Origin: Patiria pectinifera
Taxonomy: Eukaryota > Echinodermata > Asteroidea > Valvatida > Asterinidae
Direction: 5' to 3'
Assembly: GCA_029964075.1 (NCBI GenBank)
Contig: CM057148.1
Span: forward strand, 30,683,916 to 30,747,915
DNA length: 64,000 nt
Position numbers and translations under genes: made by a program. Shown here piece after piece: positions 1-64,000 of this stretch (its first letter is position 1; the number at the start of each line of letters is the position of its first letter). Under the pieces are notes generated by a model. It had not been told where the DNA came from. It was given only the letters and a program-made list of their open reading frames with translations, and did no database searches.

Positions 1-380
1 ACATTTCAATGTGACACAAATATAGAAAGTAATGAATGAGTCCTCAGTTCTCAGTAAAGGAAAATTATCAAAGACAACAAAAGTTTACAACCATTTGCTT
101 AAAGCTATGTTGGAAATGATAAAATAAAAGTGCTTATTTTTACACATCAAGGTAAAAAAAAATAATTGTGTTTGTTCAACGGAGACTTTAAAGTTGCAGA
201 GTGTAAAATCTGACAAAGGGTTAAAAAGTTCCCAAAATGTTAACTTTTTTTATATCTCCAGTAACCAGAGTTAAAAAAAAACGACGAACATGTCTCTGTT
301 CTTTGAAATTAATATAATCTCAGCCAGCAAGAACTTTTCCTTACCCTTTTTCACAGACGTAGCCAGCGGGGGAGAAAGAG
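1..380. other. AT-rich sequence, nothing recognised
   Basis: No coding frame, repeat or RNA signal that I can support. The sequence is AT-rich and runs into a foldback repeat at about 381. Confidence 0.5.
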
Positions 381-1045
381 GTGTATAAATGGTTACAGCC
401 CAATAGTCCGAAGGTTCGATGGTCCGAAGGTTCTTCAGTCCGAAGGGTCATTAGTCCTAAGGTTTGTTAGTCCGAAGGTCCAATAGTCTGAAGGTTCGAT
501 AATCCGAAGGTCCAATAGTCTGAAGGTTCGGTAATCCGAAGGTTCGATAATCCGAAAGGTCCATTAGTCCGAAAATAGAATAGGGTTAATTAATTCTAAG
601 TTTCGATAGTCTGAATAGACGATAGGGTTCGATAGTCCGATTCGACAATAAGGTTTGTTAGTCCGAATAGATAATAAGGTTCGATAGTCCGAATGTACGG
701 TAGGGTTCGATAGTCTGAATTGACAATAACGTTCGATAGTCCGGGTTGAGAATAAGGTTCGATAGTCCGAGTGGGCAACACGGTTCGTCAGTATGACACT
801 TTGGACTATCGGTCCTTATTGTCGATTCAAACTTTCGGACCTTATTGTCGATTTGGACTATTGGGCCTTATTGCTGATTCGGACTATCGGACTTATAGTC
901 TTTTCGGACTATCGAACTTTATTTTTAACCTTCGGAATAATGAACTTTCGGACTATTGAACCTTATTTTCGTTTCGGAATAATGAACTTTCGGACTATTG
1001 AACCTTATTTTCGTTTCGGACTATTTAACCTTCTAGTCCGGCAGC
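381..1045. repeat. Foldback element built of TCCGAAGGTTCGAT-like units
   Basis: From 400 to about 780 the sequence repeats short units of the type AGTCCGAAGGTTCGAT. From about 790 to 1030 the same units appear as their reverse complement (TTCGGACTATCGAACC), so the whole stretch can fold back on itself. The outer edge reads TTACAGCCCAATAGTCCGAA. An inverted relative lies at 39370-39740, where the shared edge reads GGGCTGTAACCCC, and a fragment lies at 5915-6110. Open frames in this block are by-products of the repeat. No transposase is visible, so it is probably a non-autonomous foldback/MITE family. Confidence 0.75.
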
Positions 1046-3180
1046 CAGGGAGGGTGGTTGAACCATGTTTTGTTGGATATATAAATTGTTTTCTGCATAT
1101 TCTAGTCACGGGGCCATATTTTTGAAGAATTTGAATGATGATGACCTTATCTGGGTTGGGAAATGTTTTATATCGATTATTTATGTTTTTATTGATATTT
1201 TATCAATACAATACGGTATATGCACGGTTCAAACAAACCAAAAACTAACAAATGTTGATATAGATGTCCAAGATTTTCCTGTTTAGATGCATAAAACATA
1301 ATAGCCTTTACAAAACTGATGAATTGATTAAGGTGTGGTGAGGGTGGGGCCTAGGGCGTGGCTAGGGGGCGTTGCTAGGGCATAAACAGGTCCAAATCGA
1401 TTTCAACATTGTAAACTCACAGAAGTGAGGTACGAATTTGTAATGTTGACATTTTCAAGTCCATTACATGTAATATTAAGCATGACTTGTTGAGAAATGA
1501 TGTAGGAGCTACAATGGTGGTGTGGCTACAGGATAATAAGTGTTGTTTCAAAGCTACCTGACAAAAACTATCAGATTAAATATTAGAATTGCCATAATCA
1601 TGTTGCGTGTTAACTTCTTAAGACCAATTATTATGATTGGACTGATATGGGCTGTTGAGGTATTAACATTCTGTTTTTTTTATGGTTTAATTGTTGGGGG
1701 GGGGGCAACTATTTAGCTTTAATAAAGTAATTGGATGGAATGTTCACTAGAATGTTTAGTATTTATTGAAATGTTTTCCAGTCACAGTACAATATGATAA
1801 GAAGCATGGTTTTTAGTGCAGCATTTAATAATAAATCTGTCCTGGTGAGTATGCTTGAATACATTACTTCACCACTCCAAAGGTTTTTTAAACATTTAAA
1901 CTAAATATTTCTCTTATCACAGGAATGTCCTTCAAAATGCAAAGAATGTTTGACCGACCAACTGACCCTTTAAATTGCCATGAACAAAACAGAACCTATA
2001 ATCATTGTCTTAAATAATGCAAGCTAAAATATTCGAACCTGTTTGTGTTTGTTTTCATGTGCTTATTAGGAACGGGCGTAATCATACATGTCGCCTCTAC
2101 ATGTTAGGTTCAATGGAATAGAGTTTGGCCACCACCATGTTGATACTAGTAACTTGTTGAAAAGTTCCAAAGTCATTCCAAGGAAGTTGCTGCCCTGAGT
2201 TAGGGTTTATGAAGGGGGAGGAAAGTGGGATTTGCTATTATAATCAACAGGGCTGTTCCTAATTTTTTTTTACCTTTTATGGGTTTTCAAGAAAATATTT
2301 ACAAGGTTTTTTACGTGAACTTGAGTGGTGCGGTACACAAATATTATTAATGATTGATTCAGTCCGCCAGTATGTTGTATGAAAAATACATGTCCCTAAC
2401 AAGCACTGAAGCAGCAAGACTCAGCCGCTGACAAAAATACAAAGGCAGGTCGAAATACCTGCACTATTTGAAATTTGTCTGACAAATATTTTCAGCAATC
2501 AAGGCAACACAGCATGTTGTTCTTACCAAACTCTGGCCAATAAGAAAGACAAACTGAAATACGCCTGTCACTACTCCACTGACACTACTGCCTACACAGC
2601 CACCAATGCCACACCGCATGACCACAGCAACATGAGCAAAGAAATGTAAAAATAAAAACTGCACCAATTCACCTTTTGAGCAGAATATGTCTTCAACCTG
2701 ACAGGCACGATCCTACTCAAATAACAATTGGGTCACTATCTCATATATTTAACATACAAAACTTGGCAAAATGTTCCCACCAAAGCAACAGCATCATTCA
2801 CAGACTTGTGATTCTCACACTCGATCAGCACATGTCCTAGTGTTTACATGTGTTGTACCGTGACCCATACAATACTACATAGCACACACTGTACCAGATA
2901 GCACCAGACTGATCAGGTTGGTGCTCTTTCACAACTTTAAATTTGAAAAATGTGTATTTCTCACAAAATAAATATGCTTTAAAAGTTTTAAGACACTAAC
3001 AAATAATTAATTTACTTTCACATTTTTATTTGTGCAATTTAATAGGGTTTTAGTGTAAAACAACTTTAAAAAAAAAATAGAAAGAATAAACAGCGCCGCC
3101 AACAGTTGTAAAATGTTCCACAACTCATAGATTTCTAAGCAAAATGTTGAAGGAAATTTTCACTTCTATCTCAAAATGCC
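1046..3180. other. Intergenic DNA, no gene recognised
   Basis: No conserved coding frame is visible. There is a short G-rich patch of GGGCGTGGC-like repeats around 1330-1380 and several homopolymer runs. The short open frames at 1065-1286 and 2464-2667 resemble no family I know and show ordinary background composition. Confidence 0.45.
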
Positions 3181-3220
3181 GAAACCTCATTGAAGGTCAT
3201 CAAGCAGGTTCTGATTCTCC

Positions 3221-3942
3221 ATGGTCTACAAAACTGGAATCTATCAAAAGCCCCCCAAATCGCCCCAGAGTCTTCGAAATCGAGGTTCAAAAAAAGACCT
3301 GAACCCACCATCAGTGAGTACGAATACCGATGTTCACAATGGCCAAGATGGCTGCCATACGTGCTCGTGTAAGAAAGACACCATCCTCATGAACACGAAG
3401 CTTGACAAGATCTTGACAACCCTGGAAACTCTCGGATTAAGAATAACTGCGGTGGAGGTTAACTGCATGAAACCACAGAAAGAGCGAGTCTACAAAACAC
3501 AGAGATTGGGGATCTTAAGAAGTCACTTTCTTACCAGGAAAAGAACCATGCCGACTCCGTTTCAAGCCTCAAGACTCAAGTCAATGGTAACCATCTGCAT
3601 ATTCGTCAGATGGAAAAACAAATCGATGACCTGCGAATTCGCAGCCAAAGAAATAACAGAATTCGTCATGGTATCCCAGAAGGATCGGAAGGGGACCTTT
3701 CCTGTGAAGAATTTGTTTCTGATTTCTTCAAGTCACACATGAAGCTTGACGACGGAGATCAGATAGAAGTTGAACGGGTCCATCGTACACCTACACACCG
3801 ATCATCAAATCAGGCTGGTAAAACTCGCCCACGACCCATTCGCTGTAAACTCCTCTGCTTCGGGGACAGACAGTACAGGCTGCAAAATCCCTCCGGAACA
3901 ATTCATATAAAGGAACAAAAATCTACATTTCCGATGACGTAA
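3221..3942 (+). pseudogene. LINE ORF1 (RNA-binding chaperone type), frameshifted
   Basis: Two overlapping frames form a decayed ORF1 protein of a non-LTR retrotransposon. The first (from 3221) gives a coiled-coil-like stretch, LNTKLDKILTTLETLG-like, after a Cys-containing start. The second (3610-3942) gives an RRM-like core with NNRIRHGIPEG, then EVERVHRT and RPRPIRCKLL, the spacing typical of L1/L2-type ORF1 proteins that coat the LINE RNA. A frameshift near 3600 separates the parts. Endonuclease and RT remains follow on the same strand (4384-5910), so both probably belong to one LINE copy. It cannot make an intact protein. Confidence 0.65.
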
Positions 3943-4383
3943 GTAATGATGGCCGGAATGCACGCAAGCAGCTACGAGAATACAACCGAGGCAACACCCG
4001 GGTGCAGTTTGCGCACATTCCATGGTCGGTTCCACCTGTCATTACTTACAAGCTACACACCGGTGCATTCAAGACCTTTCATCCTGGAGATCCAAGTCTT
4101 CCACAATCCTCCTGAGATCATCAGCCATGTGTAAATCTAGTCTTCATTCATTAAGAATCCTGTTTGTTTTTGTGTTCTTTTTGTGTGTGATCAGACCAAT
4201 TAAACGAAGCTACCACTTTAAATATGACCTTGGGATTTGATCAATTTCAACATTGTTGAACTCATTCAACAATGTCAATTTTAACATAGACCCTGATTTA
4301 AATTATAATTTTACTGAAATAATATGCGACTACTGAGATGAGAACACGTTTGTTGATTATTTTCAATCCTAATGCAAAATTAT

Positions 4384-5910
4384 TACACATCAATGCAAGA
4401 AGTTTGAAAAAAAAATGTGTGTAAAATATCACACTATCTTAACCTATCACAAAATAAGATTTCAATAATTGGAATAACTGAGATCTCCCTTAAAGATGTA
4501 AATGACCCTTTAATTTAGCCACCACACTTTAATATTGAGGGCTGTTGTAGACAAGATAAAAGGGGAGGTGGGATTGATTTATATGTAAGTGAGGATATAA
4601 CATACAAAGTCCGTTAAGATATGTGTATAAATAACCCAAATATCGAATCATGTTTTATTGAAATAGAAAATGCGCACATCAATAATGCTATTGTTGGAGT
4701 AATATATAGACCACCTGATACTTCTTGTGATGATTTTCTATCAGATCTTATTGATATCTTAGGTCTCCGGAACAATAAAAAATGTTATATTATAGGTGAC
4801 TTCAATATTAACCTGTTAAATAAAAATAATGATGATGTTGTGAATAATGTTCTCAATGTATTGGCAACCTATTCTTTTTACCCTATAATAACTAAATCTA
4901 CCAGAATTACTGATACCTGTTCTTCTTTAATGGATAATATATTTACTAATGTCTTTTCAGATCACTCGTCTGGAATCCTCATTACTGACATTAGTGATCA
5001 CTTGCCTGTGTTTTAGTTATAAATAAAACCAAATCAAAGACACACTCTCTGCCAAATTATAGACGCGACTTTTGTGATGATACTATTGAAAGATTTATTA
5101 ACGATCTCGATCAAACCGATTGGAGTTTCATTACAAACCTTGAAGATGTTAGTGTTGTGTATGATGCATTTTGGAACGTGCTCTGTGTGTATACAACCAT
5201 AATTGTCCATTACATGAAGTCAATAAACGCATCAACAAGTGTAAATCTCCCTGGTTAACAAATGGACTTTATAATTCTATCAAAAGAAAGAATGTACAAG
5301 AAGTATCGCAAGACACACTCTCTACAAGATAAATCAATTTATATGCAATTTAGAAACAAGCTAAGTGCACAAATTCGAGTGGCTAAAGTGAAGTATTTTG
5401 GTTATAAATTAAACGAAGCAAAGCACAATAGTAAAGGTACTTGGAAAATCATAAAGTCAATTCTGAATAAACGCAAACCTCAACAGACACCATCGCACTT
5501 TGTACGCGAAGATACGGAAATTTGTGGAGGCAAAAATATTTCTAATTCAATGATTATTTTGTAAACATTGGTGAGAACATTGCCAGCAAGATGCCATCAC
5601 CTGACGTTTCTTTTGATTCTTTTCTTCCCAATGGATGTCCGAGTTTCTTCTTTTTTAATCATGTTATACGCAAAAGTAAATTGTTGACATTATAAACACA
5701 CTTCCTAATGACAAGGCCCCGGGTTGGGATACAATTAGCTAGTTGTACTTAAAAAAGCCAAGTATTCTTTCCCCGTTCCACTGGCTTTAACAAATTAATT
5801 GCTTCGGGTGTCTTTCCAGATGGGCTTTAGGTTGGAAAGGTTATTCCTATATTTAAAAAAGGATGTAAAACTGATATATGTAATTCCAGCCAAATTACAG
5901 TATTATTAGT
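4384..5910 (+). pseudogene. LINE ORF2 remnant: endonuclease, linker and start of RT
   Basis: The endonuclease/exonuclease/phosphatase-type domain begins near 4384 with LHINARSLKK. It continues through a broken stretch with KRGGGIDLYVSEDITYK and then the open frame 4621-5016, which has GVIYRPPDT, YIIGDFNINLL, DNIFTN and the terminal DISDH motif. The frame 5262-5564 is the basic linker before RT (RMYKKYRKTHS, GTWKIIKSILN). At about 5693-5740 the RT entry motif NDKAPGWDTI appears, and near 5845-5890 IPIFKKGCKTDICN. Similarity then stops at a foldback repeat, so the RT catalytic core is missing. Several stops and shifts show it is dead. Best fit: the CR1/L2/Jockey group. Confidence 0.75.
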
Positions 5911-5914
5911 TCTA

Positions 5915-6110
5915 TCGAAATTCGGACTATGGAACCTTGGGATAAATGAACCTTCGGGCTAATGAACCTTCGGATTAATGAAATGTTCGGATTAACCTTA
6001 TTTCATTTTCGGCCTAACGAACCCCTTCCTATTGAAATTTTGTGCATGCGGAATATTGAACCTTCGGACTAAAGAACCTTTGGAAATTTCGGTCCTTCAG
6101 ACGATCGGTC
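5915..6110. repeat. Fragment of the TTCGGACTA foldback family
   Basis: Repeats of TTCGGACTA, GAACCTTCGG and related words match the units seen at 381-1045 and 39370-39740. It lies directly after the broken RT segment of the LINE, which suggests that it inserted into the LINE or replaced its 3' part. Confidence 0.6.
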
Positions 6111-7340
6111 GGCCCCCGTATAATCCCCTCCCCATTTTTTTGTAAAGACTGCTTTTTTCCATTCAAATGCCCTTTTTCAACGTGCTTTCCACCCCCCCCC
6201 CACCCCCAATATTTTGTAAAGAGTGCCCTTTTTGTTAAGAAGTGCCCTTTTTCTTCACAAGTGCCCTTGTTTAAAAAGATGTGGTGCCTTTTATGTGGCA
6301 TCTGCCGCTTTGGGTGCCTTGTACTGAATTTCGCACATGTATCGCCCTGAAAAGCACCATATATTGGTCGTTGAGTGTTATCATCACAACTAAATGAGTG
6401 ATTTTGACTCGGGTTCGACTTTTTTTTCAAAATTATTCTCAGAGAAGCATGTTGTAGAAAACTTATTGACAATAGACAAGAAAAAGTAATAAGCAGTGGG
6501 TTTAGATCTCTTGATTCATTCAAGAGCAAACATTGCAATTAAATTATATAAAAGGCTACAAACAATATCTAATAATCGCATCTTGCAGCTGGTTAATGCA
6601 TTTTGCCATGCCATCGGCAGTGAGATGGCATCCATTTACCCGTAATTTACCTGTCTCTGCTGATACAGCAGACTGTCGGACCTTGATGAGCAAGGATGCG
6701 GTTTAGGCACCTGTTAAACCTTCTGGACCAGATGGTTGAAGGTTTCAACCGTGACCTGTCATCGCGGGTGAATGTGCGATCTGTAGATGACAGAAAGGAA
6801 GATCACCTTCTGCGGATGATTATGATGAACAACAACTGTTGGTGTTGAATCCCTATCACAAAGATCATTGGTTCCCATGTTATGCAGATTAAATGGATTC
6901 TCTCTGGGATGTTTTGCATCCCACTTAGATAATTAGCCAAGTGCCAAATATTCGGGGAAAGTGAGCCCAGGGTTTCCCTCAATCTGAACGGTGTACTGCT
7001 CGGTTCCATCGAGAAGAGATGCAACTGACTGGCCAAGTTGCTGCGCAAGTCGCGTGAGTCTTTTTTGGGGGAATGAGTGACAACAGATATAAACTTAGCG
7101 CGTCGCTGTCGTCTTCAAAAACTGCAAGGAAACGGAAAATGACGCTTTCGGTCTAAATGAAAAGCAATAATGAGCTTTCATGAAATTGTTCTGTACCTAA
7201 ATTATAACAAAGCAATGTTACACTAGCTCAACAAGTATATGAGACACGAATTTCGATTTACAAGAACAAACAACGTTCTCCCGTTCAGGGATGGCTCGGA
7301 ATCCAAATCTTGTCATAAATAAACAGGCAATCCGTTGTAG
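6111..7340. other. Intergenic DNA with poly-C and low-complexity patches
   Basis: Contains poly-C/poly-T patches near 6130-6210. A short plus-strand stretch near 6717-6760 translates to LLDQMVEGFNRDL, which faintly recalls the VERFNR region of retroviral-type integrases, but no catalytic residues or flanking domain can be found, so I do not call it. Nothing else is recognised. Confidence 0.4.
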
Positions 7341-7351
7341 AACATTATCAA

Positions 7352-7725
7352 TCAGGTAATGGGGATGGGCCATTGATCTCCACGTTTTCCTGCAAGTCGT
7401 TTTGAGCGACGTATCTCATACGGTGCAAATTTTTTTGCATTTGCCTCAGTTGGTTCTTTTTGTGATTGCGAGGACTCAGAACTACTGGAATCTGGAGTAC
7501 GGGTAGTCTCAGGAAGGCCCTGTAATGGATCACAAGATTCAGGTAAGTCGGGCTCTTTTGGGGGTCTGAAATCAACGGTTGCCGATTTATCCATTTAGCT
7601 TTTCCACATTGGCCAGTCTAACTAGATAGATGCCTTTATCAAGGTTGCGCACCACAACCACATTTGGCTTATCGCCAAAGATGTCGGTGATTTTTATGTT
7701 TACCTGCGTGAGCCAGTTGCCTTAC
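7352..7725 (-). pseudogene. Possible C-terminus of an LTR-retrotransposon polyprotein
   Basis: On the minus strand about 7725-7605 translates to a segment containing ITDIFGDKPNVVVVRN and GIYLVRLANVEKL, followed by a stop. The next frame, 7594-7352, is acidic and Ser/Pro-rich and ends with APYEIRRSKRLAGKRGDQWP. A basic RRSKRLAGK-like tail after a beta-rich segment is common at the end of integrase-containing polyproteins of Ty3-like elements. No integrase core, RT or LTR is visible, so the call rests on tail composition only. It could also be a fragment of an unrelated gene. Confidence 0.3.
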
Positions 7726-7799
7726 TGTAGTATATTCCCTGGTCATTTGATATAGCGCCCTCTTGTGTCGTAATAAAAGGATTAGAGAAGTTCGGTACG

Positions 7800-8235
7800 A
7801 ATGGTCTCCCCGAGTTGTGTACACTCTCAAAAGATATGTATACAATGATTAAATAAAAATTGTTATGTAAAATAATACAAAATGTTTGCGAAATTCGCCG
7901 GGAAAAAAGTACCTCGAAAACATGTCAATTGTAAAACATATTAAATAAATAGAGCAGTCAGTTTACCTTAAATATGTAAAAACGCACTGCAATTAGGTAA
8001 AACGTACCAAAACTAGCTTAAAACGTACAAGCGGTGACGCGATGAAGCTAGCACAGCACAGCATAAGTAAAGATGGGGTACACCGTGACGACCGTAACGA
8101 AGAGGGGATATGCCGCAACTAATTACGGTCTTTGACGGTAACATTTTCTAAAGCTTTTGTACTGTTTATATCGTCCCCAAGCCCCAGAAATGCCTGGACA
8201 ATATGTACGATAAAAACCCCAGGATATTCTTGATA
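7800..8235. other. Intergenic DNA, nothing recognised
   Basis: AT-rich sequence without a supported frame or repeat. Confidence 0.4.
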
Positions 8236-8239
8236 TGAG

Positions 8240-8530
8240 CAGTGTAAACTCGGCCAATGCGCGTATTTACAACTCGTTCGTGAACAAACTCGTACGCCAG
8301 CAAACTCGTATGCGGGCCAAAATTAGCCAATTTAAAGAAATTGAACGAAACACCGTTCCCAGTACAAAATCAAGAATCGTCGACTACATATAGTTTTGTA
8401 CACGAGTTTAATTCTGTGTACGAGTTGGACCGCGTACGAAGTTGTCCTCGTACGAGTTTTCATGTGTACGAGTTTGTCGCCTACGAGTTGGTTCGCAAAC
8501 TCGCCGTGGCCGAGCTGTGGGCCATGGGTT
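8240..8530. repeat. MITE-like block with GTACGAGTTT / AAACTCGTAC arms
   Basis: The left part (8270-8315) repeats AAACTCGTAC-like words and the right part (8395-8500) repeats the reverse complement GTACGAGTTT many times. The outer ends read AACTCGGCCAA and TGGCCGAGC. This makes an imperfect foldback of about 290 bp. The open frames across it are by-products of the palindrome. Confidence 0.55.
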
Positions 8531-8574
8531 AGTATCTTGTAGTGTTGTATCATATCTTGCAAAGTGTCGTAGCA

Positions 8575-11410
8575 CTGGGCAGAGGGAGGTTAACTAGCAG
8601 TTCATATTTCACGTAAAAACAAAAGCGAAAATTAAAAATCTCTTTGAGAGCCAAATGCGTGATATTCAATCAAGTTAGGCTCCATTCTTCTTATATTTCC
8701 AAAGCAATCACAAGAGAGTAGGGCCCTATGTGTAATCCAGTATACCTCACGTGTTTCGAAAACGTTTGAAGTTGGACTTTGGCTGATGTAAAAATAGGTT
8801 TCCAAGCAACAGTGTTGACATTTTGTTGTTCAAATAGACCACATATTTTATTTTTTTTAATCGTACTTCTAGGTTCAAAATTCAGCGTTGGATGAAAAGG
8901 AAAGATAACCACTGATATTGTGGGGTGACAAAAAATCTGTATTTATTTATACAAACAGTGAGTCACGAAATGTAAATTCTCGGTAAATAAGTTGAATAAA
9001 ATTGTATGACAGTAACACCATTCGTATTACTATAACAATCATGCTCTGTCTATTTTCCACGATTATTTTAATATATAGGGTAACCAATCAATCTGAAGTT
9101 AAAATATTGAAAGATTTTACTCCAATGGTCTTTCAGAGCTGTTTGCAAAAGTAAATGGCCATAATCACATTAAACCTTCAACCTACTACGAAAAACCGAA
9201 TGTGTGTAATGCAAAAATGATTCTAAATTTGCTTTATTTAATTATTAATGACATTAATTCCAGGTTTTTTATTATAATTTTTTTCATATCGGACTGTTAT
9301 TTGTTTCCACACTTATTTAACTAGTATTTATCGCAGGCCTACCGACCTTCATTTGATTTCACAGGAATACGGCTAAATTAGTATTTTAAATATGACATTA
9401 TTACTTAATATCAATATGAAATATCCTTATAAGTATTACGTTTTTTTTCTTTCTCGAAGGTACACAATAACTGTGTTTAAGATACTAACATATGTTGTGT
9501 CCCATGTTTGCTCGTCCCAGAGGAGGCCAGCCTAACTGTTGTCCCTGACTGACCAACTGACTGACTGGCTGACTCCCCGAATGACTGAGTGACTGACTGA
9601 CTATATCACAATTGAATTCGACTGGTTGCATTTTTCCCTGTCACTTGCTATACGAGGCTTGTCTTTTCGTATGCGTTTGATATCATGTACACCACGTGCT
9701 TTAGTCTGGCAAAGCATGTTCCAAATACTTTAAGATACATGTTTTGGCAATTAGTCAATTCGCATTTGCAGTTTTTGTACTTCCTAAAACTAAAACTTGT
9801 TCTACGACATATATTAGCCACTTGTCATCTTCTTAATTTACGTTTATGAGCTTAAGGATCAGGTTTGATTATGTTTTCTCAAAGATTTGTATTAATTTAT
9901 ATGTTTGTTTGTGCAAAGTACAAACGAACATTAAGTGTTAGTTGTAAAACGGCGAAGAATATATTATGAAGTTTGTTTTAGACACTTTCTGAAAAAAGAA
10001 GAAAGTTTATATTCATCCAATGTATCACCTTTAACCCCTATTATTTCAGGTTCTCATACAGAATACCATATTTTTACATTCGCTAGGTTGCAAATTACAT
10101 TACATTATTGTTAAAATACGGCAAAGGTAAGCAATAATAAGGGTTGGCGATAGTTATGGGGCCCGAAAGGGCTTACTTCGGCATGCAAGTTCGTTTTTAT
10201 TTCATGTAATAGTGTAAATTCCTTTATACTCGTGTGACTAACACAAATTAAACAGCATAGTGAAAAGAAATACCACAACGTGTGTACTGTGTCTGGGTAC
10301 AGCCATTAATGTCGCCCGGCCGTGTCTGCCCGTCAGACGCAATTTGAGAAAAAAGGACACAAATACATATTCAGCAGATTACCAAGGTGTCGGTCACACT
10401 GGCAGCGTAAACGTACACAGGGGCAGAAAAGTTGAAATGGGGAGGCAACATTGTTGAGTTTCTTGCACTACCCGGTGAACAGAACAAGGTTATAAGGAAC
10501 CATTTAGAAGGTCCCAACCGAAGTACCTTGACCCCATAATCGAAAAGGATATTTCAGAACTTATGGTGAAGTTGGCTCGAGAAGAAATGTCATCAGTTGA
10601 CGCACTGGAAGCAGTTCTGCATCATCGTTGACGAATCTAAGGACATTTTATGCAACCGAATAAAAGCTCCATTATAGTGTTGGTGAGATAAATGTTTACA
10701 ACATCTATCAAGAGTTCCTTGCATTTTCCAAGAGTTCAATGCTAGATGTGTGAAAGACAGGATGGATGAAGGGCAGATGGAGTGTGGAATAAACTCGAAC
10801 AATTGTTAGGGCAGATTTAAAGCTATTCGGAGTCGATGAAGGTGTACAGAGGTTGTTCAGAGAACAGTTCGCCCAATAGGCAGTATCTACTGTCTCAACC
10901 TCATTTTATAGTGCATAGGTGTGTATAGTAGATACAGTGTTGGGTGTGAAAGACTAGCCGGATCTTTATCCTGTTCACTGAACAAGTTTTTGTGTTTATG
11001 TCTTCCCATAGGCTACACCTGATGAAATATTGATGAAAGCTATGGAAACTCAGATACACCTAAGTGAGACCAGTATATAGAGTGTCAAGCCCTGTTGGCT
11101 ACTTCGCGGTCAGGTATTACAGCAAGATGACTTTACTACGTTGTACTATCCTGTGATAAACTCTGGATCTAGTTGCTGAAACAAAACTGCTAAAGAAATC
11201 AATAGCAGCACTGGATCCACATATCTCTTGCGTACTCGGATTTCGGACAACTAACAATAACATTTGTTGATGTTGACCTGTGTCGGGCAAAGAGACCCGC
11301 TGAGTCTAAAACAGAATAGTGGATCAACTAATGGAATTCGTGATCGACTAGGAGAGTTATTAAGCCCCTTCAAAGATGCATTCATTAACCCTGCTACTCT
11401 AAGTTTTGCC
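8575..11410 (+). mobile_element. hAT-like DNA transposon fossil, copy 1
   Basis: The copy starts with GGGAGGTTAACTAGCAGTTC and is collinear with copies starting near 40496 and 58346. Shared landmarks are the CCAAATGCGT stretch, a GACTGACTGACT-rich patch (9540-9602) and the CTTTAGTCTGGC box. The 3' half carries broken transposase remains (see 10260-10640). Similarity to copy 3 runs to about 11400 (CTTCAAAGATGC). Terminal inverted repeats and target duplications were not resolved. Confidence 0.65.
10260..10640 (+). pseudogene. Broken hAT/DUF4371-type transposase remnant
   Basis: In shifting frames the stretch 10455-10640 reads LPGEQNKVIRNHLEGPNR and ends with IIVDESKDI. This is the order found in hAT-related DUF4371/ZMYM1-like proteins, where a 'hold-out' segment is followed by the DES/DET.D catalytic-domain start. 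The better preserved sister frame is at 60361-60624. Multiple shifts and stops make it non-functional. Confidence 0.55.
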
Positions 11411-11699
11411 TTTTAATAAGAGAAACTAATCTTCATGGGACGCTTCTAGAGCGAGTAAGCCGTTCATCCTTTTAATGGTGTTCTACCTTCAAAATAATAA
11501 AGCTTGTTCAAAAACACCTTGACAAACAACTATTGTCTAACAAATTGGTCTTGTTTTAAATCAAAGCTTTCAAAAACATGATTAAAAAGCAGGGTTTCGA
11601 AGATTGTTGGTTCCTACTTGATTTGTACAACTTGCTACTATGTAGGCCTACATAAAGACTGCGAGAAACTTATTCCTTTTTCCTTTCCTGTACTATGTT
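11410..11699. other. Spacer between hAT-like copy 1 and the Ig-NACHT gene
   Basis: No gene or repeat is recognised. It lies beyond the poly(A) signal of the minus-strand Ig-NACHT gene. Confidence 0.4.
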
Positions 11700-11705
11700 T
11701 TTATT
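11700..11705 (-). terminator. Poly(A) signal AATAAA of the Ig-NACHT gene
   Basis: The minus strand reads AATAAA about 42 bases after the TGA stop of the NACHT exon, a normal spacing for a short 3' UTR. Confidence 0.6.
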
Positions 11706-11746
11706 ATTATTTAAAAACTGGCTCTTTCTTATGTCCTTCACCGATT

Positions 11747-14355
11747 TCATGATTTGTCTTTGTGAATTAGTCCACAAAAGGGTGGCTTCATCGTCTCTGT
11801 TCCTTTACCGTATAGTATTTCAGTGTACTTTTGTCTATCGTTTCTAACCAAGAAAGGTATTTTATCTTTCAGGCTATTTTTTAGGAAGACGCAAAATCCC
11901 CTTGGAATGTCACCGTGCAGTAGATACAGAGTTTTTATTTGAGCCCAGCCGATTCTTCCATCATCGCCGGTGTTCTTTTCTACGCTCTCAAACCCCTTGC
12001 GATTTACTTTATACAAAGACAATCGCAGTTCAGCCATGTTACTGATGGGTTTTCTCCAACGTTCCTCAAGCGATTTTGCAACTGCACAGAACGCATCATC
12101 ATCAAACTGCTTATTTAGACGAAGATCAAGCTTTTTCAACTTTGGAAAATATTCAGGTTCTCGTACAAAGTTGCAGATATCATCTGAGCTGAAAATTGTC
12201 CCCACAAGAACAACGTTTTCAAGCTTCGTCAGATACGACAGACATCGAACTAACTCGCTTGATGCACTTGTTTGGTGACTTTCACCAATTCCAGAACCCG
12301 ACCCCTGAAACCTTGACGACGACTGTGCAGTTTGATCAGGCTGGTTTGCAGGAGACGGTTCCTTTGCCCGCAGTTTGCGCAGTTCACCTGCCTGACCCTC
12401 CAGAAGCTCATAAAGACCCAACGAACGTACGGTACGAAGGACCCCGATGTCTGACTGGTCTGGGGAAAACTGAGGCATGTCTTTGTTTCTGGACTCTACT
12501 CTTTCACGCAACTTTGCCAGTGTCCCATTTTCTGAATATCTTTGTACCTCTTCAGTTTCCTGGATGTCCTTTTCTAGATTCAATGGGAAAAAGAAGTACT
12601 CAAAGTATTCCCGAAACTGTTCCCAGTCATCTTTCTCAAGTCGCAACAACTCAACAGATTCAATACACAAAGCAACACCTTCTACCGGTTTGTCTGCATG
12701 CTCGAACAAATACGACAGCATTCTGATCGTGTGACCAGAAACGCCTCCAAGACGAACCTTCCCTCCCTCAAAGAGGCCGGCAAACTTGGCATTCAACGAA
12801 CCTTTGCATTTTCCTTCAAAATTCAGCAGAAGACACAACCGGATCATTGTTTGCATACCGATGACATTGGTTGTGTCTTTTTTTGTGCAGTCTGCTATCA
12901 TTTGCACCAGTCCACTGCGAACAGTTTGACTCTTCCTACATGCAAACGAATACACATTTGACAACGTTTCAGCTGCACTCATCAAATCAGTGTGCTGAAG
13001 TTCAGCCATCCAGTTTCCATCTTCTTCAGCAGTATGAGCCAAGGAAAGACCAGCGCAGAAGTCCCGAAGTATTTCAAGGACAAAATAAACATCTGCATCT
13101 CCTTCACAACGGACAAGACCAACTTTAATTGCTACGTCTAAGATTACCTGACCGTTATCACACGTATTCACGAACTCTGCTTTGGAAAATGTAACTTTAC
13201 TTTCATGTTCAAACATCGTCGGCAGAATTACCTTTCCCAATTCTGCCAATATTTCAAGCTGTACTTTTGTTAGGCCTGTTACATCATCAAACTCTACAAG
13301 TTTGTTCAAAGCCTCATGTGTTCTGGTATCGTCATCGCATCTATCACTGCTTCCCTCAAACAAACATTTCACTAACCTAATTAACAAGTCGCCAATAGTC
13401 GGATCACCTTGGAAAGCCAGCCCATCAGTCCAAGACGATAACTGACAAAGAGTCGTTATGATAACGGGAAGACAAGCCACGTTCGGGTGTAGAATGTTTG
13501 CATCTAAGAAGCTGTGAATGATTGAATGAGTTCTTTGATTTTGATTTTCACAGCTGTTCTCCGATTTTTCACAATCGCTTTGTAAATTGGTATCGTCGTA
13601 ATTTCTACTAGTTTCAGTCTTATGCTTGCTGGTAATGCGATCTAATGCATCACACTGGCTTTCAACGTACGTCTTTGCACTTTGTTGCGTAAAACCATTA
13701 ATTGTTATGTGGCGCAGTTTATGGTGTTTGCTTGTTTCTTCAGCCAACCTTGTATGTCTTGCACTTATCACTATTTGACACCTCAAAAGACCTTGTTGCG
13801 TCATGATCTTCATGACGTTGTATATGTCGTTTGTGTCATTGCAGCCATCAACAAGAATGGCCACTTCGTCGGGGTGTGTCAAACAGTATTCATTGATCGA
13901 ATTTGCCCAATGCTTCGTGCCACCTTTAAGCATATATTGAACAACTGCTTGCCCAACATTTCTAGATTTTATGAGCATTTTCGCCGGCAAAACAAATACC
14001 ATCTTTTTCTGACCGAGTACTGCGTGCGGCTTTTCCAGTGACCAATCAGATGCCATTTTGCTTAAGAAGGCAGTTTTACCACAACCTGATCTACCTTCAA
14101 GGAGTACATGACAATTCGACAATTCAGAGATACCGTCATCAAAGATTTCAGACTCTGACTCTATTCTATATCTAGCTTTACAACCTGCAATAGATACATT
14201 GAGGTACATTTCCAGTGGTGTGTATACATCATCCATCGCTGCGTAGCTGTCATCACCTGTCACCCAAGGCGTGATGGGCAGTCTGTTCATTTTCTCTGAC
14301 ACAAACTCCCGGATCATAGTAGTGAGCGCCGACACGCTAAACTTTCTGGTAGGTT
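11747..14355 (-). CDS. Ig-NACHT gene exon 7: NACHT NTPase and leucine-rich C-terminus
   Basis: One 2609-base exon. It starts EPTRKFSVSALTTMI; the acceptor is TTTTTAACAG, so the upstream in-frame ATG at 14401 is intronic. A pre-NACHT segment with DDVYTPLEMYL is typical of invertebrate NOD-like receptors. P-loop GRSGCGKTAF, Walker B AILVDGCND, sensor-like IVISARHTRL and the INGFTQQSAKTYV motif follow in family order. A helical superdomain comes next, then leucine-rich stretches (LTKLENVVLVG, FPKLKKLDLRLN, MAELRLSL, IKTLYLLHGD) at the C-terminus; the repeats are few and irregular. The TGA stop is at 11749-11747. Confidence 0.9.
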
Positions 14356-17300
14356 CTGTTAAAAAAAAACCAAAGAATACAAATTTGCAATTCAGCGACA
14401 AGAATGGGACGAAGTAAATTTAAGCAATTATTTTGAACTCCAAATGTATACTCTCGCTCGGTACACACAAATATCTACACTGTGTGTGTAGCAAAAACCG
14501 GATAAACCTGAAAATTAAGAGACCTGCATTACTCGTGTAGTTTGATTTTGGTGATAAGAACTATTAAATGATAATTATTCAGAAAAGCACAATCCATGGC
14601 GTACAATCAAGTAAACATAAATACTGCATGATTACATCCACCAAAAATAGAGGCGTGTTTGAACGCCACTTACCAGTTTTAGGAATTGGGTGGTAGACAA
14701 CTTGTTCTCGATCGTGAGGTGGATTCCGTTTGCGTAGCTTCCACATCAAACATGCAGTGATACCAACGAGAACAAGTAAAGAAATATAGGCAAGTGCAGC
14801 TATGAGACCAATGTTAGAAGGCTTGATGGAATCTGTCAAAGTAAACAAGAAATGAATACAGCTGGTACAATGTTGCATTCTTCCGTCCCCAAAAACATAT
14901 TGAAAGAATGTTTGTGAGTTCCTGACATCCTGTAGACAGTGGACGTTGAGAGAAAAAAACCCACACAACTAGACATCCAGACGGATATCTGATAGCGATT
15001 ATCTAATAACTTCCTCATTTAGAAAACGTATATTGATTATAATCCGTTCAGCCTACCCGCATACATTATTTCATTGACAAGGGAACCAATCCTTTTGTAT
15101 AAAAAAGTTCTTAATGCCACAAGATACTCTCGAAATCTTACCTCTCATGATCACATCCACGTAGGACCTTTGTAACGCTTCGCCATGGGGAAAGAGAACC
15201 TTCAACTGTTAAGCCGAAGCAGGTGTGGCCGTTTATGTCAGACATCATTTTGGAGCCAGCCGGTAGGTCTAGTTTGCCAACCACAGTGGTCAGTTGTGCA
15301 TTAACAGCACCAAATGACCAAATCAACGTGGCTCTGCTACCTATAGGTACACCTTCAATGGCTGGACAGTGCAGTGTAAATTTGCTGTCAGATTCAAATG
15401 ATATGACGTCTCCGTTAGTTGCGCTTCCTCCATCCAACGGAAAAGAATCTCCTGTGTTAAAAACAAAATAACAAGTGACAACTCATTTGTTTAAGAAATA
15501 TGTCGCTAACGATGACCAAACTTAAATATATTGACACTTACTCAAAGAAGAACAAGTGAAACGTACACACAAAATTGCCGTAGATACAAACAATGTTATG
15601 CTCTAACGTCAATGCTCTAAAGTCAAATGAGCGTGCTCAACAAAAATTACCCCCAACAAAAAAGAAAAAGGAAATTACCAATAACACGGACTTCGACAAG
15701 TCCTTCATTGGATTCAGGGTTTGCAGAGCAGCTGTAGCTCCCAGCGTCATCCTCATCAACGGACTTGATTACCAGACCGAAGTCAAGAGCAAGGTCAAAC
15801 GATGGATCAGCATGAACAGTACTGGTGGACACCGTGTAATTGATGAGCAGATGGTGGCTAGAGATATCAACTTTAAACCATTGCACCAAACATGTTGCAT
15901 TGCCAGGTTTCCAAGTTGTACAAGGAATCATCTGCCTCGTTCCCTTCAGCAGGTAGAATGATGCTTCTGATGCTCTGAGAGGACCAAGCAATGGAGTCTC
16001 ACCTGGATTTCGAGAAAAAAAAGATGAGACAATTAATGTTTAATGTTTAACTTTGATTGTAAATGTGCAGGCATATCGAATGAGATCCTTTTCTGCAAGT
16101 TCCGAATATGACGTCCATATTACTTGGCGATGCTAGGGACAACGTTAAAAGTTAACAGTTTTCTGAATGTGATATTCATATAAAATTTCTATGATATTCA
16201 TATTTTAAGACCAAACATAAATAAGAACAAAATACCTAATACGTGGATATCTATGTAGCAATCGGTCTGTGATCCGTCTGACTGAAATACATGACACCAG
16301 AACCTCGCTGCATCGTGTAAAGCACTGACAGAATTAACTGTGAGTGTACCGTCGCTGTCAATGATGTAATCAACGTCATTTTGGAACTGTAATGTAGCAC
16401 CATCAGCGAAACGTGCGCCAATGATCTCTGTATCTTCAGTTATGCCTTCTCCCATTGACCAATACACTACGGATGTTGCGTTTGGTGTCAATGACGCGCA
16501 CTCACACGGTAGCGTCTGTATGCCTTCTCGCTGCAATTTAGCAGTTGACGATGTGTACTTGGTTATGGCCGGAAACGAGCCTCCTGAATTAATATAAACG
16601 CAACACAATAACAGTTCGTCAAAAAGCAGTCATACAAGGATATCTTCACATGCATTAATATAACTGTCAGTTATTAAGGGTTTTCAAACTTGATCAATGA
16701 AAAGGACTGGAGAGCGATTTGAGCCTGCACCATCAAGATTATAACAGCCGTTGGATTTGGATTATTTCAGAATATATTTTCTACATCCTTGATTCATATG
16801 ATGTCTGATTTATTTTGTCAAACATGTTAATACTACTAATGGAGGACTCGGCCATATGACATTATGACCATCTGACCGTCATTGTTGACATCATGATCAT
16901 GGTTGACAATGCAAGGTCAAAGGTCAAGGTCAAGGAAAAGGCACAGATGAGATCAAAAAATGTTTCCCCCTCAGATGTAGGATTTTAAGACAAGGAAGAG
17001 ACTCTTACATTACACTACAGAAACTGTTATATTGAGTAGGCCTTTGCTTCCTGAACTTGGCGACTGTGTACTGAACGGGCGGTTCCCTTGATTTAAAATA
17101 TAAGAACAAAATCCACTTTGACTTCATAGTTGGCATCATTGGGGATTGTGTAGTATGTTTTGGGTCTTCCATTCAATTTAAGCCACAATTTGCTTAGAAA
17201 TAATTTATAATTATCTAAGTATGAAGTCGTTAAACCAACATTTTGCCATTCTTTAAGCTGGCAGCCCATAGCGTCCTCATTTAAACTACTTTTATTTCCT

Positions 17301-20300
17301 TGTTTTTTTTTCATTCAGCAGTGCTACAAACGTATCTGTGATGTTTCCAGGATAGACCGTGCCGAAAGACTTGAAAAGAAACGACAACATGAAAGTCAAT
17401 GTATCTTTTCCTTTTTTTTCTATTGAGTCACATGAGCACACTCACTTGAAAATTATAACATGCCTAAAGCAGGGGCTGGTTGGAGATAGAGCCTTCCTCT
17501 ATACAACTTTACTATGAGTCACGGTTTCATAATTTTGTAGCTAAATCAAATTGGAAATTCTTGCAAACATATACAAGCCCTACTTTAGAATCGAAAAACT
17601 CTGAGAATTTGTTTCTCGTACAATTGAAAAAAAAACCTTCCATTTATTGCTTATGTTTATTTCTCAAGTTAAAACATGCAGTGCCAGGGGGTGGGAAATA
17701 ATGTTACTGTGTGTTTTCCTTTTTGACAATCCTTTCCTTTTTAAAGCGCTGACCGTGAAGCCAAACAAGTTTTTTTGGTAATTTGTAAGGGCTTCAAACA
17801 GTTTATTTCTTGTCGGTAATGTTCATGCTTACAGTCGTATTTGTTGTTGATCACATAGACTCTATTAATACATCCTTGATAGCTTTTTGCTACTGTAATT
17901 CCTTTGGGGGTGCAGACGATTGTCCACCAAGATGCTATGCAAAAGGCCCATTGTCTAAGTTGATGACTTTGTGCAGAGAAAAATGTTTCATATTTTATAT
18001 TAGAGGTATTCACCAATCCTTGTATACATTGTACTATGTTCTTAACAGCAGTTCTGGTTTTTTAAAGCTTGATGACATGTTTCGTGTTTTCCTTCAACCC
18101 TTCAAATGATTTGAAATTTAGACAACGGAACTCACTGTAGATAACGGATGTAGTTTCCAGATGCCAATGGATTTGACATTGAAAGATTCCTGTCTGTTCA
18201 CCATTTATGCAATGGCTAACCTTTATTGAGATGATATGAAGAAAAGAGGGGTGCCAGGTTGCAACAGTCTTCCCCGGAACGTGTTCAATATTTAAGACAG
18301 TTGATAAAAAATTAAAAGTACATATAATTGCAGTTTATTTTAATCCTCAAAAATATTGGCTCCACCAGAGACACAACCGCAAGCACTGTATTATATTTTT
18401 TTGCCAATCACAGTAATTATTTCTCAAGTATTTTTAATTACCGTTCGCCTTATTGTTTTTGTATGAATAAATATGCATAAAAGGCTAAAGTTATAAAACC
18501 CTGTGGTCATGTTAATTTTTTCATTCAGACTGAATTCATTCGTATTTGTGTCGGACCCTTTGTTGAATTTTATTTCATCATAAGTCAGAAATACTTTGTA
18601 GTTTTTAACCAGAAAGAAAATTGCAATTTAATATTCAATAATGCCCTATTAAGAAGTTCAGTAAAAAGGAATACATGTATTCTAAATGAAATAAAAACAA
18701 AAGGAGGAAACATTTGTGCTGAGGCTGGGAAAGGGCTTGTAGAATCGTCCTTGAATTTCAATGGGATGGAAAATGTGATATTTAAACCAAATATTTGAGC
18801 ATTAAAAGTCACCCCAAAATCCTTTTCTATCGAGTTTTGGCTCTGTAGAAACCCTTTTTAGCAAGCAACTGGAATAAAACAATCTTTCCCATTGAAAATG
18901 TGCACAGTTTCCCAATTCTGGTCAATAGAGGGCGCTTTTTTGAACTGCTGATTTAAATGCAAATATGTAAATGATTGGTCACTTTGGTTGGGGATTGTGG
19001 ATTTTAGGTTTTTCGTGATTCATATGGTCTAAGCTTATAACCTGCAAAATTTCACTTAGATCCGAGAGGTGCGCCAAGAAAATCAATTTCTGAGCACATT
19101 TTGAAGCCATGCCACGTGGTCTATATCCCAATGTTGTTATTTGCCAGCATTTTTAATGTTGCTGGCGTGGTGACTTTAGGTATGATCTCTGGCTACTTGG
19201 CATTGTGGATTTATGATCTCTGTCTAGCACCCCTGGAACAAAGACACTGAAAAAATGGGGATCCGCCAACATGATGGGGAAGTTCAAAAAAATAGTATAA
19301 TGCACCTAGTTAGTTTGTGATCTATTGAAAACAAGAGGAGTATCTTTACATTAGGATTGCGTTTTATTTATGTTGTTGAGCAAACCATTTTATCTGCCTG
19401 ACCAATGAGTCAAGTTGGTGCATACATTTTTGTTATACAACTTACCAAGAATGTCTAGACTGATTTCTCCTAGTCTATTAGCAGTTCCGTGTATTATGAC
19501 GAGACAAAGGTACTTTCCTTCATCCGATTCACTGACACCTTTAATCACGAGGGTGGAACCTGATGAAGTTGCATATCTGTCGCAGGAGGGAAGGTCTACA
19601 CCATTGGAGCGACTGATAAGTCGTTGTTTTGAAGGATCGTCCAGTGAATTTCCTTTGTACCAAATAACTCCCACTATGTCGGCACTTTCGCGGTGCGATG
19701 GACAGGGAATCCTGTGCCAAAGGCCGCTCTGTACATGTGCTTTACTTGTTGACTGGCTAATTGCATCATGAATAATCTCTTCTGAAATAAAATTTAAAAT
19801 ACATTTAGTGGTAGAAATATCAGTTTATTCTTTTCTAACCTTTTAATGACTTTCTCTGGAAGAACTTTAAGACAAGCATATCGTAAGAAAAGTGTGGTAA
19901 TTTAGCGCTCCCTCAAAACCCTTGCTCTTTTCACGAAGACACTGGAATATCGTATAAAGTCCTTATGTTACCTTTCATCAATTTATAGGACTTTTGGTTT
20001 CATTTTAGGCTTCACATTAATGAAATTGTAAACCCCATTTCCTTTATGTAGCTTGCTCTACAGATTATTTCCTGTTATACATGAATTGATTAAAAAGTAA
20101 AGGGTTGGAGTCATATTACTCATTTCTCCTACTATTTTCCTTCCTGGAACAAACAAGAAGGCAAACCTGAAGACGAATTCTAGTCTACAGAGAATTGCCT
20201 CCGGAAATTCATGAGAAAGGCTAACGTTAAAAAAATATAGTAGAACAGGAATGCAAGAGGATCTATGCCTCTGCTTACTCAACATTTCGAGTGCAGTCCA

Positions 20301-20456
20301 AATGTTAAATGAAACGTTATCCAACTATAGCTTATTGGCATGCCCGACTCTTCATGGAATGCATGGGCGATATAACTTACCAGCTCCTAGAGGACATATG
20401 TCATAAGCAGCAGACAGGCTGCTTGCAAAGATAGCAGTCGCTATGAATACATACAT
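11747..20456 (-). CDS. Transmembrane receptor with four Ig domains and a cytoplasmic NACHT-LRR module (seven coding exons)
   Basis: Joining seven exons (20456-20381, 19781-19446, 16583-16236, 16002-15679, 15451-15142, 14832-14674, 14355-11747) gives about 1386 residues. These comprise a signal peptide (about 1-18), four Ig-like domains (about 26-464), one membrane helix (472-495), a short basic tail, a NACHT NTPase (P-loop about 605-612, Walker B about 683-692) and a C-terminal part with degenerate leucine-rich segments. All six introns are phase 1 with GT-AG ends. The Ig part should face outside and the NACHT part the cytosol. NACHT domains are ATP-driven oligomerisation switches, so ligand binding outside could drive assembly inside; this is inference. 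No CARD, PYD or death domain is visible. The fourth Ig exon carries one extra base, so this copy may be alternatively spliced, polymorphic or decaying. Confidence 0.85.
14674..14832 (-). CDS. Ig-NACHT gene exon 6: transmembrane helix and juxtamembrane tail
   Basis: 159 bases, phase 1/1. It encodes DSIKPSN, then about 24 hydrophobic residues (IGLIAALAYISLLVLVGITA and four more), then the stop-transfer run KLRKRN and the tail EQVVYHPIPKT. The positive-inside rule puts the tail in the cytosol. VVYHPI fits the ITIM-type consensus (V/I/L-x-Y-x-x-I/L/V). It splices exactly in phase to the NACHT exon. Confidence 0.85.
15142..15451 (-). CDS. Ig-NACHT gene exon 5: Ig-like domain 4, with a one-base frameshift
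   Basis: The exon opens with GDSFPLDGG, has FTLHCPAI, LIWSFGA and HTCFGLTV, and then runs out of frame. The expected end, SYVDVIMRG just before the strong donor GTAAG, lies in another frame. Exon length is 310 bases, one more than a multiple of three, whereas the other internal exons divide by three. A weak donor at 15199 (GAAG then GTTCTC) would give a 252-base exon that keeps the frame but drops the last strand. So this is a true mutation, an assembly error, or a case of alternative splicing. Confidence 0.75.
15679..16002 (-). CDS. Ig-NACHT gene exon 4: Ig-like domain 3
   Basis: 324 bases, phase 1/1. Pattern: QMIPCTT, CLVQWFK, then the textbook F-strand DDAGSYSC and the end VEVRVIG before GTAATT. 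Sequons NAT and NYT suggest glycosylation. Of the four domains it is the most typical Ig fold. Confidence 0.85.
16236..16583 (-). CDS. Ig-NACHT gene exon 3: Ig-like domain 2
   Basis: 348 bases, phase 1/1. The Cys pair and Trp are in TLPCEC, VVYWSMG and ARFWCHV, and the domain closes with CYIDIHVLG before GTATTT. It has an N-glycosylation sequon (NAT) and extra cysteines that could form a second bridge. The acceptor is ATTAATTCAG. Confidence 0.82.
16584..19445 (-). other. Intron 2 of the Ig-NACHT gene
   Basis: 2862-base intron between Ig domains 1 and 2. It holds no further Ig-like exon that I could find; frames at 17093-17314 and 17741-18109 resemble nothing. Three AGGTCA half-sites occur at 16914-16932. 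Confidence 0.6.
16914..16932 (+). promoter_or_regulatory. Cluster of AGGTCA half-sites (DR1 plus DR0)
   Basis: The sequence reads AGGTCA-A-AGGTCA-AGGTCA. AGGTCA repeats spaced by one base are the consensus for RXR/HNF4-class nuclear receptors. It lies in intron 2 of the Ig-NACHT gene. Binding is not shown; a chance repeat is possible. Confidence 0.3.
19446..19781 (-). CDS. Ig-NACHT gene exon 2: Ig-like domain 1
   Basis: 336 bases, phase 1 at both ends. It shows the canonical Ig pattern: a B-strand Cys (HRIPCPS), a C-strand Trp (GVIWYKG), a long loop and the F-strand motif DEGKYLC, then a G-strand ending in ISLDILG just before GTAAGT. The acceptor is TTATTTCAG. The V-set/I-set type is not decided. 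The 2.9-kb intron after this exon is the longest of the gene. Confidence 0.85.
20381..20456 (-). CDS. Ig-NACHT gene exon 1: signal peptide
   Basis: The ATG at 20456 starts MYVFIATAIFASSLSAAYD, a short hydrophobic core followed by small residues, as in a cleavable secretion signal (cleavage probably near residue 17). The exon ends in GGAGCTG before GTAAGT, giving a phase 1 junction that joins to the next exon as a Glu codon. A good acceptor (TTCCTACAG) precedes the ATG at 20479, so a 5' untranslated exon probably lies upstream and the transcription start is not in this exon. Confidence 0.75.
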
Positions 20457-20478
20457 AATAGCCCCAAACCTGAGGTAT

Positions 20479-21280
20479 CTGTAGGAATACAATGTATGTA
20501 TCATTAGCGATTCCCAACGACTAAAACTTGATCTTTTAAAAAAAATGGCTGCTCAGTCTGCAACACGTCCATAATAATACTGTTTGCTTCGTCTGACTCT
20601 CCAACTGTGCATATTTTAGAGTCCAATGTTCAAGCATGGATCACCAATCAAGCACAGAAGTGTAAATATTTTGATAAGAGTGTGACGGTTCAAAGAACAC
20701 CTAAAATTAATGGGTATATAATTTAATATAATGCATATCACCCGTTTCCGTTAGATCTGCAAGTTTACGGAATCCCATTTGTTTCACATTATTGTATAAA
20801 TTGTTGAATTTACCCACCGTGAAGTGCCCTGCTGTTAGAAAGACGGAACAAAACTGCGGTTGAAAGGCAATGTATCGTGGATTCCTTTTAGGAACACAGG
20901 TTAAAAAATCAACACCAAGGGTCCTATAAAGATATCCCCGGTGTTAAATTTAATACCGCTATATCCATGAAGGTTCTCCGTTTTAAATTCAATAGAAATT
21001 ATTTCAAAACTGGTATCAAGACTACGGGGATTGAAGTATAAGTTTGTAGGCTGCGGTTCCGTTAAATTTGAATGACAACCAGCCCAACGGATATTCAACC
21101 ACCGAATGAATGCCAGACGGAAAATATCAAAAGTATGAATTAACTATAGAGGACAAGTGTATGTTATTCACCACAACATCAGATATTGATTTTATTCTGG
21201 TTGATTGAAGCCACTCTCGCAGCCCTACCCTACGGCTGATTTAACCCATCTATCTTCAAGCCCAAAAATTTTACGCGGTG
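20479..21280. other. Upstream region of the Ig-NACHT gene
   Basis: No coding frame is recognised. The promoter and 5' untranslated exon of the minus-strand receptor gene should lie here or further upstream, but I see no reliable TATA box or initiator that would fix the start. Confidence 0.4.
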
Positions 21281-21282
21281 GA

Positions 21283-21590
21283 ACCACTATGAGAATTTTA
21301 TCACATTACGTGTTTCTAGGTCGATAAGGTCTGGTATGCGCGCGCGTCGCCGTAGCCATGCGCGTCTGCAAAATGAAACAGGTTTTTTTTTCAATAAAAG
21401 ATGATGTCTCAAAACCGCCAAACTCACTTGTTTGACTGGAATCCTGCTGCTGCACAATTTTAACGTGTTGTTGGATGGGTTTATGATCGAGAATAAGCTA
21501 TATGTGGCCTCTCTGGACTCCCATATATTTGCACTAAGTTTAGTCGGGCACCATTTGCAGTCATCAGCAGTTTTTGGCCTAACCCTGACA
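21283..21590 (-). repeat. Interspersed repeat, inverted partner of 37240-37497
   Basis: The block includes CGTCGCCGTAGCCATGCGCG, AAAGATGATGTCTC and TTTGCACTAAGTTTAGTC. The reverse complement of all of these, in order, occurs at 37250-37497. No coding potential is evident. Confidence 0.65.
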
Positions 21591-21935
21591 TGCCTGTACA
21601 TGCACAAGATATAGGTTATTCACATGGCCAAGGATTTTTTACAACCTGTCTGGGCTCTAGGCGGCACGAGGGGTTCACACAAAGGGATCGGTGGCACTTA
21701 CCTCTCCAATTACTGCACAAAGGCATTAGGCGCCATCTTGGCTTCTGTCTTTCAACACTCCTTACTCTGGAGTGGCTAAGGTCGGGCCAATGGGAGTCTA
21801 CAGGCTTGTGGTGTATAGTGGGGGTGAGGATTACATGGAAGCTTGGCCTTATTTGCCCATTGAAAAAAATATGACCATATTTGGAAAAAAAAATGAGATT
21901 TTTTTTCACTGCGGCAGTGCTCAAAGGGTTAAAAT
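21591..21935. other. Sequence between two repeats, nothing recognised
   Basis: Overlapping short frames exist on both strands but resemble no family. Confidence 0.35.
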
Positions 21936-22488
21936 CGTCGTCGACACCACGAACTGACACCCGGTGGTCAGCGTTGCAGAAATACAAATCGGAGGAAAAC
22001 GCTTTCAAAGGTATGACACGAATTTACTCAGTAAAATAATCCATCTATCTTAGAGGTTTTAGTATCACCGAACGTGAAAATGCTTTAACTACTCAATTAT
22101 AAACGTTATATTGTGAAAATATGCTTATTTAATTAGCAATTAAATAATTAAGACGAATGTCAGTTCGTGAAAACGATTTTTTGTGTGTGTTTTTGGAGAG
22201 TGCGCACACACACTGCGCATGCGTGCGCGCACTCTCCGAATTTTTTTGTTTTCACGAACTGACACCCTGTGCAGTGTCACTTCGTGGTAACAAAGAACAC
22301 CAGAATTGACCAATTTCTTGAAAATTCATGAGCAAAATTTGCTTATTTTAGATGATTTCAGCAATTTTAACTTCGTCATGTTAAACTTCATGAAACAAAC
22401 AGGTATTATCGGCAAAACAAAAAGAATTGAATTTTTAAAAATTGTACACATGTGATGCAGAGGGTGTCAGTTCGTGGTGTCGGTGACG
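21936..22488. mobile_element. MITE of 553 bp with 27-bp terminal inverted repeats
   Basis: The left end CGTCGTCGACACCACGAACT is matched in inverted orientation by the right end (27 bp, two mismatches). The 4-bp AAAT flanks both sides as a possible target duplication. Inside lies a second inverted pair: GTCAGTTCGTGAAAACG near 22159 and CGTTTTC-less GTTTTCACGAACTGAC near 22248, around a GTGCGCGC-rich hairpin. The word TGTCAGTTCGTG (or its complement) therefore occurs four times. There is no internal gene. Confidence 0.75.
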
Positions 22489-23339
22489 AAATGGCAGTAC
22501 AGAGAAAAACCATAAAAATGAATTAAATTTCAATTTTACAGGCAATTTACAAAAGAAAAAATCTAAAGAAATTACCTAAAAATGTATTGTTTTTTTTTAA
22601 GGTGGTGCAGATAAATTCATGATATAATGAATATTCAACATTACTGTCTATATCTATTTAGAAATAAATATCACCTATTATCTATACAGAAAAGAAAACA
22701 TCTATACGCATTTAAACAAAAGAGGGCGCTATTCAAATTGTCAAGGTCTTCAGGGACCGTCTAGGCTGGGGTCGGCCGGTCCTGACCATGATTACTTTCA
22801 TTCCATCGCGGTCTTGCATCAAGATTACTTACTACCATCTATTAGGCCTCTACTTTTATTTTTCAGTTGAACATATAATGGTTTTTGTTTGCTTCCGATT
22901 GTATGCACTTTTCTTTTTTATGTGTCATTACGGTTTTAACATTCGCTGCCTTTTATATGACGTCAACTTACAATTTCCTTTACATTCATCAAAACAAAGA
23001 GATGTTAGTGCAACATTTCTGTCATCTTTTCAAAAACTTATTAGAAAAACAACATGCACTTTTAATATATCGATTCATAATAACCAATTAAACATTGTTT
23101 ACTTTCAAAACAATAAAAAAGTAATTGTAAAACGGTTCATTATGAAATCAAATTTCAAGAGCTCATTCAAAAACTCTGTATAGCATAATGTCCTTGACCC
23201 TATGCTTATTAATATTTACGTAGTAAACTTGTCATACTTTATGTTTTCCGTCTATAATTGCATACGTTTTACAACAATCACAATATAAATGTATTAATTA
23301 AAAAACTGTATTCCTTAATTAGTTATTCAAACATTGCCT
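22489..23339. other. Intergenic DNA, nothing recognised
   Basis: AT-rich. The open frame 22788-23183 is rich in Phe, Ile and Lys with no recognisable domain and is probably by chance. Confidence 0.4.
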
Positions 23340-23431
23340 GTGACTCACAATTTCACAACATATTGAGTTACTATAGTGTGCTCGTTTTTGTCCACAAATA
23401 CGCTCGTGTTTGTCCACAAACCCATGTCTAG
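23340..23431 (+). mobile_element. 3' end of a Helitron-like unit
   Basis: Ends in a GTGTTTGTCCACAAAC hairpin followed by CTAG at 23428-23431 and then T, the same terminal structure as at 36178 and 37228. A hairpin just before CTAG/CTRR is the hallmark of Helitron 3' ends. Confidence 0.5.
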
Positions 23432-24480
23432 TTCCTTTATCTCCTTCCTTTTCCAGTCATTCCCAACAGGTTTATACACGTATTTCATCCACCAGTGCGC
23501 TTTGGCACTTTCATAAATCCGAACGACTTGATACATACTTCGACCACCACCTAAAATGGTCCTAGAAGAATTTCGTCCCAATGAAGTCATCGGGTGTCAA
23601 GTTACGTCACATTAAAGGTGCATTGTTTTTCTCTGTAGGTTTTGTACAGGTTTTTCTTCAAACCATACAATTTGGTTCTTTCACATGTCTGATTGACTTT
23701 AGACTTGGCAGACACTTTAACCAGCAGCCGAAGATGGTCTCCTATGGCTTTCTTAACAATGCCGTCATCGTGTGACACGTGACGTCATAATAAATGTGCA
23801 TTTTTCAAATGCCTATAACTTCAGAAGTACCATTTTGATTGGGATGAAACTTTGTATGCAAATACACAGGGATCTGTTACAGATGAAAATTGAAGTGAAA
23901 TCATCATTACGTCATCACATGTCAAGTGACGTCACGTTAAAAGGCCACTTTTCTTAGGGCTATATCTAAAGAGCCACATGTCCGATTGGGTTGTAACTTG
24001 ATATGTACCCATGCCGGGATGTGTTATAGGTGGAAATTTAAGTGATGTCGTCATGACGTAATCTCATGTCAAGTTAAGTCACATTAAACTTAGACCACAC
24101 CAGCGGATGGTTCCCGATGATTTTCGTCATCGTGACGCCATCAGGTATCAAGTAACGTCACATTAAAGGTGCATTTTTCAAAGCCTTATATCGTCTAAAG
24201 TACACTACTGGCTTGGAAATGTGTAGGTACGTAGACATGAACGTGTTATGGATAACAATTTAAGTGACGTAATGATGATACATCACATGTCATGTGACGT
24301 CACATTAAAGGGGCACTTTTCTAAGGACGTTATCTAAAGAGCTATAGGGTCGATTAGTTTGTAACTTGATATGAACCTATACCGGGATGTGTTATAGATG
24401 AAATTGCAAGTGACTTCATTTTGACTTCATCACACTTCAGGTGACGGCACATTAAAAGGGGCATTCGAAACAGCTGGTCA
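23432..24480 (+). mobile_element. Helitron-like unit related to the 35-37 kb array
   Basis: Shares the sequence modules of the 35-37 kb units: GGTTTATACACG-like start, CCACCACC..ATGGTCCTAGAAGAA, GTGTCAAGTTACGTCACATTAAAGGTGCAT, and repeated CTTGATATG..GATGTGTTATAG segments. It contains several intact or near TGACGTCA palindromes. It lacks a clear 3' hairpin at its right border, so it is truncated. No Rep/helicase gene is present. Confidence 0.5.
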
Positions 24481-24724
24481 TTGCAACAATGGTCTCCATT
24501 TGGAAGAAATTCATGGTAGTCTTGGAAAATGACTGTTTGTTCTGTCTCTGCCTTCTATTTGGTAGCCTCTTTCACGGATGCAAGTTTCGGCTCGAGTTTT
24601 TATTGCGGCAGTCAGATGTCAATCGCCGTGGACAAAATGAAAAGGCGAAACTTGTTTTCAATTGGTAATTACTCAATATATATTTACCGGATTTGAAAAA
24701 TTGTTTCATTGTTGAGGCTTATTG

Positions 24725-26172
24725 TTAAGCCACTGAGAAATTGCGAGTTTCTTTGCCAATGTGCTTTTCTACCAAATTTGGAAGATTCCTCATAAAAAGT
24801 GTATAACGAATTTCTTGCATACATTTTGTGATTTCATTAGCTTCTGCGCGTGTGTAGAAGTCAACAATTTGAAAAATGTCATTTCCCCTTACTAGAGAAT
24901 TGATTTTCATGCGATTGAAATCACCTAAAATAACAATTCCAACCTCAGGGTTATTAGTCCTAACATTGTCAATGTTCTGTAGAATGTGTTCTTGCAAGAG
25001 TTCCTGATGGGGAGAATTCGTGGTGATGTAAACGGCACAAATTACTATGGATGAAATACCACGTGGAAGTTTTCTTGGCTGGATTTTCACCCAAATACAT
25101 TCAAGCTGCTCAGGAACGATAATGTTGTCAACAACGGATGCAGGAATGTGATCCCTCACGTAGACGGCAACTCCACCACCACGTTGATTGTCTCGGCATT
25201 TAGAGAACAAATTGTAGTTTTGGATACTGAGCAGATTGTCAGGGATGCAAGTTGAGAACCAAGTTTCAGTTACTACTCCAATGTCGACATTGTGTTGTTG
25301 GAACAGAACTTGCACTTCATCGAACTTGATCATTAAAGATTGTGCATTAGTCATGAAGATTGTTGGAAGAGTCCGAACCTTATTGGGATACTGAATGTTG
25401 GCGCTTGAGTCGGACGGTGTATTTCTCCGATTGTAGGGGAGTGTCGGTATAGTAATCAAAGATCTTGAACGGTTATTGACATTACGATTACTCTGGGTTC
25501 TTCGATAGTTGGTGGTAATAACAGGGATAGGTTTTTTGATGCGACGACCACCTCTACATCCTCGTCTTTTTTTAAGGAGGCCAAGCGATTTTATAAGGTT
25601 AAGATTGAACGTTGATTCAGACACAGTATATTTGCCGTGACTTGGTTGTAAAGACAAAAGTTCACTGGTGGTATAATACATAACGTTGGGGTTAAGGTGT
25701 AGAGGATTACTGGTTGGACTTGAAGCAATACCATTAGCAGTAAACTGTTCCTGCTGACAGTAATATAAATGGCTTTGGTTCTGGTTCCGGTTTAATTGCC
25801 GCTGTACCGATTCATGTTAGCTTGGTTGAGGGGGCCTGGATTTGTTGAAATGTCCTTGAATACTGTGATGTCCAGTGGAGAGTCATGGCCGGGTATTAGT
25901 AGACAAGTTGTTCGATGTTTACTCCACTTTGACACTGGGATCTTCGACTAATAAAACCCAGATGAGCACAAACGAATTGTGGAATGACACACGTGTAGAG
26001 GAAGGCCCACACTGTAAGTTGGCTTTGTGAGGTAAAGCTCCACAGATTTACTGTCCCCAAAATCACTGGTTGCAGTTGTTGATGTAAAGTACCTTGATAA
26101 CAACACATCTGAGAGAAGAAGGGCTAGACACAGTGTTGCAAGAGACGAAGATGGAGTCATGCCTGCACTCAT
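24725..26172 (-). pseudogene. LINE 5' fragment with apurinic endonuclease domain
   Basis: The frame 25681-24725 (318 residues) has a basic N-terminal region (LKKRRGCRGGRRIKKPIPVI), then the endonuclease start TIFMTNAQSLMIKFDEVQ, VVTETWFST, RGGGVAVYVRDH, an ICAVYITT strand and VILGDFNRMK. This order is that of CR1/L2-group LINE endonucleases, which nick target DNA. After GDFN the similarity fades: the C-terminal SDH motif and all of RT are missing. A small upstream frame, 26172-25948, may be 5' leader or ORF1 debris. The fragment keeps the 5' part and lacks the 3' part, the reverse of usual LINE truncation, so a later deletion or insertion is likely. Confidence 0.75.
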
Positions 26173-26452
26173 GCATGTACCTTGTACATGTGCGATGTAT
26201 GACGTGCTTGTAGATTGTAGATAATGCAGTACATCAAATCTCGATGAAAATCATCAAAATGTTTTTCAGAAGTAAAACTTAGCAACAAAAGTCACCAAAC
26301 TGGAATCCAAAGTATGAAAAGAGCACACAACATCAGAACTAAGACAGGATGGCGAAGGCAAACATCGATAAAAACGGATTTAAAATGGTAAAAGCTGCCT
26401 AATAAAAATGACCAGGCAGCTACATGAACAGCGCCCTCTAACTCCTTAACGG

Positions 26453-26971
26453 CCATGCTTCTTTATAAATCTGTTGTCAGGAATACGCCTCATGATTGGG
26501 GATCGGAGTTACAGTTTCTCATACAGTATATATACATTAATTAGGATTTCTGGAGTTAAATGACAGTTGCCGTAAACATTTACCTCTGTTTATTTGATTG
26601 AACTTTGGGGATTGTGCATGATAGTTCGAAACTAATCATTTTCTTCATACACATGTAGTTAACTCCAGTCTGCAGTTATTTGGAGCATTCGTCATAATTT
26701 ATCAGGTTAGTCTTAACTCTACACACATTTTAGTCAAACACAAGACCCATTTTATCCATACTTCTATTACCACACATGTATGCAAAATGTGTGCGTTTGT
26801 TTCCAAAAGGTAAGACTTCTATCTATCGTATTGCAAATTCTTCTCATATGACTAAACCAAACACTCATGTATCACCTTGATAAAATGAACGGGGTTAAGA
26901 AACATCATGGCATCCTCAGATGCGAACGACACCGAGTACTATCAAACACAACTTTGCGTTGTTCGTCATGG
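26453..26971 (+). repeat. Interspersed repeat, same family as 57775-58331
   Basis: Collinear words shared with 57775-58331 include CCATGCTTCTTTA, GGGGATCGGAGTTACAGTTT, CATACAGTATATATACATT, AAGAAACATCATGGCATC and GCGTTGTTCGTCA, in the same order and orientation. No frame is conserved between the two copies. Confidence 0.7.
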
Positions 26972-27480
26972 TCCCTGGGAAAAGGCCGTTTAATCGCAAA
27001 AAGGAGAAAGCATTTGGTAAGGCAGTAAAAGATGAGTAACACATAGAATGATAACCTCCGCTACTTGGCATGTCATTGGATAATTTCTTGATGATGTCGT
27101 TGTGTACTGAGGAGTCATTTTTTTTTTCGTTTGCTTTCGCATATTTGCAACATGGATGATCTTCACCCATTTATCTTGAGTGACAGGCACGATGCTAGAC
27201 TCGGCAATGAGTCCTGTGGATTAAACATTTTTCCTGTGGATTAAACATTCCAGTTTATCAGTCACGATTGGAGTTTTATCTGCCTTTTTGTCTGCCACCA
27301 TTAATATACAGTCACCATGCATGCTCATTCACCACAACCAAAAGCTGCGAGTGAAAAGGGTGTTAAGTTACACGTAAGTTAAATAATGTATACAATGAAG
27401 CATGCAAATACGAATTCTTATAACAGGAACTCACTATTGTGTTTTGAAATCTCAAGTCAGCCTTTCTCTGAAAGGGTAAT
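26972..27480. other. Intergenic DNA, nothing recognised
   Basis: A short direct repeat (GTGGATTAAACATT) occurs twice at about 27217-27250. No gene is seen. Confidence 0.4.
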
Positions 27481-27483
27481 GAC

Positions 27484-27645
27484 CAGTGTTGGAGGTCTCG
27501 AGGCCGGCCTCGGCCTCGAGGCCGGCCTCGAGGCCGATTTCTATGGCCTCGGCGTTGGCCTCGGAGGTGCAAGGCCTCGGCCTTGGCCTTGGCCTCGGCA
27601 CCTTCCGGCCTCGGCGAATCGGTCGAGGCCGGTTCGAGGCCGCCC
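27484..27645 (+). repeat. GGCCTC minisatellite, copy 1
   Basis: A GC-rich island in AT-rich DNA made of GGCCTCGGCCTCGAGGCC-like words, some palindromic. The left edge reads CAGTGTTGGAGGTCTCGAGG. The related block at 39205-39340 ends in CTCGACTACAACACTG, the approximate complement of this edge, so both may be parts of one element bounded by CAGTGTTG. Confidence 0.7.
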
Positions 27646-27649
27646 GTTT

Positions 27650-28045
27650 CGATGTGTTTTCTATTCTAATTAATTTTATTTTTTTACCGTATCAAACCTT
27701 CGAGATTCTACCGCAGTGGGTTCCGTGAAACGAACGCATATACAATGTACGCACGAATGAACTGGAAATGGTAGCATTGAACGTACTCACGTATGTAGCA
27801 TCTTCGACTAGCCTGCGCTTCAGCTTTCGACGTGCGTGCAAGCGTTATAACTGTTACCGCGTGCCAGACTACATAAGTCTAGCACCAACCCGATTTACGT
27901 ACAATAACATGAGGTAGTAGATGTTCACAATGTTCTCGTTTCGCCTCTGTACCCCGACCTTTAAAAAAGATTTGCGACAAGGTGCGGCAAGCTTAAGGCC
28001 AAAAAAAAAGGTCTCCGGTTGCTGGTATGGAGCTTGCCCAAAAAG
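27650..28045. other. Intergenic DNA, nothing recognised
   Basis: No supported frame. It leads into the hairpin block at 28050. Confidence 0.4.
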
Positions 28046-28049
28046 TGGT

Positions 28050-28280
28050 GCGGCGACGCGGTTTTTTTAGCTGTTTCGGTGTACACACCGAAACAGCTCT
28101 TGTTTTCGTTAAGATTTTTTTTTTAGATGTTTCGGTGTTCACACCGAAACAGCTCTTGTTTTCGTTAAGATTTTTATTTTCTTTTTGGCTTTTCCGCAAA
28201 AAAACGGAAAAGCCTTTCTTTTTGTTCTCATTTTTGGCTTTTCCGCAAAAAAGCGGAAAAGCCTTTCTTTTTGTTCTCAT
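28050..28280. repeat. Two pairs of tandem hairpins before the Helitron-like array
   Basis: The first hairpin, AGCTGTTTCGGTGTACACAC plus its complement, appears twice about 60 bp apart, each time followed by CTTGTTTTCGTTAAGAT. The second hairpin, GGCTTTTCCGC-loop-GCGGAAAAGCC, also appears twice, each followed by TTTCTTTTTGTTCTCAT. The words GCGGAAAAGCC and CCGAAACAGC also occur at the 3' ends of the Helitron-like units (32118, 34983, 36141, 37191), so these are probably stacked terminal fragments. Confidence 0.65.
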
Positions 28281-28289
28281 TTTTTTTCT

Positions 28290-28333
28290 TTCTTCTTCTT
28301 CTTCTTCTTCTTCTTCTTCTTCTTCTTCTTCTT
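28290..28333. repeat. (TTC)n microsatellite
   Basis: About 14 TTC repeats. A shorter array sits at the same place in the sister unit (32170-32186). The long Phe/Ser and poly-Glu frames over it are artefacts. Confidence 0.9.
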
Positions 28334-30183
28334 TTTGTCGCCTAAATCCCATAGACTTTGTACACGTTTTTTCTACACGCCACTTTTGACATTTATCTTT
28401 GTCATACGTCATTCAAAGTTAGCATAGTCATAGTCCTTATGGCAGAGATGTGCCCCGAAGAGTGTCGTCATGATGACGTCATCGACTAATTTATTATAGA
28501 TTTTTGAATATTTAATTTTTCCCATAGACTTTGTACACAAAATTTTAAAAAAAATTGTCGGTTTTCAAAGGACATTTTCGACTGTTTGCCAGTAATTCAT
28601 TTACACCAAACTTTGTTAAAGCAAAGACCCTAATTCAAACAACATTGTGTAATGATGACGTCATGATGACGTCATCAGGTGTTTATTTATAGGCAATTAA
28701 ATTGTGACACTTTTAATATTTAAAAATGCATAAGAAATCAACAGTACGCGTCCGCAGCATTCTGTTGCCGGCAAGTGGTAGAGTAGGTCGAGGTCTTTAT
28801 TTCTTTCAGTGTGCGTGAAATCACGTGACCCTTGCTTCCGGTCGAAAAAGGCCCTAACCGGAAGTGGCTTATTATTTGAAAGTGGTAATAGAAATGAACT
28901 TGCTTTTAACGGTGTTAGTCTCTTGGCCAATAGTATTCTTCAAATCATTTACCAATGACGTCATGCAATCTTCAAGCGCCCTCTAGCGACAGGTTAAAAA
29001 TTAGCAAAAATGTATTTTGAATAGATGTCTGTGGCGAAGTTTGTCGGAATCGCCTAAATATTGGTGTATATAATGACCTTGGCCACCTTAAGACGTGTGC
29101 GAAGTTTTAGGCGATCGACGTCATCAGACCGGAAGTTATAATGAAAAGACCCTTTTTCATTTGAAAATTCCTGAAAAATCAACCATGGCAGTTTTTATAT
29201 TTGTTTTTACTTTAATTGTTGATTGAAGGGTAGGTCTAAAACATTTCAAAGTTTCCAGGCGATAAGCGAACTCGAACATACCCTGCGCACGCTTAAAACT
29301 TCACCTTGACAATACCTCTGCTTCAAAACATGCACAGGACAGGACGTCCACAATGTACATGTACATGCACGTACGTTGTACATAGGCACATACATCGTAT
29401 GTCAGTCAGCCTGCAGCGCACGTGTTGCTGAGGTCAAATCCTGTCCACAGTGACCGTTTTAGCCGATTTTCGGCTAACTTTGACAGATTTTATGTTCCTG
29501 CATGCGCATAGACAGTGACGTATTATAGCACTTTTGGCATTAATCTTTGTCAGATATCATTGAAAGTTGGCATAAGCATAGTCCCTATAGCCAAGATGTG
29601 TCCCGAAGAGTGACGTCATGGTGACGTCATCAAGTGATTTATTATGGATTTATGAATAATTAATTTTTCTCATAGACTTTGTACACAGCTTTCTCCACAA
29701 GTATTTCCCTATACAAACTGATATATCTTACTGAGTAGTTCTGAACTTCGGCTGAGAATTACTATGAGAAGGAAAAAGAAATCGTATTTTTACGCCTGTC
29801 ATTTGATTGAAAATATTCCCAAGAGTTAGAATAGCAAGTAATATTTTATAAAAATGTTTCAGTTTAAAGGAAAATCACGCATTTAAAGGTGCAGTTTTTC
29901 TGCTGTGGAGTTTTAACCTATTGACTTTTCCCCTTTTTTAAGCCACCATTTTCATAACTTGGCGATCTGGAATCGTCATCAAAGTTACAGCCAAGGAAGA
30001 TCCTCATACAACAATTATGCCAAGACTACGACATCATGATGACGTCATCTTCAAGTGATTTATTATGGATTCATGAATAATTAATTTTTCTCATAGACTT
30101 TGTACACAGCTTTTTCCACAAGTCTTTTCCTATACAACACTGATATATCTTACTGAGTAGTTCTGAACTTCGGCTGAGAATTA

Positions 30184-31162
30184 TACGGAAGCTTAAAGTG
30201 ACCATCCGAGTTTCCAAGTTTCCGAGATAATTTATCTCGGAACGACGGAATACTGAGATAAAAACATGTCTTTTCGTGATATCGCATCTCGGAAAAACGT
30301 CTTTCCCGGAATTCGTATCTCAGAAAGACGTCTTTGCCCAATATCACATCACGGAATGACATCTTTCCCAGAAATCGTATCTCAGAAAGACGTCTTTCCC
30401 TGATGTCGTATCTCGGAAAGACATCTTCTCCTGATATCGTATCTCAGAAAGACGTCTTTCCTTGATATTGTATCTCGGAAAGACGTCATTCCCTGATATC
30501 GTTTCTCAGAAAGACGTATTTCCGACATACGATATCAAGGATAGACGTCTTTCCGAGATGATATATGAGAGAAAGACGTCTTAAGATGTTATATCAGGTG
30601 AAAACGTCTTTTCAAGATAAGATATTAGAGAAAGAACGTCTTTCCGAGATGAAAGACGTCTTTCCGAGATACAATATCAGGGGGAAACGTCTTTCTGAGA
30701 TAAGATATGAGAGAAAGACGTCTTTCCGCCAGGGAAAGACGTCTTTCCGGGATATCATATCAAGGAAAGACGTCTTTCTGAGATGATATCAGAGAAAGAC
30801 GTCTTTCCGAGATGTTATATCAGGGAAAGACGTCTTTCAGAGATACGATATCAAGGAAAGACGTCTTTCCGAGATGATATAAGAGAAAGACGTCTTTCCG
30901 AGATGTTATATCAGGAAAAGATGTCCTTCCGAAATGCAATATCAGTGAAAGCCGTCTTTCCGAGATACCATATCAGGGAAAGACGTCTTTCCGAGATACG
31001 ATATCAGGAAAAGACGTCTTTCCGAGATACCATATCAGGGAAAGACGTCTTTCCAAGACACGATATCAGGGAAACACGTCATAAATATCTTAGTAATCCA
31101 TCTTTCTGAGATAAATCATCAAAGAAACGTGGAAACTCGAATGGTCACTTTAAGCTTCCGTA
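30184..31162. mobile_element. 979-bp foldback element made of AGACGTCT palindromic repeats
   Basis: Terminal inverted repeats start TACGGAAGCTTAAAGTGACC and match the right end over 32 bp with one mismatch. GAATTA flanks both sides (30178-30183 and 31163-31168) as a 6-bp target duplication. Sister repeats at 29757, 33608 and 34036 show the empty site GAGAATTACTATGAG. The interior is a tandem array of roughly 30-bp units centred on GGAAAGACGTCTTTCC. Left of about 30520 they read CTCGGAAAGACGTC..CCTGATATC, right of it the complement, so the whole element can form one giant hairpin. Confidence 0.85.
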
Positions 31163-32162
31163 GAATTACTATGAGAAGGAAAAAGAAATCGTATTTTTTT
31201 ACGTTAACCATTTGATTGAAAATATTCCCAAGAGTCAGAATATCAAGTAATATTTTATAAAAATGTTTCAGTTTAAAGGCAAATCACGTATTTAAAGGTG
31301 CAGTTTTTCTGCTGTGGGATTTTTAACCCATTGACTTTGTACACGTTTTCAAGCCACCATTTTTATAACTTGGCGATCTGGAATCGTCATCAAAGTTACA
31401 GCCAAGGAAGACCCTCATACAAAAATTATGCCAAGACTATGACGTCACGATGACGTCATCACCTATTTTTTTTATTGATTTTTGAAAATTTACGTACATA
31501 TTGTGAAGTCTTATATCTACAGAAATGTAAGTCCGATTGGGTTGAAACTTGGTATGTGGCTATACCAGGAAGTGTTATAGATTAAAAATGAGGTGACGTC
31601 ATGATGACGTCATCCTGAGATTTTATATGAATATTTATTTGTTTTGACCTTTTAGCCATATCTCCCGAATGCAACATGCAAAATGCAAAATTCTTTTTTG
31701 CATTTGGTCTGTTATGTAATAGCTATTCGTACAAAACTTGAAAAATGTGTGACGTCATCATGACGGAATCAAAATGCCATTTTTCAAAACTCATATAAGG
31801 AAAGGTCCAATTGTCATGAAACTTGGTGGGTAGGTAGTTAATCATACTAGTATGCAAAGTTCGAAATGACGTCACGATGACGTCATCAAAAATTTAAAAA
31901 TAATTGTCGATTTTTAAAGTGCGTTTTCGACTCTTGCCAGTAATTTATTTAGATCACTCTTTGTCCAAGCAAACACCTTGTACACACGCACATACATCGT
32001 ATTGCCAAGGTGAAATCCTGTCCACAGTGACCGTTTTAGCTGATTTTTCGGCTAACTTTGACAGATTTTATGTTCATGCATATTCAGGGCATATTATTGA
32101 TAAAAAAAAATCATAATGCGGAAAAGCCCTATGTTCTGTTGCAAACAGACATAGATCTCTAG

Positions 32163-35027
32163 TTTTTCTTTCTTCTTCTTCTTCTTTTTGTCGCCTAAAT
32201 CCCATAGACTTTGTACACGTTTTTTCTCAGTGCCACTTTTGGTACTAATCTTTGTCATACATCATTCAAATTAAGCATAGTCATAGTCCTTATAGCAGAG
32301 ATGTGCCCCGAAGAGTGACGTCATGGTGACGTCATCGACTAATTTATTATAGATTTTTGAATATTTAATTTGTCCCATAGACTTTGAACACAAAAATTAA
32401 GGAAAAAATGTCGATTTTCAAAGGGCATTTTCGACTGTTTGCCAGTAATTCATTTATATCACTCTTTGTCCAAGCAAAGACCCTATTTCAAACAACATTG
32501 TGTAATGATGACGTCATGATGACGTCATCAGGTGTTTATTTATAGGCAATTAAATTGTGACACTTTTAATATTTAAAAATGCATAAGAAATCAACCGTAC
32601 GCGTCCGCAGCATTCTGTTGCCGGCAAGTGGTAGAGTAGGTTAAGGTCTTTATTTCATTCAGTGTACGTGAAATCACGTGACCCTCGCTTCCGGTCGAAA
32701 AAGGCCCAAACCGGAAGTGGCTTATTATTTAAAAGTGGTAATAGAAATGAACTTGCTTTTAACGGTGTTAGTCTCTTGGCCGATAGTAGCCTTCAAATCA
32801 TCTACCGATGACGTCATGCAATCTTCGAGCGCCCTCTAGCGACAGGTTGAAAATTAGCAAAAATGTATTTTGAATAGATGTCTGTGGCGAAGTTTGTCGG
32901 AATCGCCTAAATAATGGTGTATATAATGACCTTGACCACCCTAAGACATGTGCGAAGTTTTAGGCGAATGACGTCATCAGACCGGAAGTTATAATGAAAA
33001 GACCCTTTTTCATTTGAAAATTCCTAAAAAATCAACCATGGCAGTTTTTATATTTGTTTTTACTTTAATTGTTGATTGGAGGGTAGGTCTGAAACATTTC
33101 AAAGTTTCGAGGCGATAAGCGAACTTGAACATACCCTGCGCAAGCTTAACACTTCACGTTGACAATACCTCTGCTTCAAAACATGCACAGGACAGGACGT
33201 CCACAATGTACATGTATATGCACGTACGTTGTACATAGGCACATACATCGTAGTCAGTCAGCCTGCAGCGCACGTGTTGCTGAGGTCAAATCCTGTCCAC
33301 AGTGACCGTTTTAGCCGATTTTCGGCTAACTTTGACAGATTTTATGTTCATGCATGCGCATAGACAGGGACGTATTATAGCACTTTTGGCATTAATCTTC
33401 GTCAGATATCATTGAAAGTTGGCATAAACATAGTCCCTATAGCCAAGTTTTGTCCCGAAGAGTGCAACAGGGTGACGTCTTCATGTGATTTATTATGGAT
33501 TTATGATTAATTAATTTTTCTCATAGACTTTGTACACAGCTTTCTCCACAAGTCTTTCCCTATACAACACTGATATATTTTACTGAGTAGTTCGGAACTT
33601 CGGCTGAGAATTACTATGAGAAGGAAAAAGAAATCGTATTTTTTTACGCCTGTCATTTGATTGAAAATATTCCCAAGAGTTAGAATAGCAAGTAATATTT
33701 TATAAAAATGTTTCAGTTTAAAGGAAAATCACGCATTTAAAGGTGCAGTTTTTCTGCTGTGGGATTTTTAACCTATTGACTTTGTATACGTTTTCAAGCC
33801 ACCATTTTTATAACTTGGCGATCTGGAATCGTCATCAAAGTTACAGCCAAGGAAGACCCTCATACAAAAATTATGCCAAGGCTATGACATCATGATGACG
33901 TCATCATCAAGTGATTTATTATGGATTCATGAATAATTAATTTTTCTCATAGACTTTGTACACAGCTTTCTCCACAAGTCTTTTCCTATACAACACTGAT
34001 ATATCTTACTGAGTAGTTCTGAACTTCGGCCGAGAATTACTATGAGAAGGAAAAAGAAATCGTATTTTTACGTTTGCCATTTGATTGAAAATATTCCCAG
34101 GAGTTAGAATAGCAAGTAATATTTTATAAAATGTTTCAGTTTAAAGGCAAATCACGTATTTAAAGGTGCAGTTTTTCTGCTGTGGGATTTTAACCCATTG
34201 ACTTTGTACAGGTTTTCAAGCCACAATTTTTATAACTTGGCGACCTGGAATCGTCATCAAAGTTACAGCTAAGGAAGACCTCATACACAAATTATGCCAA
34301 GACTATGACGTCACGATGACGTCATCACCTAATTTTTTATTGATTTTGAATATTTACGTACATATTGTGAAGTCTTATATCTACAGAAATGTAAGTCCGA
34401 TTGGGTTGAAACTTGGTATGTGGCTATACCAGGATGTGTTATAGATTAAAAATGAGGTGACGTCATGATGACGTCATTCTGAGATTTTATATGAATATTT
34501 ATTTGTTTGGACCTTTTAGCCATATCTCCCGAACGCAACATGCAAAATGCAAAATTCTTTTTTGCATTTGGTCTGTTATGTAATAGCTATTCGCACAAAA
34601 CTTGAAAAATGTGTTACGTCATCATGACGTCATCAAAATGCGATTTTTCAAAACTCATATTAGGAAAGGTCCAATTGTCATGAAATTTGGTGGGTAGGTA
34701 GTCAATCATACTAGTATGCAAAGTTCGAAGTGACGTCACGATGACGTCATCAAAAATTTAAAAATAATTGTCGATTTTCAAAGTGCGTTTTCGACTCTTT
34801 GCCAGTAATTTATTAAGATCACTCTTTGTCCAAGCAAAGATCTTGTACACGCGCACATACATCGTATTGCCGAGGTCAAATCCTGTCCACAGTGACCGTT
34901 TTAGCCGATTTTTCGGGTAACTTTGACATATTTTATGTTCATGCATATTCAAGGCATATTATTGATTAAAAAAAATTATGATGCGGAAAAGCCTTATGTT
35001 CTGTTGCAAACAGACATAGACCTCTAG
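32163..35027 (+). mobile_element. Helitron-like unit B (2.9 kb)
   Basis: Direct head-to-tail duplicate of unit A. It begins right after CTAG of unit A with TTTTTCTTTCTTCTTC and ends with the hairpin TATGTTCTG..CAGACATA and CTAG at 35024-35027. It carries about a dozen TGACGTCA palindromes. It lacks the foldback element. Differences from A are scattered substitutions and small indels, so the duplication is not recent. Confidence 0.55.
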
Positions 35028-36178
35028 TTTTTTTTCTTATTTGTCCACTTTTGTCATATGTTTTGTACACGTTTTTCTTCTACCCATACACTTTGGCATT
35101 TTCGTAAATGCCATCGACTTCAGACTAGGCACACACTTAGACCAACACCCACAGATGGTCCTAGAAGAAATTTGTGATCATGACATCATCAAGTGTCAGG
35201 TTACGTAACATTAAAGGTGCATTTTTACTCCATAGGTTTTGTACACGTTTTCCTTCAATCAGTACATTTTGGCACTTTCATAGATCTGATTGACTTCAGA
35301 CTTGGCAGACACGCATATCACCAACCGCAGATGGTCCTATAAGGTTTTCGTCATGTTGACGTCATCAGGTGTCATGTGAGGGCGCCCTAACTTTGCATTT
35401 GTTGCAGCCCTGTAACTTTGCAAGTATGGGTCCGATTGCGTTGAAACTTTGCATGCCCTCACATTGGGGCGTGTTTCGTGTGGCAATATAGGTGACGTCA
35501 TCGCGACGTCATTAGCTGTCATGTGAGGGCGCCCTAACTTTGAATAATTTCCATATTCCCACGAGTATGCATCCAATTTGGTTGAAGCTTTGCATTCACA
35601 CAAACTTGAATCCGTTATACACCAGAATATAGGTTAAGTCAAGGTGACGTCATTGGTCGTCATGTGAGGGCGCCCTAACATAGCATCATTTGCAGCCCTA
35701 TATCTTTGTGAGCATGGGTCCCATTGCGTTGAAACTTTGAATGCCCTTGAAATTCGTGATCGTGACGTCATCAGGTGTCACGTTACTTTACATTAAAGAT
35801 GCACATTTTCCCTAAATGTTTTGTACACGTTTTAAAACAGTCCACCTTGGCACCTTCATAAATGCGATCAACCTCAGACTTAATACATACTTAGACCACC
35901 ACCCACAGATGGTCCAAGAAGAAATTTGTGATTGTGACATCATCAGGTGTCAGGTTACGTCACATTAAAGATGCATTTTTCCCCCATATGTTTTGTACAC
36001 GTTTTAAAACACTCCAGTTTGGCATCTTCGTAAATCCGGTTATAACTTGACATGTATGTATAATATGCTGTTATACATGTAGATGTCATTTTAAGTGACG
36101 TCACTGATTGTGCATCACGTGCACAGAGTATTTCGAATAACCGAAACAGCTTGTGTTTGTCCACAAACACATCTCTAG
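35028..36178 (+). mobile_element. Helitron-like unit C (about 1.15 kb)
   Basis: Ends with the hairpin TGTGTTTGTCCACAAACACA and CTAG at 36175-36178. Its body repeats a module of about 175-200 bp: ATGTTTTGTACACGTTTT, CGATTGACTTCAGACTTGG, CCACCACCCACAGATGGTCC, GACGTCATCAGGTGTCAGG. TGACGTCA and near variants recur. Confidence 0.5.
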
Positions 36179-37228
36179 TTTCTTTTTTTTCTCCTTTTTC
36201 AGACTTTTTCTCCATAGGTTTAACACACGTTTCTTCTACCAGTCCACTTTGCCACTTTTTAAAATCCGATTGATTTCAGACTTGGTACATACTTAGACCA
36301 CCACCCACAGATGGTCCTAGAAGAAATTTGTGATCGTGACGTCATCAGGTGTCAGGTTACGTCACATTAAAGATGCATTTTTCCCCATATGTTTTGTACA
36401 CGTTTTAAAACACTCCAGTTTGGCATAGTCTTCGTAAATCCGATCGACTTTTAAACTTAATTCATACTTAGACCACCACCCAAAGATGGTCCTAGACGAA
36501 ATTCGTGATCGTGACGTCATGAAGTGTCAGGTTACGTCACATTAAAGACGCATTTTCCCCATAGGGTTTGTACATGTTTTAAAACGCTCCATTTCGGCAT
36601 TTTCGTAAATTTGATCAACTATATACTTGGTACACACTTAGACTACTACCCATAGATGGTCCTAGAAGAAATTCGTCATCGTGGCGTCATGAGGTGTCAG
36701 GTTACGTCACATTAAAGATGCATTATTTCCCTATTGCTTTTGTACACGTTTTTCTTCAAACTTCCACTTCTATACATGTATTTCTGATTGACTTTACACT
36801 TGTCAGACACTAGTAAGACCAGCAGCCTAAGATGGTCCCCAGTGAGTTTGTAACGATGACATCATCATGTATCACGTGACGTGACATTAAATGAGCATTT
36901 CTTCGAATCGCTATAACTTCGGATGTACAAGTCCGATTGGATTAAAACTTGGTATGCACATTCACAAGGATGTGTTATAGATGAAAATTGGAGTGACGTC
37001 ATCACCAAATGTCATGTGACGTCCCTTAAAGAGGCATTTTATTCTTGTATAGGCCTATATCTACAGAACTACATGTATAATGTTCGATTTGGTTGTAACT
37101 TGACATGTACGTATTATAATGTGCTGTTATAGATGACATTTACAGTGACGTCACTGATTGTTCGTCACGTGCACAGAGTATTTCAAATATCCGAAACAGC
37201 TTGTGTTTGTCCACAAACACATTTCTAG
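36179..37228 (+). mobile_element. Helitron-like unit D (about 1.05 kb)
   Basis: Same modules as unit C, with four CCACCACC/ACTACTACCC..GATGGTCCTAG modules in a row, then CATCACCAAATGTCATGTGACG, and the identical terminal hairpin with CTAG at 37225-37228 followed by T. It is the last unit of the array. Confidence 0.5.
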
Positions 37229-37239
37229 TTTTACCTGTT

Positions 37240-37497
37240 TTGTTTGCTTCAAATGTATGCTGATGACTGCAAATGGTGCCCGACTAAACTTAGTGCAAAT
37301 ATATGGGAGTCCAGAGAGGCCATATAAAGCTTATTCTCGATCATAACCCCATCTAAAAACACGTTAAAATTGTGCAGCAGAAGGATTCCAGTCAAACCAG
37401 TGAGTTTGGCGGTTTTGAGACATCATCTTTTATTGAAAAAAAAATGCATTTTGCCGACGCGCATGGCTACGGCGACGTGCGCGCATACCAGAAACCG
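37240..37497 (+). repeat. Interspersed repeat, inverted partner of 21283-21590
   Basis: Reads CTGATGACTGCAAATGGTGC, CACGTTAAAATTGTGCAGCA and GCGCATGGCTACGGCGACG, the reverse complement of the block at 21.3-21.6 kb. It abuts the end of the Helitron-like array. Confidence 0.65.
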
Positions 37498-37984
37498 GAG
37501 CCTTTTTTGTTTGGCCTGATCCATTCTTTTTATAGGCCACTGTTTTAGTAAAGGCTGAACTTTCTGGGTACGATCGAGTGTACTAGTCCGTACCATTTTT
37601 TTTCATAAAGATATGATAAAAACAGTTACGATTTATCAGTTAGATTTTATTTTTACACGGAGATTTAAATGAAAGTTCCGGCTCACACGGTAATGTTTGG
37701 CGCAAATGGTCGATATGGAAAGCGCGAATTCGTTTTTCCATCCAAATGAATGCAAATTCTGAATGAATGTTTAAATAATAGGAGTCAGTATTCCTCGTGG
37801 TACCAGGATACTTTTGTTTGTATTTTTAAAGCCATGTTGATACTTATTAAATGGATAAGCACGGTTTGAAATTGACTAATTTTGCGTGGTTACAGATATA
37901 TGGCCAAAACCTCTGGACTCCCTACCTCTTGCCATGATCTTAAAATTCTTCTTAAAATCGAAGCCATTGGATTCAAATCGGATG
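37498..37984. other. Intergenic DNA, nothing recognised
   Basis: No supported feature. Confidence 0.4.
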
Positions 37985-38410
37985 ATAATAATAATAATAA
38001 TAATAGTGGCATCTTATTAAGCGCAAACAGGTCCATCACTAGGTGACGCTCATGGCGCTATACAAAGAGTAAGCACAAACTACAAAACTTATAAATGACA
38101 AAATTATAAATGACAAACCTACAAATTATAAATGCTAGGTCCAAGACATATGAATTGCAAGGTGCAAGCCGAAGAGGAGATTAGAATGTGAACAGATAGG
38201 TTTTGAGCTCTTGTTTGAAGGAGATCGAAGAGGGAGCTTGACGGATAGAGAGGGGTAGACTGTTCCAGAGAGTAGGGCCTGCGTGAGAGAAGCTGTGGTC
38301 ACCCCAAGAGTGTCGGGATCGAGGAATTTGAAGAAGGGAGGAGTCTGATGATCGAAGCCTGCGTGGGGGTGGTATGCCTGTATTGAGTTTTATAAGTAGA
38401 CATGATCCAA
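37985..38410 (-). repeat. Retroposon-like repeat with (ATT)n tail
   Basis: (AAT)n at 37985-38005 forms an ATT tail for an element on the minus strand. The adjacent CATGGCGCTATACAAAG is typical of LINE/SINE 3' regions in deuterostomes. Further on are GTTTTGAGCTCTTGTTTGAA, GACTGTTCCAGAGAGTAGGG and GAAGCTGTGGTCACCCCAAG, words I recognise from widespread deuterostome repeats. I cannot name the family. No intact frame. Confidence 0.5.
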
Positions 38411-38850
38411 GAATTCGTGGTCATTTTGATAAACTGAGTGATATCATGCACGAATGTTCCGTGTTGCCGTGTTGTTTGGAGTGGGATTAGCCATTGCCAG
38501 ACTTTGTCTGGTACCGCGGTGTTAACAGTGATAATGCGTGGACACTTATTCCGTTGTATAGAGCGGGATTGGAACTATGCTTTGCCCGTGCGTAACGGCA
38601 GGCCGTCTGGCATTGTCTGGTCGCATCGCGGTGTTTGCTCGGCGCGCGCCTGGACAGTGCGAAGGTCGGGGGGTCGTAACTTTTTGGTTATGAGTGGTAA
38701 AAACCTGATTCAAAAATCAAGTTGTTGTTTATTTAATGGGGATTCATATGATAATAACCATTTTGATAGGTTTTGAAAATAAGATTAATAAAACATGCTA
38801 AAAGTAAATGATGTAAATCTTACGGAATAGAAACTCAAAATGTGGCCATT
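38411..38850. other. Intergenic DNA, nothing recognised
   Basis: The frame 38438-38776 is open but resembles no family and is probably by chance. Confidence 0.35.
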
Positions 38851-38851
38851 T

Positions 38852-39007
38852 AAATTGTTGTATCTCCGAAGGGCAAACACCTATGAGCCTGATTCAAACG
38901 CCATTGATTGTGTTGTGTAATTTGCTTTCAAATTGTTGTATCTCTAAAGGGCAAACACCTATGAGCCTGATTCAAACGCCATTGATTGTGTTGTGTAATT
39001 TGCTTTC
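38852..39007 (+). repeat. 78-bp tandem duplication (two copies)
   Basis: AAATTGTTGTATCTC and GGGCAAACACCTATGAGCCT recur with a 78-bp period and almost no differences, so the duplication is recent or has been homogenised. The repeated peptide in this frame is a by-product. Confidence 0.85.
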
Positions 39008-39204
39008 AGTGATACAAAACTTGAGATTTCTTTCTTTAAAAATAATATTCGCCGGACTCTTTACAAGAGGAAACCCATTGCAAGCTATAAATTTGTAAGC
39101 CAGGCACTCCAAAACTCAGTGAATTAAACTAAAAAGATGTTAAAACTCCAACATAATCTTAGCCTTGTTTTAGTGATTTATATGTTATTACGTGTTTTGA
39201 TAGC

Positions 39205-39340
39205 TGACCTCGGCCTCGGCCTTGGCCTCGGAGATGGTGGCCTCGTCCTTGGCCTTGGCCTCGCGGTTGGCCTCGGAGGTTGTGGCCTCGGCCTTGCCTC
39301 GACCTCGGAGGTTGTGGCCTCGACTACAACACTGGTAATT
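39205..39340 (+). repeat. GGCCTC minisatellite, copy 2
   Basis: Repeats of GGCCTCGGCCTTGGCCTCGG-like words, followed by CTCGACTACAACACTGG. It is related to 27484-27645. Confidence 0.7.
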
Positions 39341-39369
39341 ACTAATTACACATGACGGTCGATATTCCG

Positions 39370-39740
39370 CACCAACAGTAAAGACGGATAGTCCGAAGTG
39401 TCATACTGACGAACCGTATCGCCCAATCGGACTATCGAACCTTTTTCTCATTTCGGACTATCGAACTTTATCGTCAATTCGGAATATCGAACCCTACCGT
39501 ACACTAAGACTATCGAACCTTATAGTCCATTCGGACTATCGAACCCTATCGTCTATTCGGACTTTCGAGGCTTCGGATTAATTAACATTATTCTATTTTC
39601 GGACTAATGGGCCCTTCAGACTATCGAAGCTTCGGATTATCGAACCTTCTGACTACTGACTACGAACCTTTGGACTAATGACCCTTCGGATTAAAGAACC
39701 TTCGGAATATCGAACTTTCGGAATATCGGGCTGTAACCCC
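39370..39740. repeat. Foldback-family copy of TTCGGACTATCGAACC units
   Basis: Reverse-orientation relative of 381-830: it shares GTGTCATACTGACGAACCGT and the edge CGGGCTGTAACCCC. AATTACACATGACGGTCG lies just left of it (about 39345) and again near 39956, a possible large duplication around the insertion. Confidence 0.7.
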
Positions 39741-40485
39741 TTTATAGACATTCACCTGCAGAAACAGCTAAAAACAGCACATATCTTACCATAGCAACCC
39801 TGAAAAGTTGCCAAATTTAGACATTGACCTTTTAGAGCCTCAAACCTTGCCTCAAGTGTCAGGTATCTTCACAAAACTGTATTAAAGGATACCAAGATTG
39901 TCAAAATCGGTCTGGGGGTTTAAATTTTACGAAATTGTGTATGACTGAAAGGGTAATTACACATGACGGTCGGTATTAGTGTCTTAGGGGTAGGGTTAGT
40001 CAAAACTGCTGTAGCGATTCTAATTTCTAAGACAGAAAGCTCAACTAACACTCGAATTGAAGCTCATGATGTCAGGTGTTTTTTCTAATAACAACAAAAG
40101 TTTGTATCTAACAAAAAATTGTAATTTTTCAACTCTTTTCTGTCCCCAAAAAGGGCAAAGTCACAACATTTGGGGGTGTCCTTAAAGCAATACACTCCCC
40201 GATAACACGATTGCGGATGAACTTGGAACCACAAATATTTGTTCTTGTTTACACATCCTATGAAGATGCAAACAGGTAACGATAGGACCATTTTTGAGAG
40301 AGTGCCCGGAAATATGGTTTTAGCGGGTTTTTTTTTAAATAGCTCAAAAAATAACGGTTTTTTTTAGCCGGAAGACAAAAATACCGGCTGTGCAACTTCA
40401 GAGCACAATTTTTGGATGCCCTAAGGTGTACTACAACTGAAAATAATAGTAAGATTAGTCATAAAATCAGTATTGGGAGTAAACG
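39741..40485. other. Intergenic DNA, nothing recognised
   Basis: No supported frame or repeat other than the second AATTACACATGACGGTCG at about 39956. Confidence 0.4.
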
Positions 40486-40489
40486 GGAA

Positions 40490-41830
40490 TGGGGTAGAGG
40501 GAGGCTAACTGACGGTTCATACTTCACGTGAAAACAAAAGCCACAAATTAAGTATCTCTCTTGGAGCCAAATGCGTTATATGCAATTAATTAAGGCTTTA
40601 TTCTTATACTTCCAAAGCTATCACAAGACAGTATGGGTAATCCAGTGTACCTCATGTGTTTACGAACAAGGTTAGAAGTTGGACTTCGGCTGATAAAAAA
40701 AATAGCTTTCCAAGCAACAGTATCGCCATTTCGTTATCCCTTATTGTTATCGTTTTTCAAATAGACCGCATATTATTTGTTTAATCGTATAATTGGGTTC
40801 AAAATTCAGCGTCGGATGACAAAAAAGAAAGATAGCCACTGATATTATCTGGTAAAAGCATTCCTTATTCATTCGTACAAATGGTTAGTCATGGATTGTA
40901 AATCTCAGTACAAGGTGATTCAACTTATTTTAAGTTGAATCAAATTGTAAGACAGTAAAACCATAATATGTATAACTAATACAATTATGTTCCGCCTATT
41001 TCCCAAATTTCTTATAATATGTTAGCCTCATGGGTCTGAAGTTATAAAAACGAAAAATTTTACTCCAATGGTCCTTCAGAGCTGTTTGCAAAAGTTAATT
41101 GTCATAATAAGATTAAACCTTCAAACTGCCACGAAAATAACATAAACAGCCTATTTTAAACAGAATGTGTGTAATGCAAAAATGACTTTCAGTTTTCTTC
41201 ATTCAAATTAATGTCAGTTTATTGCTGTTCATAATATAACTGGTATTTGTTTCCACACTAATTTGACTAGTTTTTATCGTAGGCCAAATGACCGTCATTT
41301 GATTCAAAGGAAAACGGCTTAAATTAGTATTTTTCACATTATTACTTAATAATTAATATTAAATATTCCTAAAGGAATTAGCTTGCGTTTTCTTGTTATG
41401 TTTACTTGAAGACTTGTTTGTTTATTCATTTATAGGTATGTTTACACAGTACTGTACAGTATACGAACATTACGTATCAGCTGTAAAACGGCGAAGGATA
41501 TATTATGAAATTCGCTGGAGACACTTTCTGAAAGTTAGTTTATATCCATTCAGTGTATATATCGACTTAAACCCCGATTCTTCCAGGCTCTTATTAAATA
41601 CTAACATATTGAAACTACAGTCGATTACTTGCAGTATACAGTACATTATTGTAAACTACGGCAAATCTAGGCAATAATAGCGGTTGATGATATTTATGTA
41701 ATTTACTTAGTCATGCATGTGTGTTTTTGATTCATGTCATTATGTAAATCCCCTTACACCCTTCTGATTTACACAACTTAAACATCATCAGGAAAAAGTG
41801 AATACCATGTCGTTTATGCATGCTTGGACC
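40490..41830 (+). mobile_element. hAT-like DNA transposon fossil, copy 2 (3' truncated)
   Basis: Begins AGAGGGAGGCTAACTGACGG and follows copies 1 and 3 through CCAAATGCGTTATATGCAAT, the TTTCCACACTAATT box and GTAAAACGGCGAAGGATATA. It breaks off near 41815 (GTGAATACCATGTCG), just before the transposase part. No coding remnant. Confidence 0.65.
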
Positions 41831-42681
41831 GGTATGCCTTAACCCATGGGAGAACTGTGGATTCCACTAAATCGGCCACCCAGAATAGAGCAAAACTAAC
41901 TCTGTATATGCTAAAACTATGTGTTTTAAGGACATTTTTTTTTAAACGAGCAAAATGCCAAAAGCTTAAATGTTTGCAGTGTTTTTGTTCAACTTGATAG
42001 CAATACAATTATTTAGTATAAAGCAAAGAAACGAAAATGAACGAATCCAGATGCGGATTTGCGGCGTTACTCTGGATCAAAAATGTGACAATTTTTTAGA
42101 GACTTTTGTACGCAAAACATTCAAAGCCATCTTTGCTGCCCTACTTAAAATCAGATGTCAAATATACAGCAAATAAGCAGTTTTCAGTGGTTTAAAATGA
42201 AGTATTTGTTTGTCCTCTTCAAGCTTTTGTGGTTGTTTACTTTATGTAAAATAAATCACGTTTATTTCATGATTATCCAATAACATCTCTAATTCATTTC
42301 CTCATATCCGTACATGTACCATCATTTTTAACTGCTCAACTTGCCCTAAATTCGTCTTTAGCTCAAATATTTCCTAGAGACCCCATTTTGTTTTCATATT
42401 TTTCCTGATGTTAAAAAATGGTATTCTTGATTTTGATTTTTTTTGTCTTTCGAAAATGTTACTGGACATCTTATACACATTTGGTACCAACATTTGATTT
42501 GAAATTAATTGTTCCCTCGTCATTAAATGTTTCACTCCCCCCTATATTATTTAAGTGTTTTAAATGTATAAGTGATATACATTAATTTGTTTAATTAAAT
42601 AAAATATAAAATAAAAAACACCATAACCAACATCGCATGTTATAACTAACATTAAAACCAAACAAAAAACAATTCATCGTG
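41831..42681. other. Intergenic DNA, nothing recognised
   Basis: AT-rich, with short chance frames. Confidence 0.4.
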
Positions 42682-42917
42682 CAGGTAATAATTATCGTTT
42701 CGGTTTGCGGTAACACCATGTGGTAATAACTACTGCTTAGAAGATATTAGTTCTGAAAAGAACTTGTCCTGCTTATTATCAACTTTGCTAAGTAGTTTTT
42801 TGTTCTGATAAGAACAGTCCTGCTGTAAGTTCTACAAACTTGTCTTTGGTCTCAACGTTTCGACTAGCCTGCTCTAGTCATCGTCAGGAGACTGAAGATA
42901 GTTTGAGATGCTACTCC

Positions 42918-43440
42918 TTAAGTAGGATTTGTTAGGATTAGGAGTGCTTGCTGGGCATGCCCTGCTCGCTCGGGTGTGTCAGTTGGTTGTGAGGCTTGGG
43001 CATTGTGTTGAGGGATGCCCGCTGAGCGTCCTGCTCGCTCGACTGTGTCAGTTGGCTGTGAGCCTTGGGCATTGTGTTGAGGGATGCCCGCTGAGCGTCC
43101 TGCTCGCTCAGGTGTGTCAGTTGGCTGTGAGCCACGGGTGTTGCAACTTGGAATAACTGAATGCCAAATGTTGCTTATGAAATAGCCGATATCTTGTGGG
43201 ACAGTGTCATGTTTGTGGATCTCAATAGCTTCTCTGATACGACGGGTGTACCAGTGTTTCTCTGGGGCTATAATTTCCGCTTGTTCCCAATCCACAACAT
43301 GATCCAGATCAGCAGAGTGTTTGACAATTGCCGATTTGTCAAGTTCCCCTCTGCGGCCGTGAGCTATGTGTTCTTTAAGCCTGGTAGTGAGGTTTCTTCC
43401 GGTCTCGCCAATGTACACTTTGCCACATGAGCAAGGAATT
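42918..43440 (-). pseudogene. Penelope-like GIY-YIG endonuclease, left arm
   Basis: The frame contains VYIGETGRNLTTRLKEH, the GIY-YIG-type core with its conserved Arg, then HSADLDHVVDWEQAEIIAPE and RRIREAIEIHKH. The C-terminus carries three repeats of about 24 residues (SQPTDTPERAGRSAGIPQHN type). The frame is offset from the upstream RT frame by a shift near 43390. In Penelope-like elements this domain makes the nick that primes reverse transcription. Confidence 0.85.
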
Positions 43441-44020
43441 CGGTAAACTCCTGCTTGACTTCTCGGGTTGTGCTTGTCTTTGTGGGTGTACGATTTCGTT
43501 TCGAGTTTGTTGCGAGTTCGGTAGTAGACCTTAATATTGGCTTCACGGAGGATTCGCTGGATCTTGCATGGCCAATATACGGAAGGACTGCAACCGGCAT
43601 GTCGGGTGTGTTCAGCGTGTGTGACATGCTCGAATCCGGTGCGAGGCTGTGTTTCTTTGGTCTGTACCCATTGTCTCTTAGCACTTTATTGAGGTGCTTC
43701 AGTTCGGATTGTAGGTGTTCATCATCACTGATGATATGTGCCCTTCGAAGTAGGGTGCGGTTCACCGAGGTTTTCACTGATGGTGGGTGGAATGAACGAG
43801 CATTGAGGTATCGGTCTGTATGTGTAGGTTTCCTGTATACAGAGTGCCCAAGTGAACCATCTGCCCGTTTGGAAATGAGTACATCAAGGAAAGGCAATGA
43901 ATCGGATGTCTCAGTTTCCATGGTGAATTGTATACTCGGGTGTTGTTGGTTGAGATGGCGGAGGAAACCATCGAGCCTGTCCGGGCCATGTGGCCATATA
44001 ATGAATGTATCATCTACGTA
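43364..44020 (-). pseudogene. Penelope-like reverse transcriptase, C-terminal part
   Basis: About 44018-43925 reads RYVDDTFIIWPHGPDRLDGF, holding the catalytic YVDD. The frame 43921-43364 continues FLDVLISKRADGSLGHSVYR, KPTHTDRYLNARSFHP and the thumb/connector region up to TREVKQEFTEFLAHVAKC. RT motifs 1 to 4 upstream of YVDD are absent because the inverted arm begins there. It cannot be active. Confidence 0.85.
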
Positions 44021-44593
44021 TCGAAGTCATGTGGCAAAGTGTACATTGGCGAGACCGGCAGGAACCTCACTACCAGGCTTAAAGAACACATAGCTCACGG
44101 CCGCAGAGGGGAACTTGACAAATCGGCAATTGTCAAACACTCTGCTGATCTGGATCATGTTGTGGATTGGGAACAAGCGGAAATTATAGCCCCAGAGAAA
44201 CACTGGTACACCCGTCATGTCAGAGAAGCTATTGAGATCCACAAACATGACACTGTCCCACAAGATATCGGCTATTTCATAAGCAACATTTGGCATTCAG
44301 TTATTCCAAGTTGCAACACCCGTGGCTCACAGCCAACTGACACACCTGAGCGAGCAGGACGCTCAGCGGGCATCCCTCAACACAATGCCCAAGGCTCACA
44401 GCCAACTGACACAGTCGAGCGAGCAGGACGCTCAGCGGGCATCCCTCAACACAATGCCCAAGCCTCACAACCAACTGACACACCCGAGCGAGCAGGGCAT
44501 GCCCAGCAAGCACTCCCAATCCTAACAAATCCTACTCAAGGAGTAGCATCTCAAACTATCTTCAGTCTCCTGACGATGACTAGAGCAGGCTAG
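44015..44593 (+). pseudogene. Penelope-like GIY-YIG endonuclease, right arm
   Basis: Nearly identical to the left-arm domain (KVYIGETGRNLTTRLKEH, DLDHVVDWEQAE, RHVREAIEIHKH, three SQPTDT-type repeats). It joins the RT segment at 44020-44027 in opposite orientation, with no RT of its own. Confidence 0.85.
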
Positions 44594-44600
44594 TCGAAAC
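44570..44600 (+). ncRNA. Hammerhead-like core in the Penelope-like 3' region
   Basis: CTGACGA, a perfect 6-bp stem GACTAG/CTAGTC with an AGCAGG loop, then GAAAC. This is the order CUGANGA - stem II - GAAA of the hammerhead ribozyme, which is known from Penelope-like elements. One extra U sits between CTGACGA and stem II, and helix III would be very short, so activity is doubtful. The same motif lies inverted near 42858-42888. Confidence 0.35.
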
Positions 44601-44814
44601 GTTGAGACCAAAGACAAGTTCGTAGAACTTACAGCAGGACTGTTCTTATCAGAACAAAAAACTACTTAGCAAAGTTGATAATAAGCAGGACAAGTTCTCT
44701 TCAGAACTAATATCTTCTAAGCAGTAGTTATTGCCACATGGTGTTACCGCAAACCGAAACGATACCGATACCCCACCATGCAAAGCCTCAAATCTTATAT
44801 CAGGTAATAATTAT

Positions 44815-46132
44815 TAGTAATGAAAATGTTATCCTCACCGAAACATACATTTCATTAAATGTTCCTGTATACGAACGTCGGTTTGGACACTCCCCCGTCG
44901 ACCTTTATAGATGTTTAACACGAAGACGTCTTCCCCTCCACAAGTTTGGTTGTCTCGTTATCTTTGCAAGACAAATTGTGCAAAGTGTAAAATGGGATGG
45001 TTAGAACTTGCCTATCAAAAGAGATTTTATCACTACTGAAGGTGCCTTTTGACATTCCAATGGGGAACTTTTTTCACTGTAGGCCTGTGATGACTTCACG
45101 TGCTCTCTTGCGCCCGAAATGTGATATAGGCTAATGTCGAATTGAACATCGATATTTTTTTCACTTTTATCTGGTAACCTGAAACTTTTAAGTCAAACGA
45201 ATTTTACATTTTATATGTCGAACGCAAAGGTACCCGTTTACATTTCAGTGAGATATTCCAAAATATTCTCGCTTTTTCGGTCAAAAAAAAAATGCAATGG
45301 TTTTTAAATTGACATGTGATTAATTCAAGAGATCGAATGATGTCCAAATAAGGTTTACCCAACCAATACTATGGTTGGCAAACCAATGAATGATGCTTTA
45401 AAACTGGCATTGTTTTTCTCAAAAGTTAGCTCTCGATATAGTTGGGCAGATAGGAGAAATGTTTTGGGGAATTGTGCCTTTGATGATACAATCATGGCAA
45501 GTCAGAATATGTTAGAAGAATGATATTTGGCTATAGAGCCATCACAGAGTTGTCCTTTGAAAAAAAATAATTGGCAAACCAATCAATGGTAGCTATTTTT
45601 AAAATGATTGCAATTACTTGTAATTCTACAAATTTGCAGTGGCTACATTTGCATTGGCTACGTTTGTGCAGCCGCTACGTTTGCAATGGCTACGTTTGTA
45701 CTATTTGTAATTTGAAATTCCAAATAGTTAGTTTCCCCCTCCTTCAAATAAAATGTATCGGCTTTACAAAGTGTGATTTTTTTTTAGTTTGATGGATGTT
45801 TAAACAGTGGATATGAGTTAGTAAACCTTTTTGCAATAACTTGACGTACCAACTTCGGTCCGAATGTGTTTGTATATATAGATCAGAGACCAGCATACAA
45901 AACTCCTCACTGCGAGATTAGCGATACTGACAGCAAGGATGAACGCTGGGACGACCTCATGGGGGGAACCTTGCCGGTTCAGTCCAGTCTGTTGAAAGGA
46001 AATTCATAGTTACTCGGTTGTTTTGTGTGTGTTAATAAAATCAAATAACCCCTACCCAGGATAGTTGAAATATTTCAAAAGAACGTTTTCTACGTCTTTA
46101 ATTTTACCACAATTGAAAATTACGAACTAACT
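44815..46132. other. Intergenic DNA, nothing recognised
   Basis: Holds a short tandem of TGGCTACGTTTG-like words at about 45640-45705. No gene is seen. Confidence 0.4.
46097..46102 (-). terminator. Variant poly(A) signal ATTAAA of the seven-helix gene
   Basis: ATTAAA on the minus strand, 31 bases after the TGA stop at 46135-46133; the commonest variant of the canonical hexamer. Confidence 0.4.
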
Positions 46133-49100
46133 TCAGCCGTTAAGAATCTACAACATATAACACACGAAAAAAATTTCATTGGCAGGATGGAATTATAGAG
46201 GATAGATTTTTAAAAATTATATAAGTCATACTCACATTTATCAGGTTGTATGTGATGTAGGCCACCTCAATCAAACTTGCCAACGGGATGACAAACACCA
46301 GCGGTTTCCATTTCTTGTATACCTGAAAAATATAACAGCACCATTTCCGTCAACCCTCCTCATACCCGCATAATTGTATTTGTTCGAGTAAGATTTCTTT
46401 CATTTCATGTGTATGGATATTTACATTCACTGGAAACGACACGATAGTATGGACTACTTACGAACAAGAAGCCAAGGACACACATACTGGTGGAATATAT
46501 AACTCCAACAGCCAGCTTCACAATCTCTACATTTACCAATCCTGTCTGGTCAATCTTCAGAATAAATGCCACGAACGTCAGCTGCCGAAAAAGTGTGCAA
46601 TTATGAGCCCATTTAGAAAAGTAAGAAAAGTTAACCGACACATTAAGTAAATATTAAACATTAAACAGTTAATCCAAGCAGTAAGTATGCAGACAATTCA
46701 AGCTTGACGTAACAGATCACAATTGTACATGTTCACAGATCAGACCCATAGATCAGAGATTGATAGATCAGAGAAAACTGTACGGACCGGATCAATCCAT
46801 ATAACACTAAAATAAAAGTGTGAATTAAAAGTGAGTTTCGTGATTAAGTTGTTTCTTGCCAATATGTTTCAAGAGCTAACCCATATTAACAACACCTGAA
46901 TAAATCCCCGTCATCTTATTGATAGGTCGTTGATCACGTGTCATTGAAATGTTCGTTCCAGCGCACGGCCGCAGATGAAGAGGAGATACTCCGGTGTTGT
47001 ATACAACGAATCATTCGTGCAATGGAAAAAATAGGTTCATTCGGTGACAAATGGATGGCTCCATATTGCACTGGGTATTGCCTGGTTGATGGAACATTCC
47101 ATCTATTGCCTCATGTATTCTCACCATTACATTAACATATATTATTTGTGTACTGACCTCCAGATGAAGAGCCAACAACAGCAAACACATCACGAACAGA
47201 TGTTTCACATACTCATCTAGCAATAAATGACATTCAAAATATAAAAAAGTCACACTATACTTAATGTTACTAGAAAGTAGCCTTGATATATTAGGATTTT
47301 TATTTGCCAGTCACTGCGGTTCTCCATACACTCTCTGAAACATTCGTTGTTGTTGTTGTTGTTGTTTTTAATCTTTTTGAACAATTTCCAGAGTGAAAAA
47401 AATGGGGTACACCTCACCAACTGTACAATATTGTAAAAAGAAATAATTAACAGTCAATATTATTAACATGCCCAGGATCATCGCAGACGCTGGATTAAAA
47501 TGTTTTCTAGCTTTATACGTACTTGAATCTAAGAGATACCTTGATTATGTGTTTCTGCTCCACAAGGAAAACTCATTTTCCTTGCTTGCCAGTACTTTCC
47601 AAACAAGCTCAAAGCAAAGGAAACGTTCACAACACTAGCGGCTGCACACAAGACCGAAATCCCCTGCAATAGAAAGATAATCAGTGATTCATGAGCTGTT
47701 GTTTCAGGAAGAAATCACTTGTAAATGTCTTTATAAAATCTCTAAAATAACATTTATGAGAACATGACTAATACAGATTCCAAACCAAATTCGGATGACT
47801 CCCTTTTAAGTTGATCAATTATCAGCTCGGTTTGAACCCGCGACCTCCTGATTGCCGTTTCATTGCTCTACCAACTGAGCTCTCCAGCCAAATGATGGCG
47901 GTTCACCATTTTGTCAATATCTTCATCCAAAGGCGGCTTTTCATCAGCCATAAATCTGTATTATGCCATGAAGCCAGGGATTATGTATGAAGTCACAATG
48001 ATAGGAACATAAATGAGAGTGCTGAACATCTGGGAATTAGAAAACAGGGATCACTCAAAGAGAGCACAGCATGAGGAAATATTTTAATAAACAACAAAGG
48101 AAAACTGGCTAAATATAATGAGAAGATATCGCAACACCTTATTTTTATAAGGAAATAAAAATACTTACGATATCAGACTTTTGATCTCCATTTGGCATCT
48201 GTGTTCCATTCGGTTTGTACCGGATTATGCCAAAGCCCATCAGAACCACGTTACACAAGCAATGCAGTACATGGCTGTAAGGCATCCTCATAAACACGCC
48301 GTGTACAGGGTACACCAGAAGGAACACTACAAACAAAAACGGAATGCGTTTCACAGTGTTAAAAATTAACAACATGATTATTTATTAGAATATTGCCTAT
48401 AATAATATATAAAAGAATGTCAAATCACTAGCATTGTTTTGTTAATTTTTAATTGTTTGTATTGTTATCATCTCAGACTTCTGTTCGTTATTACTGTACT
48501 AACAAGAAGATGTATTTAAAACCTTATTTAATTTTTACAAATGTTCGGTTATATGTTCAAATACAATATCTACCTCGAAAATTACTCAAAATTGCACCGT
48601 TTCCTTCAACTATTTACCTGGAAAATGCACCTGTTTCTTTCAACGGCACTAAATAGGTTAAAAATGTGTACCTTTCAAAAATAATAATTATTACTTTTTG
48701 TCGTCTCTGCATTTTATGAGTAGTTAGCGATTAGAGAAAAATAATTCATTTCATAATTACTTTTAAAACATTTATATATTGGTTGAAATTAGCGTGTAAC
48801 TGGTGTTGTTGCTGCTGTTTTTTTACGGGCCAGGTACGACTGTACTGTGTGTAGTTGGTTGATGCGATGTAAATAACAGAAGGTCACACTTAAAAAAATA
48901 GCAGATGTAAAACATGGGCAACCTTTGATCACAATAATTATTGTGATCAAAAGTAAATCCCAACTCAATCATCCCATCCTATGCAAATAACCAAATATGA
49001 AGCTACTCTTTTAATAGATGTCTTCAATAAGAATAAACGGAATGTTAACTAATCAAATGTCTTGTGATGGCAATTGCAATTCCGGTAAAAGGTGTCGCAC

Positions 49101-49892
49101 CCAAAATCGTTTTAAGTAAATGAGATAAAGGACATTTAAAAAAACACTGTATTTGTCTAAATTTATGTAAATCCAAGTTTTGCTAACCTGTTGTGACACC
49201 CAAAATGATCGCCAATTTAAATTGTGGCGAGTCCGGTTTTTCTTCTTCAAACATCTTGCTTGAAATAGCCGCAGCACATCCAACAGAGAGGACGGACAGG
49301 ACGAGAAAGAGCCATTCCAATCGAGGCAAGTCAGCGAAGGATTGTCTCTTAAAACTCAAAATAGAAGGCTTATATTCGTTCTTCTGGTAGTAAAAAGAAT
49401 GTTATGCTGTGAGGAGCCCTTCAAAAGCAAAGGATGTAATATCAGAAATCCTAGCTACAGTTTTAAGCTGCTTCTAATACATCGATATTTTTTAGGGGGA
49501 GAATCCAAAGGAATCAATAGTTTGCTCTAGTTTTTAAAAACATATATCACAGGAGTTGATTTAGTTTGACGAATTTCATTTTCAATTTGCCGAAAAGTCA
49601 TAATTTGATGTCGCCGAAAATTGGAGTATATTTTCTACGTCGGTGAAGGGCAAAACCAAATATATACAAATAACTTAATATTTTAAGGTTACCCTCTGTA
49701 TACCCCAGTTAAGATTCAACTGAAATATAAATACATATACGACATGAATACGTATAGCAATTCTTTTCGTTATGGTAGATATTTCATTTTCAATGTTACA
49801 AAGCTTATCATTATGAACACTATTATTAATCTACATACATTCGGCGTCTCATCGTCTTCGTTAGGTGTCTGTTTAAGCTTGTAGGTCGGCAT
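46133..49892 (-). CDS. Orphan seven-helix membrane protein, 258 residues (eight coding exons)
   Basis: Exons 49892-49839, 49347-49188, 48326-48169, 47663-47540, 47216-47158, 46581-46462, 46322-46236 and 46147-46133 join in phase (0,1,0,1,0,0,0) with GT-AG borders and give MPTYKLKQTPNEDDETPN followed by hydrophobic helices. Likely helices are at about 30-46, 62-83, 90-106, 124-146, 171-193, 203-225 and 231-252. Seven good splice pairs in frame over 3.8 kb make chance unlikely. The ATG follows an acceptor (TTATTTTCAG) at 49926, so a 5' exon is expected. The last exon codes only ILNG and TGA; ATTAAA follows 31 bases later. I do not recognise the family; function unknown. Confidence 0.75.
47823..47889 (-). 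repeat. tRNA-derived sequence (SINE head or tRNA pseudogene)
   Basis: The minus strand reads GGCTGGAGAGCTCAGTTGGT, a good A box, and later GGTTCAAACC, a perfect B box. The anticodon arm does not form a 5-bp stem and the acceptor ends do not pair, so it is not a working tRNA. It lies in intron 3 of the seven-helix gene on the same strand. Confidence 0.6.
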
Positions 49893-49926
49893 CTGGTACT
49901 CAAGAGATTGTAATGTTCGAGTCTTA

Positions 49927-51640
49927 CCTGAAAATAAAACTTGTGCCTTTTTTTCTCTCGAAAGCCCTCTTAAGCACTGAAAATACAACTGTAATAAATA
50001 TGTCCGTGAAGGGATACACCAAGTTATATCGCCAAAATAATTAACATTTCAAAACAATGCATGTAACTTCTCAAAAACAACGCCAATCTCAAAATAAGAC
50101 AAATCTGTAACAACAAAAATAAAGTACGAGTTATAATTCTACCTCAGTGTCTTACACGGCTCTCAAAATGGAGACTTTTTAGAGAAATTTTGTTTTGAAA
50201 TGTACACTACAGCCGAATAACTATGTTTGTAAATGCTATTTAAAATAAAATGGATGTTATGTGTACGAGAAAAATAATAAGAAATGTTTATATATACTTA
50301 CCCATTTAAGGAATTTAACAAGTTATGACATAAACGTAAATTGAGTTCTACAAACGTTTCCTTGATCATATGGCGACTACAGTAAGCATACGCAATACAA
50401 TGATAGCGCAAAGGTTATCAATACTCAGACATAACAAACACAGTAGTTGATTATTAACATATTAACTCTACACAATTTGTTTAGTCTGTGCTGTCAGTTT
50501 AACCTTTGAACTTATTCAATAAACAACTTTGCCTATTTAAACATGTCATGAGTCCTTACACTATCTATTAGTTCAGAGAATAGGATGCTATAATTTCCTG
50601 GCCGCGTGTTTGAGGTCATCCATATTGTCTAGTTTGGGGGACATGTCTAGCTTGAAGGTATCAAAAAGTTGGCGTCAGGTTTGGCCGAGACTGCAAAATA
50701 CTCAGGCATTTTAAAGTTGTGTAGATTACAGTTAGCAGTTGGAATAGCTGATTAGATGACTGTTTCGTGATAAATAAGGAATTCTGCCCAAACAGCCATC
50801 GAAAAGATTGTTCATTGTCATCAAAGATGTTAAAAAAAAAAAAATACGAATTGTTGGACATCTACGTCAGATTTCATTGGCTCCAGAGGAGAGGGATTAC
50901 ACACGGAAACCTGATTGGCAGTTCTCTCGGTCGTTCACCACCGAGTTTACTTTTATTTTCCACCCAATGTAGCCATGATACAACTCAAAATCCTATAGTT
51001 ACATTTAACAGGAAAAATCCTTCCAAAGTTGAACAACCACCTTAGGAAAGTAAAACAGTTTGCCAGCTGGACTTTGAGATCCTCCAAATTCACATTAGGA
51101 GAGAGTTTTTTTAAATAAACTCACAGAACTTACTTCAAGGTACATGTAATTAAGTTCAAGGTAAACCTGCACATGGGGTGTAAGGTCAATAAACTTCAAG
51201 GTGTATATAAACAAACACTTCCGCTTATTTAGCGAATAATATAAGGCCACTCTGTCCACTTGATTGACTATGTGATTAAACTACATAAGAACACAAAAGG
51301 TTAAATATTATACAATCTCAACATCCCCAGATGTCTAAAACCCAAGTGTCAGGGGAGATTTTGTGGTTGTCAAGGAAACGCCAACCCCCATCTGCATGGT
51401 GTGTCTGCAGGGGCCAACCCCTAAAATTGACCATGCCCTACTTCCACCTCTGTAAGACACGCGGAGGCAGGCCCTGGGGAGAGGTCCCAAGGCTGGAAAT
51501 GAGGCGGTTCCTTCCTAAACTAGTAAATTTCTCACCAAACAAGTTCCCTGTAAAGGAAACTTGCTAACCCCCCCCCCCCTTTTTTTTGTTTTTTGTTTTT
51601 TTTGTTATCTGTAGCCGGATAACACTGTAAGTGAGCAAAA
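49927..51640. other. Upstream flank of the seven-helix gene
   Basis: AT-rich with no recognisable frame. The 5' exon and promoter of the gene should lie in this interval but cannot be placed. A poly-C/poly-T run at 51570-51603 marks the approach to the Ngaro-like element. Confidence 0.4.
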
Positions 51641-51652
51641 GACAGGGAAAAC

Positions 51653-52255
51653 CTACTTGTAGTTCCCAGGAGGATAGAGGGGGGCCTCTGGATTGAGCGC
51701 AAAAAAGGCAAGCCCATTATGCAAGTTTTCGACGAACAACACATTGCCTGACGTGGACAAGTGCAGACCATCTCGCCAATACACTGAGTGTTGAGATGGA
51801 TTTATGTTATGTGCATGCGCAATGGCGCACGCGTTGCCCAATTGGCAGCAAAGCTTATGAGCGAATCTGTTTAGGGCACCCACATTCGTTTTGCCTACAC
51901 TATGCTTTAGCTCTCCATAATAAAACAGCCTCAACAAGATGTCTGACCACACGATCCGAGTGGCTGGCAACAAGTGACGAATATTTCGTAGACCCTCCTC
52001 TATCCCGATGCGAATTTCTTTTACGGGCATATTGAACACGTCATTAGTTCCTAGATGAATGACAAGAGTACTAGGAGCCGGCTCTCTTTTGAGATGACGC
52101 TGACGGTGGACACCAGTGCTGATATCCTAGCTCCCCGAACACCGAACCACTTAAGGCATCCAGTTGATGAGCATCGAGGATCCGACTGACCCGCCCAGAA
52201 CATAATGCTATCCCCAACAACCCACCCATGTGTGAGTTGTGCCTGTAGGGAATAT
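51653..52255 (-). pseudogene. SGNH/GDSL hydrolase frame of the Ngaro-like element
   Basis: The upstream part (about 52240-52100) has WVVGDSIMFWAG, the nucleophile block GDS. After a frameshift near 52085 come TLVIHLGTND (the GxND block), IVWSDILLRL and finally WRDGLHLSTSGN with the catalytic D-x-x-H. These are all the blocks of an SGNH esterase. The role in the element's life cycle is unknown. Confidence 0.75.
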
Positions 52256-52389
52256 AATCAAGAAACGAAACAGGGAGAGCATGGGCATGGCAATGAAAGG
52301 CAGGGGTATCTACCTATTGGTTGTTTTATACAAATACAATTTTTGCACAGGCTACATGAATAGTATTATGACTAGGAAGATTCGACTTT

Positions 52390-53122
52390 ATTAGGCCGGA
52401 TGCACAAATTTACTGCCGCCGATTTTCATCGGCCCAGTGACTGAATGTCCGAGACTGAAATGCCGTTTAAGGCTGCAGAGGTGGCTGCACCTATGCGGAA
52501 GCTGTGACCACTAAAGCCTACTGTGGGCATACCCAATGCCTCCAAACACTTATTAAGTATGTGCCGGAACTGATATGCAGTTAAGGGGGAACCGTCAGCA
52601 TGTAAAAGCAAGGAATCCCCACTGAGCGGCCGCAGTTGCAGGTAGCCGGATATGGAACGCACTGGACAAAAGGGGGGGGGGTGGCTTCTCTGAAACCGTA
52701 ATATCACTGAATTGCCCCGCTGGTCAGTTTTCGAAAATCGAAGTCTGACATTTATGATTGATTGGTCACTGCCTTCAAACCAAACGTTATTAATTCCCTA
52801 AATTCGCGAGCAGTCGGCTGTTTTGTTTAGAGCAGTGATTTCTCCTACCCGAAAAAAATCCAAAGAAGGCTAGTAGAAGGGCCGAACGAAACAGAAATGC
52901 CTCAAGCTCGGACGAGGCAATGCTGCCTAAAATGTGGCAGAGCTTCTCGAGCAAGTCTACTGTGACCGGACGCCTCGTGTCAGGCTTGCGGTTATGTCTA
53001 CGGCACCCTTCCCTTAGCTTTTGAACCATGAAATTATCAGAGGGGTCTGGCCAACCATTTATTTTGTGAAAGAAGGTAACTCCAGAAATATAAGTGCCAA
53101 TCGTGAATGAGGCCATGCCCAT
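52390..53122 (-). pseudogene. Tyrosine recombinase, catalytic tyrosine lost
   Basis: The frame 53122-52790 is the N-terminal part (YISGVTFFHKINGWPDP, RRPVTVDLLEKLCHILG, FRSALLLAFFGFF). The frame 52707-52426 has the second half with AYQFRHILNKCLEALG and the HSFRIGAAT box (H-x-x-R). After SLGR the reading gives a stop where Trp is expected, then KSAAVNLCIRP, with Cys in the place of the nucleophilic Tyr of the usual YIR. Inactive. Confidence 0.8.
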
Positions 53123-53481
53123 TATTGAAAGATGCGCTATAAACGCTGCAACATGCCCGCTAGATGCTGGCCAAGAGGGCTGTCATCCAGCTCCTTGCCG
53201 AAATTGTTGGAACTGGGTCACCCCCCTAGTGTAGCTCACCGAAGTGCTGCTGGCCATAGAAGCCCCCCAGGAGCCGCTCTGCTTCTGCGCTTATAGCTGC
53301 CATAGAAACCCAGGTACATCCAAGCCCAAGTTGGCAGCTGATGGGGCCTACAGTCTGAACCGTGCCATCTGCGAACGGGACAGCGCGTCAGCAATATTAT
53401 TTTGAACACCCGGAATATGTTTGGCCTTGAAGGTGATATTGTTACGAAGACACAGGAGCACAAAATACCGGACTAATTTCA

Positions 53482-53908
53482 TTATTTGGGGGCACTTGGA
53501 AGTCTGATATTAATGATGGCGACTACTGCCTCGTTATCCGATCGGATCAATATTCGCTTCCCAGAGAGACCCCCACCCCAGAGTGTCAGTGCTACGGCTA
53601 TGGGAAAGAATTCCAACCAAGCGATAGAGTGCGCCAAAGACAGCACAGATTGGGTCCAGGTGTCCCGGAACCACAGCCACAGCACGGCAAATGAATGAGA
53701 GTGAACCAATGAGAGATTGGAGTGATTTCAATGTGACTTTTTTTGATTGGGATGCCGCCGTGACTTTCTCAAATATGTTGCGCAGTTTGTCCCCCGGAAC
53801 TGATACCATTTGAGTCACTGAGTTTATTTCTAGACCCAAGAATGTCAACTGAGTAGTTGGCTCGACTGTTTTGTCTTCTGCCAGTGGGACCCCTAGTTCA
53901 CTGCACAC
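53482..53908 (-). pseudogene. RT thumb and RNase H-like region
   Basis: The thumb segment LTFLGLEINSVTQMVSVPG and VTLKSLQSLIGSLSFICRAV is followed, in a second frame, by FFPIAVALTLWGGGLSGKR and RSDNEAVVAIIN. The latter resembles the last RNase H motifs, where SDN supplies an acidic catalytic residue. The two parts are out of frame. Confidence 0.7.
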
Positions 53909-54452
53909 ATCTTTGAAGCAGTTGAGAATTGTGTGACACGACGACCTGCCTAATGAATATATCCCCCCCTACAAACAGAAAATCGTCAGCGTAGTGGCAG
54001 ATGCACTCGGACCTAGACCGCTTTCTTACAGCCCATTCTAAGAACGTGGAAAACGTTTCAAACAAAGCTGGGGCGCAGGAGGCCCCAATGGGTAAGGCCT
54101 TGTCTACATAACACTTGTCATGCAATTTAATGCCCAACAGGCAAAAATCCTCTGGATGAATTGGTAGCAGACGAAATGCTGATTTTATATCGGCTTTGGC
54201 CAACAGCGCGCCTTTCACAGCCCCGACTACAAGTTTAATTGCATCGTCAAAATTTGTGTACTGCACAGCACAAAGCTGTCTTTCTATCCCATCATTTACG
54301 GAACCCGACTCTGGATATGACAGATTGTGAATTAATCTGAAGCTGCCAGGGACGGCTTTTGGAATGAGCCCGATGGGGGAGATTCTTAAATTCGGAATCG
54401 GCTTTTCTGAGAATGGCCCTTCCATGCGACCCATCCTGACTTCCTCAGACAA
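53898..54452 (-). pseudogene. Ngaro-like reverse transcriptase
   Basis: RT landmarks in order: RISPIGLIPKAVPGSFRLIH, LAKADIKSAFRLLPIHPED, GASCAPALFETFSTFLEWA and the catalytic CHYADDFLFVGG. The end of the RT continues in the next frame as TTQLTFLGLEIN (53908-53534), so a frameshift lies near 53900. Confidence 0.88.
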
Positions 54453-54511
54453 CTTCTTAAGCGCAGCGGCACCGTTTTGAGTAACGGACTGAGGATAAGG
54501 AGCATCTGCAC

Positions 54512-56071
54512 TTACGCGAGGCCCGCTAAACCCTTATTTAAATCCATTTGCAAACCCATTGCGTAAACATTTCTTGGCTGCAGCCTTTGGGTATAAATCC
54601 GAAAGAGACAAAAACGCTGAAAAATTCGCTGGGGTGTGCCCTTGCTGCAAGAACCCATAGAATTGAGTGGCACTAAATTAGACGTGCTAACGGCGGGGGG
54701 CAATTGTCTTATTGCCCTGGGCTTTGCAAGTTGCTCCCCCGTGTTCGGAGGAGTGACAAGAGGAGCACTTGTGGGTGTATTTGCATTGAGTATTTGTGCA
54801 ACCGGTCCGGTTGAAGGCAAAGCATAAGCCGCTGCCGCGGGACATCGAGTAGCCACGAAAAGGGGGTGTTCTGGGGGAAAAACGTGCCCCCCCCCCTTCT
54901 GATCCCCAAACCCAGGTTGGAAACCCCCAGGGGCTGACAAGCAAAGAGCCCAAAGCTCGCCATCGATAGTGGCTCATGACCTATGGGGATGAAGTTGTTG
55001 GCGCATTCTGAACTGCCTATCATATTCCATCCAACCCCTCCCGACAAAACGAGCAGCAGCCGTCCTTACGACATGCATGTACTTAAATAATTCCAAAGCC
55101 CTCCCAGGGTGTGCCCCTACGGAAACTGAAGAGAACACGAGAAAGGCATCTGTCCACCCCAAAATGGAAGTGATTTGAACTTTTTTCTTCGCGTCCCTCA
55201 GCAGTAGTTGCCCCGAGTTGTCGAGACTAAGTGTGAAACTGGAAGTGGGGGATGGAATATGGCGCTCAGAAAGCAAATCCAGCTCAATGTACTCACTTTT
55301 CACAATTTTTTTCCTTATGTTAGATGGGACAATAGCACCTAGGGGGTCACAAACTGAAATCAATGGGCCCTCGTCGACCCAGGACTAGGCAAAATATTAG
55401 GTCTGCCCAAGGACATCCCAGCACTAGAAATTGATGAACAACTCCCTACTACTGGCCAAATACCAGAGCTAGACTCACCAAGTGGCCGATGACTGGGCCC
55501 TGCACTCATTGAGCTTGGAGTTGGACATGTCGGATGACAGGGTACGCCTCCCACCGCCGACTGGGAGTGGGCTGGAGCCGACTGGGTTGCCGCAATGATG
55601 CCTCCAAATGGCACCTGATGTGGCTGGGGTGCATAAGCAGATCTATCAGTATCATCACCGGCTGCCGGGATCGAAGATCCACCCGCCGGTGATGAAACGC
55701 CCATGGCCGCCGAAGTCGTCGCACTCGCGATGTTTGCTGCCGCTGACCTGGCTGGGGGCGATATGGTCGGCCGGATTACATCCGACATGGTTGAGAAACT
55801 CAAGGACGATGCCGCTTGCGGATGCTGAAATGTCCCCCGATGAGACTCATTACGGTAGTCGACACCCGAATGCTGTGTCGAGAAAGGGCGCCCTGGCGCC
55901 GGACCGCTGACCGGGCCTCCTTCGCCGAACGACGGGTCAAGTAGCGCCCGGATTGCGCGGGCTTGTTTGTCGTGGTCCCGAATCTACAGCAGCGCTCTCC
56001 ACGCTAACCGTCCCTGCGACAGCCCCGCCGATCTCCCGTGCCTTCCGCTTTCGCCCACGGCCTCTCGGCAT
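54512..56071 (-). pseudogene. Ngaro-like Gag region with zinc-knuckle-like cysteines
   Basis: Starts MPRGRGRKRKAREIGG at 56071, stops early (near 55940), resumes at 55803 in an Ala/Ser/Pro-rich frame and again at 55363-54974. The frame 54977-54687 holds a Cys/His cluster (CFAFNRTGCTNTQCKYTHKC then CSSC and C) like the nucleic-acid-binding knuckle of DIRS-type Gag. At least three frame breaks. Confidence 0.65.
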
Positions 56072-57774
56072 GTTAATGCCGGGGTTGATCCAACGTCGAA
56101 TTATTAAGAATAAAAAAACGGAATTTTTTATTCACTTTTTTTCGCAGCTAGTGTAGTACGAATTTGTTGACAGTGTAGTACGGTGGTGAACCTGGAGAAA
56201 AAGTGAAGGTTTCCCGCGCACGCTCAGCGTTCCTTTCTTTGATTGGTTAAATCCGCGCGTAGCGCGCGGATGGCTGTTGTTGGAATATCCATACTCACTC
56301 CCCCTGGACCCAAAGTGCGTTTTTCGGGGACAAGCCCCGGGAAAATGTATTACTATGACATAACATGCACAAGTGTATTGCTGGAAACAAACCAATGGTA
56401 GGAGGTCTACCGACTCACTCCCGCCCCGCCCGCTATGGAGAACTTTGCCCCCCATATGTGCAGAAAATCAAATCCCTGCGTGCTCTGCGGTCACACACAG
56501 GATGCATTGACCAGGCGACCTGCACAGCCTCACTGCGTTGACCGGACCATACATAAACAGCAGGTCGATTCTCAGAACAAAAGCGATGTCTGATTTGACA
56601 AGAAAAGTGACCCTAGTTCTTCTCAACCAATCAAAACGATTGTTACATGAAATGAAAGCTTATTGTGTTATCTTTCAGAAACCGTGCGAGGTAATTGTAT
56701 GCGACCGGGTTCACACGTGTGCGGTTCGAAGAAGTAAACCCGCACCCTCAAAAATCGGGGAAATGTGCCGTGACCTCCATAGGAAACGCGAAATTTTCAC
56801 TGAGTTACCCGTTTTTCAATGAAAAAGTGCACATAATTATTCGCCTTTAACCATGAAGAAATTATATTCATTTGAAAGAGAAAAACCTATATTTTATGAA
56901 GCGATGCGAGGAAGTAAGTTTAACCAACATACTTTCCACGTATTAACGAACGTTTGCTGAGAGCGCCTAGATGTGAGCCAGTCTTTCCACGTAAACAGAG
57001 CTGCACTAGTGCGGCGAGTGAGCAAATGCTCCCTAGTTCTCCATATGAAAACTTGCTAAGATTTTTTGATGCGATCAAGCTCAATGAGTCGGGAACTTTT
57101 CATACAAAAAAAATATTGACCAGGGTCGACAAATGATCGATCCTTTTAGCATGATCGCGTCACATTTATTAATCTTTTGTGCATTACAACATCATCCGCA
57201 TATTTTCCAGATGGAAAAACCTATACTACCGCAAATTAATGAAAAAAAGCCTTACGAGTAATGCTGATAAGTTGCGACCATTCTGTAAACTGCATAGGAA
57301 GATAATGCCATCACTGCTTTAGTTGCATATTTACAGGATAAAATAAGGAAATAGCCTCGCACATAATACAGCTACGTTACGACATCTAACTAGGTTACAT
57401 CAAGTAATTGCTTGTTGTCTGGTGTCTGTTTGTACATAGATGGCACATTCTTGCCACGCCCAAGCTGATATATCAGTGGACCTAATCATCCTATTATCCA
57501 TGTGTGAAGCGCAGTGATATTTGAAAAACAAATTAAATGTTGTTCTTATTTGTAACCCCCCCCCCAACCAAAAGAACTTACATTTCTTAAAACACACTGC
57601 CAATTACAAGTTTTAGAGGGTTTATACCGAGAGGCGTCCAGACAAAAAAAAATAAAGCACGTGTAATAGTTTTAAGCATTTGAATTACTTTACAAAGCAA
57701 GTGAATGTCACAATTTGCCATGTATTGCTCTGTAATGTGTGCACAAATCGTTACACTTATTTGGGTTACCCAAC
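56072..57774. other. Flank of the Ngaro-like element, no gene recognised
   Basis: Contains a perfect GC palindrome, ATCCGCGCG-TA-GCGCGCGGAT, at about 56250-56271. The rest has no supported frame. Confidence 0.4.
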
Positions 57775-58331
57775 GACCATGCTTCTTTAAGAAATTTGTT
57801 GTCTGGAATACCGGATAAGACATCTTGAGTAGCGCCTCATGGTTGGGGATCGGAGTTACAGTTTATCATACAGTATATATACATTGATTTGAATTTCTTG
57901 AGTTAAAATGACAGTTTCCGTAAACATTTTACTTTCATAATTTTTTTGAACTGGGGGGATTGTGTAATGATACTTCGAAACTAATCAATTTCTATATACA
58001 CATGATGTAGTGAACTCCAGTTTTTTTGGAGTATTTGGAGTATTCGTCCTACTTTGCAAAATTTACCAACTTTAGTCTGAACTCTACCCCTTCCCCTTTT
58101 TTTCACACAAACTCACAAGACCCATTTAATTCTCACCCTCTGTATATACCACTGGTATGCAGAATGTGTGCATGTGTTTCCAAAGGCAAGACTCCTATTT
58201 ATTGTTTTGCAATTTTTTTTCATCAGATGACCACCCAGAAACACTCATTTATCTCCTTGGTAACATTAAGTGTGGGGGTAAGAAACATCATGGCATCTAT
58301 CGAACACAAGTTGGCGTTGTTCGTCAGTATC
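57775..58331 (+). repeat. Interspersed repeat, same family as 26453-26971
   Basis: Collinear with 26453-26971 and followed within about 15 bp by hAT-like copy 3. Confidence 0.7.
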
Positions 58332-59142
58332 GGGGGGAAACGTGAATGGGGCGAAGGCAGGCTAACTGGCGGTTCATACTTCACGCGAAAACAAAAGCGA
58401 AAAATTAACAACCTCTCTAAGAGCCAAACGCGTTATATTCAATCAATTTAGGTTTTATTCTTCTTATATTTCCAAAGCAATCACAAGATAGTATGTGTAA
58501 TCCAGAATACCTTACGTGTTTACGAAAACGTTTGAAGTTGGACTTTGCCTGATGTGAAAATAGGTTTCCAAGCAACAGTATCGCCATTTCGTTATCCATT
58601 ACTATTATCGTTGTTGAATAAGACCGCATATTATTTGTTTAATCGTATAATTAGGTTGAAAATTCAGCGTCGGATGAAAAAAATAAAAGATAACCACTGA
58701 TATTGTTGGGTAAAAGCATTCCTTATTCATTCGTACGGACGATTAGTAATGGAATGTAAAACTCAGTAAATTAGTTGAATCAAATTGTAAGACAGTCAAA
58801 CCATTCGTATAACTATTAAATCATGTTCCGCCTATTTCCCAAATTTCCTTTAATATGGTACTCTCATCGATCTAAAGTCAAAATATTGAAGCATTTTACT
58901 CAAATGGTCTTTCAGAGCTGTTTCCAAAGTTAACTGTCATAATCACATTAAACTTCCAAACTACCACATTTTTGTATGCTAATTTAAACCGAATGTTTGT
59001 AATGTAAAGTTGATTTTAAAATTAATTTAGTCACATTAATGCCAGTTTATTTTTGTTTATATATAACTGGTATTTGTTTCCACACTAGTTCGACTAGTCA
59101 GATTCAATTTTTTATCGTAGGTCAACGGACCTTCATTTGATT

Positions 59143-59305
59143 GGGGTTCGCTCATAAGTCTGACGCCTCATAAGTCCAAAACAGCGATTGTCCATTGTCG
59201 GACTAATGAGGCGTCTGACCTACGAGGCGGAATGTATGCCTCATAAGTCAGACGCCTCATGTGAGGCGTCGGACCTACGAGGCAGCGGACTTATGATACG
59301 GCCCC
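59143..59305. mobile_element. 163-bp MITE with GGGG...TCATAAGTC ends and TTTGATT duplication
   Basis: Ends GGGGTTCGCTCATAAGTC and GACTTATGATACGGCCCC are inverted repeats with few mismatches. TTTGATT flanks both sides (59136-59142 and 59306-59312). Copy 1 shows the uninterrupted site CTTCATTTGATTTCAC near 9349. The inside repeats CCTCATAAGTCAGACGCCTC as a foldback. Confidence 0.82.
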
Positions 59306-60360
59306 TTTGATTTCACGGCTAAAATAAGTCTTCTTAACATAAAATCATTACTTATTAATTGGTATTAGATATCCTTTCGGATATTACGTGTTTTTTTTTC
59401 TCGAATGTACACAATAATTGCGTTTAAATAGTCACATATGGTGTGTCCTATTTGACTGACCGACTGACCGACCGACCTAACGATCGACTGCCTGACTATC
59501 ACAAATGAATTCGACTGGTTGCATATCTCCCTTCCACTTGTTATACGAAGCGTGTCTTTTCATATGTGTTTTATAGCATGTACACCACGTGCTTTAGTCT
59601 GGCAGAGCTAGTTGCATGTACCTTTAAGATACATGTTTGGCAACAGTCAATTCGCAACGCCAATTGCGAAAGTGTATTTCTTAACCTCACTAAAACTAAA
59701 ACTTATTCTACGACATATTTAGCCCTTCTTAATTTCTAAATATAAGTTTGTGAGCTCTGTATCAGTTTTAATATGTTTGCGTTGTCTTGTTAAACTCAAA
59801 AGACTTATTTACATATAGGTACGTTTTTGCACAGTACAGTACAAACATTACGTATTAGTTGTTAAACGGCGAAGGATATTTTATGAAGTTCGCTTGATGG
59901 CACTTTCTGAAAACTTAGAAGATATCCGTCCAGTGTTTATATCCGTCCAGTGTATATATATCGACTTAAACCCCGATTCTTCCATGTTCTCATTACGAAT
60001 GCCATACATGTCATCAATACTAACATATTGAAACTACAGTCGTTTACTTCCAGTGTACAGTGAATTATTGTTAAAATATGGCACATCTAAGCAAGAATAG
60101 GTGTTGGCGATATTTATGTAGCCGGAAAGTGACCGTAATTTACTCCGGCATGCATGCGTGTTTTGATCCATGTTATCATGTAAATCCCCTTATAACCTTC
60201 TGATTTTAATAACTAAACATCATTCGTAAAAGTGAATACCACAACGGGATGAAGTGTGTCGGGAAAGAGGCTTTGCAACTATTGATGTTGCCGTCGTGTC
60301 TGCTCAGCAGAAGCAATTTCAGAAAACAACACTACATATAGGCAGATTGCGAAAGTCTCC

Positions 60361-60740
60361 TTGAAACTGCAACTCAATTGGGCAGCGTGGACACAGGCAA
60401 CAGGTAGAAAGTTGCAAAAGGCTGGCAACTTGGCGGAAATTATTGTGCTACTCAGTGAACAGAACAAGATTATAACAAAGCATTTGGCAGGTCCCAACAG
60501 AGTGAAGTACCTTGATTCTATAATTCAAAACGGGATTATAGAACTGACGGCCAAGATGGTTCAAGAAGAAATCAGTCGTGAGTTGTCAAACTCGAAACAG
60601 TTATCCGTCATGATTGAAAAATGAAAGGACATCAGTAACAGAAAAAACTCGTTGGTGGTAAGATATGTGTATCAGAACTGCATCGATTAAGAGTCCCTTT
60701 CATTCAAAAGACTGCAAGAGTTGAATGTGCAAAAAAGATG
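60361..60740 (+). pseudogene. hAT-related DUF4371/ZMYM1-like transposase fragment
   Basis: The frame 60361-60624 gives AGNLAEIIVLLSEQNKIITK, HLAGPNRVKYLDSIIQNGII and MVQEEISRELSNSKQLSVMI. After a stop the same frame continues KDISNRKNSLVVRYV. This matches the order of the DUF4371 part of hAT-derived proteins, where the expected DESKDIS stretch starts the catalytic core. The N-terminal BED-type finger and the C-terminal dimerisation domain were not found. Confidence 0.7.
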
Positions 60741-61041
60741 TATGTTGAATAAATTGAAACATATTTACAGCCGTTCGGCATCAATTAGGGTGGACAGGAG
60801 CAGTTCAGATAAGCGTTCGCCCCACAAATTTACTCCGTCACGGTTGACATATCAAAGACATTAGCGAGAGAGCAGCTCTCAGTGGTGACGAGATCTGAAC
60901 AGCTTGGATCTATAAATAGTTCCTTGCTTTTTCGAGACTGCAAAAGTTGAATGCCAGATAGGTGAAAAACAGGATGGCTGAAGTGCCGAGGAAATGTAGA
61001 TTTATAGCTGTTCGGCTACAATCCAGGTGTACACTGTGCAG

Positions 61042-61853
61042 TAGCCCGACTGCATCTGGCTATACAGTACTATCGCAAGCTCTGTAGTACGGCCAGACCG
61101 CCAATGCTCCCCTAAACGCTGAACTCTGATGTAGCGATTTTGCTACCGATTTTGATCGAGATTATCTTTTCATCCAGGACAGAAATTTCCAAAGTTAAGG
61201 TTCCTAGTCGTAGAGGAACTCATACCTTTTCGAAAAAACGTTCTTTTATCCCAAAATCTTCATCCATCTGGCCAAAAGATGACATTCAGTCATCATCGCC
61301 CACGAAAATCGTCCCGAAATTTTTCCCCAATGCGATTTTAAAATGGCGGCCGCATTTGTAATGTATGCATTATGCGGGCGCACTTGGGTAAGATTATGAA
61401 TATATGCAATGTACAGTTCATGACCTCGTGTTTGTATGGCCAGCCGCGCCGCGCACCCGATAAACGTCATAAACTTTAATGCATATATTCGTAATCTTGC
61501 CCAAGCACGCCCTCAAAATGCATACATTACAACGCGGCCGCCATTTTGAAATCGCATGGAAGACATTTTCGGGACGATATTTGTGAAAGAAGATGACTGA
61601 AAGTCGTCTTTTGGTCAGATGGATGAATACATTTAAGATCAAAATGAACGTTTTTTCGAAAAGGTATGTGTTCCTCTATGACTAGGAACCTTAACTTTGG
61701 AGAAATTGTTGTCCTGGATGAAAAGATAATCTCGATCAAAATTGGTAGCAAAATCGCTACATAAGGGTTCAGCGTTTAGGGGAGCATTGGGTGTTTAGCC
61801 GTACGTACTACAGAGCTTGCGATTGTACTGTACGGCCAGATGCAGTCGGGCTA
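61042..61853. mobile_element. 812-bp element with very long terminal inverted repeats
   Basis: TAGCCCGACTGCATCTGGC at the left is exactly complemented by the right end. Inverted similarity continues for some 390 bp on each arm (for example CATCCAGGACAGAAATTTCC against its complement). ACTGTGCAG and ACTGTGCTG flank it as a 9-bp near-perfect target duplication. Copy 1 near 10840-10870 lacks the insert. Long arms plus a 9-bp duplication suggest a Mutator-like or foldback element; no transposase. Confidence 0.8.
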
Positions 61854-62235
61854 ACTGTGCTGGAGCTGTTCGGAGAATATTTCGCCCTACAGGCAGTATA
61901 TATCAACTGCTCAACTACATTCTAAATGTAGTCATAGTGGATACGCCAACGCCAGTTATTTCAGCAAGCTATCCTACTGCGTTGTACTATCCTGAGATAA
62001 GCTCTGCGTTTAGTTATTAATTTACAAAAAAAGCTGATTAAATCAACATCAGCCCTGGATCCACGTAACTCTTAAGCACTCGGATTCCAAACAACTGACA
62101 ATAACATTTGTTGATTGTGACCTCCGTCGAGCAAAGAGACGGGTACAGTCTAAAACAGCTTAGGAGATTTATATAAAAACACTATCAACTAGCAGGGTAC
62201 TTGATTCACTTCAAAGATGCCTTTCCTTATCTAGC

Positions 62236-62940
62236 CTTGATTAAGGCTATCAGCTTGTTCCCATACGAGCTTGTTCCCGATACATGCGCTACCGCACACA
62301 GCACGCGCCGCGACACCTCAACAGCCCTTGCGTGTGCTTTGTGTGCATGTACGTACACCCCACACACACTTCCGCAAACAGCCGTACAGTAAGTCGAGCC
62401 GGAGAATAGCCTTGACGCAACCGTGTAGGCTCAATATGATAATTAGTACGCGCTATGGTAAATAGTCTTCTGTCATTGGATAATGGCTGACAAAAAAAAT
62501 GAATATTTATTAAAATGCAGACGGCCTGCGGTAACAATAATTATTGTAACCCCCCCCCCCCCTTGAAATCTTAAATAATAGTAGAATGATATTTATTTGG
62601 TAAGACATAGTTTGGGTCGAAAATGAAATGAAAAGTATGAAAAATTTGACTTTTCACAAAACGGCGAACGGTACAAACCGCACGCCGGCAAAAACGATGT
62701 CACCGTGCACAGAGACCACGTCGGGGCCGTCAACTGCAGGCACCGGCCGGGCTTGCGTTATGCGGTAAGACACGTTGCGCTTGCTCGGTCAGCAAGCGCA
62801 AGTACATCTACCGCTGACTTTTGCGGGTATTTCTACTAGGCTGTCAAGGGGATATGGGAAAAAATATCTCTCCTTCAGCTAACTTAAGACTGATTTTAAC
62901 TTGTATGAACGACTTATAAGTTATATGTAGTATCATGGAG
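62236..62940. other. Intergenic DNA with a poly-C run
   Basis: Poly-C at about 62551-62563. No supported gene. Confidence 0.4.
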
Positions 62941-62944
62941 GAAT

Positions 62945-63450
62945 AAGAACAGTACGACTAATATATCGACAGTGTACGACATATATATGTTGACAGAGTA
63001 CGACGAATATACCGACAGGGTACGACAAAATATGTCGACAGGGTATGACATATCAAACATATGACATAATGTCGACAGGTGCCGGCCATATGTTGTGCGT
63101 ACGATCTTATATGTCGAGTCGACAGGGTACGATATATGTCGCATACGACTTTGTCGTATATAAGTACGACTTAATACCTCGTGTGTAGAACATATGAATT
63201 TTTACTTGTACGTTCGACTTGTTTGTCGATTATGTCGAACATACGACATATCTTATGAGTGCGACTTGTATCTCGTACGTACGACATATGTATTGCAACT
63301 CGTATGTATGACTTGTATGTCATACGACATAAAGGTACGATTTATATGTTATACTTACGACTTACATGTCGTATGTATGTCGTAGGTATGACATACAATT
63401 CGTACGTACGCGTTAAAATACATGTGTCGTACGTATGAGATATATGTTGC
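62945..63450. repeat. TACGACATAT / ATATGTCGTA minisatellite
   Basis: Irregular repeats of GTACGACATATATGTCGAC-like words in both orientations over about 500 bp. GTCGAC and GTAC palindromes make it highly self-complementary. Confidence 0.8.
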
Positions 63451-63502
63451 ACATGGTACGAATTTAGGGAGAGATTTTATTCACCAAGTCCCTATATGAC
63501 AG

Positions 63503-63664
63503 TATACAAATATAACATGGTTTGAGGGTGGACAGTCGATATTCGCTCCCCGAGGTATTGGAAGTTGACAAAGTTCGCCTCGGGAACTAGTTTGTCAACT
63601 TCCAATACCGAGGGGAGCTAATATCGGCTGTCCACCCGAAATAAACCATGTTATATTTGTTTCA
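63503..63664. repeat. Long hairpin with about 70-bp arms
   Basis: Left arm: AAATATAACATGGTTT, GGGTGGACAGTCGATATTCG and TATTGGAAGTTGACAAA. Right arm: TTTGTCAACTTCCAATACC, GGCTGTCCACCC and AACCATGTTATATTT. The loop is about 20 bp (GTTCGCCTCGGGAACTAG). Probably a MITE or foldback remnant; no gene. Confidence 0.85.
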
Positions 63665-64000
63665 CCATACTTCATACATATTCAGTTGCCGATTTTTTTT
63701 AATATATATGCACCTAAAACAAAATTTGGGGAAACTTGTATAAAAGCTCACCTAAACAATATTGTTGCTCAACTTCAATTACTAGTTCGGTTCGTTTGCA
63801 ATATAATACAGTTACTACAGTTGTAAATACAGTTGTTTGTGTACAACTTTCTTTTGTACAGGAGACATCTTTACACGGTCCATAAATTTTCTCCAGTATG
63901 GCATCATTGAGCTCTTGAAATTAACATTTACGCGAAATGTCTCTCCTGGGTGATGTTCGCGCGTGCGTACTGCACCCGCCCGACAGTTCCTCGATTGCTC
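63665..64000. other. Window end, nothing recognised
   Basis: No supported frame or repeat. Confidence 0.4.

Follow-up and report, generated by a model that had tools for sequence, protein, structure and literature searches.

The 64,000-nt stretch of Patiria pectinifera DNA analysed here (the window) carries on its minus strand a gene of seven exons, with its ATG at 20456 and its stop at 11747. Re-reading of the sequence bore out the coordinates, strand and exon number given in an earlier note, together with its GT-AG borders (Table 1). The motifs named there are likewise present: exon 1 has a signal-peptide-like start (three joined paralogs also have a hydrophobic segment, at residues 3–21), exon 6 has the membrane helix followed by KLRKRN, and exon 7 has both the P-loop GRSGCGKT and the Walker B sequence AILVDGCND. 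All exons other than exon 5 are open in this copy. The claim that all seven are in phase 1 fails at exon 5, which is entered in phase 1 but whose frames differ between its two ends, its 310 nt leaving a remainder of 1 on division by three.

Table 1. Exons of the window gene (window coordinates) and a family paralog
Feature	Position	Strand	Content
Exon 1	20381..20456	-	Start codon and signal-peptide-like hydrophobic segment; phase 1 at end; also conserved in paralogs L010, L042, L043
Exon 2	19446..19781	-	Ig1, membrane-distal
Exon 3	16236..16583	-	Ig2
Exon 4	15679..16002	-	Ig3
Exon 5	15142..15451	-	Ig4, broken; 310 nt vs 363 nt in paralogs
Exon 6	14674..14832	-	Single transmembrane helix and basic KLRKRN stop-transfer
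Exon 7	11747..14355	-	Cytosolic NACHT, winged helix, HD2 and LRR-like module, 868 aa; stop codon 11749-11747
Family paralog	C20:30749187-30755941		

Four Cys-Trp-Cys Ig patterns had been described, and the pattern was confirmed in Ig1–Ig3. Pfam V-set scores for these domains were 25.1, 22.5 and 26.3 bits against a cut-off of 26, only Ig3 passing and Ig1 (E 2.2e-5) and Ig2 (E 1.4e-4) falling below it. By their two cysteines, their tryptophan and the profile, Ig1–Ig3 place the ectodomain in the V-set of the immunoglobulin superfamily. Ig4 of the window copy fails this test and lacks its second cysteine; Pfam found no Ig domain in window exon 5 at E 1, and the cysteine that had been taken to complete its pattern (in HTCFGLT) is another residue, found also in aligned paralogs. 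Vertebrate NLRC4, NLRP3 and NOD2 are cytosolic, with a CARD or PYD where the Ig and transmembrane part sits here. In joined paralogs and gene models, the exon directly before NACHT encodes a transmembrane helix and not a death-fold effector; in window exons 1–5 and 7, Pfam at E 1 detected no death-fold domain N-terminal to NACHT.

Exon 7 matches the Pfam NACHT domain at 49.1 bits (cut-off 26.7). All 21 aligned relatives likewise gave a NACHT match (E ≤ 0.1), and G87, G90, G92, K93 and D169 are invariant among them. Winged helix and HD2 follow NACHT, as in NLR proteins, and the predicted fold of exon 7 (AlphaFold model) resembles those of vertebrate NLRC4, NLRP3 and NOD2. As for the LRR half of the ‘NACHT-LRR module’ of the earlier note, window exon 7 has no Pfam match (for each LRR model listed, one of the 21 relatives matched, weakly); the AlphaFold model does have a beta-alpha repeat at its C-terminus, which aligns with the NOD2 and NLRP3 chains past their NACHT part and with tropomodulin. 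A PDB sequence search with exon 7 returned two DNAJC3 chains alone (E 0.16–0.19). The Walker B region of NACHT proteins is usually DGxDE; it reads DGCND here, a deviation that may make ATP turnover by the module weak.

Among the matches listed, relatives of the window gene comprise a close group of 15 units, including the window's own, and 34 distant NACHT exons. Alignment of exon 5 with 11 paralogs revealed one clean 53-nt gap in the window copy, with normal flanks, that is filled in all 11. The gap takes out the FWC strand of Ig4, and it is because these 53 nt are missing that the second Ig4 cysteine and the reading frame are lost. Straight splicing meets a stop after 470 aa, ahead of the membrane helix; the stop codon (14816-14814) lies in exon 6, 140 nt upstream of the last exon junction, and decay of the message is therefore expected under the 50-nt rule for nonsense-mediated decay. 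As assembled, the window copy is frame-broken in exon 5, and we would class the locus as a copy that was damaged recently, or as an allelic null, in a family evolving by birth and death.

It is unlikely that the copy works nonetheless, either by skipping exon 5 or as a 470-aa secreted decoy. The join that skips exon 5 is indeed open, giving a three-Ig receptor of 1283 aa without an internal stop, and one Acanthaster gene model (P0001, isoform X2) omits Ig1, passing from the signal part to the Ig2 equivalent and onward to NACHT. Coding change in exon 7 is, moreover, no more relaxed than in the nearest paralog: 15 synonymous and 29 non-synonymous changes are private to the window copy, as compared with a ratio of non-synonymous to synonymous sites of 3.6, and the corresponding counts in the paralog are similar (19.5 and 36.5). 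Nevertheless, decay is expected from the position of the stop, and exon 5 has been kept whole in 13 of the 14 other close units.

We also doubt that the gap is an assembly or haplotype artefact in an otherwise normal, undamaged gene. Variation between haplotypes, or an error of assembly, could account for the missing 53 nt, and an intact gene would agree with the openness of all other exons and with a constraint on exon 7 that looks unchanged; however, so clean a gap with normal flanks would be unusual as a base-calling error, and two other family copies have different frame breaks, indicating that damage is not rare in the family. That the lesion is recent is indicated by the private changes in exon 7, in which this copy resembles its nearest paralog. 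With an Ig4 exon that the assembly shows as broken, the copy is unsuited to cloning as the type specimen; intact neighbours exist, the nearest just beyond the right end of the window.

The association between Ig and NACHT exons is a property of the family. Of 49 related NACHT exons among the matches listed, 47 are preceded within 12 kb by an E3-type Ig exon of the same orientation; such an exon was upstream on the opposite strand at none of the 49 and downstream at five. These counts used all 150 Ig matches and judged downstream by start position; with a subset of 85, the figures were 47 of 49 upstream and eight downstream. Each NACHT exon was counted by one N-terminal piece per copy from the matches listed and, because 52 of 443 E7 candidates were scored and the matches were listed in part, the size of the family is a lower bound. 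The family sits mostly on the window's own chromosome. One 10-kb stretch of C19, inspected by eye, holds Ig3- and Ig4-type frames; no NACHT-like frame was seen there among 12 open frames of at least 80 aa.

Within the close group, the Ig1 exon is in the expected position at all 15 units (assigned by reading positions, not by script), and the TM exon precedes the NACHT exon match by 202–434 nt in each. Since all 15 units repeat exons 2, 3, 6 and 7 in the same order, a chance origin of the exons was rejected. At the 34 distant NACHT exons there was no match to the TM exon, whose helix is a short query and may simply have diverged; outside the close group, membrane anchoring is documented in the sea-star gene models alone. 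The E1–E7 join is open in three of four paralogs tried (1427, 1436 and 1344 aa), with introns all GT-AG and phase 1, and E6 continues into E7 in frame through phase-1 junctions in all three; for the fourth, E1 was missing from the stretch fetched. The joined neighbour paralog has a hydrophobic helix at 492–510 and its P-loop at 623.

Fourteen gene models from Acanthaster planci and Patiria miniata (P0001–P0014), annotated only as ‘uncharacterized’ or ‘Ig-like domain-containing’, have the same domain order on one chain, and a hydrophobic segment separates the Ig region from the P-loop in all 14 of these P-loop-bearing proteins. Precomputed Pfam NACHT assignments exist for 12 of them, being absent for P0011 and for P0005, whose NACHT falls under the Pfam cut-off. 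Identity to the neighbour paralog is 37–46% for P0002–P0014, which came from 16 matches; P0001, which came from separate searches, is 38% identical to that paralog and 32% identical to window exon 7. All Ig-plus-NACHT proteins returned by the protein searches were from two sea stars.

That an Ig–TM receptor gene and a separate, adjacent cytosolic NACHT gene have been wrongly joined is highly improbable, and this model was rejected because the exons are linked and the frames open: exon 7 does begin with an acceptor of its own and might contain internal starts, 100 of 150 E3-like Ig exon matches have no E7-type exon within 15 kb downstream (a figure inflated by the scoring of 52 of 443 E7 candidates) and the distant NACHT exons gave no TM match, but against it stand the in-frame E6–E7 junctions of all three fully joined paralogs, the constant proximity of TM and NACHT exons in the close units, the 14 single-chain sea-star models and a sea-cucumber protein, AjNLRC4, that is reported as one chain. 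The single-chain order of four Ig domains, TM helix and NACHT is strongly supported in the close family. The earlier proposal of such a chain is supported for that family, through exon linkage, three open joins and gene models from two sea stars, and does not hold for the window copy with its broken exon 5; the finding of two separate genes, which the proposal had named as fatal to itself, is answered as far as DNA can answer it.

Contrary to the earlier note, which had not seen such a class characterised, the receptor type has already been described in sea cucumbers. AjNLRC4 of Apostichopus japonicus (accession MN607598) is reported to have Ig outside, a TM helix at 483–503 and NACHT at 600–757 on one chain, the order found here as judged by domain coordinates only, and to mediate Vibrio phagocytosis and caspase-dependent lysis (PMC8699970, PMC11932488). 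Actin is bound by its NACHT, and caspase by its Ig part after internalisation; these outputs, as reported, are not a NACHT-wheel mechanism. In contrast to the four Ig domains here, two Ig regions are reported (31–132 and 251–353), although further domains would fit at this spacing; another TM is predicted at 776–795, and LRR is reported absent. AjNLR-new, from the same species, is also a membrane receptor whose single chain carries Ig, TM and NACHT, but its reported topology is inverted, with NACHT outside and Ig inside, the Ig lying within two TM segments (PMC13133943). NLRs with an immunoglobulin V-set domain have been counted in the holothurian Chiridota heheva, the accessible text describing neither TM nor domain order (PMC8913654). 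Transmembrane NLRs of sea anemones share the presence of membrane segments, but have three to five of them N-terminally, with no Ig ectodomain described in the text available (PMC5094078). A search of open-licence literature by titles and abstract openings found no paper on Ig-NACHT arrays in sea stars.

The best explanation as a whole, and in our judgement a probable one, is a type I membrane receptor family of which the window copy is a recently damaged member. The intact chain would consist of a signal peptide, four outer Ig domains, a single membrane helix and, in the cytosol, a NACHT-WHD-HD2-LRR-like module. Its ectodomain would bind microbial or self surface ligands, and ectodomain clustering could gather the NACHT modules, which might then drive phagocytosis or cell-death signalling, by analogy with what is reported for AjNLRC4. 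Unless exon 5 is skipped, the window copy would yield a truncated chain with neither membrane helix nor NACHT, and nonsense-mediated decay would probably clear its message. We conclude that the window gene belongs, as a damaged copy, to an already known receptor type that has expanded greatly, probably in asteroids.

A broader proposal is offered more tentatively: sea stars may possess at least 47 Ig-linked NACHT loci, most of them on a single chromosome and, where tested, anchored at the surface. Within this repertoire the distal Ig and the LRR-like tail would diversify while the NACHT core is kept, giving germline-diversified surface-to-NACHT recognition whose members arise and are lost, to an extent apparently undescribed in the literature found. 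The findings suggest that the surface-NLR design, known from sea cucumbers gene by gene, forms an extensive, clustered family both in the present animal and in sea stars. Its exons follow one phase-1 grammar throughout (Ig, Ig, Ig, Ig, TM, NACHT), which permits shuffling and skipping, and the family is a testable system for the switching of a NACHT module by an outside ligand.

Divergence in the close group was compared after leaving out exon copies with a stop, below 58% identity or below 90% of length. The distal Ig changes fastest among the Ig exons: dN for Ig1 was 0.164, the highest of the ectodomain exons and 2.1–3.6 times the 0.046–0.079 of Ig2–4. Strong positive selection on Ig1 is unsupported, its omega of 0.63 (0.47–0.86) overlapping those of other exons, with the TM exon at 0.66. 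For the first five genes, Ig1 had a dN of 0.182 (omega 0.79), the C-terminal part of exon 7 a dN of 0.160 (omega 0.52) and the NACHT part a dN of 0.077; the C-terminal part being nearly as divergent as Ig1, Ig1 is not the sole fast part of the protein.

All seven exons proposed for the gene on the minus strand of the window (C20:30683916–30747915, contig CM057148.1 of the 613.5-Mb source genome) were found at their places with GT-AG borders, as the earlier note had described. Its claim that all exons are in phase 1 fits the lengths of E2, E3, E4 and E6 and fails at E5, which at 310 nt is not the intact exon it was taken to be.

Exons of the gene in the window, with divergence of the corresponding exons among the genes compared
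Exon	Encoded part	Window position	Strand	Length (nt)	Divisible by three	Borders	dN	omega	Genes compared
E1	Signal-peptide-like	20456-20381	minus	76		GT-AG			
E2	Ig1	19781-19446	minus	336	yes	GT-AG	0.164	0.63	14
E3	Ig2	16583-16236	minus	348	yes	GT-AG	0.079	0.41	15
E4	Ig3	16002-15679	minus	324	yes	GT-AG	0.046	0.51	11
E5	Ig4	15451-15142	minus	310	no	GT-AG	0.070	0.37	13
E6	TM	14832-14674	minus	159	yes	GT-AG	0.113	0.66	15
E7	NACHT, LRR-like tail	14355-11747	minus	2606 before stop codon		GT-AG			

Comparison with an Acanthaster relative showed that E5 keeps a single frame up to a GSL motif; some 20 residues, among them the F-strand YWC, are then missing, and the sequence continues in a different frame. 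When E5 was aligned at the nucleotide level with 11 paralogous exons, a single 53-nt gap proved private to the window copy; the exon is whole in 13 of the 14 other close units (near paralogs), while the remaining one, at C20:31193811, has its own frame break. As a consequence of the frame loss in E5, the straight-spliced chain ends at residue 470; its stop codon (14816-14814) precedes the last junction by 140 nt. A join that skips E5 yields an open chain of 1283 aa. Most likely, the window copy does not make the full receptor. Private E7 changes were counted in the window copy against its nearest paralog and eight others; the synonymous to non-synonymous counts were 15:29 in the window copy as compared with 19.5:36.5 in the nearest paralog, at a neutral site ratio of 3.6. 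The damage is recent or allelic, because by these private changes E7 looks as constrained as that of its nearest paralog.

Searching the genome with E7 revealed at least 15 close copies, the window copy included, 14 on C20 and one on contig C14. Identities were mostly 74–88%, with two short C-terminal pieces at 66–69%; among the matches listed, further, distant copies on C20 had about 36–46% identity over the NACHT part. The Ig1, Ig2 and TM exons lie upstream on the same strand in 15 of 15 close units. When all 150 Ig rows and the 49 NACHT exons listed were taken in, an E3-type exon lay on the same strand within 12 kb upstream of 47 NACHT exons (median 2.3 kb); none lay upstream on the opposite strand and five lay downstream. 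TM exon matches were confined to the 15 close units and one isolated site on C14, with none at any of the 34 distant NACHT exons. Joining was attempted for four paralogs: three gave open reading frames of 1427, 1436 and 1344 aa, with phase 1 introns and GT-AG borders, and the stretch fetched for the fourth did not contain E1. The nearest joined paralog (C20:30749187-30755941) starts about 1.3 kb past the right end of the window. Gene structure thus shows one chain in the close group, and we regard the single-chain architecture there as real with near certainty; the cytosolic module is predicted to have an NLR fold. The Ig-TM-NACHT chain claimed by the earlier note, and with it part of its interpretation, is supported for the close family by linkage and joined paralogs, but not for the window copy, whose straight join is truncated.

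As read, three of the 15 close units are damaged: the window copy (E5), C20:31193811 (E5 and E7) and C20:32137695 (E7). Orphan Ig1 pieces carrying stops occur at C20:32013520 and C20:31935405. A lone TM exon (C14:29290543-29290695) and an Ig fragment (C14:29292094-29292174), about 93–96 kb from the C14 copy, are likely a family remnant.

Least expected here are how large the array is and how unevenly its exons evolve. Among the Ig exons, the sequences indicate that distal Ig1 diverges fastest, with the E7 tail nearly as fast: in five genes, E7 dN was 0.077 in alignment columns 1–250 (NACHT) versus 0.160 in columns 620–902 (LRR-like tail), near the 0.182 of Ig1 in the same comparison. The omega intervals of the Ig1–Ig4 and TM exons (11–15 genes each) overlap one another and do not demonstrate positive selection.

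The protein searches brought up 14 proteins that combine Ig domains with a P-loop, from Acanthaster planci (P0001, P0002, P0012, P0014) and Patiria miniata (P0003-P0011, P0013); these nearest relatives suggest that the source animal is an asteroid. A simple hydropathy window placed a hydrophobic segment between Ig region and P-loop in all 14; precomputed Pfam NACHT was present in 12, and absent from P0005 and P0011. In a domain scan of four, P0003, P0006 and P0014 had Ig together with NACHT above its cut-off, the NACHT match of P0005 falling below. Among three further hits, P0016 combines Ig domains with a TM segment but has no P-loop; for P0017, the precomputed domains include NACHT and not Ig. 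P0015 (Patiria miniata LOC119725511) has four Ig-like FxC/YxC motifs before a TM segment and, as judged by eye, a retained C-terminal repeat region; the gene model lacks a P-loop, and is either a NACHT-less receptor or mis-spliced.

Numerous E2- and E3-like Ig exons lie without a nearby E7-type exon on contigs C19, C6 and C21 and at C20:5-7 and 21-22 Mb (100 of 150 E3 rows, with few NACHT candidates scored). One 10-kb C19 stretch, inspected by eye, held frames of the Ig3 and Ig4 types and none like NACHT. The Ig ectodomain seems common to receptors bearing other tails.

This receptor type is already known, and the gene is a further member. Sea-cucumber AjNLRC4 is described with Ig regions at 31-132 and 251-353, two TM segments (483-503, 776-795) and a NACHT domain (600-757) (PMC8699970); by position, its first TM segment and NACHT are near in register to the helix (492-510) and P-loop (623) of the joined neighbour paralog. 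The same source reports AjNLRC4 on the coelomocyte surface, microbe binding by its Ig part, dimerisation and internalisation upon infection, and actin binding by its NACHT part; according to a later one, it forms an inflammasome-like complex with caspase-1 that brings about the cleavage of MLKL (PMC11932488). Also reported are a second Ig-TM-NACHT protein with inverted topology (PMC13133943), V-set NLRs, mentioned in Chiridota (PMC8913654), and sea-anemone NLRs with 3–5 TM segments (PMC5094078). By analogy, an AjNLRC4-like mechanism has about an even chance of applying to the family: the Ig ectodomain would recognize a surface ligand, causing receptor clustering or dimerisation, and the NACHT module beneath the membrane would then be engaged in uptake or lytic signalling.

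Elsewhere in the window, an inverted repeat (42693-43430/44027-44764; 738-nt arms, 99% complementary, 596 nt apart) carries GIY-YIG frames on both arms, one above and one below the Pfam cut-off; it resembles a Penelope-type mobile element. A 363-aa minus-strand frame (24725-25816) has an endonuclease/exonuclease/phosphatase domain (33.2 bits), as in non-LTR retrotransposons. Also on the minus strand are a reverse-transcriptase fragment (53898-54533; RVT_1, 39.2 bits), with more open frames nearby (54512-54973, 55360-55983), and a 157-aa frame (51653-52126) whose GDSL lipase/acylhydrolase match is under cut-off. Direct repeats are dense at 28317-36752, with 31-nt units at 30247-31115 and 212–300 nt families spaced 2.4–3.9 kb at 91–97% identity.
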